From Roseimaritima ulvae (GTDB lineage Bacteria; Planctomycetota; Planctomycetia; Pirellulales; Pirellulaceae), in the NCBI RefSeq assembly GCF_008065135.1, contig NZ_CP042914.1:3534001-3598000 (forward strand): 64,000 nucleotides of DNA. Direction: 5' to 3'. A model generated the notes under the pieces. The model had not been told where the DNA came from, made no database searches, and saw only the letters and a program-made list of their open reading frames with translations. Below, one piece after another: positions 1 to 64,000 of this stretch (positions are counted from its first letter, which is position 1; each line of letters starts with the position of its first letter). Position numbers and translations under genes: made by a program.

Positions 1-1
1 C

Positions 2-328
2 GTGTTATGCCTCAGCCAGCTGAACCGGCAAGCCGAAGACAGCAAAGACCATCGACCGAAGCTCAGTCACCTGCGGGAATCGGGGGCTATCGAGCAGGAT
101 GCCGACGTGGTGATGTTTGTGCATCGCGAAGAATATTACCAACGCGGTGAAGAACGCGAGCAGTACGCCGGACAAGCGGAAATCATCATCGCCAAGCAGC
201 GTAATGGTCCGGTTGGCGAAGTCGAACTGACGTGGGAAAAGAACTACACCCGGTTCCAGAACAAAGCTCCCGACCGTCACGACGAATTCGACGAGTACGC
301 CGAATACCAAGCCCCCAGCGGTTTTTAG
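2..328 (+). CDS. dnaB: Replicative DNA helicase DnaB, C-terminal fragment
   Basis: Only the last 108 codons are inside the window; the gene begins upstream and base 1 belongs to the previous codon. DnaB is the hexameric replicative helicase that unwinds DNA ahead of the replisome, using ATP. The visible part carries the family's late conserved motifs: LSQLNR at the left edge, then an [20 protein letters not shown] block (motif H4), then MFVHREEYY and [16 protein letters not shown], which is the usual C-terminal RecA-fold strand. The tail is short and acidic and ends at a TAG. The reading frame is open to the edge and in good condition. Identification is confident because this motif series is specific to DnaB-type helicases. 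Confidence 0.93.
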
Positions 329-335
329 CCCCGCC

Positions 336-466
336 CCCCGTAGCATGACTCTCTGAGTCGTGTACAGCACCCCACGTAGCATGGGCCCCCGGCCCGTGCA
401 TCTTCCAGCCCGACAATTCGCAGAACTGCTACAGGCCTACACGACTCGGAGAGTCATGCTACGGGG
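336..466. repeat. Inverted-repeat element with GTAGC ends
   Basis: Bases 336-364 and 438-466 are inverted copies of a 29-bp sequence with one mismatch; each begins with CCCCGTAGCATGACTCTC read inward. Between them lies another hairpin (GTAGCATGGGCC followed by GGCCCGTGC, near 376-401). The element sits between the convergent ends of dnaB and tpx, so it may also act as a bidirectional terminator. It belongs to the GTAGC hairpin family seen elsewhere in the window. Confidence 0.8.
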
Positions 467-483
467 CTGCGCGCTTTTCACGC

Positions 484-984
484 TTACTTCAGCGCTGCCA
501 GGGCGGCGTCGTAGTTGGGTTCGTCGGCGGTTTCGGCGACCAATTCCGTGTGCACGACTTTGCCGTTTTCGTCGATCACTACGACCGATCGCGCCAACAG
601 TCCGGCCAGCGGTCCGTCTTCGATCTGCACGCCGTAGGTGCGGCCGAATTCACCGCTGCGGAAATCCGACGCGGAGATGACGTTGTCCAGACCTTCACCG
701 CCACAGAATCGCTTTTGCGCAAACGGCAGGTCGCGGGAAACACACAGCACGGCCGTGTTATCCAACCCGTTGGCTTCCTGGTTAAAGCGTTTGACGCTGA
801 GCGCACAGGTAGGGGTATCGATGCTGGGGAAGATGTTCAGGACCACGCGTTTGCCGGCGTAATCGCTGTTGGTGGTTTCCGAAAGATCGATCTTGGTCAA
901 GCTGATGGCCGGTGCATCGGATCCGACAGCCGGCAGATCGCCGTTGGTGTGAAAGGGGTTGCCTTTGAGTTTGAAATCGGCCAT
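484..984 (-). CDS. tpx: Thiol peroxidase (Tpx, atypical 2-Cys peroxiredoxin)
   Basis: Predicted 166-residue thiol peroxidase that reduces hydrogen peroxide and alkyl hydroperoxides using thioredoxin. The peroxidatic cysteine is Cys60 in SIDTPTCALSVKRFN, and the resolving cysteine is Cys94 in LPFAQKRFCGGEG, close to Cys61 and Cys95 of Escherichia coli Tpx. Length matches the family (about 165-170). The start chosen is the ATG at 984, preceded by GGAG six bases upstream; a longer frame to 1023 adds a basic stretch that is not part of the family. It is convergent with dnaB. No signal peptide is visible, so it probably acts in the cytoplasm (periplasmic versions exist in enterobacteria). Confidence 0.95.
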   Translation of the reverse strand: MADFKLKGNPFHTNGDLPAVGSDAPAISLTKIDLSETTNSDYAGKRVVLNIFPSIDTPTCALSVKRFNQEANGLDNTAVLCVSRDLPFAQKRFCGGEGLDNVISASDFRSGEFGRTYGVQIEDGPLAGLLARSVVVIDENGKVVHTELVAETADEPNYDAALAALK

Positions 985-1142
985 GGAAGGCTCCGTGGGA
1001 AGGAAGGATCGTCTGCGTAACACATCAGGGCACGGTTATTCCGTGAAAAGCCGCTGCTGTCAACCAGCACACTCGGTCTTGTATTTCCCGGCGATCGTTT
1101 AGACTGTTGCCAAGGCCCCGTATGCAACCTGCCGGGAACTCC

Positions 1143-1166
1143 ATGAACCAACCGGGAACTCCATGA
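1143..1166 (+). other. Possible seven-codon leader ORF ahead of trkH
   Basis: An ATG at 1143 opens a frame reading MNQPGTP and stops at a TGA (1164-1166) that overlaps the trkH start codon as ATGA. A 16-bp direct repeat CCGGGAACTCCATGAA occurs at 1132-1147 and 1152-1167, so both ATGs lie in the same local context. This could couple translation of trkH to a short leader, or be a chance duplication. There is no strong Shine-Dalgarno sequence at either copy. Confidence 0.25.
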
Positions 1167-2821
1167 ATTTCGCATTGCTGAGCCGCTTGCTGGGAGCGGT
1201 CTGTCTGCTGATCGGGGGCTCGATGGTGTTCAGTTTACCCTGGGCCTTTCCCGGTTTGGCCGATCGCAAATTCGCACCGGCGGCCGACGCGGTCGAGTGG
1301 CGGGCTCTGGTGGGCTTTCTGGCCAGCATGCTGATCTGCGGGGTGTTGGGAGCCGTGTTGCGGCGGCTCGGCCGAGGCTCACGCGGCCACACGCTGTACC
1401 GCAAGGAGGCGATGGCGATCGTGGGGCTCAGCTGGGTGATGGCCACGATCCTGGGCGCCATGCCGATCTATTTCAGCGATACCTATATCGCCCCGGAGCG
1501 GCCGATCACGTTTGTCGAAGCGATGTTCGAGGCTCAATCGGGCTTTAGCACGACCGGCGCGACCACGCTGACGGATCTGGAAAACCCGGACCTGGTTTCG
1601 CACTGTGTGTTGTTTTGGCGGAGCTGGACGCATTTCCTGGGCGGGCTGGGAATTGTGGTCTTGTTTGTAGCCATCCTGGGGCAGGGGTCGGCCGGCAAAG
1701 CCATGATGCGGGCCGAGATGCCGGGGCCCAGCAAGGAGGGCAGTATGCCGCGGATGCAGCACACGGCGTTGGTGTTTGCCGCCATCTACATCGGCTTAAA
1801 CGCGATCCTGGCCGTCATCTATTTGGCCGAAGGGATGACGGTTTTCGACAGCCTCTGCCACGCCTTTGGAACCATGGCGACCGGGGGCTTCAGTACCTAC
1901 AACGCCAGCCTCGGCCGCTTCGACAGCGCCCTGATCGAATACACCACGATCCTGTTTATGATCCTCGCGGGCACCAATTTTACGCTGCTATATTTCTGTT
2001 CCATCGGCCGCCCCCGGCGGCTCTGGCGTGATATGGAATTCCAAACCTTCGTAGGGATCATCGCGGTGGTCACGGCCGGCGTGATTTTCTTTGGCATCAG
2101 CAACCAAGACGAAAAATTCGAAACTGGCGGTTCGGCTCTGCGGTACGGCATGTTCCAAGTCGTCTCGGTGATCACTACCACCGGCTATGGCACGGCCGAC
2201 TTTGACAGCTGGAATAATTTTGGCCGCGGGGCGTTGCTGTTGTTGATGTTTGTCGGCGGCTGCGCAGGCAGCACCGGCGGCGGGATGAAAGTCATCCGCC
2301 ACATCTTATTCGTTAAGATATTACGGTTGGAAATCGAACGAGCCCATCGGCCACGCGTTGTGCGGCTGTTGCGAGTCGGTGGACAAGCGGTGGACGATCC
2401 TGATTTGGCGCCCGGCATCATGTTGTATTTTTGTTTGTTCTTGGCGCTGTTTGTGAGCTCCTGGATGCTGTTGGTAACGCTGGAACCGGATCGTACCTGG
2501 GGCGTTGTCCGGACCAGCGACGGCGCCGCGGCGGTGGCCAACGATACCGACAACCCGGCTCTGGTCCAGCCGCCGGTGATCGAAACCCCGCAGCAGCGAT
2601 TGCAGAGCACGCTGGACGAAAAACTGCTCGATTCCGCCAGCGCGGTCGCCGCCACGTTGAACAACATCGGTCCCGGACTGGGCGTGGTCGGAGCCACCAA
2701 AAACTATGCCGGTTTCAGCCAGCCGGCTAAAATGCTGTTTGTCTGGCTGATGATGCTGGGGCGAGTGGAATTGTTTAGCGTACTGGTCCTGCTTTCTCCC
2801 AACTTTTGGCGTCGGCACTAG
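1163..2821 (+). CDS. TrkH/KtrB-family potassium uptake protein
   Basis: Predicted 552-residue integral membrane subunit of a Trk/Ktr potassium transporter. Members fold as four M1-P-M2 repeats, and four pore-loop segments are visible in order: FSTTGATTLTD, MATGGFSTYN, ITTTGYGTADF and LNNIGPGLGVVG, each with the central glycine of the K+ filter. Hydrophobic helices flank each loop, and a GGCAGSTGGGMK segment follows the third loop, as in TrkH. An extra polar stretch of about 60 residues (roughly 440-500) precedes the last pore loop. The gene for the cytoplasmic TrkA/KtrA gating subunit is not in this window. The next gene, a nucleotide cyclase, starts 2 bp after the stop, so the two are probably co-transcribed. 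The start is the ATG at 1163. Confidence 0.9.
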   Translation: MNFALLSRLLGAVCLLIGGSMVFSLPWAFPGLADRKFAPAADAVEWRALVGFLASMLICGVLGAVLRRLGRGSRGHTLYRKEAMAIVGLSWVMATILGAMPIYFSDTYIAPERPITFVEAMFEAQSGFSTTGATTLTDLENPDLVSHCVLFWRSWTHFLGGLGIVVLFVAILGQGSAGKAMMRAEMPGPSKEGSMPRMQHTALVFAAIYIGLNAILAVIYLAEGMTVFDSLCHAFGTMATGGFSTYNASLGRFDSALIEYTTILFMILAGTNFTLLYFCSIGRPRRLWRDMEFQTFVGIIAVVTAGVIFFGISNQDEKFETGGSALRYGMFQVVSVITTTGYGTADFDSWNNFGRGALLLLMFVGGCAGSTGGGMKVIRHILFVKILRLEIERAHRPRVVRLLRVGGQAVDDPDLAPGIMLYFCLFLALFVSSWMLLVTLEPDRTWGVVRTSDGAAAVANDTDNPALVQPPVIETPQQRLQSTLDEKLLDSASAVAATLNNIGPGLGVVGATKNYAGFSQPAKMLFVWLMMLGRVELFSVLVLLSPNFWRRH

Positions 2822-2823
2822 AC

Positions 2824-4638
2824 ATGATTCATCTGACCGTAATCTGCTCGGGCATGTCGGTCGCAACCTACGAGTTGCCGGAGGTGGAGATCGGACGTCA
2901 GCAGGATGGCGAGCCGCCGCCGTTTGAGATGCACACCGGCAAGGGCGTCCCACGGGTGATTGTGGCGGCCAACGCCAATCGTTATTTCCCCCGCAAACTG
3001 CTGCGGTTGAGTGTGGAAGAAAACGATCTGGTGGTTCGTAATCTGCACGAACACGTGGATTTCGAAATCGATGGCGTGGGCACGATGGCCCCGGGTGACG
3101 TTCGCTCTTTCTCCCGGCCGATCCGCATCCAGGTCTCGCCCTCAATCGCGTTGGAAGTGCACAACGATATCTGGAGTGCGCGTACGCAGCACGCCACCCG
3201 CATCGATGATCGCATCGAGTCGAACGACGCATCGGCGCCAATGATGTCGTTTACGCGAATGGTCACCGACCGCGATATCGGTGGCCGCAGCGAAGCCGTG
3301 GTGCAGTTGTTGAGGCTGGTGCTACAAATCCGCGAACATGCCGCAGGTTCCGACGAATTCTTCCATGCCGCCACCCATGCCGCGGCCAAGGCCCTGGAGC
3401 TGGATCGGGCGATGGTGATGATGCGGCGGGGTGAGGGCTGGGAATGTGTGGCCGAATACCCCCGCCCCCAAGCCGACGCGGATACCGCCGTGACGCGTCC
3501 CTTCAGCCAGACGCTGCTGTGTTCCATGTTGTTAAACGGCAAAACGGAATTCTTCGAACCCACGACGGCGCAGGGCGGCGATATGGCGCTGCAATCGTTG
3601 GTTAACCTCGATCGCGGCGTGGCCACTCCGCTGATCGGCGAACATCACCAGGTGATCGGTGCCCTGTGTGGCGACCGTATTCAACAAACCTTGGGCAGCC
3701 CGCCGATCTCGGCACTGGAAGCGACGCTGCTGGAAGTTATCGCCGAAACGGTGTCCTCCGGTTTAGCGCGGCGTCGCGAAGAAGAAAATCGCACGCGGCT
3801 GGAACAGTTTTTTACCTCCCGTGTGGCCGATCAATTACAGGACAACCCGCGTCTGCTGGAAGGCCACGACGCCACCGTGACGGTGCTGTTTTGCGACATC
3901 CGCGGCTTCAGCACGATCACTCAGCGGTTGGGCGCCACCAAAACCATCCTCTGGATCAACGACGTGTTGACCGAATTGAGCGAATGTGTGTTGCAGCACG
4001 ATGGCGTGCTGGTCGACTACGTGGGCGACGAACTGCTGGCCATGTGGGGCGCCCCGGGCCCACAAGCCGATCATGCCCAACGAGCGGTCGCGGCGGCAAT
4101 CGACATGCTGGCCAAGCGGCGACCGCTGAGCGACCGCTGGCACGATGTGGTCGTCGAAGAATTCGGGTTCGGCATCGGGCTTAGCACTGGCCAGGCTCGG
4201 GTTGGCAATACCGGCTCGCAGCTGAAATTTAAATACGGCCCGCTGGGAAGTACGGTTAATATCGGCAGCCGTTTTCAGGGCGCCACCAAGTACTTTCGGG
4301 TCCCGGCGCTGGCCACCGAACGCACGGTGGAAGCCATGGCCCCGGCCAGCTACCGACGGCTGGGGCAAATCCAAGTGGTCGGCATCCCCGAGCCCTTGAT
4401 GGCGTTTGAGATCGGCGACAACAGCGCGGCCGAGTTCGCCGAATTGAAGGAGCAATACGAAGCGGCCTTGGATGCCTTCGAAGCTCAGCGGTTCTTCGAA
4501 GCCGCTCGCCGACTCTCGTCGTTGTTGGAACGATTTCCCAAAGACGCTCCCACGGTTCTGCTACTCAGCCGCGTCGTCGATCAACTAGCCCGCCCCGGCG
4601 ACCAGTTCAGCCCCGTCTGGAAACTAGAAGGCAAATAG
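2824..4638 (+). CDS. FHA-like and GAF domain adenylate/guanylate cyclase
   Basis: Predicted 604-residue multidomain signalling protein. The C-terminal part (about 350-520) is a class III nucleotide cyclase domain: LFCDIRGFSTITQRLG supplies the first metal-binding Asp, and VDYVGDELLAMWG the second metal-binding Asp region. A GAF-like domain occupies about 145-325, starting at a helical segment and containing the DRAMVMMRRGEGWECVAEY core. The N-terminal 100 residues resemble a forkhead-associated (FHA) domain, with VEIGRQQDG and a beta-rich LVVRNLHEHVDFEIDG stretch. A C-terminal tail after 540 looks like a TPR-type helical pair. The ATG at 2824 was chosen over a TTG at 2806 that lies inside trkH. 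Whether it makes cAMP or cGMP cannot be told. It follows trkH by 2 bp, and a cyclic-nucleotide-binding transporter ATPase lies at 44972. Confidence 0.9.
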   Translation: MIHLTVICSGMSVATYELPEVEIGRQQDGEPPPFEMHTGKGVPRVIVAANANRYFPRKLLRLSVEENDLVVRNLHEHVDFEIDGVGTMAPGDVRSFSRPIRIQVSPSIALEVHNDIWSARTQHATRIDDRIESNDASAPMMSFTRMVTDRDIGGRSEAVVQLLRLVLQIREHAAGSDEFFHAATHAAAKALELDRAMVMMRRGEGWECVAEYPRPQADADTAVTRPFSQTLLCSMLLNGKTEFFEPTTAQGGDMALQSLVNLDRGVATPLIGEHHQVIGALCGDRIQQTLGSPPISALEATLLEVIAETVSSGLARRREEENRTRLEQFFTSRVADQLQDNPRLLEGHDATVTVLFCDIRGFSTITQRLGATKTILWINDVLTELSECVLQHDGVLVDYVGDELLAMWGAPGPQADHAQRAVAAAIDMLAKRRPLSDRWHDVVVEEFGFGIGLSTGQARVGNTGSQLKFKYGPLGSTVNIGSRFQGATKYFRVPALATERTVEAMAPASYRRLGQIQVVGIPEPLMAFEIGDNSAAEFAELKEQYEAALDAFEAQRFFEAARRLSSLLERFPKDAPTVLLLSRVVDQLARPGDQFSPVWKLEGK

Positions 4639-4695
4639 GGGCAAACACGCACCGCCCGCTTCCGCTGGGCATCAGCCGCGAAGCGGCGGCGTCAT

Positions 4696-4719
4696 GTAGC
4701 CATGGGCGCCAGCCCATGG
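4696..4719. repeat. GTAGC/GCCA hairpin
   Basis: GTAGC is followed by an 8-bp perfect stem CCATGGGC and GCCCATGG around a GCCA loop. It lies between the convergent ends of the cyclase and the membrane-protein gene, so it may help termination. It is one of several hairpins in the window with the same lead and loop but different stems. Confidence 0.8.
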
Positions 4720-4743
4720 AAACATTCTCCCGCTGCTCCGCTG

Positions 4744-5703
4744 CTATGCTTCGCCGCCCGCGGCCGCGCGATGGCGGCGTAGAACCGCCGCTGCGATGGC
4801 GGCCGCGAGCAATTCCACGGCCAGGAACAACAGTCTCGCCAACAGGGCTGCGGTCAGTGCTTCGGCGGCCCCGATTCGCGGCGCCAACACGGCCGCCAAA
4901 ATCCATTCACGCACTCCCGCACCGCCGGGCAGCAGCGAAACAAACCCCGCCACCACAGCCAGAGCCATGGCGGCCGATGCCAACAAAAGATCGTCGCCCG
5001 ATGCGGTCGGCACCAGTGAATAGACAATCAATGCAAAAGCCGCACCGATCAGAATCCAGGTCAGCGACATCCAGAACCAACCGGCCGCAAACGTCTTCCC
5101 ATCATACGCCTCCAATGGCACGTCGCCGGGTTTCGCGCGGCGGCTGTTGGCGATTCGCACTACCGCACGGAACAAGGGCGGGATCGTGGGGATCGAGGCG
5201 GACAAGACCAATCCGCAGGCCAGAGCCACCAGCCAGCCGGGCACGTCCGCAAACGCGATCACGATTCCAGCTAGTGCGCCGCCGGTGGCCATCATCGTCA
5301 GCGTTTCAATGAACACCGCCACCGTGGCGGGCAGCGGTCGCACGCCCGGGCCGGCGATCGCCCCCACCCGCAGCACCACCACCATGGCCTTGCCCGGCAC
5401 GTATTTTCCCAAATGGCCCTGTACATGAGCCGCCACGGCGGGCCACAAGCCCACTGGTACGGCGAACCGCCGCAACACAAAGAACCAGTAGATGCCTGCC
5501 GGCAACAAAGCCAACGCGTAACTACATCCTGCCAGGGCCAGCGCCGGCCAGCGGATCTGCAGCAGCAGTTGCCGTTTGGCGGGATCCTGCGAAAACTCAC
5601 GCAGGGCATCGCGGAGGGTAAGCGAAAGTCCGATCACCACGATCAAAATCACCACCATCCGCGCGATCGATTTCCAATGTTTCCGCACACCAAGACTTTG
5701 CAA
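4744..5703 (-). CDS. YbhN/UPF0104-type membrane protein (lysylphosphatidylglycerol synthase TM family)
   Basis: Predicted 319-residue polytopic membrane protein of the family that includes YbhN and the flippase half of MprF. Family marks are an HVQGHLGKYVPGKAMVVV segment early in the chain and FVSLLPGGAGVREWIL near the end, with about seven to eight hydrophobic helices. Relatives move or flip lipids or isoprenoid-linked substrates across the membrane; the substrate here is unknown, and no synthase domain is attached. Start choice is uncertain: TTG at 5703, GTG at 5688 and ATG at 5658 are all in frame, none with a strong Shine-Dalgarno, so the N-terminal edge is provisional. It is divergent from the AI-2E gene at 5841. 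Confidence 0.8.
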   Translation of the reverse strand: MQSLGVRKHWKSIARMVVILIVVIGLSLTLRDALREFSQDPAKRQLLLQIRWPALALAGCSYALALLPAGIYWFFVLRRFAVPVGLWPAVAAHVQGHLGKYVPGKAMVVVLRVGAIAGPGVRPLPATVAVFIETLTMMATGGALAGIVIAFADVPGWLVALACGLVLSASIPTIPPLFRAVVRIANSRRAKPGDVPLEAYDGKTFAAGWFWMSLTWILIGAAFALIVYSLVPTASGDDLLLASAAMALAVVAGFVSLLPGGAGVREWILAAVLAPRIGAAEALTAALLARLLFLAVELLAAAIAAAVLRRHRAAAGGEA

Positions 5704-5840
5704 GAATTTCCGAATCGGATGGTTAGCCTGCCCGCCGCTCGATCGTTAGGTTATAAACCCCAGCAGCCAAACGGCAAACCGCCGCGCGGCGCAGCGCTCG
5801 ACCGCGTCCACTTACTTGGAATCGAAAGACAACCATCCCC

Positions 5841-7409
5841 ATGAGCGATCCTCACGAAAGCGTCCCGCCGACCGCCGATGCGCCGAGCGAATCGGCCGCC
5901 AATACGCTGCTCGGCAGTTCGATCTCGCGTTTGATTTCGGTAGCGGTTTTAATCGTCGTGATCGTAGCCATTGGGATCCTGTTTTACCGTGTGATGGTGG
6001 GCTTCTTTGTGCCGCTCTTTCTAGCGGCTCTATTAGTCGTCATTTTTCGTCCCTTGCATACCTGGTTCTGTGAGCGCTCCGGCCAGCGTCCGCGGTTGGC
6101 CGCGATGTTAACCACCGGAACGATCTTGCTGATCGTCTTGATTCCCGCCGCCTTGGTGCTGACGATTGGCGCCGCGCAGGGCACGCGTTTGTTGTCAGGC
6201 GTCAACTCCCAGAACATCACCCTGGCGATCGGCCGCGCCCGCGACACCTTTGGGCTGTCGATGCAGGCCCCCGAGGTGCATCGCCAGCTGAACGTGATGA
6301 TCGACCAATTGGCTGACAAACAGGATCTGCCGACCATCCAAGCTCGGCTTGCGGAGGTCGAACAGTTAAGCGAAAAGCTGCGCGACACCTACAAAGACAC
6401 TCCCCAATTCACCGCTGAACTATTCGAGCAATTGGACGAGCTGCTGCAGCGACTGCGCGCCCAGGCGATCGAGATGGATGCCCCGACCGCCAACGTCGAA
6501 CGGGCTGACGTCGCTCCGGCAAACGCGGTCCTGGAACTGATCGGTGAACCAATGCTGGAACAGGATTCCGGCGGACCTCCGGCGACCAGCGACTGGCAGC
6601 GGTGGCAGGATTATCAGCAAACCCTGGTTGAAATCGATGATACCAACGGCCGTTTGCAAAACCAGATGTTGGGGGGAGCGATTCGAGCGGAATTGAAACT
6701 GCTGGCCAATCCGTCGGACGAAGCCATCCATATCGGTTTGGTGCGCGGCCGGCAGTACCTACAGGGACAACTGCCCAGCGTGGCGTCGGCGACGACCGGC
6801 TTTCTGTTCCACATCGTGTTTGGTCTGGTCGTACTGGTGATCGCGATCTATTTCTTCCTGCTCGACGGACCCACCATGACCCGCACGATGATGCGTCTGA
6901 GCCCGCTGGACGATGCCTACGAAGAGCGGTTGTTGGTGGAGTTTGATCGGACCAGCCGGGCCGTGGTATTGGCGACCATCCTAAGTGCGTTGACGCAGGG
7001 AGTCCTGGCCGCCTTTGGTTATTACGTCGCCGGTTTGGATTCCGTGGTGTTGTTGTTTTTAGCGACGACGTTCATGGCTCTGATCCCCTTTCTCGGCGCG
7101 ATGTCCGTATGGTTGCCCTGTGTGCTGTGGCTGGGATTTGTCGACCAACGCTGGGGTGCGGCGATCGGGCTGGCGATTTGGGGGGCTCTGGTCGTTTCGA
7201 CAATCGACAATGTTATTAAAGTATTCATCCTACACGGACACAGCCAATTGCATCCGTTGTTGGCGCTGTTGAGCGTCCTCGGGGGCGTACAAGTATTCGG
7301 ACCGGTGGGGATTTTGGTGGGCCCCATGATCGTCGTGTTCTTGCAAACGCTGCTGGAAATTTTGCACCATGAACTGATGAAGGACCGCGAACCGGAGACT
7401 GCCGTATGA
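5841..7409 (+). CDS. AI-2E family (PerM-like) transporter with a large soluble insert
   Basis: Predicted 522-residue membrane protein of the AI-2E/PerM family, whose members export or exchange small molecules or ions. Three helices lie at about 31-48, 52-69 and 88-109, and the conserved C-terminal block of helices starts near 313 (FHIVFGLVVLVIAIYFFLLDG) and includes the GLDSVVLLFLATTFMALIPFLG and GPVGILVGPMIVV motifs. Usual length is about 350 residues. The excess is a predicted soluble, charged, helical region at about 110-315 with coiled-coil character, replacing the short loop of normal members. The start ATG at 5841 was picked because the chain begins with a typical polar leader. The stop overlaps the start of the M32 peptidase (ATGA), indicating an operon. 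Confidence 0.88.
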   Translation: MSDPHESVPPTADAPSESAANTLLGSSISRLISVAVLIVVIVAIGILFYRVMVGFFVPLFLAALLVVIFRPLHTWFCERSGQRPRLAAMLTTGTILLIVLIPAALVLTIGAAQGTRLLSGVNSQNITLAIGRARDTFGLSMQAPEVHRQLNVMIDQLADKQDLPTIQARLAEVEQLSEKLRDTYKDTPQFTAELFEQLDELLQRLRAQAIEMDAPTANVERADVAPANAVLELIGEPMLEQDSGGPPATSDWQRWQDYQQTLVEIDDTNGRLQNQMLGGAIRAELKLLANPSDEAIHIGLVRGRQYLQGQLPSVASATTGFLFHIVFGLVVLVIAIYFFLLDGPTMTRTMMRLSPLDDAYEERLLVEFDRTSRAVVLATILSALTQGVLAAFGYYVAGLDSVVLLFLATTFMALIPFLGAMSVWLPCVLWLGFVDQRWGAAIGLAIWGALVVSTIDNVIKVFILHGHSQLHPLLALLSVLGGVQVFGPVGILVGPMIVVFLQTLLEILHHELMKDREPETAV

Positions 7410-8926
7410 CACCCGAACAACATTTTGAAGCGTTGAAAACCCGATTCCACGAAGTCGCTCTGCTGCAATCGGCTGCCGACGCCCTGGAATGGGACGAGCG
7501 AACCGGATTGCCTGCCAAGGCGGGAGAATACCGAGCGGCTCAGGTGACGCTACTCCGCGGCATGATCCACCAGCAACGCACGGCGGCCGCCGTGGGCGAG
7601 CATCTGGAGGCGTTGCGTGACAGCCGGCTGGCCGACGATCCAACCAGCGACGTAGGTGCCACAATCGCTCGGCTGGACGAAGATTACCAGCGAGAGCGAA
7701 AGCTGCCGCAGGATTTGGTCGAAGCCCTGGCCAGCGCCACAGTCCTGGGCCAGCAGAAATGGGACGCGGCACGCAAAGCCGACGATTACGCGGCATTCCA
7801 ACCCGCGCTTTCCGAAATCCTGTCGCTCAAACGACAGGCCGCGGCGCATCAACAGACCGACGGGCAGACGCTGTACGACGCGATGATCCACGAGTTCGAA
7901 CCGGGGGCGCGGAGTGCGGACATTGCGGCCGTGTTCGCAGACCTTCGCAATCAACTGGTGCCGCTGGTCGAATCGCTCCAAGCGGCACCCCGACAGCCCA
8001 ATACCGATCTTCTCCGCCGCGATTACCCCATCGATGCGCAGCGTGCCTTCAGTCGGTTTGCTGCCGAAGCGATTGGATTCGATTTCCAGCGAGGCCGGTT
8101 GGACATCACTTCGCACCCATTCTGCACCAGCTTGGGGCCCGACGATTCCCGGATCCTGACGCGTTATGAAACCAACTGGTTTCCCGGTGGGTTGTACGGC
8201 ACGATGCACGAGGCCGGTCACGGTATGTACGACCAGGGACTGCGGACCGAATGGTATGGAATGCCGCCGGGCAGTTACGTCTCGTTGGGGATTCACGAAT
8301 CCCAATCACGCCTCTGGGAAAACTTGGTCGGCCGCTCGCTGCCGTTCTGGAAATTTGCCTTCCCCCATGCGCAAAAAGCCTTTCCCGGAGCACTCTCGGA
8401 TGTGTCGCTGGACGAACTGCATTTCGCCGTCAATGGAGTGCGGCCGAGTTTGATTCGCGTGGAAGCGGACGAAGCGACCTACAACCTGCACGTAATTATT
8501 CGGTTTGAGTTGGAACAGCAGCTGGTCGCGGACGAGTTGAACGTGGCGGATTTGCCGGATGCCTGGAACGAGAAGTATCGGCAGATGTTAAACGTCGAAT
8601 CGCCAACCTTTGCCGACGGCGTGCTGCAGGACGTGCATTGGTCGGCGGGCTTGTTCGGGTATTTCCCCACCTACGCCATCGGTAACCTCTGTGCGGCGCA
8701 GTTGTACGATGCCGCCGTCCGCGATCTGGGCGACATCGAAACGGCCATGGCCGCAGGCGATCTGAGCGGCTTGTTGGGCTGGTTGCGCAAGCACATCCAC
8801 CGCCACGGCCGCGTCTATGATCCCAACACCCTGATGCAAAACGCCACCGGCCAGCCGGTCAATTCTGAAGCACTGATCAATAGTTTGAAAAGCCGTTATG
8901 AGCCACTGTATGGTGTGGGGGAGTGA
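7406..8926 (+). CDS. Metallocarboxypeptidase, family M32
   Basis: Predicted 506-residue zinc carboxypeptidase of family M32 (carboxypeptidase Taq type), which removes C-terminal residues from peptides in the cytoplasm. The zinc motif HEAGH is at residues 268-272 (GTMHEAGHGMYDQGL), and the characteristic GIHESQSRLWEN segment with the third ligand region follows about 30 residues later. The GVRPSLIRVEADEATYNLHVIIRFELE block and the HWSAGLFGYFPTYAIGN block near the C-terminus are also diagnostic. Length agrees with the family (about 500). There is no signal peptide. The start codon overlaps the upstream AI-2E stop by 4 bp, so translation is probably coupled. Confidence 0.95.
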   Translation: MTPEQHFEALKTRFHEVALLQSAADALEWDERTGLPAKAGEYRAAQVTLLRGMIHQQRTAAAVGEHLEALRDSRLADDPTSDVGATIARLDEDYQRERKLPQDLVEALASATVLGQQKWDAARKADDYAAFQPALSEILSLKRQAAAHQQTDGQTLYDAMIHEFEPGARSADIAAVFADLRNQLVPLVESLQAAPRQPNTDLLRRDYPIDAQRAFSRFAAEAIGFDFQRGRLDITSHPFCTSLGPDDSRILTRYETNWFPGGLYGTMHEAGHGMYDQGLRTEWYGMPPGSYVSLGIHESQSRLWENLVGRSLPFWKFAFPHAQKAFPGALSDVSLDELHFAVNGVRPSLIRVEADEATYNLHVIIRFELEQQLVADELNVADLPDAWNEKYRQMLNVESPTFADGVLQDVHWSAGLFGYFPTYAIGNLCAAQLYDAAVRDLGDIETAMAAGDLSGLLGWLRKHIHRHGRVYDPNTLMQNATGQPVNSEALINSLKSRYEPLYGVGE

Positions 8927-8927
8927 T

Positions 8928-9110
8928 CGTTTAACCCGTAGCCGCAGGCGCCGGCGCGGGCTGCCTGGGGTGTTTGCCTTGGTTTTCGATGCACATCACC
9001 GAAACGCTTTACCGCAACGTGCCGGCGGACGGCGCCTGCGCCTACGGAGCCTGTCGTGCGTATGAGTGCGCGCCGAACGGTTCGAGGCTCCTGCGGCTAC
9101 GGGTTAAACG
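8928..9110. repeat. Inverted repeat with 21-bp perfect arms
   Basis: Bases 8928-8948 and 9090-9110 are perfect inverted copies (arm begins CGTTTAACCCGTAGCCGC). The arms contain the GTAGC lead seen in other repeats here. It lies between the convergent M32 and DUF1501 genes and may terminate both transcripts. Confidence 0.85.
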
Positions 9111-9131
9111 ACCTACGCCCCCCATTGCCCT

Positions 9132-9177
9132 ACCAACCAACAACCAACAACCAACAACCAACAACCAACAACCAAAC
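9132..9177. repeat. Heptanucleotide tandem array (AACCAAC)n
   Basis: About six copies of a 7-bp unit AACCAAC run up to the stop codon of the minus-strand DUF1501 gene, which ends at 9178. There is no coding potential. Confidence 0.9.
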
Positions 9178-10617
9178 CTAGCCCGCCAAGACCTCTTTCA
9201 CCACGGTACCGTGGACGTTGGTGAGGCGGCGTTGGATGCCATTGTGATAGTGCGTCAGCCGCTCGTGGTCGATGCCGAACAGGTGCAACACGGTGGCGTG
9301 AAAGTCATGCCAGGGGATCGGACGTTCGACGGCTTTCCAGCCCAACTCATCGGTGCTTCCAAACGCCATGCCCGGACGCAAACCGGCGCCGGCGAGCCAA
9401 CAACTGAAGCCGTAGCGGTTGTGGTCGCGACCGGGACCCACCTGGTCGGCGGCGGATTGCGCAAAAGGTGTGCGGCCGAATTCGGTGGTAAACAGCACCA
9501 GGGTGTCTTTTAACATCCCGCGTTGCTTCAGGTCTTGCAGCAGCGCTGCAACCGGTTGGTCGATCCGCCGAGCTTCGATGGTATGATTCTCTTTTACGTT
9601 CTCGTGAGCGTCCCAGCTGCTCCGCGGGTTGCCGGCGACCGGGCCACCTGAGAACAACTGCACAAACCGCACGCCGCGTTCGAGCAATCGCCGGCCCAGC
9701 AAACAACGACGTCCCATGTCCGCCGTGTCGTCCTGATCCAATCCGTACATCTTGTGGGTATGAGCCGTTTCGCCCTCGATGGCGCCCACTTCGGGCACCG
9801 ACAACTGCATTTTGGCAGCCAGTTCGTAGCTTTGGATGCGAGCTGCCAAGGCCGCGTCGGCACCGCTCCGATGCAACTGTTCGCGATGGATGGCGTTGAC
9901 GAATTGACGAGTCGCGCGGTCGGCGTCGGGGGACAGCGGCCGAGCGGGAAATAGATCGCGAACCGGCTGCGGGCCGCCGCGGAGCACGACGCCTTGCGTG
10001 CTGGAAGGCAGGAACGCGCTGCTCCACGTCGACGCCCCCGTATTGGGAGCACCCCGTGAATCGTTCATCACTACATACGCCGGCAAGGAGTCGGTTTCCG
10101 ATCCCAAACCGTAGGAAATCCAGCTGCCCATCGAAGGAAAACCGTTAAATTCGAATCCGCTGTTCGCCAAAAACAAAGCGGGCGTGTGGTTGGCCGATTG
10201 CGACTCCATCGAACGCAAGACGGTCAGATCGTCGGCCTGGGCGGCGATGTGCGGGAACATCTCGGAGATCATCAACCCGCTCTGACCCCGCGGCTTAAAC
10301 TCCCAATCCTCCTTGCGCAGCAAACCCATCTGCCCGAAAAAAATGTCGGGTTTTTCGTCGGTCTGCAACGTCTTGCCGTGGAATTTTCGCAGCTCCGGTT
10401 TGAAGTCGAATGAATCCACGTGACTCAATCCACCCACCAAGCAGATATGGATCGCTCGTTTGGCCACGGGCGGAAAATGCGGCGGCGATGCCGAGGGCTC
10501 GGCGGCCGGGGCCCGTTCGCCGGCCAACAAACTGGCCAGGGCCGTGGCGCCTAACCCTTGCAGTCCCCAATCGAACAGCCCACGACGAGTGATTTGATTT
10601 GCTGTTTCAGACATCAT
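9178..10617 (-). CDS. DUF1501 domain protein, exported by Tat
   Basis: Predicted 479-residue protein of the DUF1501 family, abundant in planctomycetes and distantly related to the sulfatase/alkaline phosphatase fold. A Tat-type leader is visible (TRRGLFDWGLQGLGATALASL), including the RR pair and a hydrophobic stretch. Conserved blocks include KRAIHICLVGGLSHVDSFD near the N-terminus, the SNHTPALFLANSGF region, FTTEFGRTPFAQ, and the C-terminal HDFHATVLHLFGIDHERLTHYHNG. The enzyme activity is not established. The start overlaps the stop of the upstream PSD1-type gene by 4 bp (ATGA), the usual arrangement of these two families in planctomycetes, where they form a two-gene operon. Confidence 0.93.
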   Translation of the reverse strand: MMSETANQITRRGLFDWGLQGLGATALASLLAGERAPAAEPSASPPHFPPVAKRAIHICLVGGLSHVDSFDFKPELRKFHGKTLQTDEKPDIFFGQMGLLRKEDWEFKPRGQSGLMISEMFPHIAAQADDLTVLRSMESQSANHTPALFLANSGFEFNGFPSMGSWISYGLGSETDSLPAYVVMNDSRGAPNTGASTWSSAFLPSSTQGVVLRGGPQPVRDLFPARPLSPDADRATRQFVNAIHREQLHRSGADAALAARIQSYELAAKMQLSVPEVGAIEGETAHTHKMYGLDQDDTADMGRRCLLGRRLLERGVRFVQLFSGGPVAGNPRSSWDAHENVKENHTIEARRIDQPVAALLQDLKQRGMLKDTLVLFTTEFGRTPFAQSAADQVGPGRDHNRYGFSCWLAGAGLRPGMAFGSTDELGWKAVERPIPWHDFHATVLHLFGIDHERLTHYHNGIQRRLTNVHGTVVKEVLAG

Positions 10618-13600
10618 TCAATGATCACGAATTCGTTGGAATTAAACAGACCTCGACACAGCGCCGGCAGACCATGTTGCTGCACCAACTGCTGCGACAA
10701 TTCCGCTTCCCGCGGGGTGGGTTGGCGGGCCAATGCGAGTTGCCAAACCCGCTGAACCTGCCGCGGAATATCGTCGCCGGTTTCCGCTTTAACGCGAGCG
10801 GCGAAATAGTCCGACATCCGCAGCACAAACGCATTGTTCAACAGGCTGAGGGCTTGCAGCGGGGTGGTGGTGACGGCACGGCGAGGAGCCGTCGAAGACG
10901 AATCCGGACAATCGAAGGTGTCCAGCAGCGCGCTGCGACCGCCGCGAGGATTAAAGCGGTACACGGTTCGCCGAAAGAATTCGTCTCCGTCCACGTCCAA
11001 CGGTTCGTAGTAGGTGGTGCCGTTGATGTAATTTACAGCGACGTCTTTGAAACTGGGGCCGCCGCGTTGATCGTTCAATTTTCCGGACACACTCAGCATC
11101 GCGTCGCGGATCGCTTCCGCTTCCAATCGCCGCGAGGGGCCTCGCCACAGCAACCGGTTGTTGGCGTCCAGCGACTGTGCGAGTTGCTGTGTGGTCGATG
11201 CGTCGCTGCGTGATGCTTGACGATAGGTCTGGGAGGTGACGATCAAACGGTGCAGGTCTTTCAGGCGAAAGCCCTCGTCACGAAATCGCTTGGCCAGGTA
11301 TTCCAGTAGGTCGGGATGGCTGGGCCGACCCCCGTTAAATCCAAAATCGTTAGGCGTATCGACGATGCCGGTACCAAAATGGTAGTGCCAAACACGATTG
11401 ACAATTACCCGCGAAAACAGCGGATTGTCGATCGCGGTGATCCAGTCGGCCAGTTTTTTCCGACGTTCCGCTTCGGGAGCGTCGGGCGGCAAACCAAAAT
11501 CGGCCGATACGCCCTGGACGGCAGCCACCGCGGCCGGCGCGACCAGTGGCCCTACGTTGTCCGGGTCGCCTCGCAACAGCACGTGTGTGTTGTCGCCCTT
11601 GGTAGCGGTCAGCGTGTAGAGCTTGCGTTTTGCCGCGACGGCCAGCGCTGCGCGTTGTTGGTTGAGGCTTTCCAGTTGCTCGATCAAGGCTGCGCGTTGT
11701 TTGCGGAGCGACTCCGTTAACGAGTCCATGATCTGTTGTTCGGAAACGTAGTTCGTTGAACGGGTTGCCGATGCCGCGATTTGCGTCGGCGTCAAAGCGG
11801 AATCGTAAAACGCCGCTCGATCGATGCGGGCCCGGAGGGCTCGCGATGCGACAAAGGGTTTGTGACGCAGCCCAAACAAGATCTCGCTTTCTCCCGAGGC
11901 ATACGGTTGCAGCGGAGATTTGCGGATCGGTTTGCCGTAGGCTTTGCCGTCGCGGTAACCGTGAATGGTACCATCGGCGGTGTAGACCAGGGCCACGTGT
12001 ACCGGGCGCGTTTGGGCGGCGTTTTCGGCGGTGGCGATAAAGGAATCGGTACGAGCAAAACTATTGCTGCCGGCCATCCAGTGTTGGGGTTCACGTTCGC
12101 CGAACACGATCGAGTCGAACAGCACGCCGTCGCGTGATTCGATCGTAATCGCACCGCCGCCACGTTGCTGCAAATCGTCCAATTGGACCCATACTTCGAG
12201 TGTCTTTTCGGTGATGTCTTTAGGCAGCGGAGCGGTTTCCATATAACCCTCGCCGTCGAGCACCAGGGCGCCGTCTTGCAGTTTGGCGGAACCGTGCAGT
12301 CGGCCATGCAATTGCCCGAGGCCGTCACGCGTATTGTCGTCAAACTCCCAGACGGCGAAGGGCTGCGGACCGGCTGGGGCGTCCGCGGGTCCGGCATCGT
12401 CGACGGCCAGCAGGGCAGTGCGAGCGGCGTTGTCGATTTTGGCAAGCTGTTCGCTGAGCCGTTTGTGTTTGGCGTCCAGCTGCTGCAGCGTTTCGGCAGT
12501 CTGAGCGTCTGGCACTTCCCGTTCGCCGTAGCCCAAGCCGCTGATCGCCGAAGCCAACTGGTAAAACTCGGTTTGGCTGATCGGATCAAACTTGTGGTCG
12601 TGGCAGCGGGCGCAATTGATGGTCAGTCCTAAAAAGGATTGTCCGATGGTGGCCAGGACTTCTTCGATTTCATCTTGCCGCGCCAGCTGCTTCATCCGTT
12701 TGCTGCCGCCTACAACCGTGTTGTGCACGCCGGCCACCCAGAAACCGGTGGACGCGGCACCGCTAACACCGCCGACCAGCTGATCACCAATCAACTGGTG
12801 GCGGACAAATTCGTCATAGGGCATGTCCGCATTGAACGCTTCGATGACCCAGTCGCGATACATCCAAGCGTGTTCGCGTGGCATGTTACGTTCAAAACCA
12901 TCGCTTTCGCCAAACCGGACCACGTCCAGCCAATGCCGGGCCCAGCGTTCGCCGTAGGCCGGGGACGCCAGCAGTTCGTCGACGCATCGCTGATAAGCTT
13001 CCTGCGAAGGGGCGGCCGCGAAGGTGCGTACTTGTTCGGGGGTTGGCGGCAGACCGATTAAATCGAAGTACAAGCGGCGGAGCAAAGTACGGGCATCCGC
13101 CTGGGGCTGGATCTTCAGTTCCGGCGATGCGACGCGCAAGCGTTGCTGAATAAACGCGTCGATGGGATGTTGCCCCTCGGCGCCGGGTGACCGAGGCGGC
13201 TGGACGCTTCGCAGGGGCTGCAGAGCCCACCAATCGCGACCCGCGCGGGTGTCGGTGGTGGTGGCAAAGGCATCGATGGGGCTGGTACCCCAGTGGGCGC
13301 CTTGATCGATCCAGGCTTTAAGTAGAGCTTTGTCGTCGTCGGCCAGCGGATGTTTGGGCGGCATTTCATCGCTGTCGACCCGCAACCACAATTCGCTCTC
13401 CGCGGCGTTTCCCGCCACGATCGCCGCTCCGCTGTCGCCGCCCTGCATCGCCGTTGCGATATGCCGCAGCGAAAGCCCGCCTTCGGGGTCGCCTTCGCCG
13501 TGACATTCCAAACAGTGGGAGGCAAGGATCGGCGCCACCTTCGAATCGAAATCGATCCGCGCTTCGTCCGCCGCCGCGTCCTCTGGGGTCAACAGCACAG

Positions 13601-13736
13601 CCGCAAGCAGACAGCATGCGGCCGGACAAATCCAAATCGAATTCCAATTCGGATTCCAAAACCATTTCGGCAACGACCGGCGAGGAGCGACGGAGGTGGT
13701 GCGGCCGAGTATGGGGCGTGGCGGGTCGGTTCGCAT
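10614..13736 (-). CDS. PSD1-type planctomycete cytochrome C protein (DUF1549, LamG-like, DUF1553)
   Basis: Predicted 1,040-residue exported protein. The N-terminus has a long polar leader and a hydrophobic segment at about 34-50. A haem-binding site C75-L-E-C78-H79 lies in a planctomycete-type cytochrome C domain (PILASHCLECH). DUF1549 follows (about 190-400, with RHWLDVVRFGESDGFERN), then a LamG/concanavalin-like insert at about 470-650, and DUF1553 in the last third (NRVWHYHFGTGIVDTPNDFG and QTYRQAS). A coiled-coil stretch lies between the LamG-like and DUF1553 parts. The family is widespread in planctomycetes and is suspected to act in polysaccharide breakdown, but its function is unproven. 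It overlaps the DUF1501 gene downstream. A relatively long leader before the signal segment suggests that an internal start is also possible. Confidence 0.9.
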   Translation of the reverse strand: MRTDPPRPILGRTTSVAPRRSLPKWFWNPNWNSIWICPAACCLLAAVLLTPEDAAADEARIDFDSKVAPILASHCLECHGEGDPEGGLSLRHIATAMQGGDSGAAIVAGNAAESELWLRVDSDEMPPKHPLADDDKALLKAWIDQGAHWGTSPIDAFATTTDTRAGRDWWALQPLRSVQPPRSPGAEGQHPIDAFIQQRLRVASPELKIQPQADARTLLRRLYFDLIGLPPTPEQVRTFAAAPSQEAYQRCVDELLASPAYGERWARHWLDVVRFGESDGFERNMPREHAWMYRDWVIEAFNADMPYDEFVRHQLIGDQLVGGVSGAASTGFWVAGVHNTVVGGSKRMKQLARQDEIEEVLATIGQSFLGLTINCARCHDHKFDPISQTEFYQLASAISGLGYGEREVPDAQTAETLQQLDAKHKRLSEQLAKIDNAARTALLAVDDAGPADAPAGPQPFAVWEFDDNTRDGLGQLHGRLHGSAKLQDGALVLDGEGYMETAPLPKDITEKTLEVWVQLDDLQQRGGGAITIESRDGVLFDSIVFGEREPQHWMAGSNSFARTDSFIATAENAAQTRPVHVALVYTADGTIHGYRDGKAYGKPIRKSPLQPYASGESEILFGLRHKPFVASRALRARIDRAAFYDSALTPTQIAASATRSTNYVSEQQIMDSLTESLRKQRAALIEQLESLNQQRAALAVAAKRKLYTLTATKGDNTHVLLRGDPDNVGPLVAPAAVAAVQGVSADFGLPPDAPEAERRKKLADWITAIDNPLFSRVIVNRVWHYHFGTGIVDTPNDFGFNGGRPSHPDLLEYLAKRFRDEGFRLKDLHRLIVTSQTYRQASRSDASTTQQLAQSLDANNRLLWRGPSRRLEAEAIRDAMLSVSGKLNDQRGGPSFKDVAVNYINGTTYYEPLDVDGDEFFRRTVYRFNPRGGRSALLDTFDCPDSSSTAPRRAVTTTPLQALSLLNNAFVLRMSDYFAARVKAETGDDIPRQVQRVWQLALARQPTPREAELSQQLVQQHGLPALCRGLFNSNEFVIIE

Positions 13737-13843
13737 GATGACAAGCAGAAGGCGGGCGAGGTGGGGCAGCGGGCCCCATTATAGCCGCTTTCCAGCCTGC
13801 CACGCGTTCCACGCCGCAATCAAGCTCAGCCGCGCATTCAACT

Positions 13844-14323
13844 TCAGCCGCGTTCGGCGACCAAACGCACAAAGTCCATGGGCGAGATAATTCCCAGTAG
13901 GCGACGGTCTTTGCTGACCACGGGCACATGATGCACCTGTTTCTGCAGCATTAGGTTGGCCACTTGTTGCATGTTTTCGCCCTGCTGCACCGTGATCGTG
14001 GCGCCGGACATGATGTTGACGATCTCGTCGGCGCCGATCGTGTTGCGGATCAGATCGGTCACCAACGAGGATTGATCATAAATCGCCAGATCGCTGTCCA
14101 AGGTTCGCTCGGCATCCTGCATCACCCGCAACAGGTCGCTGGACGTCAAAATTCCCGCCAGATGATTCGCCTCATCGACGACCGGCAGCGCCGAGAGATG
14201 ATACTCGGTCATCTTGTCCACGGCATCTTGCACGGTGGCATCGTCGGTGATCGTTAGGGGATGTCGCTGCATGACGCTCTCGACCAAAATTTGAGCGTCA
14301 GTCTTGATCGTGTTCGTAGTCAT
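13844..14323 (-). CDS. Paired CBS-domain protein (Hrp1-like), copy 1
   Basis: Predicted 159-residue cytoplasmic protein made of two CBS domains and little else (about 15-70 and 95-155). Both have the usual LPVVDEANHLAGILTSSDLLR and HVPVVSKDRRLLGIISPMDFV cores. Stand-alone CBS pairs bind adenosine nucleotides and act as energy or redox sensors; the M. tuberculosis example Hrp1 (Rv2626c) belongs to the DosR regulon. The ATG at 14323 was chosen because family homology starts there and the longer upstream frame is low-complexity. A perfect sigma-54 -24/-12 match lies upstream at 14401-14416, giving a 5' leader of about 67 bases. The gene is divergent from a universal stress protein gene, and a second paired-CBS gene lies at 20251. 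Confidence 0.92.
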   Translation of the reverse strand: MTTNTIKTDAQILVESVMQRHPLTITDDATVQDAVDKMTEYHLSALPVVDEANHLAGILTSSDLLRVMQDAERTLDSDLAIYDQSSLVTDLIRNTIGADEIVNIMSGATITVQQGENMQQVANLMLQKQVHHVPVVSKDRRLLGIISPMDFVRLVAERG

Positions 14324-14400
14324 GGGAACCTCGACGAAAGGGGCAAATAGGGAGTTAGGAGTTAGCGATAAGGGCTGGTTGTTACGTTGGAAGAACAGGA

Positions 14401-14416
14401 TGCAAACTTTGTGCCA
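14401..14416 (-). promoter_or_regulatory. Sigma-54 promoter for CBS protein 1
   Basis: Read on the minus strand the site is TGGCAC-AAAGT-TTGCA, matching the -24/-12 consensus at all 11 defined positions with the required GG-N10-GC spacing. The predicted start site near 14390 leaves a leader of about 67 bases. Confidence 0.85.
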
Positions 14417-14593
14417 GGGCCGCAGGTGTGGGAGCTTCGTGGATTCGCGAGCCATAGTGATCCGTTTCGCACAGGGGCGGCGAGCGGGGAAGCACACTGC
14501 CGCCATTGTCGCCTCCACCGGCAGCGCTCGCGGGGCATCTTGGGACTGATTTCGCTGTTTCAGATCGGTGCCACGCTTTGGGGGATGGAAACA

Positions 14594-14607
14594 GTGCGTC
14601 GATGCAC
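14594..14607. promoter_or_regulatory. Palindrome GTGC-N6-GCAC, possible activator site 1
   Basis: GTGCGTCGATGCAC lies between two divergent sigma-54 promoters. Its centre is about 77 bases upstream of the predicted start of the stress-protein gene and about 210 upstream of that of the CBS gene, distances typical of enhancer sites for sigma-54 activators. The same palindrome class occurs in three other intergenic regions of the island. Confidence 0.55.
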
Positions 14608-14650
14608 AGGATCAGTCAATAAGCAGGGATTCAGCGAGCGTTCTTGTTAC

Positions 14651-14666
14651 TGGCACCGCGTTTGCA
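14651..14666 (+). promoter_or_regulatory. Sigma-54 promoter for universal stress protein 1
   Basis: TGGCAC-CGCGT-TTGCA, a full match to the -24/-12 consensus. The predicted transcription start near 14677 gives a leader of about 39 bases before the ATG at 14716, including a GGGAG ribosome-binding site. Confidence 0.85.
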
Positions 14667-14715
14667 TCGCAGTCCAGGCAATCATTGATCGAAGACGCCT
14701 CGCCGGGAGCCCATC

Positions 14716-15663
14716 ATGCGAGTCCTACTAGCCAACGACGCATCTCCTCATTCGCGGGCCGCAGCGGAGTATTTGTTAGCGGTTCCGTTTCGCAGGCCGA
14801 TCGATTTGGATGTGGCTTGTGCGGTCTCGCCGCCATTGATGGTCGACACGGGGCTGGGGATTCCCGTGGACCTGCATGACTTCATCGAAGAGGAACGGCA
14901 GGCGGTGCAACAGCGTGTGGAAGAGACGGCCGAACAGTTGGGTGGACCGGTCCATTCGGTGCATACGCATGTGCCTGTGGGACCGGCGTCCAGCGAGCTG
15001 CTGGAGTTGGCCGAGGGGACGGGCGCCGACCTGATCGTATTGGGCGCGGTCGGCCATTCCGCCATGGACCGAGTGTTATTGGGCAGCGTTTCGGATTATG
15101 TGGCGACGCACAGCGACGTTTCGACCCTGGTCGTGCGTCCCAAACGCGATTCCGAGCTGCCACCTTCGTTGCAGAAAATCATGCTGGCGCTTTCGGGCAG
15201 CCCTGAAGACGACCGGATGTTGCAATGGTTGCGATGCCTAAAACTAAATCCTGGCGTCGAAGTCCATCTGGTGCGGATTTTGCGTCTGGACAAATTCTAC
15301 CGCCACGACATCCGGCAGAAGGCGTCCGCCTACTGGCAATCCTTCGTCAACGCGGCTCAGACTCAAATTCTGGATTTTGAAACCAAGCTGCAAGATATGG
15401 GATTGAATACCGAAACGCATTTGGTGGAAGCAGAGCATATCGGAGAGGCTCTAATCGACTATGCCGAGCAGCACGGTTGCGACCTGATGATGACCGGCGA
15501 TAGCGACAGCGGCTTGCTGACTCGGGTCTTCTTGGGCAGCACCTCGCGATATGTACTGCGGCACGCTCAGTGCAGCGTGATGATCGTGCGAGACAAGTCG
15601 GACCGTCAAGCGGCCAAACGCGCCGTGGCGGAACAAAGTCAACAGGGTTCGGTAGGCGTGTAG
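14716..15663 (+). CDS. Universal stress protein, tandem UspA domains, copy 1
   Basis: Predicted 315-residue protein with two UspA domains (about 1-142 and 152-297). The first ends in GAVGHSAMDRVLLGSVSDYVATHSDVSTLVV and the second in TGDSDSGLLTRVFLGSTSRYVLRHAQCSVMIV; both show the G-x2-G-x9-G-S/T pattern of ATP-binding Usp proteins, though the second is shifted. Tandem Usp proteins such as Rv2005c and Rv2623 in mycobacteria bind ATP and slow growth under hypoxia. A GGGAG sequence precedes the ATG. It is driven by a perfect sigma-54 promoter and is divergent from CBS protein 1. It is convergent with the P-type ATPase gene. The C-terminal 15 residues are polar and not conserved. Confidence 0.92.
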   Translation: MRVLLANDASPHSRAAAEYLLAVPFRRPIDLDVACAVSPPLMVDTGLGIPVDLHDFIEEERQAVQQRVEETAEQLGGPVHSVHTHVPVGPASSELLELAEGTGADLIVLGAVGHSAMDRVLLGSVSDYVATHSDVSTLVVRPKRDSELPPSLQKIMLALSGSPEDDRMLQWLRCLKLNPGVEVHLVRILRLDKFYRHDIRQKASAYWQSFVNAAQTQILDFETKLQDMGLNTETHLVEAEHIGEALIDYAEQHGCDLMMTGDSDSGLLTRVFLGSTSRYVLRHAQCSVMIVRDKSDRQAAKRAVAEQSQQGSVGV

Positions 15664-15677
15664 CGAGCCACAATCCC

Positions 15678-15747
15678 CCGTAGCTACCGTCGCCAGACGG
15701 TGGGACAGAGACGGAAGCGGCCCCACGCTCTGGCGAGCGTAGCCACG
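15678..15747. repeat. GTAGC/GCCA hairpin pair
   Basis: GTAGCTACCGTC-GCCA-GACGGTGG forms a hairpin, and an imperfect inverted copy (around 15721-15746) faces it. The pair lies between the convergent stress-protein and ATPase genes. Confidence 0.8.
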
Positions 15748-15763
15748 TTGGGCGCAGTCGTCG

Positions 15764-18508
15764 CTACAAGGTTGCTTTTGGGTGCCGTTTTCGCCACGTC
15801 CATTTGTGCAGTTCCATCACCGGCAGGATGGTTAGCGCCAATAGAATCAGCAAGCCCCAGTTGTTCAGGGAAATCGGTTCGGCGCCCAACAGCGACTGCC
15901 CGAAACCGCTGTGCATGGCGGCGAAGTGGATCAGAAAGGCCACGACCGCCCCGGTCAACAACACGGGGCTGCGAAACGGTGAGATGGCGAAGGCCGACTT
16001 GGTCTCCGAACGGCAATTGCCGACGTGAAAATTTTCGAACAGGACCATCAGCAGCAATAACAGGTTGCGGGTGGTGGCGGCGTCGTTCGGGCTGGCATCG
16101 GCGGGCAGGAACCAGCGGAACAGCCCAAAACCCACAATGCCCATCAGCAGTGCGGCGATCACCGTGCGTTCGATCATCAATTGATTAAAGATCGACTCGT
16201 CGGGCGAGCGAGGTTGCCGCTGCAGCACGCCGCCTTCATTGGGTTCCAACGCCAGGGCCACGTGTTGAATGCCGTTGGTGACCACATTCAGCCAGAGGAT
16301 TTGCACCGGCAACAGGGGCAGGTATGGGGACCCCGTAGCCACCGCCAGGGTCATCAAAACCAACTCCGCCGCCCCGGTGGAAACCAGCAGATAGATCACC
16401 TTGCGGATGTTATCGTAGGCCACGCGTCCCTCTTCGATACCTGACACGATGGTGGCAAAATTGTCATCGCTGATCACCAGTTCGCCGGCTTCGCGGGCCA
16501 CGTCGGTACCGCTTTTGCCCATCGCCACTCCGATGTTGGCGGCGCGCAGCGCGGGCGCGTCGTTGACACCATCGCCGGTGACGGCGACGAAGTGACCGGC
16601 TTGCTTGGCAGCTTCGACGATCTGCAGTTTTTGCCGCGGAGCGACACGAGCAAAAACGCGGATGCGGCGGACGATGTGGGCGAGCTCTGCGGGAGTGATG
16701 TTATCCAGATCGGCGCCGGTCAGCACGTGCTGTTCGGTATCGGCCAGCCCCAATTCACGAGCGATGGCCAGCGCCGTGACGCTGTGGTCGCCGGTGATCA
16801 TGGAGACCTGCACGCCGGCTCGCTGACAATCCTGAATCGCGGCCTGCACGCCCGGGCGGAGCGGGTCCAGCATGGCGGTAAAGCCCAGAAACCGCAGGTT
16901 TTCCGGCGTGGGAGGCGGATCGGCGGAGGACAAATCGGGGGCTGTCTGACCGTCGGCAATGGCCAACACCCGATAGCCGCGGGCGGCCATCTCGATGGCT
17001 TGGGCTTCCAATGCCGTTTGATCTAAATCGCCGCCCTGAGCTGTGGAACACATCGCCAGCACGCGTTCCAACCCGCCTTTCACGAACACCGTCACGCCGC
17101 CGTTGTGGCGATGGTACGAAGCCGCAAATTGGTACTCCGGTTCAAACGGTATTTGATTGGCCTGAGCATACCGGTCCAGCATCGCTTCGCGGGTCAGGCC
17201 CAACTTGTATCCGCCGCACAGCAGCGCGATGTCCACGGCGTCGCCATGCCAGTGCCAGGACCCGTCGCGGCGATGCAAGTCGGCTTCGTTGCACAACACC
17301 GCGGCGCGGAACATGGCTTGCAAGGCTTCGTGCTCCTCCGCCTTGATGGCTCGACCGTCCAGCAACACATCGCCTTGCGGAGCGAAACCTTCGCCGCTGA
17401 CCTGGAATGTTGTCCCGTCGGGCAGAGCGATTTCTCGCACCGTCAGTTCATTGCAGGTCAAGGTACCGGTTTTGTCGGTCGCGATCAGCGTACAACTGCC
17501 CAGCCCCTCGACCGCGGTCAACCGCCGGACAATCAATCCGCGACGGGCCATCCGGATGGTGGCGATGGCCAGGGCCACGGTCATGGCCACCGGCAAGCCT
17601 TCGGGGATCACCGAAACGGCCAGCGCCACGCCAAACAAAAACATTTCGGATATCTGGTAGCCCCCCAAGGCGACGCCCAACGTGCCGATCGAGGCGGCGG
17701 CGATCAGTACCGCCACCGCGATCGCCTTGGTGAAGCGTTCCATCCGCACCAACAGCGGTGGGCTGCCGCCAGTATCCGCCAAGACGTCCAGGGCCAGTTG
17801 ACCGACGTTGGTGGCTTGACCGGTGGCCACCACCAAACCTTTGGCTCGGCCGCGGGTCACAATCGAACCGGCCTGGGCCATGTTGACGCGATCGGCCACC
17901 ACGGTTTGTGGCTCGCACACCGCCGCCGCGTCTTTCACCACGGGCAATGATTCGCCAGTCAATAACGATTCGTCGACTTCCAGTGCATGAGCTTGCAACA
18001 GACGTAGGTCGGCCGGAACGCGATTGCCCGACTCCAACCAAACCACGTCACCGGGCACCACATCTTCGGCGTTCAGATCACGGACTTCCCCATTGCGACT
18101 GACCGTGGCCCGAATCTGCAACAGCTGCCGCAGCGCCAGACTACTCTGCTGGGCTTTCCATTCCTGGTAGGAACCGATCAGGGCGTTGAGCACCAGGACG
18201 CCGAGGATGAAGCCGGCGTCTTTGACGTCGCCCATGGCAACCGACACCACGGCGGCGATCGCCAAAATATAGATCAACGGGCTCTGGAACTGCCGCAATG
18301 CGATCATCCATAAGGGCGTCGGTGGCGGTTGTGGAAGCGTATTCTTGCCATAGTGAAGCAATCGCGATTCCGCTTCCGACTGCCGCAACCCGGCTGTATC
18401 CGCTGACAATTCCCTCGTTACCGCGTCCGCAGTGAGTGCGTGCCAGGCGGGCGGGGAGCAAGCTTGATCGTTCACGTCGGGCAAAACCTGTTGTGTTGAG
18501 TTAGGCAT
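15764..18508 (-). CDS. P2-type cation-transporting ATPase (CtpF/calcium-pump-like)
   Basis: Predicted 914-residue P-type ATPase. The phosphorylated Asp345 lies in DKTGTLTCNELTV; the TGES actuator loop is in ESLLTGESLPV; PEGLP of membrane helix 4 is in SVIPEGLPVAMT; and the hinge reads VTGDGVNDAPALRAANIGVAMG. An N-terminal cation-ATPase domain precedes two helices, and six helices close the chain. P2 ATPases pump Ca2+, Na+ or K+, and the ion here is not certain. CtpF of M. tuberculosis, a DosR-regulon calcium pump, is a similar type. The ATG at 18508 has a GGAG nearby and is the family-consistent start. A near-perfect sigma-54 motif at 18523-18538 would place the transcript start only about 4 bases before this ATG, so either the mRNA is nearly leaderless or another promoter is used. 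Confidence 0.94.
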   Translation of the reverse strand: MPNSTQQVLPDVNDQACSPPAWHALTADAVTRELSADTAGLRQSEAESRLLHYGKNTLPQPPPTPLWMIALRQFQSPLIYILAIAAVVSVAMGDVKDAGFILGVLVLNALIGSYQEWKAQQSSLALRQLLQIRATVSRNGEVRDLNAEDVVPGDVVWLESGNRVPADLRLLQAHALEVDESLLTGESLPVVKDAAAVCEPQTVVADRVNMAQAGSIVTRGRAKGLVVATGQATNVGQLALDVLADTGGSPPLLVRMERFTKAIAVAVLIAAASIGTLGVALGGYQISEMFLFGVALAVSVIPEGLPVAMTVALAIATIRMARRGLIVRRLTAVEGLGSCTLIATDKTGTLTCNELTVREIALPDGTTFQVSGEGFAPQGDVLLDGRAIKAEEHEALQAMFRAAVLCNEADLHRRDGSWHWHGDAVDIALLCGGYKLGLTREAMLDRYAQANQIPFEPEYQFAASYHRHNGGVTVFVKGGLERVLAMCSTAQGGDLDQTALEAQAIEMAARGYRVLAIADGQTAPDLSSADPPPTPENLRFLGFTAMLDPLRPGVQAAIQDCQRAGVQVSMITGDHSVTALAIARELGLADTEQHVLTGADLDNITPAELAHIVRRIRVFARVAPRQKLQIVEAAKQAGHFVAVTGDGVNDAPALRAANIGVAMGKSGTDVAREAGELVISDDNFATIVSGIEEGRVAYDNIRKVIYLLVSTGAAELVLMTLAVATGSPYLPLLPVQILWLNVVTNGIQHVALALEPNEGGVLQRQPRSPDESIFNQLMIERTVIAALLMGIVGFGLFRWFLPADASPNDAATTRNLLLLLMVLFENFHVGNCRSETKSAFAISPFRSPVLLTGAVVAFLIHFAAMHSGFGQSLLGAEPISLNNWGLLILLALTILPVMELHKWTWRKRHPKATL

Positions 18509-18522
18509 CTCACAAGGCTCCT

Positions 18523-18538
18523 TGCAATTCCGGTGCCT
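18523..18538 (-). promoter_or_regulatory. Sigma-54 promoter motif next to the ATPase start
   Basis: On the minus strand AGGCAC-CGGAA-TTGCA matches 10 of 11 consensus positions with exact spacing. The predicted start site near 18512 is very close to the ATG at 18508 and downstream of the apparent Shine-Dalgarno, which is a conflict noted in the findings. Confidence 0.55.
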
Positions 18539-18647
18539 CGCAAACCGCAAGCGAGCGAGGAGGCCGCGGGCCTTGCATCTGGGGACGAGCGGAGCGGATA
18601 CACCGGGCAGATTGTGGGCTGTGGTGAGCCATGCGGCGCGCCCGATT

Positions 18648-18661
18648 GTGCGTCATCGCAC
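18648..18661. promoter_or_regulatory. Palindrome GTGC-N6-GCAC, possible activator site 2
   Basis: GTGCGTCATCGCAC, with 5-bp perfect half-sites, lies almost midway between the two predicted sigma-54 start sites of the ATPase and cytochrome genes (about 142 and 151 bases away). Apart from this palindrome and the promoters, the 344-bp region 18509-18852 holds no gene I can support. Confidence 0.55.
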
Positions 18662-18778
18662 GCACCTCCCTCCTGGAACCGACAGGGAGGCTGCCGATGG
18701 GGCTGCCGTCTGCCGTTTATGGTTGTGCCCTTGCCGTTTGGGCGCGTGCCCATGAAAAGCGGTTGAGAGCGATGCGTT

Positions 18779-18794
18779 TGGTACAGACCTTGCG
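18779..18794 (+). promoter_or_regulatory. Sigma-54 promoter for the cytochrome c lipoprotein
   Basis: TGGTAC-AGACC-TTGCG matches 9 of 11 positions, keeping TGG and GC at the right spacing. The predicted start near 18805 leaves a 48-base leader. A weaker alternative (TGGTTG-TGCCC-TTGCC) lies at 18720-18735. Confidence 0.65.
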
Positions 18795-18852
18795 ATTGGT
18801 AGTTGCGGTGAATGAAAACCGTTTCTTTTTTACAACATTGAAAGGCAGCACC

Positions 18853-19308
18853 ATGAAGTGGTTGTCCTGCGTATCGCTGCTGAGCGTGGTATGGTTTGGC
18901 GGTTGCATGTCGGATCCTAAATCCGGCGAAGGGTTTTCGTTGCCCGATGGAAACGCCGAGCAGGGACGGGCCACCTTTACCAGGCTGCAGTGTCAGGCTT
19001 GCCACACCGTTTCGGGAGTCGAGTTTGAAGAGGCCGCCGGCGACGCTGCGGACCAGATGATCGCGTTAGGGGGCGAAACTACGCGGGTTCGCACCTATGG
19101 CGATCTGGTGACTTCGATCATCAATCCTTCCCACCGTTTCGCGACCGGGTACGAGGATGAGCAGATCAAGGCCGGCGAGGAATCCAGGATGCCGATCTAC
19201 AACGACAAACTGACGGTCACCGAGTTAACGGATTTGGTTGCGTTTTTGCAGCAACACTACGAGCTGAAGACCTATCCGATCACACCTTACACGCCTTACT
19301 ACCACTAG
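18853..19308 (+). CDS. Monohaem cytochrome c lipoprotein
   Basis: Predicted 151-residue lipoprotein. The signal sequence ends in a lipobox (VVWFGGC, Cys18), so the protein should be anchored to a membrane by lipid. A single class I c-type haem site C47-Q-A-C50-H51 lies near the start of the mature protein, and a likely distal Met is in SRMPIYND. The INPSHRFATGY segment is typical of small electron-carrying cytochromes linked to oxidases or nitrite/NO reductases. The ATG at 18853 was chosen because it gives a clean lipoprotein leader; a longer frame from 18631 has none. A sigma-54-like promoter lies 60-75 bases upstream. It is divergent from the P-type ATPase. Its partner enzyme is unknown. 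Confidence 0.88.
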   Translation: MKWLSCVSLLSVVWFGGCMSDPKSGEGFSLPDGNAEQGRATFTRLQCQACHTVSGVEFEEAAGDAADQMIALGGETTRVRTYGDLVTSIINPSHRFATGYEDEQIKAGEESRMPIYNDKLTVTELTDLVAFLQQHYELKTYPITPYTPYYH

Positions 19309-19333
19309 TGCTTTGGTCCGTTTCAAAACTAAG

Positions 19334-19357
19334 GTAGCCGATCTCGCCAGAGATTGG
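19334..19357. repeat. GTAGC/GCCA hairpin
   Basis: GTAGC followed by CCGATCTC-GCCA-GAGATTGG (7 pairs plus one G-T pair). It lies between the convergent cytochrome and response-regulator genes. Confidence 0.75.
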
Positions 19358-19446
19358 ATCGAGGCGATGAAAAGGCCCAAAGTCTGGCTACGCTCGGCTA
19401 CGGCCGGACCCTCCGATCCTGTGTTGACGCAGCACGCGTGCGGCGA

Positions 19447-20091
19447 TCAGCTGTTTTCGATCATCCACTTCACGGCGTGGCGAATCAACGCCGGCATGTC
19501 GTCGACGCCCAGCTTCTCTTTCAAGCTGGCTCGGTAGGCCTCAATCGTCTTGGGGCTCAACTGCATCTGTCGGGCGATGGCTGCAGTGTTGAAGCCCCGG
19601 CCGATCAATTCGAAGGTTTGTAGCTCACGGTCGCTCAGACTATCGGCTCGTTGTTGAGCCTCCGTTTTTTTACCCTGAACTACGCGGTGCAGCATTGCAT
19701 TTTTCATGCTGGGACTCAGGTAGATCTCGCCGCGTCGAACCGTTCGGATGGCGGTAATCAAATGATCGGAGGCTTCACGTTTGTGGACATACCCTACCGC
19801 TCCGGCACGCAACGCTCGCTCGGCGTAGACCTGCTCGTCGTACATCGACCAGACCAACATCCGGGTTTTGCATTTTTGAGCGTGGGCAAGCTTCACCAGT
19901 TCGATGCCATTGCCCGTCTTCAACGAGACATCCACGATGGCGATATGGGGCCGTTGCTCTGTGAGTAATTGCAGAGCCGTATCCATATCCTCGGCTTCGC
20001 CGCAGACGTAGAGATCCGGTTCAATTGCGATCCGGGCCTTCAGACCATCTCGTGTCGCGGGGTGATCATCGACGATCACGATCGTAATCAT
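19447..20091 (-). CDS. NarL/DosR-family response regulator
   Basis: Predicted 214-residue two-component response regulator. The receiver domain (1-120) has the acidic pair Asp8-Asp9, the phospho-acceptor Asp54 (IAIVDVSLKTG), and a Lys near 104 (GYVHKREAS). The C-terminal LuxR-type helix-turn-helix (about 150-200) reads LSDRELQTFELIGRGFNTAAIA and is followed by LSPKTIEAYRASLKEKL. No histidine kinase is adjacent, so it is an orphan in this window. Its class is that of NarL and of DosR, and the neighbours are DosR-regulon-like genes, so it is a candidate controller of the island. It is not a sigma-54 activator itself because it has no AAA+ domain. A sigma-54 promoter match lies 112-127 bases upstream. 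Confidence 0.93.
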   Translation of the reverse strand: MITIVIVDDHPATRDGLKARIAIEPDLYVCGEAEDMDTALQLLTEQRPHIAIVDVSLKTGNGIELVKLAHAQKCKTRMLVWSMYDEQVYAERALRAGAVGYVHKREASDHLITAIRTVRRGEIYLSPSMKNAMLHRVVQGKKTEAQQRADSLSDRELQTFELIGRGFNTAAIARQMQLSPKTIEAYRASLKEKLGVDDMPALIRHAVKWMIENS

Positions 20092-20202
20092 GCCTAGCCC
20101 CTCGCTGATTTTCAGTCGTTTTCCCCTTGCTAGACTCGGCAGCCGCGTTTGATCGACAGACTTTCAACCTACACTGTTAGCGGGTCTAATAACTCACAGT
20201 GG

Positions 20203-20218
20203 TGCATTTTGTGTGCCA
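20203..20218 (-). promoter_or_regulatory. Sigma-54 promoter for the response regulator
   Basis: On the minus strand TGGCAC-ACAAA-ATGCA matches 10 of 11 consensus positions. The predicted start near 20192 gives a leader of about 101 bases. A GTGC-N7-GCAC sequence, one base wider than the recurrent palindrome, overlaps the -24 element and may be chance. Confidence 0.75.
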
Positions 20219-20250
20219 AAACAGCACGGTGCGTCTAGATGGCGAAGCCC

Positions 20251-20739
20251 TTACCCCAGAGCTGCGATCAGGCGGACAAAGTCATGTGAGGACAGCATTC
20301 CCGCCAAGCGGCCCTCGGAGTCGACCACCGGCAGATGGTGAAGTTGGCTGCGACGCATAAGCGCTGCCGCGTGCCGGACCGTGGCCTCTGCGTCGACGGT
20401 CGTCACTACCTCGCTCATCACTTCGGTCGCCTTGTCGCTTCCCAATTTTCGTTGGATCAAATCGACGGCCCACAGGCAATCATCAAAGTGCGGGTAATCG
20501 CTATCCAACGTCTTGTCGGTCTCCAACACCACCTTCAACAGGTCCGACGCCGATACCATGCCCACCACCTGCTGCTCGCTGCCGACCACCACCAACGAGG
20601 AGATCCGCCCGGCCACCATCTTTTCAATCACATTGCGGACGGTGTCCGATTGGGCGACCGAAACCACCGGTGCGGTCATTACCGCTCGTACCGTGGTCGC
20701 CAAGCCATCGGGAAATGTATCGCTGCGATGTGAACCCAT
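20251..20739 (-). CDS. Paired CBS-domain protein (Hrp1-like), copy 2
   Basis: Predicted 162-residue protein with two CBS domains, clearly a relative of the product at 13844: the VMTAPVVSV opening, the SASDLLKVVLETDKTLDSDY middle (compare SSDLLRVMQDAERTLDSDL) and the LPVVDSEGRLAGMLSSHDFVRLI end all correspond. The two are probably ancient paralogues. The ATG at 20739 has AGAGGA upstream and was preferred to an in-frame start at 20802. It lies upstream of the response-regulator gene on the same strand with a 159-bp gap that contains that gene's own promoter. I see no convincing sigma-54 site of its own, although a palindrome of the island type lies 50 bases upstream. The likely role is sensing of adenylate ligands. 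Confidence 0.92.
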   Translation of the reverse strand: MGSHRSDTFPDGLATTVRAVMTAPVVSVAQSDTVRNVIEKMVAGRISSLVVVGSEQQVVGMVSASDLLKVVLETDKTLDSDYPHFDDCLWAVDLIQRKLGSDKATEVMSEVVTTVDAEATVRHAAALMRRSQLHHLPVVDSEGRLAGMLSSHDFVRLIAALG

Positions 20740-20788
20740 GGTTTCGTCCTCTTGCTGTTGGAGTTCCCGCATCATATCGCTAGAGAGT

Positions 20789-20802
20789 GTGCATATCCGC
20801 AC
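20789..20802. promoter_or_regulatory. Palindrome GTGC-N6-GCAC, possible activator site 3
   Basis: GTGCATATCCGCAC, of the same class as the other three sites, lies in the divergent region between CBS protein 2 and the methyltransferase-like gene. It is about 139 bases from the weak sigma-54-like motif at 20909 and about 600 from the response-regulator start site. Confidence 0.5.
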
Positions 20803-20908
20803 GCAGTGCTCTCAGGGTCGCTGTGCTCTGTCCGCGGGCGGCGATATACGGGTTGGTCCATGAAAGAGCATAGGCCGTTCCGAAGTGGGAGGGACGCGAT
20901 GAATTCAA

Positions 20909-20924
20909 TGGGAAATTTCAAGCG
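20909..20924 (+). promoter_or_regulatory. Weak sigma-54-like motif ahead of the methyltransferase-like gene
   Basis: TGGGAA-ATTTC-AAGCG keeps only the invariant GG-N10-GC frame plus a few consensus bases. The spacing to the gene and to the palindrome at 20789 agrees with the better sites, which is the only reason to list it. Confidence 0.25.
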
Positions 20925-20966
20925 GGGCGTTCTGATACGATGGGGCGGAGAAACAGGAAATCGGTC

Positions 20967-21563
20967 ATGAATTCCCCTGGCATTGAACCGTCCGAAAAGC
21001 GTCCCAAGGTCCCTTCGCTGGTGTTGGTGACGCTGCAGTTTGGCACCGCCGCGGCCTTGGTGTTGAGTTCGTTCCGGGAGCTGCCCGAGCATCCGCTGGC
21101 GTTGGCGACGACGGTTGTGGGAGCTTTGACGGGGCTCTGGGCCGGCTGGCGTTTTGGCTGGCGAAAAATCACAGTCATGCCAGATCTGCGGCAGGATGCG
21201 AGCCTGATCACCGGCGGGCCTTACCGCTGGATCCGGCACCCGATGTACACGGCCGTGCTGTTGTTCACTGGCGGATTCGCCTCCGCGCCACTGCGGCTCT
21301 GGACGCTGGCGGTGTGGTTGATTTTGGCGGCCGTGGTCGCGGAGAAAACGCGTCGGGAAGAACGATTATTGCAGCAGCGGTTTTCCACCTATGCGGACTA
21401 TCGCCGCCGGACCGGACGGTTCCTACCCAAACTCTTTCCCAAACTCTTTCCCAAACTCTTTCCCAAACTCTTTCCCAAACTCTTTCCCAAACTCTTTCCC
21501 AAACTCTTTCCCAAACTCTTTCCCAAACTCTTTCCCAAACTTTTCGTCAAACGCGACGACTGA
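20967..21563 (+). CDS. Isoprenylcysteine carboxyl methyltransferase-like membrane protein with LFPK repeat tail
   Basis: Predicted 198-residue integral membrane protein of the ICMT/PEMT-like superfamily. The conserved core is LITGGPYRWIRHPMYTAVLL followed by helices and REERLLQQRFSTYADYRRRTGRFLP, as in bacterial ICMT-like proteins that use S-adenosylmethionine; the substrate is unknown. After the normal end of the domain the chain runs into FLPK, nine exact copies of LFPK and a final LFVKRDD, encoded by a 12-bp tandem DNA repeat. This tail is unique to this protein here and is likely to vary in length. AGGA eight bases upstream supports the ATG at 20967 over 20940. It is divergent from CBS protein 2 and convergent with the kinase gene, 12 bp away. 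Confidence 0.85.
   Translation: MNSPGIEPSEKRPKVPSLVLVTLQFGTAAALVLSSFRELPEHPLALATTVVGALTGLWAGWRFGWRKITVMPDLRQDASLITGGPYRWIRHPMYTAVLLFTGGFASAPLRLWTLAVWLILAAVVAEKTRREERLLQQRFSTYADYRRRTGRFLPKLFPKLFPKLFPKLFPKLFPKLFPKLFPKLFPKLFPKLFVKRDD
21426..21545 (+). repeat. 12-bp tandem repeat encoding LFPK
   Basis: Nine exact copies of a 12-bp unit (CCCAAACTCTTT in the coding sense) plus degenerate flanks, in frame inside the methyltransferase-like gene. Because 12 is a multiple of three, slippage would add or remove whole LFPK units without a frameshift. Confidence 0.95.
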
Positions 21564-21575
21564 CCGGGAGGCCCT

Positions 21576-23150
21576 TCACAACTGGCTTACGGTCTGCACG
21601 GTATCGGGGATGTCTACCACTTTGGCTCTTTCGGCAGCGGTCAGCGGTTGTTGGCTGGCCAGTTGATGTTCCAATACCTGCAGATCGGCATCCGATGCAT
21701 CGTCGTCCTGAGCCATGCGATCGGCAACACGTTGTCGCAGGGTATGCGGGTCGGCATGGCAGTCGAGAATGGCAAACGCCGCGCCATGCTTGCCGGCGGT
21801 CTCCCAGAAGGCTTGCCGCTGGTGTTGGCGTAAAAACGTGGCGTCGATGACCACGCTGTAGCCCGCGGCTAGAATTTTGCCGGCGATTTGCTGAAGCGTC
21901 TGATAGGTTTGGCGGTTTTCGGCTTCGCTGTACATCTTCTGCTGAAGTTCGGCGGACGGCCGTTCGCAGGGGGAAAGCCCAAAGCGTCGCTTGCGTTCGA
22001 TGTCGCTCCGCAACCGAAAGGCCTCATGCCGCTGGACCACGTACTCGCTGACCGTGGTTTTACCGCTGCCGCTGACCCCGTGCGTGATCCACAGCGTGGG
22101 CAACTCTCGCAATGTGTAACGGTAGGCCAATTCGATGTGCCGCCGGCAGGCCTGCTGCACTGCTTCACGTTCGGTCTCCGACAACGAGGGTTGTTGCAGC
22201 CGCAGGGCGGCAACCATCCCGCGAACCAGGGCTCGATAACAGAGGAACCAGCGGAGAATAGTCAGCGAGCGATGGTCGCCGGTTTGTTCCAGATAAGCGT
22301 TCAGGAAGGTTCGCGACAGATCCAGATGGTCGCGGGCCGCCAGATCCATGGCCAGGAAGGCGGCGTCGCTGAGCACATCGATCCACCGCAGGCGTTCACT
22401 GAATTCAATTCCATCGAATGGCATTAGCCGCCCCTGCCAAGCAACCACGTTTTGCAGATGCAAGTCGCCGTGGCATTCACGAATCCAACCGTTTTCGCCG
22501 CGAGCGGCAAAGGCCTGGCGATGGCGTGCAAAGTAGTCCACTGACCATGCCCGCACCACATCCAACGTCGCGGCGGTCGAGCCGCTAACGGCGGCGGCGA
22601 TCGACGCGAACAATTGCCGCGAATTGTCCTCCAGGAAATCCGCCCAAGTCGCGGCCAGCACGTCGTCGTCGACGCTTGCACTGCCGTGAAAGTCCGCCAC
22701 GGCCACGGCCAACTGTTTGACTTCCGCCGTCGATAAGCGGCCCGCGTCGATGCGTTCGCTGAGCAAGGCATCGCCGGGGAACCGCCGCATTTTGACCGCA
22801 TATTCGATGGGCTCGGCAGCGTCCTCCGGCGGAATCAATCGTCCGTCGCGGTAGATCGGCACGACGTCCAAATACAGCTCCGGTGCAAACCTTCGATCCA
22901 GACGCAGTTCTTCGTGGCAGAAGCGACGACGATCTGCCAGGCGGCGATAATCCAGGAAATTGGTTTGGATGGATTTCTTGATTTTGTACGCGAACTCGCC
23001 AGCGAGCAACACATACGAAATGTGGGTTTCCTGCAGCACCACCGGACCGTCGACCGCGTGAGGATAGGCCTGCGGACGCAGCAAGCCCTGGATCCAGTCT
23101 TCGCTGGGCGACGATTCGGCTGCGGTCGGATTGCTGGTCGGCTGCGGCAC
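21576..23150 (-). CDS. Bifunctional APH-like and AAA/P-loop kinase protein (Rv2004c-like)
   Basis: Predicted 524-residue protein. The N-terminal half resembles aminoglycoside phosphotransferase and related small-molecule kinases: ECHGDLHLQNVVAW is the catalytic loop and LMPFDGIEFSE the metal-binding segment. The C-terminal third is a P-loop kinase domain with GVSGSGKTT (about 357-365) and a later YSVVIDATFLRQHQRQAF segment, as in gluconate-kinase-like or zeta-toxin-like ATPases. This two-part architecture is that of M. tuberculosis Rv2004c, a DosR-regulon protein of unknown substrate. The GTG at 23150 has GGAG seven bases upstream and was preferred to a GTG at 23216. It is the last gene of the unidirectional set Usp 2, cytochrome c' and kinase. 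Confidence 0.85.
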   Translation of the reverse strand: MPQPTSNPTAAESSPSEDWIQGLLRPQAYPHAVDGPVVLQETHISYVLLAGEFAYKIKKSIQTNFLDYRRLADRRRFCHEELRLDRRFAPELYLDVVPIYRDGRLIPPEDAAEPIEYAVKMRRFPGDALLSERIDAGRLSTAEVKQLAVAVADFHGSASVDDDVLAATWADFLEDNSRQLFASIAAAVSGSTAATLDVVRAWSVDYFARHRQAFAARGENGWIRECHGDLHLQNVVAWQGRLMPFDGIEFSERLRWIDVLSDAAFLAMDLAARDHLDLSRTFLNAYLEQTGDHRSLTILRWFLCYRALVRGMVAALRLQQPSLSETEREAVQQACRRHIELAYRYTLRELPTLWITHGVSGSGKTTVSEYVVQRHEAFRLRSDIERKRRFGLSPCERPSAELQQKMYSEAENRQTYQTLQQIAGKILAAGYSVVIDATFLRQHQRQAFWETAGKHGAAFAILDCHADPHTLRQRVADRMAQDDDASDADLQVLEHQLASQQPLTAAERAKVVDIPDTVQTVSQL

Positions 23151-23211
23151 GGGCGGGCTCCTTGGGAGGTGCGGTGTGTTTAGTGACCTGTTCGACGCTC
23201 GTGCATCTCGA

Positions 23212-23236
23212 TTCACCCTCCCGGGGAGAGGGTGAA
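23212..23236. repeat. Short hairpin (TTCACCCTC / GAGGGTGAA)
   Basis: A 9-bp perfect stem between the cytochrome c' and kinase genes. It resembles the CACCCTCC-type dispersed repeats at 26157 and 33469. Confidence 0.7.
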
Positions 23237-23303
23237 ATCTGTCGCGTCAACGCGGCTGTCCACGGGCCGGGGCCCACAATACGTGCCGCTTGTGTTTGCC
23301 TCG

Positions 23304-23777
23304 CTATTCGCTATCGGGCGAGGTGGTGACGACGCGGGCCGGGGTTTTCAACACCGGGACGGGCGCATCCAAACTCAACACCGGCAGGCGATGGCTGCGC
23401 ATATACCGGTGGCACTCGACGCAACGCACCGTGGCCGAAACGTAGCCCAACGCGGCGCGGCTGATGTCTTCGTCCTCGGCGGCTTTTTCAATGACCTTCA
23501 GGGACCGTCGAAAGTCGATGCTCTGAGCTTCGTACTCTTCGGTTTGAATCACGTTCCAACCGCTTTCGTGGCTCAGCAAACGCAACGCTCGCGCGTTCGA
23601 GGCGATCTTGTCGAACTGTTCCAAGGTCAAACCTTCGAGGATGGCTTTGGAACGTTCAAGTTTCATCCGCATCAGCGGCGTTAGTTTGTTGGGTGGATCG
23701 GTTGGGACGGGCGGGTCGGCCGTGGCGGTGCCGGCCAACAACAGGGCGGCTAGGATTCCAAGCATGCAGCGAGACAT
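23304..23777 (-). CDS. Cytochrome c'-like protein
   Basis: Predicted 157-residue secreted protein. A signal peptide ends about residue 20 (LAALLLAGTATA). The haem site C119-V-E-C122-H123 lies close to the C-terminus, in the last helix region, as in four-helix-bundle class II cytochromes (c' and c-556). The rest is helical (RSKAILEGLTLEQFDKIASNAR). Cytochromes c' often bind NO or CO and protect against nitrosative stress; this role is inferred, not shown. The ATG at 23777 has GAAGGA upstream, which is a better context than the longer frame from 23837. It sits between Usp 2 (56 bp gap) and the kinase on the same strand, so it is probably in their operon. Confidence 0.82.
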   Translation of the reverse strand: MSRCMLGILAALLLAGTATADPPVPTDPPNKLTPLMRMKLERSKAILEGLTLEQFDKIASNARALRLLSHESGWNVIQTEEYEAQSIDFRRSLKVIEKAAEDEDISRAALGYVSATVRCVECHRYMRSHRLPVLSLDAPVPVLKTPARVVTTSPDSE

Positions 23778-23833
23778 CGACAAGTCCTTCAAGCGGGAAA
23801 CAAAACAGCGGACGGGGGAAATGAATCGGAGCT

Positions 23834-24745
23834 TCAAACCAGGGGCAGCGGTTGATCCTGGGAAGCGGCAGGGGACGACGTGGGTAGAGATTGCACCATG
23901 CGGTTGCGGGTGATCCAGACGCTGCAGGCGGCGTGTCGTAACAGGAATCGAGTCACACTGCCCAGCAGGATCCGGCCCAGACGGGTGCGCGGCGTTTCGC
24001 CCACGACCACCAAGTCCATCTGCTTCGATTCGACATACTGCACCAGACCTTCGCCCATGTGCTCGCTGGGGATCAGCACGCCGGTGGCCCGCGGCGCCAC
24101 GGCATTCAACCGCTGTGCAGCCTCATCGACCGGAGCCGAGGACAGTGCCTCGGGGCCGGACTGATAGAATCCCGGCTGATAGACTGCCGACACCACACTG
24201 ACATCCGTGTCTGCGCCCCAACGGAATTCGGCGAATTCCTCCAACGCGGCCTGCGCCGGTTCGCTCGGTTCAAAGGCGATCGCCACGCGGAGCGGATGTT
24301 GGTTTTCCATCACGCCGGTGCGGCGGACGACCAGCACGCTGCACGGACAGTGCGTCGCGACGTAGTCGCTGGTGCTGCCCAGCAGGATCCGCGAGATGGT
24401 CGAATGTCCCGTTGCTCCCAACACCAGCAGCTCGGGCTGCAGCTCACGGGCCACCGCCACAACCGTTTCGGCCGGATGTCCCTCGCGGGTGACGTGCTTG
24501 AGCACCACGTTGGCTCCTTCAAACAACGCCTCGATCCGGGCAAAAGCAGCATCTGCGGATTCCCGTTCCCGCTGCATGCAGGTTTTGATCCAATCGCCAC
24601 CCAGGTAGGTCCTGTGAGAGCCGGGCACAAACAAAGCCGTGACCACGGTCAACTCAATGGTTTCCTCGTGGGGGATATGCGACAAAAATCGGGCGGCGTC
24701 TTCCGCTGCCTGCGACCCATCGGTGGCAACCACGATCTTCTTCAT
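23834..24745 (-). CDS. Universal stress protein, tandem UspA domains, copy 2
   Basis: Predicted 303-residue protein with two UspA domains (about 1-145 and 155-290). It opens with MKKIVVATDGSQAAEDAARF. The first domain has GATGHSTISRILLGSTSDYV with the Usp ATP-binding glycine pattern; the second ends in VVGETPRTRLGRILLGSVTRFLLRHAACSVWI. It differs enough from copies 1 and 3 to be an independent paralogue rather than a recent duplicate. The ATG at 24745 matches the family start; the longer frame to 24790 adds unrelated residues. A sigma-54 promoter match lies at 24824-24839, giving a leader of about 68 bases. It heads the Usp 2, cytochrome c', kinase set and is divergent from Usp 3. Confidence 0.92.
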   Translation of the reverse strand: MKKIVVATDGSQAAEDAARFLSHIPHEETIELTVVTALFVPGSHRTYLGGDWIKTCMQRERESADAAFARIEALFEGANVVLKHVTREGHPAETVVAVARELQPELLVLGATGHSTISRILLGSTSDYVATHCPCSVLVVRRTGVMENQHPLRVAIAFEPSEPAQAALEEFAEFRWGADTDVSVVSAVYQPGFYQSGPEALSSAPVDEAAQRLNAVAPRATGVLIPSEHMGEGLVQYVESKQMDLVVVGETPRTRLGRILLGSVTRFLLRHAACSVWITRNRMVQSLPTSSPAASQDQPLPLV

Positions 24746-24823
24746 GACTTTCTCCGCTGTGAATCGATTTCCCCTGCAATCCGCCGGCATGAGACCTGAC
24801 GGTTACAAGCGAATGCAAAGCGT

Positions 24824-24839
24824 TGCACGTAGGGTGCCA
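24824..24839 (-). promoter_or_regulatory. Sigma-54 promoter for the Usp 2 operon
   Basis: On the minus strand TGGCAC-CCTAC-GTGCA matches 10 of 11 consensus positions. The predicted start near 24813 gives a leader of about 68 bases, almost the same as CBS protein 1 and Usp 3. Confidence 0.8.
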
Positions 24840-25000
24840 AAGCCGCATACCCGAACGCACTATCCAGACATTCTTGACAATCTTGCGAGCTGGCAAGCGC
24901 TGCCGGAGTCCGGCGGTGCAGCACGGGAGACGTCACCGTCGCGTGCAAATGGATTATGGCTCTCGCGGCGCGCCAAACTGCACGTAACCTGGACCATAGC

Positions 25001-25014
25001 GTGCGATGGTGCAC
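25001..25014. promoter_or_regulatory. Palindrome GTGC-N6-GCAC, possible activator site 4
   Basis: GTGCGATGGTGCAC lies between the two divergent Usp promoters, about 65 bases from the predicted Usp 3 start and about 195 from that of Usp 2. This layout matches the 14.4-kb region. The 394-bp region 24746-25139 has no gene I can support. Confidence 0.55.
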
Positions 25015-25046
25015 GGATACGGCTCGTATCGCTGGCGAATTCTCAT

Positions 25047-25062
25047 TGGCATGCGAACTGCA
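25047..25062 (+). promoter_or_regulatory. Sigma-54 promoter for Usp 3
   Basis: TGGCAT-GCGAA-CTGCA matches 9 of 11 positions with exact spacing. The predicted start near 25073 leaves a leader of about 67 bases. Confidence 0.65.
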
Positions 25063-25139
25063 ATCTTCTCCTGCGTGTCAGAACCGCGTTGTCGGGGAAG
25101 AGACCTGTTCCGATCCAATGTTCGCAGGAGTGCAGATTG

Positions 25140-26060
25140 ATGAAGATTTTATTGGCAACCGACGGTTCGGGACCGGCGAAGGAAGCGACAAGGCTGGTTC
25201 GCTCGATGGCAAAGAACAATTCCGTCGACGTGCATGTGTTGACCGTTTCTTATGATCCGGCGCAGTACGCGACGCAGCCCTGGGTGCCGGAGTGGGTCGA
25301 ACAGGAGAAGCAGGTTTCGCACCAGATTCTTGATCAAGCGCAAACCATCTTGGAAGATGATTGTGAGTCGGTGACTCTGGTGCATCAGGCGGGACCGACG
25401 GTGCCCTGTATTTTGGAGCAGGCCGAAGCGGCGGATGTGGACCTGATTGTGTTAGCCGCCAAAGGCCGCTCGGCGTTGCGAAGAGTGCTGTTGGGCAGCG
25501 TCTCGGATAGTGTGGCGACTAGCGCAAAGTGCTCGGTGTTGGTCGTCCGTGCCAATGAAGGTGCGGAGTTGGAGCCATGCAAGATCGTGCTGGGCTTTGA
25601 TCAATCGGTGGCCTCGCGAGAAGCGGTGGCGGAATTGATGGAGTGGAATTTCCATCGGGACTGCGCGGTTGATCTGGTCAGCGTGGCGGTGCAGGCCTTT
25701 TCGTTCGTCGGGGAAGGCTACGAGGGGCCGCCACTGACGCTAAATCCGCAGCGCGTCGAACAGATTCAGCAATCGGCGGATCGCATGGCCAGCCAAATCG
25801 CCGAACATTTCCCGCACACCAAAGTGCATTCCCCGGTGTCCAGCCACGTCGGCGATTCGATTGTTTCGATCGCCGAATCGACCAAGGCGAACATGGTGGT
25901 GGTGGGCGACAGTGGGCACAGCCAAATTGGCCAGTTCTTGCTGGGCAGCACGTCCAAGTACGTGCTCCGGCACGCCCCCTGCCACGTCTGGATCTCCCGG
26001 CATCACTGGAACGCGGACCCAATCATGGGCCAGCGCGAAAAGGCCGCGGTCGGGAAGTAG
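25140..26060 (+). CDS. Universal stress protein, tandem UspA domains, copy 3
   Basis: Predicted 306-residue protein with two UspA domains (about 1-142 and 150-290). It opens with MKILLATDGSGPAKEATRL. Both domains keep the ATP-binding glycine pattern, in VLAAKGRSALRRVLLGSVSDSV and VVVGDSGHSQIGQFLLGSTSKYV. It is closer in feel to copy 1 than to copy 2 in its second domain. AGGAG nine bases before the ATG decides the start; a longer frame from 24639 runs through the promoter region and is rejected. The stop codon is followed at once by a 7-bp tandem array. It is driven by a sigma-54-like promoter at 25047 and is divergent from Usp 2. Confidence 0.92.
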   Translation: MKILLATDGSGPAKEATRLVRSMAKNNSVDVHVLTVSYDPAQYATQPWVPEWVEQEKQVSHQILDQAQTILEDDCESVTLVHQAGPTVPCILEQAEAADVDLIVLAAKGRSALRRVLLGSVSDSVATSAKCSVLVVRANEGAELEPCKIVLGFDQSVASREAVAELMEWNFHRDCAVDLVSVAVQAFSFVGEGYEGPPLTLNPQRVEQIQQSADRMASQIAEHFPHTKVHSPVSSHVGDSIVSIAESTKANMVVVGDSGHSQIGQFLLGSTSKYVLRHAPCHVWISRHHWNADPIMGQREKAAVGK

Positions 26061-26105
26061 GGAGTGAGGAGTGAGGAGTGAGGAGTGAGGAGTGAGGAGT
26101 GAGGA
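26061..26105. repeat. Heptanucleotide tandem array (GAGTGAG)n
   Basis: About six copies of the 7-bp unit GAGTGAG begin directly after the stop codon of Usp 3. The complementary unit CTCACTC recurs in the array at 62041-62145. Confidence 0.92.
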
Positions 26106-26156
26106 AAAAGCCCGGAATTTGCATTTTGCATTTCGCAACCACTCGCGGGGCATCAC

Positions 26157-26241
26157 TTCACCCTCCCCCCGGGACATGAAATGAATTACTGCAGCTTTGG
26201 ACCTTGGGGCCGCTTGCTTCACCCTCCTTTTTAAGGAGGGT
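26157..26241. repeat. Dispersed 85-bp repeat, copy 1
   Basis: Resembles 33469-33552 over its whole length: a CACCCTCC start, a shared ATTACTGCAGC core, CTTGGGGCC, then a CACCCTCC/GGAGGGT hairpin. The non-coding stretch 26061-26359 consists of this copy, the heptamer array and the CTCTCC repeat at 26282. Confidence 0.8.
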
Positions 26242-26281
26242 CGAGCCTTAGCGAGGGGAGGTTCTTTTGCAGCGGCGCGGT

Positions 26282-26325
26282 CGCCCTCTCCTCGCTGACG
26301 ATCGACTCTCCCAGAGGGAGAGTGA
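26282..26325 (-). repeat. Dispersed 44-bp CTCTCC repeat
   Basis: This is an inverted, near-identical copy of 49711-49754 (shared GCGAGGAGAGGGC end and CACTCTCC start, with a few substitutions). Confidence 0.8.
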
Positions 26326-26359
26326 AGTGAATCCGGCATTAATACACTTCACGTCCCCC

Positions 26360-27799
26360 TCAGTCTCGATCGGCTAAGCGCTGCTCTAGCGTTTCCCGCC
26401 GCTTCTTGACGATTTCTGCATGTTCCGCCGCGGTGTTTTGGGTTTCGCCGGGGTCGCGGCGATGATCATAGAACTCGACGTGTCCGCCTTTGTGAAAAAT
26501 CGTGCGGTCGGTGTCGGTGCGGATCGTTCGCGCGGAAGCGTAGGAAATCGCGGTACCGCCGTCGGCTTGAGGCGATTCCAACTGCGGCCGCAAGGAAGCT
26601 CCGTGCACGAAATCCGGCTTCGGCAGTCCGGCCAGATCGGCCAGAGTGGGAAACAGGTCCAAGGTTTCCACGATCGCTTGCGTTGACTGGCCGGGAGCGG
26701 GGATGTCGGGGTAAGAAACGATCAGCGGGGATCGCAGGGATTCTTCGAACAGCGTGTGTTTGCCCCACACGGCGTGTTCGCCCAGGTGCCAGCCATGGTC
26801 GCCCCAGAGGATCACGATGGTGTCGTCGCGGAGTCCCAATTCGTCCAGCCGCTGCATGACGCGGCCGACTTGAGCGTCCGCAAAACTGACGCAGGCGGCG
26901 TAGTGTTTGCGAACCGCCGTGGCAAATTCCGCGTCCTCGTTGGGGTTTCTGCCCCAGCGGTTGTACTTCATGAATTCCCCAGAACCGTGCCAGGTCGTCT
27001 TGCCATCGGGCTTTTCGGGGTGTGCGACGGCCGGTAGCTCGATGTCGCGGTAGGGCTGCATGTACTGCGCCGGGGCGCCGAAGGGCAGGTGGGGGCGGAT
27101 GATGCCGACGGCCAGAAAAAACGGTTGCTCGGTGGTTTCGCCGGCCAGTTGTTCCAGTTCCTCGAGCGCTCGATTGGTGATCAGGCCATCGGGGTAAATC
27201 GTGTCCGGACCCTCGACCGATTGAAACACGTCCATCTTGCCGGCTTGACCGCGAATTTCACCGTTGGCCAAACCGTGCATGGCACCTCGTGGATGTTGCC
27301 AGGAACCGGCCGGCAGCAGATGACGCGTCCAGTCGCCGGGCATTTCCGGTTGCTGGTCGTTATCCCAATCCGAGCCGCCACGACCGCCCGGATGATGCGA
27401 AACTTTGCCAACCGAAACGGTGGTGTAACCGTGCTGGCGAAACCATCCCGGCATACTTGGCGGCACGTTTGCATTGGGCGACGCCACTTGTTTGGCGCGG
27501 GCAAACAGGGCGCCGTTGCCGCTGGGACCATAGCGGCCAGTCAGCAGCGCGTAACGCGATGCGCCGCAAGTGGGCGCCTGGACGTAGTGACGGTGAAAAC
27601 TGCGGCCGGCGGCGGCCAGTTGGTCGATATTGGGCGAGTGAATGTAGTCTTTGCCAAAGCAGGCCAGTTCCGGACGCAGGTCATCAATACACAGCAACAG
27701 CACGTTGGGCCGATCGGCCGCGACGGCAGCCGAGGTCCCCAGCAGGCAAGTCAACAGCAGGCACAGCAGGACCCCCAGCGGATTCGAAAAACCGAACAT
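26360..27799 (-). CDS. Secreted sulfatase (iduronate-2-sulfatase-like)
   Basis: Predicted 479-residue exported sulfatase that would remove sulfate esters from polysaccharides. A signal peptide spans about 1-28 ([22 protein letters not shown]). Metal ligands are in [17 protein letters not shown], the formylglycine-type site is Cys78 in [13 protein letters not shown], and [21 protein letters not shown] is the late conserved block of iduronate-2-sulfatase-like enzymes. The site reads C-G-A-S-R, with Ala where C-x-P-S-R has Pro, a variant known to be accepted by some maturases. The ATG at 27799 was chosen; a longer frame to 27976 translates a tandem hairpin repeat into a [12 protein letters not shown] duplicate that is not plausible secreted-protein sequence. 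No maturase gene is nearby. Confidence 0.9.
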
Positions 27800-27806
27800 C
27801 GCCGGC

Positions 27807-27883
27807 GCACCGTAGCTACCTTCGCCAGAAGGTGGGCCCCCCGCCGCACCGTAGCTACCTTCGCCAGAAGGTGGGCCCCCCGC
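27807..27883. repeat. Tandem pair of 39-bp GTAGC/GCCA hairpin repeats
   Basis: Two nearly identical 39-bp copies, each with GTAGCTACCTTC-GCCA-GAAGGTGGG. They lie immediately upstream of the chosen sulfatase start. The stem differs from the 15678 element at two positions that pair with each other. Confidence 0.92.
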
Positions 27884-28024
27884 GTCTCGCCCGTTCCGCC
27901 GAACGTCATTGCGCCGACGTAGTGCTGTCGAACTAGTGAGTATGGCTTCACGCGTCATCATTAGGTTGCCTCGCATAGGTCGATCGTGTCCTTTGGGTCC
28001 TTTCCGTCCTTTTCTCCCCCGCTT

Positions 28025-29932
28025 CTATTCGCCGCTGGTCGCTTTGACAAATTCGACCAGTGCGATCACGTTCTCCACCGGCGTTTGCTGCAACACCCCG
28101 TGGCCGAGATTAAAGATATGTCCGGGCCGGTTAGCGGCTTGAGAGAGAACCTCGGAGGCTCTCTGACGCATCAGTTCCGGTTCTCCGAGCAGCACGGTGG
28201 GATCGAGATTGCCCTGCACCGGACGATCATACCCGATCCGTTGCCAGGCGGTGTCTAGCGGGATTCGCCAGTCGACGCCGACGACGGTGCGGCGGTCGCC
28301 GCGGAGCAGCGGCAGCAGTTCCGGGTTACCGGTGGCGAAATTGATCACCGGCACGCCCGGCGTGATGCCTTCGAAAATCTGTTTCATAAACGGCAGCACA
28401 AACTCCGAATAGTCGGCGGGGTTTAGACAGCCGGCCCAGCTATCGAACAACTGCACGCACTGCGCCCCGGCGGCGATTTGAGCATTCAGGTAGCGGACTA
28501 CCGAACGCGACAACCGTTCCATCAATGCGGTCCAGGCGCCTTGGTCTCCGTACATCAGTCGTTTGGTGTGCGCATATTGTCGACTGCCCCCGCCTTCGAT
28601 GGCATAACTGGCCAGGGTGAAGGGCGAGCCGGCGAAACCGATCAGGGGCAGATGTTCTGGCAGATCGGCTCGCGTTTGCCGCACGGTGTCGAAGACAAAC
28701 TGCAGCGAGCCGACGTCTTCGACTTCGCGAACGCGGTCGATGTCTTGGCTTTCGCGGACCGGGTTGTGGATCACCGGTCCATCGCCTTTGACAAATTCCA
28801 GATCAAAGCCCATCGGTTCCAGGATCGGCAGCAGATCGGAGAAGATGATCGCGGCGTCGACGCCCAAACGTTCGACCGCCGTGCACATGACTTCGCTGCA
28901 CAGGCCCGGGTTTTTGCAAAGTTCCAGGAACGACTGCTTGGCTCGCACCTCACGGTATTCCTGCATGTAGCGACCGGCTTGTCGCATCAACCAGATCGGT
29001 GTGCGTTCGGTCGATTCGCCGCGGCAAGCTCGCATGAACAGGCTGTCGTGGCTGGGATGCTGGAGGATTTCGCCGGTTTCGGGGTCGGTCACGGTGGTTA
29101 CTTTCTTGTATTCAGCCAGGGTGCTACAGCGTTTGGCGGCCTCGACAACCAAATGCCCCATTTTGGGATGTTCGGGTTCAAAATCGGCCGTCAGTTCGCA
29201 TTCATGCAGCATCTCGGTGGTGGTGGGGCCGATCGATGCTACTACCATACTTCGCAGCCGTCCGCGGAGGCGGTCGGTCAGCTGCAGTTTGTCGGCCATC
29301 CGCAGCATGTTGACCACTTGATGGCCGCTGGTCAGCAGCAGCACATCGCGGGCGCCGTCGCAGATGGCGCGGACGTTTTGTTCCAGCGCGGAGGTGTCTT
29401 CGGGGAAATCCCAGGCGTAGACCTTCAGCGTGGTGACCCGTCCCCCCCGAGCTTCCAGGCCGGCGATCAGCGAGGTATTGCTGATACCATATTCTTGCAG
29501 CCCGACGCTTTGGTTTTGCACCGGGGCGACCGTATCGACCAGCTGCAGCAGTTCGCGCCAGGTATTGGGTTCGTCCACGCGGTAGGTGGGTTTAAGTCCG
29601 ACTTCGCGCATCGCGGCGACCGGTTTGGGGCCGCGGCAAACCGTGGTAATATCGGACAGGCAGTCCAGGAATTGTTGTCGATCGACGTGTCGTTCGATGG
29701 CCTTGAGCAGTTGTCGAAAGCCCACGCCGGTCATCAGGATGACGTAGGTAATTTCGCCGGTCATCACGCGGTAAGCGAAATCGATGGCCGCTCGATTGGG
29801 TTCGATAGGCACCTCGCGCATCGAGGGGCTGACGTAGGCCAGGCCGTTGTGTTTTTCGATCAGCCGTGCCAGGTCGCTGGCACGGCGGCTTTCCAACGCC
29901 GCGATTCGCAGGCCGCCGAAATCAGGCTGCAT
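28025..29932 (-). CDS. Fused uroporphyrinogen-III synthase / uroporphyrinogen decarboxylase
   Basis: Predicted 635-residue fusion of two consecutive haem-pathway enzymes. Residues 1-270 are HemD-like, with VILMTGVGFRQLLKAIER, ISNTSLIAGLEARGGRV and VVASIGPTTTEMLHECEL, which match the two-lobed synthase that cyclises hydroxymethylbilane to uroporphyrinogen III. Residues from about 285 are HemE, with PIWLMRQAGRYMQEYREVR, the coproporphyrinogen-forming active-site strand FSDLLPILEPMGFDLEF, GFAGSPFTLASYAIEGG, FDSWAGCLNP and FNLGHGVLQQTPVENV. The linker contains a short TVTDPETGEILQ segment. The fusion should channel uroporphyrinogen III straight to the decarboxylase. The ATG at 29932 starts the HemD homology; an extension to 29989 is not conserved. 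Confidence 0.93.
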   Translation of the reverse strand: MQPDFGGLRIAALESRRASDLARLIEKHNGLAYVSPSMREVPIEPNRAAIDFAYRVMTGEITYVILMTGVGFRQLLKAIERHVDRQQFLDCLSDITTVCRGPKPVAAMREVGLKPTYRVDEPNTWRELLQLVDTVAPVQNQSVGLQEYGISNTSLIAGLEARGGRVTTLKVYAWDFPEDTSALEQNVRAICDGARDVLLLTSGHQVVNMLRMADKLQLTDRLRGRLRSMVVASIGPTTTEMLHECELTADFEPEHPKMGHLVVEAAKRCSTLAEYKKVTTVTDPETGEILQHPSHDSLFMRACRGESTERTPIWLMRQAGRYMQEYREVRAKQSFLELCKNPGLCSEVMCTAVERLGVDAAIIFSDLLPILEPMGFDLEFVKGDGPVIHNPVRESQDIDRVREVEDVGSLQFVFDTVRQTRADLPEHLPLIGFAGSPFTLASYAIEGGGSRQYAHTKRLMYGDQGAWTALMERLSRSVVRYLNAQIAAGAQCVQLFDSWAGCLNPADYSEFVLPFMKQIFEGITPGVPVINFATGNPELLPLLRGDRRTVVGVDWRIPLDTAWQRIGYDRPVQGNLDPTVLLGEPELMRQRASEVLSQAANRPGHIFNLGHGVLQQTPVENVIALVEFVKATSGE

Positions 29933-30069
29933 GGTGTTTGTCCTATCGTGTTTACTTTCAAGGTGGCCGCTGTATTGTAGACGCCCCACGCCGAACCGTT
30001 ACCCGGCCAGAATAACGGACCAATCGTTTCGATCCGAACCCCCTTTCGACGTTCCCTGTCCCCTTCATC

Positions 30070-30714
30070 ATGCCGCGACATTCCATCCGCTCCACGGTCT
30101 CCAAGTTTGATCTCACGCCGATCCTGCGAGAACCAGATGCGTTGCCGGCTGAATTGACCAGTCAATCGCTGTTCGGCAACGATTCTCCGCTAGAAATCGA
30201 AGTCGGTTCGGGCAAGGGATTGTTCATGCAAACCGTTTCGGGCAAGCAGCCGGAGAGCAATTTTCTGGGCATCGAGATCGCTCGCAAGTACGCCGTCGCC
30301 GCCGCCGCTCGCCTGGCCCGGGCCGAGCGGACCAATGCGTTGATGGTCCCGGGCAACGCCGAACCGCTGTTTGCCGACCGCATTCCCGACGGTTCGCTGG
30401 CCGCCGTACACGTGTATTTTCCCGATCCCTGGTGGAAATCTCGCCACAAATCGCGGCGCGTGCTGAACGAAACCTTTATCGCCAACGCCACTCGCTGTTT
30501 GGCCAGTGGCGGTCGCTTCCACTTCTGGACCGACGTGCTGGATTATTTTGAATCCACGATTGAAACCATGGCGATCGTGTCCCCCCAGCTTGGCCCGCCG
30601 ATTCCCGAAGAAGCGGCCGCGGCCGAACACGATCTCGATTACCGCACTCATTTCGAACGCCGCAGTCGCCAGCATGCCATCCCGGTATACCGCGTCTGCT
30701 ACCACAAGCCGTAA
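30070..30714 (+). CDS. trmB: tRNA (guanine-N7)-methyltransferase
   Basis: Predicted 214-residue SAM-dependent enzyme that forms m7G46 in the variable loop of tRNAs. SAM-binding glycines are in LEIEVGSGKGLFMQ, and the TrmB hallmark VYFPDPWWKSRHKSRRV is present, with the catalytic Asp and the RR substrate-binding region. NFLGIEIARKYAVAAAARLA is the acidic-loop block. The length is typical. It is divergent from the haem fusion gene and 12 bp upstream of tyrS on the same strand, so the two are probably an operon of tRNA functions. Confidence 0.95.
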   Translation: MPRHSIRSTVSKFDLTPILREPDALPAELTSQSLFGNDSPLEIEVGSGKGLFMQTVSGKQPESNFLGIEIARKYAVAAAARLARAERTNALMVPGNAEPLFADRIPDGSLAAVHVYFPDPWWKSRHKSRRVLNETFIANATRCLASGGRFHFWTDVLDYFESTIETMAIVSPQLGPPIPEEAAAAEHDLDYRTHFERRSRQHAIPVYRVCYHKP

Positions 30715-30726
30715 GGGCCCTCATTC

Positions 30727-32007
30727 ATGTCGACCGTTGATCTGCTTTCAGAACTCCGCTGGCGGGGATTGATCCATCAGTGCACCGATGAAGCCGCGCT
30801 GGCGAAATTGCTGGAACAGCCGCAAACCATCTACATCGGCTTCGACCCCACGGCGACCAGTTTGCACGTCGGCGGGCTGATGCAGCTGATGATGCTGCGC
30901 CGTTTCCAGAAAGCGGGCCATCGACCGATTGCGCTGGTCGGTGGGGCCACCGGAATGATCGGCGACCCCAGCGGCAAGAGCGAAGAACGCAATCTGCTGA
31001 CCGCCGAACAACTGCAAGCCAACGTCGATGGCGTGGCCGCTCAGATGCGGGCCTTCCTCGATTTCGAGGGCCCCCAAGCCGCCCTGCTGCTGAACAACTT
31101 CGACTGGATGAAAGATTTCAGCTACCTCGACTTCCTCCGCGACGTCGGCAAGAACTTTCCCGTCGGCGGCATGATGGGCAAGGAGTCGGTGCGGTCGCGA
31201 TTGGACAGCGAAGCCGGGCTGAGTTACACCGAATTCAGTTACATGCTGCTGCAAGCCTACGACTTTGTACAGCTGGCCAAACAATACGACTGTAAAATCC
31301 AAGCCGGTGGCAGCGATCAATGGGGCAACATCACCGCCGGCATCGATCTGGGACGCCGCATGCTGGGGCAACCGCTGGTGGGCATCACCGCCCCGCTATT
31401 GTTGACCAGCGACGGCAAGAAGATGGGGAAAACCGAACGCGGTGCCATCTGGTTGGATCCGCAGCGGACCAGTCCCTACGCGTTCTACCAGTACTGGCGG
31501 AACGTCGACGACGCCGACGTGATGCGTTGTATCGCGTACCTGACCGAAATCGATCGCGAGGAATACGATACCCTGGCGCAGCAGACCGCCGACGATCCCG
31601 GCCGCCGCGCCGCTCAACAACGGTTGGCCGAATGGATGACCCAGTTTGTGCACGGCGACGACGGCCTGCAGTCGGCTCTGCGAGCCAGCAAGATGTTGTT
31701 CGGCGGCGAAATCGATGCGCTTAGCGACGATGAGTTGGGCGAGATTTTTGAAGACGTGCCCAGCAGCGAAGTCGACCGCACGAGCCTTGAAGGAGATGGG
31801 TTGTGGGTGGTCGAAGCTTTTCAGACGGCCGGCCTGACAACCAGCAACGGCGATGCCCGAAGGACGATCAAAGAAGGCGGAGCGTACGTGAATAACCGCC
31901 GCGTGGCGGACGCCGACGTGCGGCTCAAGGCCGACGACTTAGCCAGCGAAAGCGTGATGGTGCTCCGCAAAGGCAAACGCAAATACGCCCTCCTAAGATT
32001 CCGGTAG
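30727..32007 (+). CDS. tyrS: Tyrosyl-tRNA synthetase
   Basis: Predicted 426-residue class I aminoacyl-tRNA synthetase that charges tRNA-Tyr. The HIGH-type signature is GFDPTATSLHVGGLMQL and the KMSKS-type loop is DGKKMGKTERGAIW. GGSDQWGNITAGIDLGRRM is the TyrS-specific tyrosine-binding block. An S4-like RNA-binding domain forms the C-terminus (AGLTTSNGDARRTIKEGGAYVNNRR). It is translated 12 bp after trmB. No T-box or other leader element is visible in that gap. Confidence 0.97.
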   Translation: MSTVDLLSELRWRGLIHQCTDEAALAKLLEQPQTIYIGFDPTATSLHVGGLMQLMMLRRFQKAGHRPIALVGGATGMIGDPSGKSEERNLLTAEQLQANVDGVAAQMRAFLDFEGPQAALLLNNFDWMKDFSYLDFLRDVGKNFPVGGMMGKESVRSRLDSEAGLSYTEFSYMLLQAYDFVQLAKQYDCKIQAGGSDQWGNITAGIDLGRRMLGQPLVGITAPLLLTSDGKKMGKTERGAIWLDPQRTSPYAFYQYWRNVDDADVMRCIAYLTEIDREEYDTLAQQTADDPGRRAAQQRLAEWMTQFVHGDDGLQSALRASKMLFGGEIDALSDDELGEIFEDVPSSEVDRTSLEGDGLWVVEAFQTAGLTTSNGDARRTIKEGGAYVNNRRVADADVRLKADDLASESVMVLRKGKRKYALLRFR

Positions 32008-32011
32008 CCAA

Positions 32012-32102
32012 GGTCGTCGTTCGCTCCGCGAACGCAACGTTACGAGAAGCACGTTACGATTGCTGATCTTACTCCGTTCTGTTCGCGGAGCGAACAACGA
32101 CC
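32012..32102. repeat. Inverted repeat of GTTCGC-TCC-GCGAAC elements
   Basis: Arms at 32012-32039 and 32075-32102 are inverted copies with three mismatches. Each arm itself holds a small hairpin GTTCGC-TCC-GCGAAC. The same arm occurs at about 55180, 55637 and 55957. It lies just after the tyrS stop and may act as a terminator. Confidence 0.85.
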
Positions 32103-32163
32103 AAGTGCAACTCGTTATAGTGGTTTTGGATTCTGCCCCCCCACCTTCCTAAAAAGTAGCACC

Positions 32164-33375
32164 ATGCGTCCTGTCATTCGCCCAACGCTGGTCTGCCTGT
32201 TGGGGCTTGCGCTCCACTCCTGCGTCGTCGCTCCTTTGGCTGCTAATGAAGGTGATCCGATCGCCATACGTGTCTGGCCGAAACAGGCCGTCACGATCGA
32301 AACCATGTGGGACTTCCACGTCGGGGTGCGGCTGAGCGAACAAGACCAAACAGCGTTGCCGCGTCCGGTGGACCTGAACGTGATGCTGGATGCTGACCAA
32401 CCGGCTCATATCTTGGATCGCGAACCCAATTCGGAAAAGATCCAATGGCAGCCCGCCGAAACGGTTGCGGAGCCTTCCCCCAACGCGGTCCGAGTCGCGG
32501 TCGTTCCGCTGCAGACATCAGACACTGCCGATAGCGATCGTCCCTCGGTCGTTACGACCATCGCGGTGGACGGCGTCCGCATCGCCGATGCCAGCCAGAT
32601 CCCCGTGACTCTGCTCGCTCGGTCGCTAACAGCCAATTCCGATGCCGCCGACGCTCTAACGTCCATCGATGTGCTGCTGCTTGGGGGCTCGCAGGCCGAC
32701 GAAAAGGATCTGCTTGCGATCCGTGGGCGGCTGATGCCCAAAATGGTAGTGCTGCCTGCTGACTTCGAAAAAGCCGCGGTGGGAGACCATTTGGTTGTTA
32801 AAGTCGAACACAATACGTTGGCGTTGTCAGCGTCGGACGAAGTCGGCAACACCGGTAAGACCCGTTGGGTAAAACTCGGCCACGTCCCTTGGAAAATGCC
32901 TGAACCCTTGGCGTTGCTGTTTGCGGCCAAAGAAGCGGCCAGCAAAGATTCTCGGGCGACGTTTGCCGTGCTGTCGGCAGCGCAGATGAGTTTCGAACCC
33001 AGCAATGGCACCCACACACCGCGTTGGAATGCCGAGCACATGATGGGCCGCGAACTGCTGTTCTTCTCACAGATCTATCACGCGGTGGATAACAAAATTC
33101 CCGTGATGGATTCAAATCCCCAGCAGATGCCCAAAGACTACCGTGCGGCACATCCCAGCTGGACGGGTGCCGAGGAAGCCCGACAGATGCAACGGGTTGA
33201 GTCCTTCACGCGTCGTTTTGCTTATCTGCTCGAGGGGCTCGACCTGGACAAACGGGCGCCCGGTAGCCGCAACTGGACGCCACGATCGTTGCTGGAACAG
33301 ATGCAGCGGCACTACGGCGAGCACACGGCGAACGTCCGCAAAAAGATGGAACTGCCCGAATGGCCCGAGAAGTAA
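32164..33375 (+). CDS. Secreted protein of unknown function with DinB-like C-terminus
   Basis: Predicted 403-residue exported protein. A signal peptide covers about 1-27 (LVCLLGLALHSCVVAPLAA). The middle (about 155-240) has a SIDVLLLGGSQADEKDLLAI stretch followed by LMPKMVVLPADF, which faintly resembles the C-terminal half of metallo-beta-lactamase-fold proteins. The last 130 residues contain RWNAEHMMGRELLFFSQIYHA and MQRHYGEHTANVRKKM, with His spacing reminiscent of DinB-type four-helix metal proteins. Both resemblances are weak and neither is a secure assignment. It is flanked by repeats on both sides and is convergent with the giant TPR gene. Confidence 0.7.
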   Translation: MRPVIRPTLVCLLGLALHSCVVAPLAANEGDPIAIRVWPKQAVTIETMWDFHVGVRLSEQDQTALPRPVDLNVMLDADQPAHILDREPNSEKIQWQPAETVAEPSPNAVRVAVVPLQTSDTADSDRPSVVTTIAVDGVRIADASQIPVTLLARSLTANSDAADALTSIDVLLLGGSQADEKDLLAIRGRLMPKMVVLPADFEKAAVGDHLVVKVEHNTLALSASDEVGNTGKTRWVKLGHVPWKMPEPLALLFAAKEAASKDSRATFAVLSAAQMSFEPSNGTHTPRWNAEHMMGRELLFFSQIYHAVDNKIPVMDSNPQQMPKDYRAAHPSWTGAEEARQMQRVESFTRRFAYLLEGLDLDKRAPGSRNWTPRSLLEQMQRHYGEHTANVRKKMELPEWPEK

Positions 33376-33468
33376 GTATGTAGCCGATCTCGCCAATGAT
33401 TGGACAGGCACGTGGTCACTTCAGTCTCCTTGAGGGCATTGGTATCTACACAAGACGCACCACCCCAT

Positions 33469-33552
33469 TTCACCCTCCCTCGGAACGTGGAGTGTATTAC
33501 TGCAGCATTTGATCTTGGGGCCTCTCTCATTACCCTCCTTGAAACGGAGGGT
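33469..33552. repeat. Dispersed 85-bp repeat, copy 2
   Basis: Related to 26157-26241, with the same block order (CACCCTCC, ATTACTGCAGC, CTTGGGGCC, then a CCCTCC/GGAGGG stem). Confidence 0.8.
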
Positions 33553-33570
33553 AAAGAGAGAGGCCCCAAG
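33514..33570. terminator. Long hairpin between convergent genes
   Basis: A 25-bp stem (33514-33538 with 33546-33570, one mismatch; arm begins CTTGGGGCCTCTCTC) closes on the 7-base loop TTGAAAC. It sits between the convergent unknown secreted-protein gene and the giant TPR gene. It has no clear U-tract, so termination is inferred from position and stability. Confidence 0.55.
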
Positions 33571-33612
33571 GCGACGTTTTCGGAGCAGTGCAGCTACGAG
33601 GACGCGACGCGG

Positions 33613-36600
33613 CTAGATACGTTTGAGCATCTCGTTGGCGAGCTGACGCAAAGACTCGTCGCTCGTTCGTTTGGCGACCATTTCCAGAATCGCTTGGATC
33701 TGCGATTGGGCCTGTTGTTTGGCTCCGCCGTCGAGGATCAACATCGCTGCTACTCGCAACAAGGCACGATCGATTTCGTTCTGCAGTTCCGGGGTATCGC
33801 TTTCGATCGACAACGGGATCAACCAGCGGTCGGCTTGACGGCACACCTGTTCGCTGCGGCGCATCGCCTGGATCGTTTTTGTCCAAGGTTGCAGGGCGTC
33901 CAGAAGTCCGGTGATATCGGCCAGCGGGGGAGCGTGGGTTGATCCATCATGCAGCATGGCTTGCAGATGAGTCGTGGCGGATGCGGTGTCGGCGGCGCGA
34001 ATTGCCAGCGTCGCCAACAGGATTTCCGCGTTTTCTTTCTGGACGGATTTCCGCTTCACAATGGTGTTTCGCATCGCTTCGACCGATGCGTCATTGCGAA
34101 TCGACTCGGCCCACACTGCAGCCAAACTGCGCGGTGCAGGGAAATCGGTTGGATCCTGTTCCACATCGCGGCCGATCGTCGGCAGCACGTAAAGGACCAG
34201 TTCCTCGGGCTGATCCGCCGGCGCCATCAGCTCCAGCAGGTCGGCGTCGATAGAGGTGGTGGGCGGTGAGTTTTGCAGCAATTCCCTGGCACAGGAAATC
34301 GCCTCGGCAACTTTGCTAAAGTCCGTATTCGGTCGCTGCGTGGCGGGGTCCAGTGAGCTGTCCTGCTGGCTCAGCCAAATGCTCAGCACATCGTGCAGTG
34401 CGGCGAGGGCGAGCTCGGGTAGACCGCGACGAGCGGCGACGGTGGCCAGCGGAATTCGCGCATCAAGCGAGGTGGGCGAAGCGTCAGGCAGGCTTTCCAG
34501 CAAACGCGTCAGCACGGGCTGCACGGTGGTTAGAACGTCCGTTGATTCGGTCGCCAGCATGCGGTCGGCAATCACTATCGCGAGACTAAATTCCCGTTCC
34601 GACTCGGCGGTGGTCAACAGACGGGAAAGTAAGCGCAGGCCAGCCTCGCGGACGGTCGCTTGCTGGTCGTCGATGGCGACCGTTGCCACCGTCCACAGAT
34701 CCAGGATCGGCGGCGCGTCTGCGGACGGTGTGGGCGGTTGCGATGATTCGTCTTGGCTGCTGGGAAGTTGCTTCAAGATGCTGTTCACCGCTTCAGCCGC
34801 CTGGGGTTGCTCCAAAGCCATCGCGATCAGTGCTCGCAGGCCGCTGGCCGCCAAACGATCCGCCAAGGCATCACGCGGTTCGGCTTGCTCCAAGCGATCG
34901 ACCACGGCGTTCAGATCTTCATCCGCGTTGGGACCAGCGGCCAATTGCTTGACCGCAATCGCCGCCAGGGACGACTGCCAGACGGGCTGGTCCAATTCCG
35001 CCTGCAGGGGCGACAAATCCCATTGGCTGTCGGCAGCGGCGGCAAACGCATCTGTCAATAATGCGTGACAAGCCGCCGCGTCAAAATCCGGCGTGGGACG
35101 GACCGTGCCGTGCAGATAGGCCAGCGCGTCTTCGACGCGAAAGGCGTCCAGAGGACAATCCAGTTGTTGCAGACGCGAGGCCACCGCCGTGAGGCGTTGA
35201 TCGAGACGTTCGGCGGATAAGGCGGCCGCTAACGCGTCATCAAAATCTTTCAGCAACCATTGCCGCGCGGCCTGACGCTGGTCGTGCTTTTTCAAGTGCG
35301 AATACAGCCGGTTCCCCACTCCGCCGGCGGTCCAACGATAGGCTTCGGGCAAGTGGGGATCCTCGGCGGCCGCCCTGTACAGGGCTACGATCAGCGCTGA
35401 AGGCACGTCCTCGCGGGATTCGAGCAACTGGGCGGCCTGCCAGGCAAAGGGACCGCTCCACTGCGGCTGTTCCGCGGCCAACAGGCTGGATAGCGTTTCG
35501 TACGGTTCCTCGGGTGAAGACGACAGCAAAGCACGCACCGTGGTGGCGACGGGTAGGGCCGCCGGAGCGTCTTGCATCGCTTCGCAGCGTTCCAGCACGG
35601 TTTGCTTTAGCTTCGGTTGGCTGCGGACGGCGGCAACGATCGGCTGAAGGCTGCCGGTAAACCAACCATCCGCGTCGGGTTGTCCTTGATACCAAATAAT
35701 CGCATCAGAGCGGAAGGATTGCGGGTCGGAAAACAGTCGACGCAGCGCTGGCGCCGCAATGACCGCGGCTTGATCGCCCAACCGGTTGGACCGTCCCAGC
35801 TCCCGCAGCAAAGGTCCCAGCTGCGCCACGGAACTATTGACCAACAGTGAGGTCATGAATTCGCGGCCCCTGGCGGTGGGGCTTTCCACGCCGGCGGGGT
35901 CCAGATCCAGCAGGTCACGAAGAGCGTCGAAGGACAGGCCGGACAGGTCACACGCGGCCAATTGCTGAAAAGCTTCATCGCAGTGGCGAGTATTCTGTGC
36001 CGCCTGCACGAAGGGCGTGACGTGTTCCTCCATGGTTTGCGCATCGATGGCGAAGACGTTCAAGAAATGCTCAAACGCTGCGGGGAACTGTCGTCGAGCC
36101 GAACGATCTAGCCCAGCCTGCAGCTCCGCTACCGGGTCGCCGTGGATGGTCTGTTGAGCTCGCAGTGAGCGACGTCGCGCTTCACGCAGCGCCGTGGCCT
36201 TTTGCGTTTGTCCCAGCGCTGTGTACAGGTGCGCCAGTTGGTCGACGGTTTGCCAGGCATTCGGATTGTCTTGCCGCCGTCGTTCCAGGTACTGCACCAC
36301 ATCCATCAGCGCGTCCAGATCGGCCAGCCATTTGATCGCCTGCTGTTGCTCGCGAATCGTACCGCGCCGCAAGGCTTCGTAGGCAGCCTCCCGGGCAGCG
36401 CGGGGATTTTCGCCGTCGACGAAACGCTTCGCCGATTCGACGGCCGTCGGTCTATTCCGGGGGCGGGTATTGTCGACGAGAAACGCGTTGGCTTGTTCCT
36501 TAAGTCCCAACCGCATCAGTTGGCCGGTCACAATCCTCTTGGTTTTGCTGTCCAGCGGAATGTTTTGCAGCTGTTCGGCGGCATCGCGTCCGCTCGGCTT

Positions 36601-39600
36601 GTCGGACAAGTAGCTGGCCAGACGGAGCCGCGATAGTTGTTTTAAGCGAACCAAGACGGGAGCGGCGGGCTGAGCGAGTTCCAGTTGTTCGAGAGCCTCG
36701 GTCTGTCGTTGCAGCCGTTCGGCTTGGAGCGCAAAAGCGATGCGGAACTGCGCGTCTTGAGGAAAGCGTTCGATGCCCTGTCGCAGTAGTTCCAGAGATC
36801 GTTCTCGATCTGCCTGCCGAGCCCATTGTTGGTGGGCCGAAGCCAGGGCCAGCCGCAGCTTTTGTTCGTCTTCAGGGATCGCCGGATCGGCTGCCACCAG
36901 CAGTTGGTTCAATTTTGATCCAGACGGTTCGTCCAAAGTCAGCAGCAATCGCATCGTGGCCACCGACAACGGTCGCCCCAATAGCGGCGAAACTCGCATG
37001 GTGGTCGACGCGGAAGTGCTGATCGCCACACGGGCAAAGGGTTGGTCCCAACGCTGTTGGATTTGCGGTTGCAGCCGTTCTGCCGCGGCGCCGGCAGCCA
37101 GAATGGTGGTCAGAACGTTAAACGTTTGTTCGACCGTGCTGCCTGCGGTCGGTTTAGGCAATTGAGACAGCTGCAACGCCGCGTCGAGAATGGCCTGATG
37201 ATCGAGCGGATCGTCGGCCAAGACGTCGCGCAGCCAGCGTTGCCACTGCGGCAGTTGCGGCAGCAATCGATCGGTCTGACCGGTTTGGCTGGCCACCTGA
37301 ACGGCGGCGGCAATTCCCGTGATGTCCTTGGGATGCAAGGTTGATTGCACCAGGCGAAGGGCATCGTCCGGGCGACCGGCGGCCTTAAATTCGTTGGCAA
37401 CGGCAGCCAGGAATTCCGCCGGCTTGTCTTGAAAAATGTCTACCAAGGGCAACGAGAGTTGTTGTTCCAACCATTGCAGCTGAGTTTCATCGAAGGTCCA
37501 ACCGGCGGCGTTGGCGGCCCCACGCCATTGTGAGGAGAGCGCGTCGCGGCGATTGCCGACCACCCGAATCGCCGCCGTGCGAGCTCGCATGTCGCCCAGA
37601 GTGGCCAGATGACAGACCAGTGAAAAGACTTCGCGATGATCGGTGGAACGCAGCGACAGCGAGGCCGGCGGATGGATGTGGTAGTGGATCAGCGTGGTGA
37701 TATAAGCATCCCACAGTTTCCCGGTATCGGAGGACTGCAGCAGTTTGTCGAAGTCGACCGACTGTTGAAACAACGTCTTGCCTTGTTTCAGCCGATGGCG
37801 GGCGATCACGTACAGCGGCAAAGCCAGGTTGGTCAGACCGCCCGAATCGACTGCGGGCAGTTGCGGCAGCAGTTGCAACCATTCATCGCTCTGGACTGTG
37901 GCCATGTCGGCGATCTGCCGCATCGAAGCCAGGGTGGAATCGTCCAGCGGAGCGTTGTCCTGCCGGCGATCGAGCAACGCCTTGGCTAATTCCGCGGCCG
38001 ACTGATAGTCCTGTGCGTACAGCTGCAGAATAATCAAACGTAGCTGTACCGCCGTGGCGTGGGGATCGACAGTCAAGACTTGTTGGCAGGCAGTGCTTGC
38101 GGCGTCGACGTGTTTTGCCGCCGCCAGTGTATCGATGCCGCGTTGCACCGAATCCCATTGTTCCCCACGCGCGGATTGTTCCACGTAGCGGATCAGGTCG
38201 GGCAGACGGCGTGAGCGAATCAGCAAATCCAAATAAGCTTGTTCGGTGGGGACGCTGCGAGCGACCGCCAGCAGGTCTTCATAAAACGTCAACTGTTGCT
38301 CGACGTCTTCGGACAAGGCCGCCAGATGAATTAATTTCTGCAGCAGTTCGGAGTCGCGCGGTCGATCGATACGCAGCGGCGCGAGCGTCCGCAGGGCGGC
38401 GCCTGGGTTGCCGGTCACCTCATGCGCGATGGCGATTTGATGAGTAATACTTTCCGCATCGCCGAACCGGCTGGTCGGCTGCGAACGCAGGCGATCAAGC
38501 AGTTGTTCAATCCGCAGTTGGCGATCGTAAAGCGGTGCCAGAGCCGCCACTGCGTCGATTCTTAAGTCGCTCGAATCGACCGCCTCCCACTGCTGCCAAT
38601 GGACCTCGATGGCTTCGTCGGTGCGATAATCCGCCGCTAGACGCGAGCCCAACTGGCTCAGCACATCTGGATCTCGCGGCGAAAGACGCACCGCTTCACG
38701 CAGCGCCTGGTAACCGGTTTCGTTTTGCTGGGACTGAAAACACAGCTCCGCGTATTGCACCCAAAGCGCCGCGTTGTCCGGTTGAGCCTCGACCAACTGA
38801 CGGGCTAATTGGAGGGCGTCCTCACGCTGTCCCTCTTGCAGGTACAGGTCGATTACGCGGCGGAGCGAAGTTTGTCGAGTGCGAGGATCCACGTCGGCCA
38901 GCTTGCGCAGCATGGCGATTGCTTGCGAGGGACGCTGGGTTTGGACGTACAAATCGGCCGCTCGCCGCAGCAATTCGATTTCTTGGGGAGCGTGCTCCAG
39001 GGCGTCGGTGAGCACGGTTGTGGCGTCATGAGGACGGCCATCGGCGGCCAGTAGGGTGGCCAACTGCAGGGCGTCGAGCGGCGAGGCCTCTGCGCTGTCG
39101 ACGCGTTGTTGTGTTTCTTGTATCAATTCCGGCAGAGTTCCGGCGGCTTGCGCTAATTCGATGCGTTGTTGCCACAGCTGTTGCTGTTCGATGTCCGATT
39201 CGGCGATCGATTCCGCTTGCCGCCACTGAGCCAGGGCCTCGTTGAACCGTCGCGCTGCGATCAGTCGGCGGACAAACAGCAGCCGCTGCGGCAGGTTCAA
39301 ATCGAACTCGGCGGCTTTCGCCATCGCGTCCAGTGATTCGTCTTGCAGACCAAAGCCGGTCAGCACCTCGGCCAACCGCAGCAGCGAATCCCGATCGGGC
39401 TGGGGGCCCGCAGCGATGGAGTTCCAGGCCGTCAGCGCTTCTTCTCGCCGCCCGTTTTCAAAGAAAAACTTGCCTAGGTACTCGCGATATTGCGGATCGT
39501 CGGGCGCCAGTTCGATGGCGGCGCGGAACCGTGCTTCGGCTTGTTCTTGTTGACCGATGGAGGCCAACCGCTCGGCGACTTGAATTTGCGCCACCGGATC

Positions 39601-40863
39601 CTTGCTGCGTTGGGCAGCGTAGCGCAGCCAGATACGAGCGGCGGCAGCGCGTCGGGACGGCAAGGTTTGCGAGTCATCTTGCAACACCGCCGTGCCCCAC
39701 TGCAGCAAGTATTCCGCGTGGTCCGGCTGTTGTTCGGCCAGCACCGCGTACTGCTCGGCGACGCCCTTCCAGTCCTGACGACGCGCCAAAACTTCCACCA
39801 GAGCTTCGCGAACGGGAACCGAATCCGGGGATCGCTCCAGCAGCGAGCCGAGCGTTTTGGCGGCGGCCGCATACTGCTGCGACTGGCTTTGTGCCTGTCC
39901 CAGTCGCAATCCCAGATCGACATCTTCGGGAAACTGTTGAAACCGTGCGGCGTAGTACTGCGTCAGCTTTTCGTAACCTCCATCGGCCAGCAGCACGCTC
40001 TCGATTTCGCGCTGCACCTGTTCGTTCAGCCAGCTGCCCGGTCGGACCTGGGGTAACAGGGCTTGCAGATCGGCGAGCGCCTGATCGGCATCGCCCATTC
40101 GCAGTTTCAGGCGAGCGATATTCAGACGAACCGTGACGGCCTCCTGTGGGGAAGACGTGGCGGCCAATTGTTCGTAGCGATCGATGGCAGGCTGCAATCG
40201 TTGTTGGTCGACCATCAGTTGAGCAACTCGCCGCCATATACCGCGATCGTCGCCGAATTGTTGCTCCAGTTGCGACCACAATTGTTCTGCGTCGTCGTCT
40301 TGATTTTGCTGGTAGTACAGCTGGCCGAGCGCCAAGAAGATCGGCAGGGCTTCGGTCCGCGTCGGCTGCCGCTGCAAGGCGCGCTGCAGGGCCGCGGTGG
40401 CGGGTTGGATTTGGCCTTCGGCTTGCAACGCCGTGCCCAGCAGGAAACTGGCCATGGGGTCGTCGGGCAATTGTTGCTCGGCGTATTGTAGCGCTTCGAC
40501 CGCCGCGGCCGCCGCGCCACTGCGTTGCTGCAGCAAGCCGATCAGCAGCCAGCGATTGCCGGCGTTGGTATCGTCCTCGGCAGTGGGGGTCCATTCCGTA
40601 ATCTGTTCGTCCAGCGTTCCGGCGGTGGCGTGAAATGCGTACAGCCGATCCAGGGCGGTGCCGGGACGCGGGCGGCGGAGCAGCAATTGCGCGTAGCGAT
40701 CGGCCATCAGCCGTTGCCGCTGGGCGTCGGCTCCCTGGGCGGTGGTTTCCTGGGCGGTGGTTTCCTGGGCGGTGGTTTCCTGTGCAAAAACCCTCGACGC
40801 TGGGCCCATCACGGCGATCACGACGAGCCAGAAAACGAAAAATAGCGAAAGAGCAAAACGCAT
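33613..40863 (-). CDS. Giant secreted TPR-repeat protein
   Basis: Predicted 2,416-residue protein with a signal peptide (about 1-27, LSLFFVFWLVVIAVMGPASRVFA). Almost the whole chain is alpha-helical and rich in tetratricopeptide-like units, recognisable in the first 1,000 residues, for example LGQLYYQQNQDDDAEQLWSQ and YAELCFQSQQNETGYQALRE, and again around 1,330-1,400. The rest is more divergent helical repeat. Three exact QETTA copies follow the signal peptide, from a 15-bp tandem DNA repeat. Such proteins act as protein-binding scaffolds in the planctomycete periplasm or envelope; no enzyme motif is visible. The ATG at 40863 was chosen for the signal peptide; a frame extending to 41046 overlaps slyX. 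It is divergent from slyX and convergent with the gene at 32164. Confidence 0.88.
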   Translation of the reverse strand: MRFALSLFFVFWLVVIAVMGPASRVFAQETTAQETTAQETTAQGADAQRQRLMADRYAQLLLRRPRPGTALDRLYAFHATAGTLDEQITEWTPTAEDDTNAGNRWLLIGLLQQRSGAAAAAVEALQYAEQQLPDDPMASFLLGTALQAEGQIQPATAALQRALQRQPTRTEALPIFLALGQLYYQQNQDDDAEQLWSQLEQQFGDDRGIWRRVAQLMVDQQRLQPAIDRYEQLAATSSPQEAVTVRLNIARLKLRMGDADQALADLQALLPQVRPGSWLNEQVQREIESVLLADGGYEKLTQYYAARFQQFPEDVDLGLRLGQAQSQSQQYAAAAKTLGSLLERSPDSVPVREALVEVLARRQDWKGVAEQYAVLAEQQPDHAEYLLQWGTAVLQDDSQTLPSRRAAAARIWLRYAAQRSKDPVAQIQVAERLASIGQQEQAEARFRAAIELAPDDPQYREYLGKFFFENGRREEALTAWNSIAAGPQPDRDSLLRLAEVLTGFGLQDESLDAMAKAAEFDLNLPQRLLFVRRLIAARRFNEALAQWRQAESIAESDIEQQQLWQQRIELAQAAGTLPELIQETQQRVDSAEASPLDALQLATLLAADGRPHDATTVLTDALEHAPQEIELLRRAADLYVQTQRPSQAIAMLRKLADVDPRTRQTSLRRVIDLYLQEGQREDALQLARQLVEAQPDNAALWVQYAELCFQSQQNETGYQALREAVRLSPRDPDVLSQLGSRLAADYRTDEAIEVHWQQWEAVDSSDLRIDAVAALAPLYDRQLRIEQLLDRLRSQPTSRFGDAESITHQIAIAHEVTGNPGAALRTLAPLRIDRPRDSELLQKLIHLAALSEDVEQQLTFYEDLLAVARSVPTEQAYLDLLIRSRRLPDLIRYVEQSARGEQWDSVQRGIDTLAAAKHVDAASTACQQVLTVDPHATAVQLRLIILQLYAQDYQSAAELAKALLDRRQDNAPLDDSTLASMRQIADMATVQSDEWLQLLPQLPAVDSGGLTNLALPLYVIARHRLKQGKTLFQQSVDFDKLLQSSDTGKLWDAYITTLIHYHIHPPASLSLRSTDHREVFSLVCHLATLGDMRARTAAIRVVGNRRDALSSQWRGAANAAGWTFDETQLQWLEQQLSLPLVDIFQDKPAEFLAAVANEFKAAGRPDDALRLVQSTLHPKDITGIAAAVQVASQTGQTDRLLPQLPQWQRWLRDVLADDPLDHQAILDAALQLSQLPKPTAGSTVEQTFNVLTTILAAGAAAERLQPQIQQRWDQPFARVAISTSASTTMRVSPLLGRPLSVATMRLLLTLDEPSGSKLNQLLVAADPAIPEDEQKLRLALASAHQQWARQADRERSLELLRQGIERFPQDAQFRIAFALQAERLQRQTEALEQLELAQPAAPVLVRLKQLSRLRLASYLSDKPSGRDAAEQLQNIPLDSKTKRIVTGQLMRLGLKEQANAFLVDNTRPRNRPTAVESAKRFVDGENPRAAREAAYEALRRGTIREQQQAIKWLADLDALMDVVQYLERRRQDNPNAWQTVDQLAHLYTALGQTQKATALREARRRSLRAQQTIHGDPVAELQAGLDRSARRQFPAAFEHFLNVFAIDAQTMEEHVTPFVQAAQNTRHCDEAFQQLAACDLSGLSFDALRDLLDLDPAGVESPTARGREFMTSLLVNSSVAQLGPLLRELGRSNRLGDQAAVIAAPALRRLFSDPQSFRSDAIIWYQGQPDADGWFTGSLQPIVAAVRSQPKLKQTVLERCEAMQDAPAALPVATTVRALLSSSPEEPYETLSSLLAAEQPQWSGPFAWQAAQLLESREDVPSALIVALYRAAAEDPHLPEAYRWTAGGVGNRLYSHLKKHDQRQAARQWLLKDFDDALAAALSAERLDQRLTAVASRLQQLDCPLDAFRVEDALAYLHGTVRPTPDFDAAACHALLTDAFAAAADSQWDLSPLQAELDQPVWQSSLAAIAVKQLAAGPNADEDLNAVVDRLEQAEPRDALADRLAASGLRALIAMALEQPQAAEAVNSILKQLPSSQDESSQPPTPSADAPPILDLWTVATVAIDDQQATVREAGLRLLSRLLTTAESEREFSLAIVIADRMLATESTDVLTTVQPVLTRLLESLPDASPTSLDARIPLATVAARRGLPELALAALHDVLSIWLSQQDSSLDPATQRPNTDFSKVAEAISCARELLQNSPPTTSIDADLLELMAPADQPEELVLYVLPTIGRDVEQDPTDFPAPRSLAAVWAESIRNDASVEAMRNTIVKRKSVQKENAEILLATLAIRAADTASATTHLQAMLHDGSTHAPPLADITGLLDALQPWTKTIQAMRRSEQVCRQADRWLIPLSIESDTPELQNEIDRALLRVAAMLILDGGAKQQAQSQIQAILEMVAKRTSDESLRQLANEMLKRI

Positions 40864-40977
40864 GCGTCGGGGCGGGGGGCAGGAGGGGATTGTCAGCAGG
40901 GCAGGACGCAGTAAAAGTACGGTCACTATATTGTATCCGCCCCGTTCCTCCCACACTCCGACAAGAAAGTCCGCCCG

Positions 40978-41190
40978 GTGTCCGACGCAGATCGCATTAC
41001 CGAACTGGAAATCCAGCTGGCCCATCAACAGCGGATTACCGAGCAATTAAATGAAGTCCTGACCGAGCAGAACAAGGTCATCGACGGCCTCACGCGACGT
41101 CTTCAAGCCCTCGACAATCAAGTCCGGCAATTGCGAGAGCGACCGCAAGCCGAACCCGACATGCTGGACGAGAAGCCACCGCACTACTAG
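40978..41190 (+). CDS. slyX: SlyX-like coiled-coil protein
   Basis: Predicted 70-residue protein with a GTG start (VSDADRITELEIQLAHQQR) followed by a heptad-rich coiled coil and the C-terminal PPHY characteristic of SlyX. Function in the cell is not established. It is divergent from the giant TPR gene, 114 bp away, and is followed by a long inverted repeat before the convergent transporter gene. Confidence 0.85.
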   Translation: MSDADRITELEIQLAHQQRITEQLNEVLTEQNKVIDGLTRRLQALDNQVRQLRERPQAEPDMLDEKPPHY

Positions 41191-41227
41191 CGGCTCTGCC
41201 TGAAAACCGGTTGCCCCTCCCCCTAAC

Positions 41228-41302
41228 CCCCTCCCCCAAATATTTCGCGTTATGAATCTTGGGTGATAGAAGACTTAGTGCGCGAAATATTCGGGGGAGG
41301 GG
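41228..41302. terminator. Inverted repeat between slyX and the transporter genes
   Basis: Arms at 41228-41249 and 41281-41302 pair over 21 of 22 positions (inner end ATATTTCGCG / CGCGAAATAT), with a 31-base loop. It lies between convergent genes. It could be a bidirectional terminator or a dispersed repeat. Confidence 0.6.
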
Positions 41303-41330
41303 GGACCGGAATTCGCTCGCCTCCCAGCGA

Positions 41331-42494
41331 TCAGAACAGGCTGGCCGGGTCGGCGTTATACAATTTCCGCAGGGCCAGCAGGCCGCTGACCAAACACATG
41401 AGGATGGTCAGGATCAGAACCATGCCGATGCGGGAAGCATCCAACAGCATCGGCAGACCGACCGCCCATTGCAGCAGCTGGAACAGCGCCCAGCTGACCA
41501 GCAGGGCCGGCACGAAGCCGATCAGCGACAGATACAGCGACTGCCGCACGACCAAGCCTAGAAAGAAGCGGTTGGGGTAGCCCATTGCCTTGAGCGTGGC
41601 GAATTCGGGCATGGCGTCGTGGATGCTGGTGAACAGGATCTGGTAGCAGATGATCACGCCCACGGCAAAGCCCATCAGGGACCCGACAAAAAAGATCATC
41701 CCAATCGGAGTTTGTTTTCCCCAAAAGTCGATTTCCCGCTGCACGATTTGTTCGCGGGTCATGACCTGCCAGATACCAGGACGGTAGTCCTGCAGGCGAG
41801 CGGCCACGGCATGCGGGTCCGCGCCGCGGCGCAAGCGAATCAGGCCCAGGTCGACTTGTTGTAAGGGAGCTCCGCGGCCGCGGAAGGCGAAGTAGCGGGC
41901 AAAGTTGTCTTGGCTCATTAGGAGCGAGCCATCATTGGCAAAGTCGGTGCCGATTTTGATCGTGCCGGTAATGTCCAGGTTGCGGTCGAGCAGCTCAATC
42001 GGTTGTTGATACAGCTCGGTGGGGTGATTGATTGCAAACTCGTAGATCTGCCGCGTGCTGCGGTCCAACAGTGCGGTTTCCGGGCCCTGCAGCCGATCTA
42101 GTTGCGCATTGATTTCTTCGTCCAGAAACAGGCCCGGTTCCAGGGGCACGGCGATCACGCGAATCGGTCGTCGCTTTTCGCCAACCACGCGGATCTGTGC
42201 GCGTTCGCGTTCGATATACAGCGGCGCGACGTGCACGACGTCTGGATCGGTGGCCGCTTGCTGCAACAGGTCCAGCGAAAAGTACTGTTCGCTGGGCAGC
42301 GAGTAACGGGCGGCACTGATCGCCACCAGGTCGGTGTTCAGCATCCGCACCATTTGCACCGGGCTGTCCAGCAAGGCGTTGCGAAAGCCGTTTTGCATGA
42401 ACATCAGCACCACGGCAAAACCAACTCCCGCGGCGCCCAGTAGTAGGCGTCGCCAATCGGCAGTCAGGTTTTTCCAGGCAAGCGGAGTGCGCAT
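41331..42494 (-). CDS. DevC-type ABC transporter permease, second copy
   Basis: Predicted 387-residue FtsX-like permease of the DevC/MacB type. One N-terminal helix (WRRLLLGAAGVGFAVVLMFMQ) is followed by a large extracytoplasmic domain and three helices at the C-terminus (MIFFVGSLMGFAVGVIICYQI, then IHDAMPEFATLKAMGYPNRF coupling segment and two more). DevBCA-type exporters form a MacB-like pump with an adaptor; the substrate is unknown. It follows the paralogous permease gene by 8 bp and ends the adaptor-permease-permease operon. Having two unequal permeases suggests a heterodimer. Confidence 0.9.
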   Translation of the reverse strand: MRTPLAWKNLTADWRRLLLGAAGVGFAVVLMFMQNGFRNALLDSPVQMVRMLNTDLVAISAARYSLPSEQYFSLDLLQQAATDPDVVHVAPLYIERERAQIRVVGEKRRPIRVIAVPLEPGLFLDEEINAQLDRLQGPETALLDRSTRQIYEFAINHPTELYQQPIELLDRNLDITGTIKIGTDFANDGSLLMSQDNFARYFAFRGRGAPLQQVDLGLIRLRRGADPHAVAARLQDYRPGIWQVMTREQIVQREIDFWGKQTPIGMIFFVGSLMGFAVGVIICYQILFTSIHDAMPEFATLKAMGYPNRFFLGLVVRQSLYLSLIGFVPALLVSWALFQLLQWAVGLPMLLDASRIGMVLILTILMCLVSGLLALRKLYNADPASLF

Positions 42495-42502
42495 TTCGAA
42501 AT

Positions 42503-43678
42503 CTAAAACAGGTTCGCCGGTTCAGCTTTGGAGAGTTTGCGAAGCGCGATCAGACCCGCGGCGCTACACATCAGGATCGACAGCACGGCCACCAACACGA
42601 CGCGTTCGCCCGTCATGCGGATCGGAACGCCGGCAAACTGCGAGGTCACGGCGTACAGTCCCAGGGCGACCAACAGCGCCGGTGGCAGCGCGATCAGCGC
42701 CAGCATCGCCGCTTGCGACAGCAGGACTTTGCCCAGGAACCGATTGGAGTAGCCGATCGCTTTGAGCGTCGCGTATTCGGGCAGGTGAGCCAATACGTCG
42801 GCGGCCAGTACCATGTAGCAGATGACGCCGCCCACGATCACCGCCAGCGCAACGCCCATGGCAAAAATGATTCCGATCGGCGTTTCGGTATACCATCGCC
42901 GGCGTTCTCGCTGCATCGCCTGTTCGACCGACAGGACTTCGCTTTCGGACGCTTCACCGCCCATCTGTGCCAGCGCCGCTTCGACGGATTGCCGCGTTTG
43001 CTCCAGTGGTACGCCGGGTCGGTTGCGGACCAACAGCATCGAAACGCGATCGGGATCGGCTCTTGGTGCGATCCGCAAAAAGCCTTCGCGGCTGGTTACG
43101 ATCTGGCCATTGGCGGCCAGCCCCGTGCCCATTTCAAAGGTTCCGGCGATCCGCACGCGTTTGCCCAGGGCGGCGGTAGTGCGTCCCACGTCGGCGGACG
43201 AAAACGTGCGCCCGTCGACCGGCCCCAGGTCGGCCCTACTGGTGCGGTCGATCAACACATGATCGGGATGCATCAGCAGCGGCAGTTGACGAGTCACCTC
43301 GGGCAATTGCAGCGGACTGTCGTGAATGTCCACTCCCATTACGGCGACGACGCGAAACTCATGATCGTTTGGGTTCTGCCACGACGTTACGCTCAGATCC
43401 AACACCTGGACCGCGGCAACTTCGGGCAGCACCGCAAGACGGTGTTCGATGTCGCGGGGAATCGAACGCGGGTCGTAGGCGTGCAGGTACTGCGGCGAGC
43501 GGACGACCAGGTCACAGGGCAAACGTTCGTAGACGTTGTTGGCCGTATCGCCGACGGCGCCTAGGAATCCCAATTGCATGAACATCAACAAGATGGCAAA
43601 CGCGATCCCGCCGATCGACACGATCGTTCGCGCCGGCTGATGCGTCAGGTTCTTCCATGCCAGGGGCGTGCGGTTCAT
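42503..43678 (-). CDS. DevC-type ABC transporter permease, first copy
   Basis: Predicted 391-residue FtsX-like permease, paralogous to the gene at 41331 (both open with TPLAWKNLT and end in LRKLYNADPASLF / LRKLSKAEPANLF). One helix near the N-terminus, a large extracytoplasmic domain, and three C-terminal helices are visible, with the HLPEYATLKAIGYSNRF coupling segment. The ATG at 43678 overlaps the stop of the upstream adaptor gene (TGATG), so the two are translationally coupled. The ATPase partner is encoded divergently at 44972. Confidence 0.9.
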   Translation of the reverse strand: MNRTPLAWKNLTHQPARTIVSIGGIAFAILLMFMQLGFLGAVGDTANNVYERLPCDLVVRSPQYLHAYDPRSIPRDIEHRLAVLPEVAAVQVLDLSVTSWQNPNDHEFRVVAVMGVDIHDSPLQLPEVTRQLPLLMHPDHVLIDRTSRADLGPVDGRTFSSADVGRTTAALGKRVRIAGTFEMGTGLAANGQIVTSREGFLRIAPRADPDRVSMLLVRNRPGVPLEQTRQSVEAALAQMGGEASESEVLSVEQAMQRERRRWYTETPIGIIFAMGVALAVIVGGVICYMVLAADVLAHLPEYATLKAIGYSNRFLGKVLLSQAAMLALIALPPALLVALGLYAVTSQFAGVPIRMTGERVVLVAVLSILMCSAAGLIALRKLSKAEPANLF

Positions 43679-44889
43679 CAATCCTCGAGGGCGATTGCCA
43701 CATCGACTTGCAAGTGGATCAGGTCGGCCGCGCGGGGGGCGTCGTCCGGTTCAATCTGGATCACGACTTCGCCGCTGCGATAATCGACCCGAGCCATTGG
43801 ATTGGGGCTGGGCAGCTGGGGCGAGCCGATCAGTCGGCTGATCGAACGCACGGTGCCTTGGAGCGAACCGTCGATCGCTGCGCTGGTGATCGAAGCCCGT
43901 GCGCCGGTTTTCACTTTGGAAAGCTGTGAGACGTTCACTTCGACTCGGCAGATCATGTCGGACAGGTCGGCGATCTGCAGGATCGGTTGGCCGGTGGTCG
44001 GCTGGCCGGGGTGCATGTGGACGGCTACCACCGTGCCATCGATGGGGCTGAGCAGTTTGCTGGCGTCGACCTGCAGTTGCAACAATTTGATTTGTTCGTC
44101 CAACGATTCGACCGGCATCGCGGCTTTGCCCGATTCGATAGCCACCTCGGCGGCTCGCAGTTCCTGCTCGGCGGCTTTGACGGCCAAGTCGCCGGCTTGG
44201 CTGGCCGCGCGGGCTTCGGCGCGGGCGGCGGCCAGATCCGAGCGAGCTTGGTCGACGGCCAGTTGCTGTTGATCCAGCGTGCTGGACGTGATCAAGCGAC
44301 CGGCGGCAGGGTCGTTGGAGGCGGTTCGCATCTGAGCCAATTTGCTTTCCGCCAAAGCGACTTGTTGGTCCAACAGGTCCAGTGTGCCGCCGCTGGCCTG
44401 GGCCAGCTCGAATTTTTCCTTGGCTTGTTGAACTTGCAAACGGGCTTGTTCGAGTTGCGTGCGAGCCACTTCCAGTTTGGCCTGTGCGACGGCCTGCTCG
44501 GCATCTGCGGTCGCCTGAGCTTCCTTGCGTTGGGCCACGGCGACGGCCAATTCGCCCTCCCGCGCCGCCTGACTGACCAGTCGTCCCAAGGTGTCTCCGG
44601 CCTGGACCTTCTGGCCGGCCGAGACCTCCAGCGACTCCAGACGGTCGCCGGGCGGGGCCAGCACCGAAATCACCCCGTTGCTCGGTTCCAGCTGGCCTTG
44701 TGCTAAGATGGCCTCATCGCCGGACGCCCCCAGAGCCACCAAAGCCGGCACGGCGGTCACATCTTCGAACCGATCGACCGGTGCCGCATCGGGCTGGCAA
44801 CCGGCCGATGCGATCGCCAAGGCCCCCATCACGCACCCAGGTACGGTAAAAAGCCGGCGGAAGGTTGTCGAGGTTTTGAATGCAGGCAT
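43678..44889 (-). CDS. HlyD/DevB-type adaptor (membrane fusion) lipoprotein
   Basis: Predicted 403-residue periplasmic adaptor. The leader ends in a lipobox (IASAGC), suggesting a lipid anchor. A barrel-sandwich start (GVISVLAPPGDRLESLEVSAG) is followed by a long coiled-coil hairpin (about 95-255, Ala/Gln/Glu-rich) and a returning lipoyl half (LLSPIDGTVVAVHMHPGQP), then the beta-barrel domain. This is the DevB layout. The ATG at 44889 gives the lipoprotein leader, and a longer frame to 45150 runs through the divergent ATPase gene. It heads the adaptor-permease-permease operon. Confidence 0.9.
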   Translation of the reverse strand: MPAFKTSTTFRRLFTVPGCVMGALAIASAGCQPDAAPVDRFEDVTAVPALVALGASGDEAILAQGQLEPSNGVISVLAPPGDRLESLEVSAGQKVQAGDTLGRLVSQAAREGELAVAVAQRKEAQATADAEQAVAQAKLEVARTQLEQARLQVQQAKEKFELAQASGGTLDLLDQQVALAESKLAQMRTASNDPAAGRLITSSTLDQQQLAVDQARSDLAAARAEARAASQAGDLAVKAAEQELRAAEVAIESGKAAMPVESLDEQIKLLQLQVDASKLLSPIDGTVVAVHMHPGQPTTGQPILQIADLSDMICRVEVNVSQLSKVKTGARASITSAAIDGSLQGTVRSISRLIGSPQLPSPNPMARVDYRSGEVVIQIEPDDAPRAADLIHLQVDVAIALED

Positions 44890-44971
44890 TAAACTTGCTG
44901 TGTGAGGTTCGCTGGTCGATAAATAGATCAGTGAAACGTGACCGTGTTCCGGTAAAGGTAGAACATTTCGT

Positions 44972-46120
44972 ATGGCCGACGAAGCTAGTATGACAGAAAT
45001 CGTTCCGGCGACCCAGTTTGATACACAATCCGGGCGACGCGCGGCGATCGAAGTCCGCGGTGTCGAACACTTCTTCGGCAACGGCGATGCCCGCAAGCAG
45101 GTGCTGTTCAATAATAATCTGATTGTGCGGCCAGGCGAGATCGTGATCATGACCGGCCAAAGCGGTTCCGGAAAGACGACGCTGCTGACCTTGATCGGAA
45201 CGTTGCGGCGCGTCCAAACAGGCGAATTGTTTGTCTTGGGCCAAGGCGTGCATCAATCGTCGGTCGCTCAGATCAATCAGTTGCGGCGGCGATTGGGCTT
45301 TATCTTTCAAGCTCACAACCTGTTTTCTTCTCTGACGGCCCTGCAGAATGTGCGGATGGCGCTGGAATTGCAGCCGCAGCGGCGGTCGCGGAGCGAAGAA
45401 AATCGTCGCTGCCAGGAAATGCTGGAAGCGGTCGGTCTGGGGGAACGCGTGCACTACAAGCCGAGGGGGCTGTCCGGCGGTCAGAAGCAACGCGTCGCGG
45501 TGGCTCGCGGTTTGGTCCACCAGCCGGAAATCCTTCTCGCTGACGAACCCACGGCCGCTCTGGATGAAGAATCGGGCCGCAAAGTCGTCACGTTGTTCCA
45601 GCAACAAGCCCGCGAACGGGGCACCGCGATCGTGATCGTGACCCACGACAACCGCATCCTGGATGTGGCCGACCGGATCGTCAAAATGGATTTCGGCACG
45701 ATCGCGCGGGATACGCGGGTTAGTGAGGCCTCGAACATCGGCGAAATGTTGTCACGGTGCAGCATTTTCGACGGCGTTACCATCCGCACCATGACCCAAC
45801 TGGCCGATCGCATGAAGGCTCAACCCTACAAAGCCGGTTCGCGGATCATTCGACAAGGCGATCCCGGCGACACTTTTTATCTGATCCGCGACGGAGAAAT
45901 GGAAGTCCGCCGCGATCCCGGCAACCGCTTGGTCGCGACCATCGGCCCCGGCGACTTTTTTGGCGAAACCGCGCTGCTGACCGGGGAACCACGCAATGCC
46001 CATGTCGACGCCAAAACCGATGGCGTGGTCTATACGCTGGACGCCCAATCGTTCCGCGAAGCGATGGGAGAACGCGCGTCGCTGGATCAAGAAGTCCGCA
46101 GTACGCTGTTTGCCAACTGA
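44972..46120 (+). CDS. DevA-type ABC ATPase fused to a cyclic-nucleotide-binding domain
   Basis: Predicted 382-residue protein. The first 260 residues are a MacB/DevA-like ATPase: Walker A GQSGSGKTT (about 62-70), signature LSGGQKQRVAVARGLV (about 167), Walker B ILLADEPTAALDEESG, and the switch His in IVTHDNRI. The last third (about 275-378) is a cyclic-nucleotide-monophosphate-binding domain with YKAGSRIIRQGDPGDTFYLI and the phosphate-binding-cassette-like GDFFGETALLTGEPRNAHV. DevA proteins usually end after the ATPase. It is divergent from the DevB/DevC operon by 82 bp, and the two sets plausibly form one exporter. The stop overlaps the next gene's start (TGATG). Confidence 0.92.
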   Translation: MADEASMTEIVPATQFDTQSGRRAAIEVRGVEHFFGNGDARKQVLFNNNLIVRPGEIVIMTGQSGSGKTTLLTLIGTLRRVQTGELFVLGQGVHQSSVAQINQLRRRLGFIFQAHNLFSSLTALQNVRMALELQPQRRSRSEENRRCQEMLEAVGLGERVHYKPRGLSGGQKQRVAVARGLVHQPEILLADEPTAALDEESGRKVVTLFQQQARERGTAIVIVTHDNRILDVADRIVKMDFGTIARDTRVSEASNIGEMLSRCSIFDGVTIRTMTQLADRMKAQPYKAGSRIIRQGDPGDTFYLIRDGEMEVRRDPGNRLVATIGPGDFFGETALLTGEPRNAHVDAKTDGVVYTLDAQSFREAMGERASLDQEVRSTLFAN

Positions 46121-46926
46121 TGCAGCCTGATCTACCCATGCAATGGATCGAGGACCTCAGCGATCCGCGACTGGACGTGTTTCGCAAGCTTCGCGCGGCC
46201 GCGACCCGGCCGGCGGGCGAATTCTTTGTCGCCGAAGGCCGCAACGTGGTCGAACGGCTATTGGCCAGCGACTTCGAAGTTGTCTCGCTGCTGTGCAGTG
46301 TCGCTTGCGAAGACTGGTTGGCGGAGCAACCTCTGGCCGCCGAAACCGAGCTGTTGCGGGTGAACAACCAACAGATTCGCGAACTGGTGGGGTTTGATTT
46401 TCACCGCGGCGTGTTGGCTTGCGCACGGCGGCGACCCCGTGACGCTGCACAGCGCCTGCCCACCCTGGCCTCCCGTCAGATCATGCTGGCCCTGTGTGAA
46501 GTCACCGACGCAGAAAACGTGGGCAGCATCGTTCGCACGGCCACGGCATTGGGAGTCACGGATATCCTGCTATCGAAGGGCTGTGCGGATCCGTTCTCGC
46601 GGCGAGCCTTACGGGTCAGCATGGGAACCGTGCTGCAGCAAAAGTTTTGGAACAGCCCCGATATGGCGGCTAGTTTGTCGACGCTCCGCGACACGCAGGC
46701 CTGCCGAATTGTGGCCACAACGTTGGGCCAGGACGCTGTCGAGCTGGCGGCCTTCCCCCGCAATGACCAGCCAGTGGTGTTATTGCTGGGCAACGAAGGC
46801 CAGGGATTGGCCGCCGGAATCGAATCGCTGGCCACCGACCGGGTCACGATCCCCATGCATCAGGACACCGACAGCTTGAACGTGGGCGTCGCGGCTGGCA
46901 TCGTGCTGTATCAACTAAGCCGCTGA
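46120..46926 (+). CDS. SpoU/TrmH-family RNA methyltransferase
   Basis: Predicted 268-residue SPOUT methyltransferase that 2'-O-methylates a ribose in rRNA or tRNA. The three trefoil-knot motifs are visible: LCEVTDAENVGSIVRTATAL, LLLGNEGQGL and IPMHQDTDSLNVGVAAGIVL. An N-terminal substrate-binding domain (1-100) contains EFFVAEGRNVVERLL. The exact RNA target cannot be told from sequence. The first in-frame ATG (46120) overlaps the upstream stop codon as TGATG; an ATG at 46138 is the alternative. It is co-directional with the ATPase gene. Confidence 0.93.
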   Translation: MQPDLPMQWIEDLSDPRLDVFRKLRAAATRPAGEFFVAEGRNVVERLLASDFEVVSLLCSVACEDWLAEQPLAAETELLRVNNQQIRELVGFDFHRGVLACARRRPRDAAQRLPTLASRQIMLALCEVTDAENVGSIVRTATALGVTDILLSKGCADPFSRRALRVSMGTVLQQKFWNSPDMAASLSTLRDTQACRIVATTLGQDAVELAAFPRNDQPVVLLLGNEGQGLAAGIESLATDRVTIPMHQDTDSLNVGVAAGIVLYQLSR

Positions 46927-47016
46927 GCTGACGAGCCGGGGCCGGGCGGAATCGGCCAAGTTCAACTAGAATGGCGGCCGGTCCCACCACCATTCCCCAC
47001 CCCAGCAGAGTTTTCG

Positions 47017-49698
47017 ATGCAGCGTTCACGGCATTTCGGTTTGGCGTTTTATCTATCCGGATTCCTCTTCGCGGCCGTCGTCGGCGATGCGGCGGGGGCC
47101 GAAGAGGTTAATATTCAGCGATTCGAAGCCACCACCGTTTGCGGTGAACTGGTCCAACCCATGGAACTGGCCATTGCACCGGATGGAAATATATTCCTGA
47201 TCGAATTGGGCGGGACGATCAAGCTGATCGATCCGGCCACCGGCGTTGCGGAAGTCGTGGGCAAGCTGGAGGTCACCACCGCTCAGGAAAACGGTCTGAT
47301 CGGATTGGCGTTGGACCCTGATTTTGCGGAAAACCAGTGGCTGTATCTGCAGTACTCGCCGCCCGACTTTTCCGGTCAATACGTCAGCCGCTTCACGTTC
47401 CGCGACGGACAGGTGGATTCAGCCAGCGAACGGCGTTTGTTTTCCTATCAAGAGCAGCGGCGCGAGTGCTGCCACCACGCCGGGTCGTTGGAGTTTGGTC
47501 CCGATGGCAACCTCTACATCGGTACCGGCGACAATACCAACCCTTTCAAAGACTCGCGCGGCTACGCCCCAATCGACGAACGGCCGAATCGCGAACCCTG
47601 GGATGCTCAACGTTCTTCCGCGAACACCAAAAGTTACAACGGCAAAGTGCTGCGGATTCACCCGGAAGCCGACGGCACCTACACCATTCCCGATGGAAAC
47701 CTGTTTCCCAAAGACGGCTCGGTGGGGCATCCGGAAATCTATGTGATGGGCTGCCGTAATCCATGGCGGATCAACGTCGACCAAAGGACGGGTTACCTGT
47801 ACTGGGGCGATGTGGGGCCGGATGCGGGAGCGGACCACGAGCGCGGCCCGCGCGGTTATGACGAAGTCAATCAGGCTCGCACCGCGGGGAACTTTGGCTG
47901 GCCGTATTTTATTGGCAACAACTTCGCCTATTCGATGGTTGACTTTGCCACCGGAAAAATTGGCCCGCGACAAGATCCCGTTCATCCGGTTAACCGGTCG
48001 GTCAACAATACCGGCGCCGAACAACTGCCCCCGGCTCAACCGGCCATGATCTATTACCCGGCCGCCGCTTCGCCGGAGTTTCCTGAAATGGGCACCGGAG
48101 GCCGCACGGCATGCGCCGGACCCGTGTATTACTACGATGCCGACACGCTCGGCGAAAACGGCTTTCCCGCCGCTTACGATCGCACTCTGTTCGCCTACGA
48201 ATGGTCGCGGAGCACGATTACGGCGGTGCACCTGGATGCGGATTCCAACGTCCAGCGGCTGGAGCCCTTTTTGCCGCATCTGAAATTCACTCGTCCCATC
48301 GACCTGCAGTTCGACGCGGGCGGCTCTTTGTACGTCATCGTTTACGGGGAAACCTGGGGCGTCAATCCGGATGCTCGGCTGGTCCGCATCGACTACGTTC
48401 GCGGTAATCGAACGCCGCAAGCGGTGGCGAAGATCACTAACAACGTGGGCCGCGAACCGCTGACGGTGCAGTTGTCCGCGGCCGATTCGAGCGACAAAGA
48501 CGGCGACGAATTGACTTACCGCTGGACGGCCGTCCGCAACGCGGAAGGCCAGACGCAATCGCGCGACTTGGCTACTACGGTGGATGCCACGGCGGTGTTC
48601 GAACAACCCGGGGTATACACGGTTAAGTTACAGGTGACCGATCCGTCCGGGGCGTCGCATTCGACTTCGATGCCCGTGATCGTCGGCAACGCTCGGCCCC
48701 AGGTGGCTTTTTTGAAACCGCAGGACGGCGACTTCTATTCCTCCGATGCACCGGTGCGTTACAGCTTGGTGGTTCGTGACAGCGAAGACGGTACCAGCGA
48801 TTTTGAGCAAGCCGAAGAAGATGGCTGGCATCCGATCGAAGCCACCGCGCCCAGCCGGTTGTTTACGCAAGCCATCCCGGTAGTCGACGCAGTAGCGGCC
48901 GCGGAGGACGAAGATCCCGGATTGGCGTTGATCCGCAAAAGTGACTGCTTTAATTGTCACGCCGTTCACCGCGCCTTGGTCGGGCCCTCGTTCGAAGCCA
49001 TCGCCACGAAGTATCGCGACCAACCGCACCAGTTGGAACAGTCGGTCAAACGCGTGATGGAAGGTTCCACCGGCGTGTGGGGCAAGGTCGGCATGCTGCC
49101 GCACCAACAACACTCCGTTGCCGAGGTTCAAAAAATGGTGCAGTACGTGTTTGCGGTGGAACCCGGAGCGGGACATCCTACGGCGCAGGGATTTAATAAC
49201 AAGCTGGCGGTTTCCGCCGACGTCGACACGGTTCGTTTGGAAGCCACCTACACCGACCTAGGCCGCGGTGAGATTCCCAAACTATCCGGTGTGGCAACGG
49301 TGACGCTGCGGCGACGGACGTTGCAAGCCGAAGCGGCCGACGCCTTCCAAGGCACGCGACCGCTGAGCTCGGCGGCCGCTGAGGGCAAGAAGTTCATGGG
49401 AGCGATCGAGCACAGCGGGTTTTTGAAATTCGAAAACATGCCGCTCGATCAGATCACCGGCATCTCGGTCCGCGTCGCCAGTGCCGGAGCCGGTGGCGAT
49501 ATCGAAATCCGCCGCGGAGCGCTCGATGGCCCTGTACTGGGGCGGACGACCGTGGAAGTCAACGGTCAATGGGAAGTGTTCCATGACCAGCCGATCGAAT
49601 TCACTCCGGCCCAAGGCCGCGATACGTTGTTCGTGGTGTTTAAGAACGAACAACGCCGCGGCGGGTTGATGAACATCGATTCGATTCGGTTCGAATAA
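47017..49698 (+). CDS. Secreted glucose/sorbosone dehydrogenase-like protein with PKD and cytochrome c domains
   Basis: Predicted 893-residue exported protein. After a signal peptide (about 1-28), residues 35-450 form a six-bladed propeller of the PQQ-dependent sugar dehydrogenase class (MELAIAPDGNIFLIELGGTI, LEFGPDGNLYIGTGDN and MGCRNPWRINVD). A PKD-like domain follows (about 455-545, PLTVQLSAADSSDKDGDELTY). A c-type haem site is C644-F-N-C647-H648 (LIRKSDCFNCH). The C-terminal region (about 740-893) resembles a carbohydrate-binding module. This set is common among planctomycete secreted proteins that pass electrons to an attached haem; cofactor and substrate are not proven. It stands alone after the RNA methyltransferase gene. 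Confidence 0.9.
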   Translation: MQRSRHFGLAFYLSGFLFAAVVGDAAGAEEVNIQRFEATTVCGELVQPMELAIAPDGNIFLIELGGTIKLIDPATGVAEVVGKLEVTTAQENGLIGLALDPDFAENQWLYLQYSPPDFSGQYVSRFTFRDGQVDSASERRLFSYQEQRRECCHHAGSLEFGPDGNLYIGTGDNTNPFKDSRGYAPIDERPNREPWDAQRSSANTKSYNGKVLRIHPEADGTYTIPDGNLFPKDGSVGHPEIYVMGCRNPWRINVDQRTGYLYWGDVGPDAGADHERGPRGYDEVNQARTAGNFGWPYFIGNNFAYSMVDFATGKIGPRQDPVHPVNRSVNNTGAEQLPPAQPAMIYYPAAASPEFPEMGTGGRTACAGPVYYYDADTLGENGFPAAYDRTLFAYEWSRSTITAVHLDADSNVQRLEPFLPHLKFTRPIDLQFDAGGSLYVIVYGETWGVNPDARLVRIDYVRGNRTPQAVAKITNNVGREPLTVQLSAADSSDKDGDELTYRWTAVRNAEGQTQSRDLATTVDATAVFEQPGVYTVKLQVTDPSGASHSTSMPVIVGNARPQVAFLKPQDGDFYSSDAPVRYSLVVRDSEDGTSDFEQAEEDGWHPIEATAPSRLFTQAIPVVDAVAAAEDEDPGLALIRKSDCFNCHAVHRALVGPSFEAIATKYRDQPHQLEQSVKRVMEGSTGVWGKVGMLPHQQHSVAEVQKMVQYVFAVEPGAGHPTAQGFNNKLAVSADVDTVRLEATYTDLGRGEIPKLSGVATVTLRRRTLQAEAADAFQGTRPLSSAAAEGKKFMGAIEHSGFLKFENMPLDQITGISVRVASAGAGGDIEIRRGALDGPVLGRTTVEVNGQWEVFHDQPIEFTPAQGRDTLFVVFKNEQRRGGLMNIDSIRFE

Positions 49699-49710
49699 AT
49701 CGCCCGGCCC

Positions 49711-49754
49711 TTCACTCTCCCTCAGGGAGAGTCGAGCGTCAGCGAGGAGAGGGC
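49711..49754 (+). repeat. Dispersed 44-bp CTCTCC repeat overlapping a coding end
   Basis: Matches the inverted copy at 26282-26325. Its inner half lies inside the last codons of the minus-strand M49 peptidase and supplies that gene's stop codon, so the C-terminal residues KPSPR come from repeat sequence. Confidence 0.8.
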
Positions 49755-51772
49755 TTTTTGCGTCCCGACCATTCCAACATCTGGGTGGCCAGATCGTAGG
49801 GGTAGGACACGGTGACGTCGGTGATGGTGCCCTCCGCATCTCGCACGGCCGTCAGCTTGGGCTGCACGAAACCGGTGTAGGCCGGTTGGTCCAGGTTGGC
49901 ATAGCGGCGAAGGACTTCGTCGCGGAGTTCGACGTTGATGTTGACCGCGTGATCTTCCATCAGCCGTTTGGCAGCCGCTCGGTCGCCTTCGGACTTGATT
50001 CGTTGAACTTCGCGTAACAGTTTGCCCACGCCGTCGTGCCAGGCATCCACGTCGGCGACGCGAAAGTAGGTCTTGCCGTCGCGTTCGACCACGCGGATGG
50101 CGTTGGTGTTGGCGGCCAGCCAGCTGACGATCATCTGCCGGTTCCGCATATGATCTTCTTCCAGCGTGACGCCGGTTTTGACGCGTCGCAGCTGTGTCAT
50201 CACGTTCCGCGTGTAAGCCTCGTAGGCGGCTAACTGCAGTTCACGCAGGTCGTCTTCGTTGTCGACCAAATCCAACTCGACCAGCTTCTCGCTGCCGATA
50301 AAGTACAACGCTACCAAGTCGGCGCGGCCCTCTTCCAGAGCGCTGTAGTATTCGGCGATCGCCAGCGATGGATCGACGCCATCGTTGACCTGCCCCGAAG
50401 CGTGGCCGATGACTTCGTGCATGTTGACTTCCAAGGCCAACGCCGCCGACTTCCATTTTTCGGCTCGTTTGTATTCGGCTTCGTCGAAACAGAATTCCGC
50501 CCGAGCCGAGGGCGTGCTGGATTTTTCGTACGATTCCATGACATTGCTGAGCGAGACGGATTTGCTGCCGTAACGTTGCCGCACCGTGGCGTCGTTGGGC
50601 AGGTTGATCCCGATCGGCGTGACCGGGCCGGCGTCTCCGCTTTCCATCACCACCTGAATCGCTTTGGCCGAAATGCCCTTGACTTCGGTTTTGCGAAACG
50701 CCGGATCGTAGGGCATGCGATCTTCGAACCACTGGGCGTGCGTGGCGAATTTCTTGATCATGTCCATCTTGATCGGGTCGTTGAAATACACGGCCGCTTC
50801 CCAGGAACCCTTTTGGCCGCGAGCGTCCATGTAGACTTCGATAAAGCCATTGATGGTGTCGATCGGACTGTCTTTGTCGGCCACCCAAGCGATGTTGTAT
50901 TCGCGAAAGTCGATCGCTTCGCCGGTGCGGTAATAGTGGATCAGGACGCCCAGGGCACGAGCCATTTTGGGGGTAGCGTAGGGGATCGCCGCTTCCAGGT
51001 GTTGGATGATTTCGGCGATCGGTTCGGCATACATGCCCGGCGGAATCTCGTTATCAAAACCGGCTCGGTAGACTTTTTCTTCCAGCGTCCCGTCATCGTT
51101 TTTCACCAGTTGTGAATTCAGCGGATACTTTTCCGTAAAGCCCTCCAGGTCCTCCGTGGTAACGCCTTGATACAGGTTGTTGGCGCTGGCGGTCAGGATG
51201 TCGCGTCCATCCTCGGGTGATTTCAGCGTGACGTGGGTTTCGAATTCGGGATCGAACAACACCGGATCCAGCTCGTCCAGCAAGGCTCGCAGCTCGTCGC
51301 CGCTGGCCGGCATCGTGGCCCCGTTGGCCAGCGCCCGCCGGACGGCTTGACGCAAGGCTTTCGAATCGCAGTCCAACAGATTCTTTTGTGCGGTCAAAGC
51401 GCTGTGGGGGCCATTGTTGACCCAGAACAATTTCAAATAGTCCTCGATCGCGGACAGGGTCTTGGAATCGACGCCTTCGGAATGCGTGAGGATCTCTTCC
51501 AATACATCGCGCAGCTGCAAGGAGTAGCGGTAGCGTTGGTCGATGTAGATATCGCGACCGGCGATGGCGGCTTGGGAGAGATGGTAAATCAAGATTTTTT
51601 GGTCGAGCGGCAATTGCTCGAAGCCATCGACATGCAATTGCACGATCGCCACATCGCCGACGCGTTCCAGCAGATACTTGCGGGAATCGGTTGTCCCCTC
51701 TTCCGCCGTCGCGGCTGCCACCGACAGCATGGTCAGCAAGCAACCCCAACCCAACATGAACAAAGCACGCAT
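49739..51772 (-). CDS. Secreted M49-family dipeptidyl peptidase III-like zinc peptidase
   Basis: Predicted 677-residue exported peptidase. A signal peptide spans about 1-23. The zinc signature of family M49 is present: HEVIGH at 452-457 with the HExxGH form, and ALEEGRADLVAL about 50 residues on, giving the second EExxAD motif. DPP III enzymes cut dipeptides from the N-terminus of peptides. The N-terminal half is less conserved and helical. The last residues and stop codon fall in a dispersed repeat, so the true ancestral C-terminus may have been different. It is convergent with the gene at 47017. Confidence 0.88.
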   Translation of the reverse strand: MRALFMLGWGCLLTMLSVAAATAEEGTTDSRKYLLERVGDVAIVQLHVDGFEQLPLDQKILIYHLSQAAIAGRDIYIDQRYRYSLQLRDVLEEILTHSEGVDSKTLSAIEDYLKLFWVNNGPHSALTAQKNLLDCDSKALRQAVRRALANGATMPASGDELRALLDELDPVLFDPEFETHVTLKSPEDGRDILTASANNLYQGVTTEDLEGFTEKYPLNSQLVKNDDGTLEEKVYRAGFDNEIPPGMYAEPIAEIIQHLEAAIPYATPKMARALGVLIHYYRTGEAIDFREYNIAWVADKDSPIDTINGFIEVYMDARGQKGSWEAAVYFNDPIKMDMIKKFATHAQWFEDRMPYDPAFRKTEVKGISAKAIQVVMESGDAGPVTPIGINLPNDATVRQRYGSKSVSLSNVMESYEKSSTPSARAEFCFDEAEYKRAEKWKSAALALEVNMHEVIGHASGQVNDGVDPSLAIAEYYSALEEGRADLVALYFIGSEKLVELDLVDNEDDLRELQLAAYEAYTRNVMTQLRRVKTGVTLEEDHMRNRQMIVSWLAANTNAIRVVERDGKTYFRVADVDAWHDGVGKLLREVQRIKSEGDRAAAKRLMEDHAVNINVELRDEVLRRYANLDQPAYTGFVQPKLTAVRDAEGTITDVTVSYPYDLATQMLEWSGRKKPSPR

Positions 51773-51850
51773 TTCTGGAAATCCTCCAAGGTGATTTTGG
51801 TAGTAAACAGGTGCAGTGTACCAAAGCGTGCTGGTCGGACCCCTGGGGGG

Positions 51851-51939
51851 AGTAGGGGAGTAGGGGAGTAGGGGAGTAGGGGAGTAGGGGAGTAGGGGAG
51901 TAGGGGAGTAGGGGAGTTAGGGGAGTTAGGGGAGGGGCG
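51851..51939. repeat. Octanucleotide tandem array (AGTAGGGG)n
   Basis: About nine copies of the 8-bp unit AGTAGGGG followed by two 9-bp variants (AGTTAGGGG). It occupies most of the 208-bp gap between the M49 peptidase start and the glycosyltransferase stop, with no gene visible. Confidence 0.9.
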
Positions 51940-51980
51940 GTGCTTGCAGACAGAGCAGCTATTTTCTTACCTCCATATTC

Positions 51981-53372
51981 CTACCTTCCCGGCGGCGCGG
52001 TGTCTGTCCCCGGCGCAGGGGCCACCGATGGATATTGATCAGCAGCTGGCTTGAGGGCGAGCAGACACAGCATCACCAAGGCCAGCGTCAGGGCTACGCC
52101 ATTGACGCTGGTCAACAGGTGCGTGCCGGTTTCGCCGATCGGCAGACGCGACAGTACCATCCGCGTGGAGAAGTAGTTGAAGGCCGGTGTCGCCAACAAC
52201 AAACCCAGCAGGCAGCGTTGCCAGGACGGTAAGCTCTGCCACGCGTCCAGGCGAGCGACCGCGATGCCGGTGACCGCAGCGACTACGATCAACGCATCGT
52301 AAGACTGGTGGTACAGGCTGACCAACATCGCCGTCGCGATGATCGCTCCGGTCAGGCCCGCCACCCCGTCGTCGACGCCACGCCGCTGCCGTAGCCACAG
52401 CACCGCGCCCGGTGGCAGCAACAGCCCCAGCATGACCAACAGGTGCGTCGCTTCGGCGGGATCCTGACGAGTCCATTTAGCGACCACGGCCAGCAGATCG
52501 ATTCGCGTCCAAGAGTGCACGGGCGACTCGTCGAGCTGGCCGCGATGGATGTCTTGCGTTTCCGTGATTTGCTGCCGCAACTGCTGCATTCCCGCCGCGA
52601 TGTCGCCGTCGCCCTGATGGTGAGCCAACCAGCCAAAGCCGACGCCGGCGAATAAAATCGATAGCGCCGCGCCATACACCAGGGCGCGGTAGTTGCCTCT
52701 CGCCAACAGCAGCAGCCCCAGCGGCAGGATGTAGGTGGGCTTGGCCGACGCCAACAGCAGCCCCACGGCCGCTAACCAGGGCCGTCGCTGGCCAAAATGA
52801 ATCGCTGCCAGGGTTCCCGCTACCAACAGCAATGTGAAGTAGCCGTCGAATAGCGTGATGTGTCCGCCGCGTGACAACACGATGCCCGCGGCAACAGCGG
52901 CCGTCGTCGAACGCTGCCATCCGGCTGGTAGCTTGGCGGATCGGCTGCACAACGCCGCAATCCACCACACGACAATTAAAGAAAACGCAAAGTACAAAAC
53001 TTCGCCAACATGCAGTGGCAGCAGCGCCCAGGGGATGTGCAAGACGAAAATCGCCGGTGAGAAAAATGGCACGCTGCGAGCAACCGGGTACTCGGCGGCG
53101 TACGTCTGACCGTACGGACTTACGCCGCGCAGCCAAGCGGATGTGGGGAAGTAAATCCCGTTGTGAAAATCACAGTAGCCCTGCTTGGACGGATCAAATG
53201 GCCCGGGCGTCTGATACTGCTTGACCACTCGCACGGTCGTGGCCGCGGTGCCCAGACAGAACAGGCCGATCAAAATCCACGGCAACCGATGCGCCCAGCG
53301 GTTGGGCCGGGCTGCATCGCTGCCTTGGGACGAGCGCTCGGCGGTGGACGGGTTGGGAGACGAACCTTGCAT
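51981..53372 (-). CDS. GT87 (DUF2029)-type membrane glycosyltransferase
   Basis: Predicted 463-residue polytopic protein with about ten hydrophobic helices, of the GT-C class. The early CDFHNGIYFPTSAWLRGVSPYG stretch with an Asp-x-His pair fits the catalytic loop of the GT87 mannosyltransferase family (DUF2029), as do the LFDGYFTLLLVAG and ASAKPTYILPLGLLLL segments. Such enzymes use polyprenyl-phosphate sugars to extend glycans on the outer face of the membrane; the sugar and acceptor are unknown. The first ATG (53372) starts a polar cytoplasmic leader. It is divergent from transaldolase. Confidence 0.85.
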   Translation of the reverse strand: MQGSSPNPSTAERSSQGSDAARPNRWAHRLPWILIGLFCLGTAATTVRVVKQYQTPGPFDPSKQGYCDFHNGIYFPTSAWLRGVSPYGQTYAAEYPVARSVPFFSPAIFVLHIPWALLPLHVGEVLYFAFSLIVVWWIAALCSRSAKLPAGWQRSTTAAVAAGIVLSRGGHITLFDGYFTLLLVAGTLAAIHFGQRRPWLAAVGLLLASAKPTYILPLGLLLLARGNYRALVYGAALSILFAGVGFGWLAHHQGDGDIAAGMQQLRQQITETQDIHRGQLDESPVHSWTRIDLLAVVAKWTRQDPAEATHLLVMLGLLLPPGAVLWLRQRRGVDDGVAGLTGAIIATAMLVSLYHQSYDALIVVAAVTGIAVARLDAWQSLPSWQRCLLGLLLATPAFNYFSTRMVLSRLPIGETGTHLLTSVNGVALTLALVMLCLLALKPAADQYPSVAPAPGTDTAPPGR

Positions 53373-53529
53373 CCACCCATTTTAGAGACCGGGTTGGTCC
53401 ATCACGGTTGTGCCGAAAAAAAGCGGGCGGACGGCCGGCAAACTCGATTCGGTCGGCGCGATTTTGACGATTCTGCACGTAGCGTTCGCGAGTTCTTTAC
53501 GACTGCTTCACGCCCACTTGGTCTGCTAC

Positions 53530-53565
53530 GGCGAGCCTGGTCGACTCCCCCCGCACAGGCTCGCC
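53530..53565. repeat. Hairpin upstream of transaldolase
   Basis: A 10-bp perfect stem GGCGAGCCTG/CAGGCTCGCC with a 16-base loop. A TATAGT at 53572-53577 just downstream could be a -10 element for transaldolase, but no -35 is evident. Nothing else is recognised in the 267-bp divergent region. Confidence 0.6.
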
Positions 53566-53639
53566 GTCCGCTATAGTGTGGGGACGTCACAAGCGACAAA
53601 CTAATCAACCTAATCGTACCCACATCGAGGAGTTCGAGG

Positions 53640-54698
53640 ATGAACCAACCCCTGCAATCCTTAACCGCAACGGGAACCAAGCTATATCTCGATTCGGTGG
53701 CTCCCGAGGAAGTCGACAAGAACCTGGACTGGGGCGCCGTCGGTGCGACTTCCAACCCGGCGATCATTTCCGGGATCGTCAAAGCCGGCGGACGCGATCG
53801 CGAAATCGAAGCCCTGATCGATGCCGGCCACGATGACGAAGCCATCGCTTGGCAGCTGACCGACCAGCTGGTCCGGCAGGCTCAGGAAAAGTTCATGCCG
53901 ATCTGGGAGTCTTCCCAGGGCAACACCGGCTGGGTCAGCTTCGAACTCGATCCGTTGCTGGAAGATCCGGCCGAATCGCTGACCGATGAACAACGCACCG
54001 AACGTTATATCGAGCTGGGGAAACAGTGGAGCGAAGGGCATCAGAACCGGATGATCAAAGTGCCCGCCAGCCCGGCGGGTTTGGCGGCCTTGGAAGAACT
54101 GGCCGCCGCGGGGCTGACTCTGAACGTGACTTTGATCTTTACGCTCGAGCAGTACCGGGCGGCTCGCGAAGCGATCTGGAAGGGAGCTCAGCGGCGAGCC
54201 AGCTTGACCGACTTCAAAAGCGTCTACAGCATCTTTATCTCGCGAATCGACGTCTACACTGCGGATAAAATCCCGGACCTGTCAGCCGAGGCCCAGGGCG
54301 AGGTCGGGATCTTAAATGCCAAACGGGCATGGGCCGAAAACCAAGCGTTTTGGAAAGACCAGCCGACCGAGCTGGAGCAGGAATTGATCTTCGCCAGCAC
54401 CGGCGTCAAAAACCCCGGGGACGTTCCCTGGCGATATGTGCAGGCATTGGCCGGCAGCGATATCCAAACTAACCCGCCAGAAACCAACCAAGCGATCGCC
54501 GACAGCGACGTTCAATTCACCCGCACTGTCGACGAAATGCCACCTCAAGCGGTGCAACAGGAGATCGACGAGAAGGTCGACGTGCAGGCGATGTACGACC
54601 AGTTAATGGCCGAGGGCATTGACAAATTCGTCAAACCGCAGCGGGCCCTGTTGCAAATCATCGCCGAAAAACGTGCCTCGCTGACCGCCAACCCATAA
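53640..54698 (+). CDS. Transaldolase
   Basis: Predicted 352-residue cytosolic enzyme of the pentose phosphate pathway that moves a dihydroxyacetone unit from sedoheptulose-7-phosphate to glyceraldehyde-3-phosphate. The N-terminal [17 protein letters not shown] and [11 protein letters not shown] blocks and the Schiff-base Lys region [12 protein letters not shown] are present, followed by [17 protein letters not shown] and [16 protein letters not shown]. Its length fits the longer transaldolase subfamily. The ATG at 53640 has a GAGGA nearby. It is divergent from the glycosyltransferase. Confidence 0.93.
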
Positions 54699-54718
54699 CC
54701 AATCTCGCCAGAGATTGG
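54699..54718 (+). terminator. GCCA-loop hairpin after transaldolase
   Basis: An 8-bp perfect stem CCAATCTC-GCCA-GAGATTGG starts directly after the stop codon. It is a member of the GCCA-loop hairpin family with no T-tract, so a role in termination is only possible. Confidence 0.45.
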
Positions 54719-54760
54719 GACGAGCGCCCGTAGCCGATCCCACGGGCTGCTTGAGTAAAT

Positions 54761-54775
54761 TGAGAATCGTTCTCA
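54761..54775. promoter_or_regulatory. Possible Fur box
   Basis: TGAGAAT-C-GTTCTCA is a 7-1-7 inverted repeat with one mismatch, close to the Fur consensus type TGAGAATCATTCTCA. It lies 98 bases upstream of the small gene at 54873. Confidence 0.4.
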
Positions 54776-54872
54776 TTAGTGTCTTGCCATCCACTTGGTT
54801 TTTGACAATACTGGATGCATCAATTCAGTTTTTAGCTGTTTGGAAGCATTCAAATTGTCTGGAAGAAGTGGA

Positions 54873-55178
54873 ATGATTTCAGGATCCGAGACGATTCTTT
54901 CGATTTTGCCGGGTTCGAGCGAAGATGTTCGGACCGTCGTGGCGTTGTGTCAGCGTGGTGCAGATTCAGCGGTTGAGATGCGACAGGAAAGCTTCAGCCA
55001 AGCGGTGGGTTGGTTTGTGCAAAGTCGGATTGAATTGACCGGCGAACAGGTAGCGGGCCTGCGGCAAACCTTGGGATTGGTATCGGGCCGGGTCCGTCGA
55101 CCGCGTCCAGCCAGTGTCGAGAACTCGCAGCCTGCCACGTTGGCGTTCCCAAGCCCTCAGCGAGCCGCCACGGCCTAA
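54873..55178 (+). CDS. Small protein of unknown function
   Basis: Predicted 101-residue protein starting MISGSETILSILPGSSED. It has an ordered first 70 residues (helical, with QAVGWFVQSRIELTGEQVAGL) and a Pro/Ser/Ala-rich tail. I do not recognise it. The ATG at 54873 was chosen because the longer frame to 54795 begins at a TTG inside the upstream regulatory region. A possible Fur box and a TTGACA at 54802-54807 lie upstream. The stop abuts the repeat island. It may be real but small size and lack of relatives make this moderate. Confidence 0.5.
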   Translation: MISGSETILSILPGSSEDVRTVVALCQRGADSAVEMRQESFSQAVGWFVQSRIELTGEQVAGLRQTLGLVSGRVRRPRPASVENSQPATLAFPSPQRAATA

Positions 55179-56020
55179 GGTCGTCGTTCGCTCCGCGAAC
55201 GCAACGTCTGCGCCCGCGCCCCCGAACCGGTTGCTAGTGCGAGTTGGCCGATGAGGCCCCAGCGTTCTGCCAATCCGCGCAATCCCTTGTGTCGGCCCTC
55301 CGGGCCTGTGCGACCGCGCAGGGACGACCGCGCAGAACAGGAGCTGCGCGGGGACAGACACAGCTGCGCGGGGACAGACACCGCGCACTCGTATTGCCAA
55401 TCCGCGCAATCCCTTGTGTCGGCCCTTCGGGCCTGTGTTTTTTTGAGGGACATGGACCGGGGCTTTACAGCCCCGGCAAGGGTTATGTCGGCCCTCCGGG
55501 CCTGTGCGACCGCGCAGGACCGCGCAGGGACAGACCTGATGTGCTTTCCGCACTGGTCACCACCGTAGCTGTGCGACCGCGCAGGACCGCGCAGGGACAG
55601 ACACCGCGCACGCTAGCGTGATTTGGCTGGCCGAGGTCGTCGTTCGCTCCGCGAACGCAACGCCTGCGGCCCCGCCCCCGAACAGGAGCTGCGCGGGGAC
55701 AGACACCGCGCACTCGTATTGCCAATCCGCGCAATCCCTTGTATCGGCCCTCCGGGCCTGTGTTTTTTTGAGGGACAGTGACCGGGGCTTTACAGCCCCG
55801 GCAAGGGTTATGTCGGCCCTCCGGGCCTATGCGCGTCTAGCAAAAGCTGCGCGGGGACAGACACCGCGCACTGGTAGCATGGTCCCCGGCCCGTGTCCTC
55901 GCGATTTCCGCCGCCGATGCGCGCTGCAACCGGTCGCTATCGCGATGCGACTGGCCAAGGTCGTCGTTCGCTCCGCGAACGCAACGTCTACGGCCGCGCC
56001 CCCGAGCCAGTCGCAAAGGT
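55179..56020. repeat. Repeat island without genes
   Basis: This stretch is built of overlapping dispersed repeats: copies of the GTTCGC-TCC-GCGAAC element at about 55180, 55637 and 55957, a GGGGCTTTACAGCCCC hairpin, a GGCCCTCCGGGCC hairpin and GCGCGGGGACAGACACCGCGC elements. A 142-bp block is duplicated (55362-55503 and 55687-55828). Short open frames here are products of the repeats, not genes. Confidence 0.85.
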
Positions 56021-56115
56021 GAGGCGGATGACCGCCTTGGCAATTCTTTGCGTCCTTTGCGACAAAACTCAAATCCAGCGGCCCGGCCGGTTCGTCCTAC
56101 CGGTATGGTACGCCT

Positions 56116-56688
56116 ATGAATGATCCGCCCCCCGCTGACGCCGCTTGCGACTCCGCTCCCGCCGAACGGCTGGAGTCTCTGTTTCGTGATGTGCATGGCG
56201 AACTGCTGGGGACGTTGTTCTATTTGGTAGGCAACCTTGAAGACGCCCGCGACGCGTTGCAGGAAACGTTTCTCAAGTGTTGGCGACATCAGCAACAGGT
56301 GCCGGATGTCGAAAACCTCAAGGCTTGGGTGTTTCGCATCGCGCTGAATACCGGGCGGGATGTTCGCAAGACCGCATGGAACCGGCGACGCAAACCGCTG
56401 GTCAGCGACCCTTCTCAAGCCCCGGATGATGTCGTGTCTGTCAACCATCGCCTCCGCACGTCCGATCCGCCCGACGCGGAATTGATTCGCAACGAAGAAC
56501 TGTGTCGGCTTCGTGATGCCGTCCTGCACTTGCGTGAAGAGGAGCAGGAAGTGTTTTTGCTGCGACAAAACGGCGGGCTTAGTTATCCGCAGATTGCGGC
56601 CGCCACGTCGCTGCCGTTGGGAACCGTCAAAACTCGGATGCGGGCGGCTATCGGCCAGCTGCGAATGGCTGTGGGAGAAACGTCATGA
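56116..56688 (+). CDS. ECF-type RNA polymerase sigma factor
   Basis: Predicted 190-residue extracytoplasmic-function sigma factor. Region 2 is LFRDVHGELLGTLFYLVGNLEDARDALQETFLKCW with the family's DA.D..QE.FL pattern, and region 4 includes LREEEQEVFLLRQNGGLSYPQIAAATSLPLGTVKTR with the recognition helix. ECF factors direct RNA polymerase to promoters of envelope-stress or surface functions. The next gene starts inside its stop (ATGA) and has an anti-sigma-like N-terminus, so the pair is a sigma/anti-sigma unit. Confidence 0.92.
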   Translation: MNDPPPADAACDSAPAERLESLFRDVHGELLGTLFYLVGNLEDARDALQETFLKCWRHQQQVPDVENLKAWVFRIALNTGRDVRKTAWNRRRKPLVSDPSQAPDDVVSVNHRLRTSDPPDAELIRNEELCRLRDAVLHLREEEQEVFLLRQNGGLSYPQIAAATSLPLGTVKTRMRAAIGQLRMAVGETS

Positions 56689-59600
56689 ACGAACTGCAAC
56701 AAGATCTTTTAGAAATGCATTACGGTTTGTTGGACGATGCCGAAGCCGCTCGGCTGCAGCATCGAATCCACACCGAACCGGAGGTCGCCGCGTTGTGGGC
56801 CGAAACGATTCAAATGGCAGGCAAATTCGCCGACGCCGCTCGCTTGACCGGCTTGCCGACGCCCGCCGCCGACGATGCTGAATTGGACCAGATGGTGGCG
56901 GCCGCCAAACGCTCCGAAGCCAACCCCGACGCCGACATTCGATCCGCCTCTTCACCGGCCGCTTCTTCGCCAGCCGCGTCACCTGCCGCCGAAGAAACCA
57001 TCGCGGAATCACCAACCGCGGCCAGCCCCGCGGGGACCACGGCGTCGGGCTCCGCCGCGCGACGCTCGCGTCTGTTTGGCGTGCGTTCGTTTCTGCTGGC
57101 CGCTTCGATTTTGCTTGCCGTCTGCGGCGTGCGATTTTGGAATCAGCTGCCACCAAGGCCCGCCACGGCCATGGTGTTGGAAGCCGATCGTATCGCCGGC
57201 GTGGAGGCTGAAGGTAAAAACGAATTTCGCGTCGCCACTCGAGCCGCCACGCCATCGACGGGGCTGGTCGGGTCGGCTTCGCTGCCCCTCACCCCGGCTT
57301 CGTTGACGTTTTCGATCTACTCGCAAGGTGCTTTGATTTTCCAGCAACAGCAGAAGTCTACCGGTGAAGCAACGTTTCAGGTTCCCGACGATTTACTGTT
57401 GCCTCGCGGAGCACAACTGCGAGTCGAAGCGGAACAGCCCGACGGGGCGTCATCGCAAATCTCCCTGCCGCTGCGGGCGACGCGTTGTCTGACCTACCTG
57501 AGCACTGACCGGCCGGTGTATCGACCGGGCGAAACGATTTTTTTCCGATCTTTGACCCTGCAGCGACAAACCTTTTTGGGCGAGTACACGCTGCCGATTC
57601 GCTTCCAGTTGTTGGACCCTTCGTCCGCCCTGGTTCCGGGAACGACGATCGAAGGCGTCACCGATCGCGGCGTGGGCAACGGAGCGATCACGTTGCCGGC
57701 GGACATCGCCGGCGGCAGCTACACGCTGGTCGCGACCAGTTTGAACGGGGTGTTTCCTGAAGAACGCAAGGCGATCGAAGTGCGTCCGTACCGTGTGCCA
57801 CGTTTCACCCGAACGATCCAGCTGGATCAACGCAGCTACGGTTCGGGCGATCAAGTGATGGCCGACGCGGTAATTCGCCGCGCTGAAGGCGAACCGCTAG
57901 CCGGCGCCCAAGTGACCGCTACCGCGGTAGTCGATCAGCAAACCATCGTCAGCGAACGGCTGACGACCGACGAGCAAGGGCGGTGTTCGGTGTCGTTTTC
58001 ATTGCCGACGCATATCCGTGTGGGAGTGGGGTATTTGTCGTTCGTCGTGGACGATGGCGGCACTCAGGAAACCTTCACCGAAACGATTCCGATTCAAACC
58101 GATCGCGTTCAGTTGGAGTTCTATCCCGAGGGCGGCTATTTGGTGGAAGGGGTTCGCAACCGCGTCTACTTTTCGGCTCGCAATACCCTCGGTCAACCGG
58201 TTCATGTGGAAGGCGAAATCATGACCCGCGGCGGCCGGCAGGTAACTCGGCTGGCCACCACCCGCGATGGCATGGGACGATTCGAGTTTGTGCCCGAACC
58301 CGGACAACGCTACGTGGCCAAACTGTCCAAACCTCTGGACGTCTCGGCTGACGCCCGCTTTCCAGCCGTGGTTGCCAACCGACCGGTGCTGGATACCGGC
58401 AGCGGGGTGTTTGCGGCCGGTGCGCCATTGGATTTGGTGTTGCGAACGACGCAAGCCATGAAGGTGCGAGTGCAAGCGGCTTGCCGAGGTGCTTTGGTGG
58501 GCGAAAGCGAAGCCGCCATTGAGCCTGGCAGCCAAACGCTGCGAGTACCCGTCAGCGACGCGACTCAAGGCGTTGTGCGAGTCACCCTATTCGATGCCGA
58601 CACCAAGCAACCGCTGGCTGAACGGTTGGTGTACCGCCGCAGTGATCGCGACTTAAAGGTTCAGGTGTTGCCGGCGGATGCGAAGCGCTCGCACGTTCCC
58701 GGTCAACCGCTACGGCTGACGTTGCAGGTTACCGACGAAGCGGATCAACCCGTGGCGGCGGTGTTGGGCGTGTCCGTGGTCGACCAGGCCGCGCTCAGCC
58801 TGCAAACCACCGAAACGCCGACGCTTAAAACGCACTTCCTGCTGACCAGCGAAGTCGAAAAGCCCGAGGATTTGGAACACGCCAACTTCTATTTGGAAGA
58901 CAGTCTGGAAGCCGCCGAGTCGCTGGATCTGTTGCTCGGCACCCAAGGCTGGCGACGATTTGTCTACAACGATGCGGTTCCGGATACAGAAACTCTGGAG
59001 GCAACTTTGCAGCGGTTGTTGGCGCTTGATGGCAGCGAACCGGCAATCACGCAGCGTCGTTCCAACCATACCGTTATCCAAGAACAATGGGACGTTTATC
59101 GGACATCATTGGATCGGGCATGGACGGAGTTGCTGACCGAGTTGCGTTGGCTGCTGTTGCCGCTGTTTTTAATCTGGACGCTGTTGGCGTGGGTGCGTTC
59201 GCGTTCGCGTTCGGTCGGCGCGTCGGCGGCGTGTCTATTGTTAGCGCTTTCCACGTCGGCATGGCTCGTCGGCTGCGGTGTGCAACAGCCGGCCACCGAT
59301 GCCGTGATGCAAGATGTCGCCGAAGCACCGACCGCTGGGCGTGCGGAATCGAGCACCGAAGCGACACCGCCGCTGGAGATGGAACCTAGTGCAGCGATGG
59401 AAAGCCCCGTCGCCGCGGATGAAGGTGCGGCGGCCGGGGAATTGGATCCCATGGCGGCGCCATCCGATACGCTTTCGCCCGCCCCGGCCGAGGCACCGCG
59501 TGAGACAACGCCCACGACCAGCCAGCCGTTCTCGACGGGCCTGTCCATCGATCCGGCGGATCAGCCCGCTCTTACCGAACAGGATCTGCAGCGGTTGTTG

Positions 59601-61832
59601 GAAGCTCGCGGAATCAATAGCCAAGATCTGGCGCAGCGATTGTTCGAGGAGTTGCGGTTTCCGGTTCGCGAGTACGCGCACCGTCATTCGACGACTGCTT
59701 CCCAACGCCAGGATTTTGCCGAAACGCTGTATTGGCAACCTTTGCTGGTCACCGATTCCAAGGGACAGGCTACCATCCGGTTTGATCTGTCGGATTCGAT
59801 TACTTCATTCCGCGTGCATGCCGACGCCCACGCATCGGGCCGCATCGGCAGCGGCTCGGCGGCCATCGTTTCCAGGATCCCGTTCCAGGTGGAGCCGAAG
59901 CTGCCGCTGGCCGTCACGGTGGGCGATCGGATCGATCTGCCGGTGGCCGTCATCAACGCTTCGGATCAGCCACAGACGGCCGCCGTCATGGTCTCGGCGG
60001 ACAGCGGGCTGCGTGTCGAACGCTCGGCCGCGGTCAAGCAGACGTCGCTCGCCGCTGGACAGCGGACGCGGCTGCATGTTCCGATCTCCGTCGAAGCGTC
60101 CGCGGCAGGAAAACGCTTGGGGCTGGACGTCCGCGGCGAAACGAACGGGCCGCGGGCGATCCGCGACGACGTCCGTCGGCAACTATTCGTAGCCGCTGCC
60201 GGGTATCCTCAGCGACGATCCACGACGGCCACGGTGTCCGGTTCCTACCGCTTTACGCTGGACTTGCCCGATGATTATGTCGACGGTTCGTTGCAGATCA
60301 CGCTCCGCGCCTACCCTTCGCCGCTGGCCGATTTAATGGCCGGTGTGGAAAGCGTATTGGCCGAGCCGCATGGTTGTTTCGAGCAAGCTTCGGCGGCCAA
60401 TTATCCCAACGCATTGGCGTTGCAGTACCTGCAGCAAAACCAGTTGAGCAATCCGCAAGTGATGCAGCGAGCCGAAGGGTTTTTGGATCGCGGATATCAA
60501 AAACTGACCAGTTACGAATGCGAACGCCGCGGGTACGAATGGTTCGGGCAAGATCCGGGCCACGAAGCGTTGTCGGCGTTTGGACTGTTGCAGTTCAATG
60601 ACATGCGAACGGTGATGGATATTGATCTGAACATGATCTCGCGGACCCGCAAATGGTTGATGGCTCGCCGCGATGGTAACGGTGGCTGGAAACGCAACCC
60701 GCGGCATCTGCACAGCTGGTCGGTCAGTCAAGACGTTGTGAATGCGTATGTGCTGTGGGCGTTGACTGAAGCCGATGCGGCGGTGGGCAATGTTCGCGCC
60801 ACATCCAGGGAACTAAACGACGAACTGACGCGACTGGAATCCGTCGCCATGGCGACCGACGACGCTTACCTTTTGGCGTTGTCGGCAGCCGCGCTTGCCA
60901 ACGTGAATCGCGACGAGGCGGCCAGCCGTTTGTTGGAAAAACTGGTTGTGCAGCAAGCCGAGGACGGTAGTCTTCGCGGCCGCACGTCGGTGACGCAAAG
61001 CGGCGGGAAATCGCTGCAAGTCGAAACCACGGCGCTGGCCGTAATCGCTTGGAGCAAGACCGGGGGCTTCCAAGAGCCACGTCAACGAGCTGCCGCGTGG
61101 TTGGTTGACAGTCGCGACGGACGCGGCGGCTTTGGTTCGACGCAGGCCACCGTGTTGGCGCTTAAAGCTCTGCTGGCATTTGGCAATTCGGCGACGCCGC
61201 GAGGAGGACGATTGGTCGTGCTGGCCGATGGCAATCCGATCGCCGAAGCCGCTTTGCCCGAGGATGCGGCCGACGGAGCGATGATCGAAATCACCGGGTT
61301 GGCCGAACGATTGATCGACGCTGACATCGATCCACGGCAGGCGACGCTCGAGCTGCGCGTCGACGACGGCGTTCGCTTGCCCTGTTCGCTGGACGTGGCC
61401 TTCCATGCCAGCGTGCCGGAAAGTCACCCGGAGACGGCTTTGCAACTGGACGTGCACCTGGCCGAAACCGACGGCGTGGCGGCCGGCAGTATCGTTCAGG
61501 TCGACGCCACCGTGAAGAACGTGACGCCGTCCGGGGTGCCGATGAGCGTCGCGGTGATCGGCTTGCCCGGCGGCGTGGAACCACGCACCGAGGAACTGGA
61601 CGAGCTGCGCAGCGAAGGCGTGTTTGACTACTACGAGCTGCGGCCCCGTGAAGTCATCCTGTACTGGCGAACGATCGCGCCGGAGGAAGCCAAGGTGGTG
61701 CGCTTTCACGTCACCGCCGAGATCCCCGGTCGCTACACCGCGCCGCCCTCGAGGGCGTACCTGTACTACACTGCCGAGCAAGTGCACTGGACGCCGCCGC
61801 TGGAGATCGAGATCCAGGCGGGGGAGTCTTGA
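56685..61832 (+). CDS. Alpha-2-macroglobulin-like protein with anti-sigma-like N-terminus
   Basis: Predicted 1,715-residue membrane-anchored protein. Residues 1-60 look like a short zinc-free anti-sigma region (LLEMHYGLLDDAEAARLQ). A transmembrane helix lies at about 129-152 (FLLAASILLAVCGVRFW). The MG2-type folds follow, including the STDRPVYRPGETIFFRSL signature. A second hydrophobic segment with a lipobox-like LVGCG occurs at about 822-868. The complement-like C-terminal half contains DSKGQATIRFDLSDSITSFRV and the internal thioester site GCFEQ at 1230-1234 (the Cys1231-Gln1234 bond). Bacterial relatives trap or bind proteases. The gene overlaps the sigma-factor gene (ATGA). Confidence 0.88.
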   Translation: MNELQQDLLEMHYGLLDDAEAARLQHRIHTEPEVAALWAETIQMAGKFADAARLTGLPTPAADDAELDQMVAAAKRSEANPDADIRSASSPAASSPAASPAAEETIAESPTAASPAGTTASGSAARRSRLFGVRSFLLAASILLAVCGVRFWNQLPPRPATAMVLEADRIAGVEAEGKNEFRVATRAATPSTGLVGSASLPLTPASLTFSIYSQGALIFQQQQKSTGEATFQVPDDLLLPRGAQLRVEAEQPDGASSQISLPLRATRCLTYLSTDRPVYRPGETIFFRSLTLQRQTFLGEYTLPIRFQLLDPSSALVPGTTIEGVTDRGVGNGAITLPADIAGGSYTLVATSLNGVFPEERKAIEVRPYRVPRFTRTIQLDQRSYGSGDQVMADAVIRRAEGEPLAGAQVTATAVVDQQTIVSERLTTDEQGRCSVSFSLPTHIRVGVGYLSFVVDDGGTQETFTETIPIQTDRVQLEFYPEGGYLVEGVRNRVYFSARNTLGQPVHVEGEIMTRGGRQVTRLATTRDGMGRFEFVPEPGQRYVAKLSKPLDVSADARFPAVVANRPVLDTGSGVFAAGAPLDLVLRTTQAMKVRVQAACRGALVGESEAAIEPGSQTLRVPVSDATQGVVRVTLFDADTKQPLAERLVYRRSDRDLKVQVLPADAKRSHVPGQPLRLTLQVTDEADQPVAAVLGVSVVDQAALSLQTTETPTLKTHFLLTSEVEKPEDLEHANFYLEDSLEAAESLDLLLGTQGWRRFVYNDAVPDTETLEATLQRLLALDGSEPAITQRRSNHTVIQEQWDVYRTSLDRAWTELLTELRWLLLPLFLIWTLLAWVRSRSRSVGASAACLLLALSTSAWLVGCGVQQPATDAVMQDVAEAPTAGRAESSTEATPPLEMEPSAAMESPVAADEGAAAGELDPMAAPSDTLSPAPAEAPRETTPTTSQPFSTGLSIDPADQPALTEQDLQRLLEARGINSQDLAQRLFEELRFPVREYAHRHSTTASQRQDFAETLYWQPLLVTDSKGQATIRFDLSDSITSFRVHADAHASGRIGSGSAAIVSRIPFQVEPKLPLAVTVGDRIDLPVAVINASDQPQTAAVMVSADSGLRVERSAAVKQTSLAAGQRTRLHVPISVEASAAGKRLGLDVRGETNGPRAIRDDVRRQLFVAAAGYPQRRSTTATVSGSYRFTLDLPDDYVDGSLQITLRAYPSPLADLMAGVESVLAEPHGCFEQASAANYPNALALQYLQQNQLSNPQVMQRAEGFLDRGYQKLTSYECERRGYEWFGQDPGHEALSAFGLLQFNDMRTVMDIDLNMISRTRKWLMARRDGNGGWKRNPRHLHSWSVSQDVVNAYVLWALTEADAAVGNVRATSRELNDELTRLESVAMATDDAYLLALSAAALANVNRDEAASRLLEKLVVQQAEDGSLRGRTSVTQSGGKSLQVETTALAVIAWSKTGGFQEPRQRAAAWLVDSRDGRGGFGSTQATVLALKALLAFGNSATPRGGRLVVLADGNPIAEAALPEDAADGAMIEITGLAERLIDADIDPRQATLELRVDDGVRLPCSLDVAFHASVPESHPETALQLDVHLAETDGVAAGSIVQVDATVKNVTPSGVPMSVAVIGLPGGVEPRTEELDELRSEGVFDYYELRPREVILYWRTIAPEEAKVVRFHVTAEIPGRYTAPPSRAYLYYTAEQVHWTPPLEIEIQAGES

Positions 61833-62039
61833 GATTCGAGATTCGAGATTCGAGATTCGAGATTCGAGATTCGAGATTCGAGATTTGAGATTTGAGATTT
61901 GAGATTTGAGATTTGAGATTTGAGATTTGAGATTTGAGATTTGAGATTTGAGATTTGAGATTTGAGATTTGAGATTTGAGATTTGAGATTTGAGATTTGA
62001 GATTTGAGATTTGAGATTTGAGATTTGAGATTTGAGATT
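61831..62039. repeat. Heptanucleotide tandem array (GAGATTC/GAGATTT)n
   Basis: About 30 copies of a 7-bp unit begin at the stop codon of the macroglobulin-like gene. The first copies end in C and later copies in T, showing spread of a variant along the array. Confidence 0.95.
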
Positions 62040-62040
62040 T

Positions 62041-62145
62041 GTCTCCTTGTCTCCTTGTCTCCTCACTCCTCACTCCTCACTCCTCCCTCCTCCCTCCTCC
62101 CTCCTCCCTCCTCACTCCTCACTCCTCACTCCTCACTCCTCACTT
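62041..62145. repeat. Pyrimidine-rich array (CTCACTC and CTCCCTC units)
   Basis: Short CTCCTTGT copies are followed by 7-bp CTCACTC and CTCCCTC units. The unit is the complement of the array at 26061. With the preceding array it fills most of the 458-bp gap 61833-62290; the rest shows no gene. Confidence 0.9.
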
Positions 62146-62290
62146 GCTAGCATTCCTGGTTTGAGGATTATCCGGATTCTTCCGGAAAACCCGCAAGACC
62201 CCTCTAGTTTCACACGATATAGAGAACCATCGGCGCGAGCTTTTGGCTTGTTCCGCCTGTAGACGTGTCGACCCCAAGGAAGGATGTCGG

Positions 62291-62878
62291 ATGACGACCC
62301 CAATACGATTGAAGACCACCCGCACACTACTGGGAATCGTGGCTGCCATTTCGGCTGTCACCAGTACTGGCTGTATTGGGCTCACACAGGGCCCCAATCT
62401 CGGCATTTTCGCGATTCCCATTCCCGTCAGCCCGTTCTACCAGCAGAAGGCCGAGGACGATAATCGTTGGCTGGAGCGATACGAACGCGTGCCGATCCTC
62501 GGTCCCACGACCGCTGGCAACGAACCGGTAGCTCTGGACCCGCCGACGGACGATGAAGTCATGCGGGCGTTTGAAAAGGCGAATCCGGTCGGCGGCGGCA
62601 TTCCGTTGCTGTTCGAACGCCAACGCAATGACGTTCGGATCATCAAGGAAAAGATCGCCGACTACATCGATCCGCCGCGGTTTTACCCCCTGATCGGACC
62701 GGCTCAACTGCACCACGCTCACTACAAGTGCACGATCTACTACAGCCAACGTGACATTGTGGGCTACCCCGTGCCACATTCGTTGGACGACGAAGAGGCC
62801 GTGGAAACGATCTACATCGACCACAACCACTTCCACATGGTGGGCGACGTCGAACCCTACCAGACGCCCACGCTGTAA
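62291..62878 (+). CDS. Lipoprotein of unknown function
   Basis: Predicted 195-residue lipoprotein. The leader ends in a lipobox (AVTSTGC), so it is probably lipid-anchored in the cell envelope. The mature part has a conserved-looking core, LIGPAQLHHAHYKCTIYYSQRD, and ends in a His-rich DHNHFHMVGDVEP; the family is common in planctomycetes but I cannot name a function. AGGA seven bases before the ATG at 62291 favours it over upstream frames. It is followed by a strong terminator and stands alone. Confidence 0.82.
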   Translation: MTTPIRLKTTRTLLGIVAAISAVTSTGCIGLTQGPNLGIFAIPIPVSPFYQQKAEDDNRWLERYERVPILGPTTAGNEPVALDPPTDDEVMRAFEKANPVGGGIPLLFERQRNDVRIIKEKIADYIDPPRFYPLIGPAQLHHAHYKCTIYYSQRDIVGYPVPHSLDDEEAVETIYIDHNHFHMVGDVEPYQTPTL

Positions 62879-62922
62879 CCTAACGCAGCCTAGGCTTCCA
62901 GCCTGGGGACAAAACCTACCAA

Positions 62923-62953
62923 CAGGGGACTTCGCACGCAGCGAAGTCCCCTG
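62923..62953 (+). terminator. Rho-independent terminator after the lipoprotein gene
   Basis: A 13-bp perfect stem (CAGGGGACTTCGC / GCGAAGTCCCCTG) with the loop ACGCA is followed by a TTTTCGTTTT tract. A smaller hairpin (AGGCT-TCC-AGCCT) lies just upstream. Confidence 0.9.
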
Positions 62954-63085
62954 TTTTCGTTTTGCCGCCAAGAACCCGGCAAAACCAACGAATCGCAAGG
63001 GATGGCAGGAACGTGATCGGAGTATCGCGAGCTGGGTTAAATAGTTAAACTACCCTCCATTCGGCAACGTCCCCAGAATCAGTGA

Positions 63086-64000
63086 ATGATGGCAAAGAAC
63101 AGCACTCCCCGCGGGCCCGCGGCCGTTAAGAAGAACGCTCCGGCGGACGCCAAGCAGAAACGCGAACGTTCGCCGGCCCTGGCGGGGCATCGCGAAACGG
63201 TCGAATCGATCTGTGTAGCGATCATCTTGGCGCTGTTGTTTCGTAGTTTTGTGGCCGAAGCGTTTGTGATCCCCACCGGCTCGATGGCGCCCACGTTGAT
63301 GGGAGCTCACAAGGATCTGTTCTGCGACGCCTGCGGCTACAACTTCCGCGTGGGGGCCAGCATCGAGCACAAAGAGGTGCAGGGGTTCCGCCCCGGACGC
63401 CCCTCTTACTTGGACGTGGTGGGAGGACGTTGCCCCAATTGCCGCAAACTGAATGCCTTGAATCTGGCCAGCGACGCCAATCACGCGACTTTCAACGGCG
63501 ACCGGATTCTGGTCAGCAAGTTTGCTTATGCGATTCAAGAACCGCAGCGCTGGGATGTGATCGTTTTCAAATATCCCGGCAATCCCAAACAGAATTACAT
63601 CAAGCGTCTGGTGGGGCTGCCCGAAGAGACGCTGCGAATTTGGCATGGCGACGTCTATACGCGGAGCGATGACGAAGACGAATACGCGATCGCTCGCAAG
63701 CCCGATCACAAAGTCATGCCGATGGCCCACTTGGTTTACGACAGCAACTTCCCGGCGGCGGACTTGATGGCGGCCAACTATCCCAGCCGCCTGCAGCCCT
63801 GGCAAGCCGACGCGACGAAGCCGCCCACCGATTCATGGCAGGTGAAGACCGAACCGGTCGGTTTGGTCGCAACCGTCCAGGCGGGCGATTCGCCTCAGTG
63901 GTTGCGGTACTTCCATAATCTGCCCTCCGATGAAGAGCGGCAGCGGATCGCCGAAGGCCAGTCGATGGAGTCGGTCGATCCTTATCGCAGTCGCGCCATC
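63086..64000 (+). CDS. Signal peptidase I with zinc-ribbon insert, 5' part
   Basis: The frame is open to the window edge (305 codons). A basic leader and one membrane helix (VESICVAIILALLFRSFVAEAF) are followed by the catalytic Ser66 in IPTGSMAPTL and the catalytic Lys173 in NYIKRLVGLPEE, both diagnostic of type I signal peptidase, which removes signal peptides at the outer face of the cytoplasmic membrane. Between them, C80-D-A-C83 and C116-P-N-C119 form a likely zinc ribbon, an insert not found in enterobacterial LepB. The first of two adjacent ATGs is 63086, the second 63089. Confidence 0.92.
   Translation, partial: MMAKNSTPRGPAAVKKNAPADAKQKRERSPALAGHRETVESICVAIILALLFRSFVAEAFVIPTGSMAPTLMGAHKDLFCDACGYNFRVGASIEHKEVQGFRPGRPSYLDVVGGRCPNCRKLNALNLASDANHATFNGDRILVSKFAYAIQEPQRWDVIVFKYPGNPKQNYIKRLVGLPEETLRIWHGDVYTRSDDEDEYAIARKPDHKVMPMAHLVYDSNFPAADLMAANYPSRLQPWQADATKPPTDSWQVKTEPVGLVATVQAGDSPQWLRYFHNLPSDEERQRIAEGQSMESVDPYRSRAI

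Follow-up and report, generated by a model that had tools for sequence, protein, structure and literature searches.

In mycobacteria, genes for universal stress proteins (USPs), CBS-domain proteins, P-type ATPases and kinases are brought together in the DosR dormancy regulon, which has a low-oxygen theme. The lxa locus of Burkholderia cenocepacia, also associated with low oxygen, specifies several USPs and a cytochrome c, and the sections of its description consulted here suggest a FixK/Anr-like regulator under FixLJ as a possible controller (PMC6127331). In Myxococcus xanthus the NmpRSTU system acts through sigma-54 to drive genes for CBS proteins, USPs, P-type ATPases and oxidases (PMC11841059). 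According to the consulted parts of the two reports on it, a low-oxygen output has been demonstrated for one promoter, homologs of nmpSTU occur in planctomycete SH-PL14, and the NmpR operator GCGCA-N5-TGCGC is paired, 14–15 nt apart, at five of seven promoters (PMC11841059; PMC6211767). Lastly, a sigma-54 regulon predicted in silico for the Planctomycetia is enriched in UspA (COG0589) and NtrC-type regulators; in the sections consulted that study names no operator, assigned activator or oxygen sensor (PMC12316311), whereas we propose all three for a gene island of Roseimaritima ulvae.

The window, that is, the whole stretch of 64,000 nucleotides that was analyzed (NZ_CP042914.1, positions 3,534,001 to 3,598,000), contains this island. 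With a probability of about two in three we consider the island to be a sigma-54 regulon run in trans by an NtrC-type activator acting on the palindrome GTGC-N6-GCAC, and linked to oxygen through kinases encoded beside that activator. Its genes specify a two-CBS-domain protein (13844–14323, minus strand; PF00571, two stretches), the two-domain universal stress protein USP_A (14716–15663, plus; PF00582, two stretches), a P-type cation ATPase (15764–18508, minus; PF00122, PF00689, PF00690), a cytochrome c (18853–19308, plus; PF00034), a LuxR/NarL-type response regulator (19447–20091, minus; PF00072, PF00196) and a second two-CBS-domain protein (20251–20775, minus; called start 20775, with an ATG preceded by a ribosome-binding site at 20740). 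They are followed by a kinase-like protein with AAA_33 in its C-terminal part (21576–23150, minus; PF13671), a small exported protein whose sequence has one CxxCH (haem-attachment-type) motif (23304–23777, minus), and two further two-domain stress proteins, USP_B (23834–24745, minus; PF00582) and USP_C (25140–26060, plus; PF00582). The small exported protein gave no match in a Pfam search and is conserved close to USP and kinase genes; USP_B, this protein and the kinase probably form one operon.

The likeness of this gene content (USP, CBS, P-type ATPase, kinase) to that of the DosR regulon is fair. Together with the presence of a NarL/LuxR-family regulator it would suit a DosR-like system, in which the LuxR-type regulator would drive the island from sigma-70-type promoters, leaving the sigma-54 matches a secondary role. 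We regard this as very improbable, since the island is without a DosR box (none of the five matches to GGGACTWWAGTCCC at three or fewer mismatches falls in it) and the placement of its sigma-54 sites is hard to credit to chance. The island differs from the DosR regulon in its predicted sigma-54/NtrC wiring. The original prediction had called such wiring new; the claim needs trimming because sigma-54 enrichment of UspA in Planctomycetia (PMC12316311) and the NmpRSTU system (PMC11841059) are already in print as related sigma-54 control.

The same prediction had placed seven matches to the sigma-54 -24/-12 pattern (TGGCAC-N5-TTGCA, GG-N10-GC spacing) at the starts of island genes. All seven were found where given and in the mismatch classes claimed. 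They were scored with an approximate, unfitted matrix, on which all scores below rest; the predicted +1 was set at 26 bases after the first T of each site and leader lengths were computed from there. The two full matches lie at 14401–14416 (minus; score 20.3, the top of the window; leader 67), facing the CBS gene at 13844–14323, and at 14651–14666 (plus; 18.1; leader 39), facing USP_A. Sites with one mismatch are found at 20203–20218 (minus; 15.8; leader 101), facing the LuxR-type response regulator, at 24824–24839 (minus; 13.4; leader 68), a sigma-54-like site facing USP_B, and at 18523–18538 (minus; 12.6), facing the P-type ATPase. Those with two mismatches are 25047–25062 (plus; 14.8; leader 67), facing USP_C, and the sigma-54-like site 18779–18794 (plus; 13.2; leader 48). 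Six of the seven face a called gene, as predicted; 18779 faces cytochrome c only if that gene begins at ATG 18853, a start picked after the site was known, and falls inside the gene when the caller's start of 18697 is used. The near-equal leaders of 67, 68 and 67 are correct, but the other four differ and we attach no significance to the equality. Nor do the seven stand on an equal footing. The site at 18523 is doubtful because its predicted +1 (18512, 4 nt before the ATG at 18508) falls downstream of the ATPase ribosome-binding site AGGAG (18518–18522), and it is likely a chance match. The number of real sigma-54 promoters among the seven is probably five or six.

Might all of them be products of a loose pattern and a large window? 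Bare counts would allow it, and counting pattern matches proved uninformative as a test. At two or fewer mismatches the window holds 28, against a shuffle mean of 23.1 (sd 5.2; 22 of 100 shuffles reach 28), and at one or fewer the genome holds 160, against 178 for the backwards pattern. Placement, unlike number, departs far from chance. Throughout the 8.2-Mb genome all 17 full matches are intergenic (binomial p about 5e-14 at a 16.5% intergenic share) and 15 of them point at a called gene no more than 250 bp away. The 143 one-mismatch matches are another matter: eight of the first 13 by coordinate lie inside genes and five are intergenic, so that such a match alone is weak evidence. An oriented site scoring at least 13 lies 38–160 bp before the start of six of 11 island genes (five with the caller's cytochrome start), compared with nine of 284 background genes in 400 kb (Fisher 2e-6 and 4e-5, respectively), and in that background the reversed matrix gave no oriented hits. 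In relatives' loci such sites precede 10 of 29 USP genes and 20 of 508 other genes (p 6e-7), and the USP_A promoter is kept in two of three close orthologs and degenerate in the third. Given this placement and orientation, the conservation and the coupled palindrome, chance is the least credible explanation of the set. The genome also has rpoN and 16 strong AAA+ activators, and we consider the predicted sigma-54 control of the island upheld.

The palindrome GTGC-N6-GCAC, which was no part of the original prediction, occurs in the island at 14594–14607, 18648–18661 (between the ATPase and cytochrome c genes), 20789–20802 (upstream of the second CBS gene) and 25001–25014. The first, the proposed activator site, has its far end 57 bp before the first T of site 14651 and 191 bp before that of 14401; for the last the corresponding distances are 46 bp to 25047 and 175 bp to 24824. 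In the island and in relatives the palindrome is placed upstream of sigma-54 sites, often at 45–57 bp: the distance is 45–47 in three pairs, 55–57 in six and 64 to 131 in nine more. A Rayleigh test at a 10.5-bp period gave p of about 2e-4; it is exploratory, three periods having been tried, and its 18 pairs (sites scoring at least 11.5) count two promoters twice and include some homologous pairs. The window, together with 20 further loci retrieved because they contain USPs or activators, has 25 intergenic copies in 69.8 kb and four coding copies in 386 kb. With gaps of 3–5 or 7–9 the same sequences gave zero to two intergenic copies, and the background held one intergenic copy in 66 kb and five coding. 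The signal is visible only after sorting copies into intergenic and coding. In bulk there is no enrichment, either in this genome (34 versus 27 for the backwards control) or over 119 genomes, where results were mixed and the palindrome-plus-promoter pattern occurred at 86 places versus 78 in the control. The 34 sites of the form YGTGC-N6-GCACR in this genome comprise 24 coding and 10 intergenic, three of the latter being in the island and two at the locus of one activator.

This NtrC-type activator is encoded in trans, outside the window, at genome positions 2281934–2283346 (locus L082, 11931–13349). It has receiver, AAA+ and HTH_8 domains with GAFTGA and GESGTGKE motifs; in two of six orthologs GAFTGA is replaced by GSFTGA. 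Among the 16 activator loci of the genome only its own, at 2.28 Mb, has an intergenic palindrome. In 25 fresh loci of this activator there were 11 intergenic palindromes (in 10 loci) and none coding; an overlapping set with longer flanks, not independent of these, gave 12 intergenic and four coding. An exact intergenic copy was missing in 17 of 30 activator loci. Further points against the proposed regulon are the long distances (191 and 175 bp) at 14401 and 24824, the lack of a palindrome near site 20203, and the lack of a good sigma-54 site near 20789 and near several palindromes above activator genes.

The sigma-54 promoters could be real and yet the palindrome be bound by some other factor, such as the island's LuxR-type regulator or a CRP/FNR-type protein, with another activator at work. 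The LuxR-type regulator is encoded behind a good sigma-54 site, CRP/FNR sites likewise have an N6 gap between their half-sites, and palindrome 20789 is without a good sigma-54 site nearby (the closest sigma-54-like site scores only 8.6). We nevertheless think this unlikely. The palindrome accompanies this activator gene in 10 of 25 fresh loci and none of the genome's 15 other activator loci, its spacing to the -24 element is regular, and a homolog of the LuxR-type regulator was found in none of 20 other loci compared (E 1e-8) and in one of 20 activator loci.

The preferred activator is adjoined by a receiver-PAS hybrid kinase (L082, 14856–16313), a kinase with a FixL-like haem-PAS domain and a PAS kinase. 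Among solved structures, those closest to the PAS domain of the second come from FixL haem-PAS domains (E 3.8e-36). In an alignment of four sequences the histidine at the position of the haem ligand of FixL and the GIGR arginine are invariant. By these sequence marks the protein is a candidate FixL-type haem-PAS sensor. It shares this domain with FixL/FixJ of rhizobia and differs in adjoining an NtrC-type activator; as to a FixJ-type partner, a BLAST search of L082 found no relative of the island's LuxR-type regulator, and of the two genes downstream of the kinase the one scanned was without a Pfam match. Oxygen input may not be general, because a FixL-like kinase was labelled in only nine of 26 fetched activator loci (four of 8–16 kb, the others of 20 kb). 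The cultivable Pirellulaceae strain SV_7m_r, for one, carries the activator and an ortholog of USP_A, and its fetched loci showed no FixL-like kinase.

As far as the consulted sections describe NmpRSTU, the two systems share an NtrC-like receiver-AAA+-HTH activator, a hybrid receiver-kinase, and a haem-based sensor kinase and a dyad enhancer (both predicted here). The sensor there, NmpU, is a protoglobin kinase, while the candidate here is a FixL-like PAS kinase, and a profile search of this genome for protoglobin (PF11563) gave no match. The operator there is the paired GCGCA-N5-TGCGC; here it would be GTGC-N6-GCAC, mostly single, and the window has no exact copy of the former (69 at two or fewer mismatches versus 105 in shuffles). 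The lxa locus resembles the island in its several USPs and cytochrome c and differs in the FixK/Anr-like controller suggested for it in the sections consulted.

In the mechanism that we propose, the activator would bind GTGC-N6-GCAC upstream of the -24/-12 promoters and be switched by the adjoining FixL-like, hybrid and PAS kinases. Once oxygen drops, it would act on the promoters of the USP, CBS, cytochrome c and response-regulator genes by remodeling the sigma-54 polymerase there, and a DosR-like low-oxygen or energy-saving state might follow. From sequence, our best reading is an oxygen-linked sigma-54 regulon for USPs, CBS proteins and cytochrome c, one that would function in the manner of NmpRSTU and is similar to DosR in its genes, but with a different sensor and operator. 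A wider proposal falls a little short of an even bet: that some Pirellulaceae have a DosR-like low-oxygen dormancy program whose hybrid kinase and NtrC-type activator take their signal from a FixL-type haem-PAS kinase, the activator binding single GTGC-N6-GCAC sites in helical register with sigma-54 promoters, a LuxR-type regulator forming a sigma-54-driven second tier, a combination that would be unreported.

Little is known of oxygen regulation in this phylum, and the putative regulon offers a concrete operator, promoters, an activator and a candidate sensor. Its predicted layout suggests that a dormancy-like response known from other bacteria would be wired differently here. The DosR and Nmp regulons have a USP/CBS/ATPase stress cassette in common, which has apparently been coupled to differing control systems; what is conserved may therefore be the cassette and not the regulator.

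The island under study (13844–26060, with 11 called genes) lies in a genome consisting of a single 8.2 Mb contig, in which the window is G000:C1:3534001–3598000. On the basis of Pfam matches its products are two CBS proteins, three two-domain universal stress proteins (USPs), a P-type cation ATPase, a cytochrome c, a LuxR-type response regulator, a PEMT/ICMT-type methyltransferase, a kinase-like protein, and a small exported protein without a Pfam match. The end of the methyltransferase gene contains a 12-bp tandem repeat (21426–21545; 10 copies, 99% identical) which encodes a repeated FPKL tail. Long tandem arrays of 7-bp repeats occur at 61829–62144 (TTGAGAT x30 and CTCCTCA x12, where a 1715-residue ORF ends), and further arrays at 9134, 26061 and 51847.

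The original prediction placed seven sigma-54 promoter matches at the starts of island genes, and a pattern search of the window returned all of them (14401, 14651, 18523, 18779, 20203, 24824 and 25047) with the same mismatch numbers. The number of such matches is not special, either in the window (28 at up to two mismatches versus 23 in shuffles) or genome-wide (160 at up to one mismatch versus 178 for the pattern read backwards). It is placement which sets these sites apart: all 17 full matches in the genome are intergenic, and 15 have a same-strand called start no more than 250 bp away; 5 of the 13 one-mismatch sites examined, out of 143 in the genome, are intergenic. Another sigma-54 locus is likely at G000:C1:7074520 and 7074925, where two full matches separated by 400 bp face a divergent gene pair.

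With an approximate sigma-54 matrix, 14401, 14651, 20203 and 25047 gave the four highest scores in the window. The fifth, 45357 (14.6), is intragenic and outranks 24824 (13.4), and 21771 (13.3) outscores 18779 (13.2). Oriented sites scoring at least 13 precede 6 of the 11 island genes (5 if the cytochrome start is taken as the gene caller placed it) versus 9 of 284 genes in 400 kb of background sampled at even intervals, where the reversed matrix gave none. The predicted wiring is partly borne out. Judged from sequence, sites 14401, 14651, 20203 and 25047 are very likely real and 24824 and 18779 likely so. Site 18523 is doubtful as a promoter because its predicted +1 (18512) falls past the AGGAG (18518–18522) which serves the ATPase start at 18508. 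In loci from relatives, oriented sites at this threshold precede 10 of 29 USP genes versus 20 of 508 others; in the island's own genome the figure is four of the five USP genes within fetched loci.

Reading of the window's intergenic regions, confirmed by pattern search, revealed four exact copies of a palindrome, GTGC-N6-GCAC (14594, 18648, 20789 and 25001), a motif which at up to one mismatch is not enriched in the window. Across the window and 20 loci chosen for USPs or activators there are 25 intergenic copies (69.8 kb) versus 4 coding (386 kb); gaps of 3–5 and 7–9 gave 0–2 intergenic copies, and the background held 1 intergenic (66 kb) and 5 coding. The preferred flanks are YGTGCR-N4-YGCACR. 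The spacing between the palindrome's far end and the promoter's first T is 45–47 in three pairs, 55–57 in six, and otherwise 64, 76, 76, 79, 87, 87, 110, 123 and 131, with three more at 145–191. A helical register is suggested by this spacing, on a basis of 18 pairs of which some are homologous. When the promoter of USP_A, one of the island's USPs, is aligned with those of three orthologues and a paralogue, the few invariant columns include portions of both the palindrome and the -24/-12 elements, with little conservation between them. The exception is relative G013, whose site scores 10.9 and whose palindrome is imperfect at the aligned position.

The second CBS gene is preceded by a perfect palindrome (20789–20802) that lacks a good sigma-54 site, as do the palindromes of several activator genes, which perhaps reflects repression or another sigma factor. 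In one relative, three palindrome-plus-sigma-54 composites within 3.5 kb (G016:C335:57319–60799) are perhaps another island of the same regulon.

Genome-wide, YGTGC-N6-GCACR occurs 34 times (24 coding, 10 intergenic), three of the intergenic sites being in the window and two at the activator locus; 14594, with A at its first flank, falls outside this set. The palindrome-plus-promoter pattern occurs at four places, including 14594/14651, 25001/25047 and a USP paralogue. Bulk tests of the palindrome alone and of the combined pattern over 119 genomes were negative, as would be expected if most exact matches were chance matches in coding DNA. These results nonetheless count against a simple reading of the palindrome.

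At 2.28 Mb, the USP paralogue carries a full sigma-54 match, and a palindrome stands 57 bp above that match. The surrounding locus (L082) also encodes an NtrC-type activator, a PAS kinase whose gene has a sigma-54 site of its own (L082:14771, score 15.5), a receiver-PAS hybrid kinase and a FixL-like kinase; the activator gene is itself preceded, at about 150 bp, by a palindrome (L082:13498). Activator orthologues (66–73% identity) accompany USPs in relatives, the separation from the USP_A orthologue being about 9 kb in G055 and about 30 kb in G036. A fresh, previously unused set of 25 activator loci yielded 11 intergenic palindromes and none coding, and 13 of 30 activator loci have an intergenic copy. 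Among 16 activator loci checked in this genome, with the HTH read in all but four, only that of the L082 activator has one; three others have a coding copy. Genes for a DHO_dh-like protein and an AAA_33 kinase are repeatedly found close to USP genes in relatives (L082:10781–11833, L097:5730–6782 and others), sometimes with that for the small CxxCH protein, as if forming one cassette.

Among solved structures, the FixL-like kinase (L082:16340–17479) best matches FixL haem-PAS domains (E 3.8e-36). The histidine of its EHDGY, which we take to be the haem ligand, aligns with that of RHDSY in FixL and, like the GIGR arginine, presumably a distal residue, is invariant in all four aligned sequences. 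Because of this match and these residues, oxygen is the likely signal where such a kinase is present. Of 26 activator loci fetched, four of them under 17 kb and six chosen for USPs, best BLAST hits label a FixL-like kinase in 9, the hybrid kinase in 11 and a USP in 13; those without a FixL-like kinase may have a different input, or one encoded apart.

Of the systems described so far, NmpRSTU of Myxococcus xanthus comes closest. According to PMC11841059 it comprises an NtrC-like activator, a hybrid kinase and a haem sensor kinase, with sigma-54 promoters at CBS, USP, P-type ATPase/oxidase and hemN genes, low-oxygen induction being demonstrated for one Nmp promoter. The island system would work like it, but misses two of its defining features as given there, the operator and the protoglobin kinase; no protoglobin was found in the genome. 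Homologues of nmpSTU were noted in a planctomycete in 2018 (PMC6211767), and sigma-54 enrichment at UspA genes of Planctomycetia in 2025 (PMC12316311). A search of open-access literature, with few subscription journals and on subjects other than the operator sequence, yielded no paper assigning this activator or sensor in planctomycetes. We infer activator binding, the oxygen response and the physiology; on sequence grounds, the larger unit is apparently a sigma-54 regulon with a link to oxygen, whose activator would act in trans.
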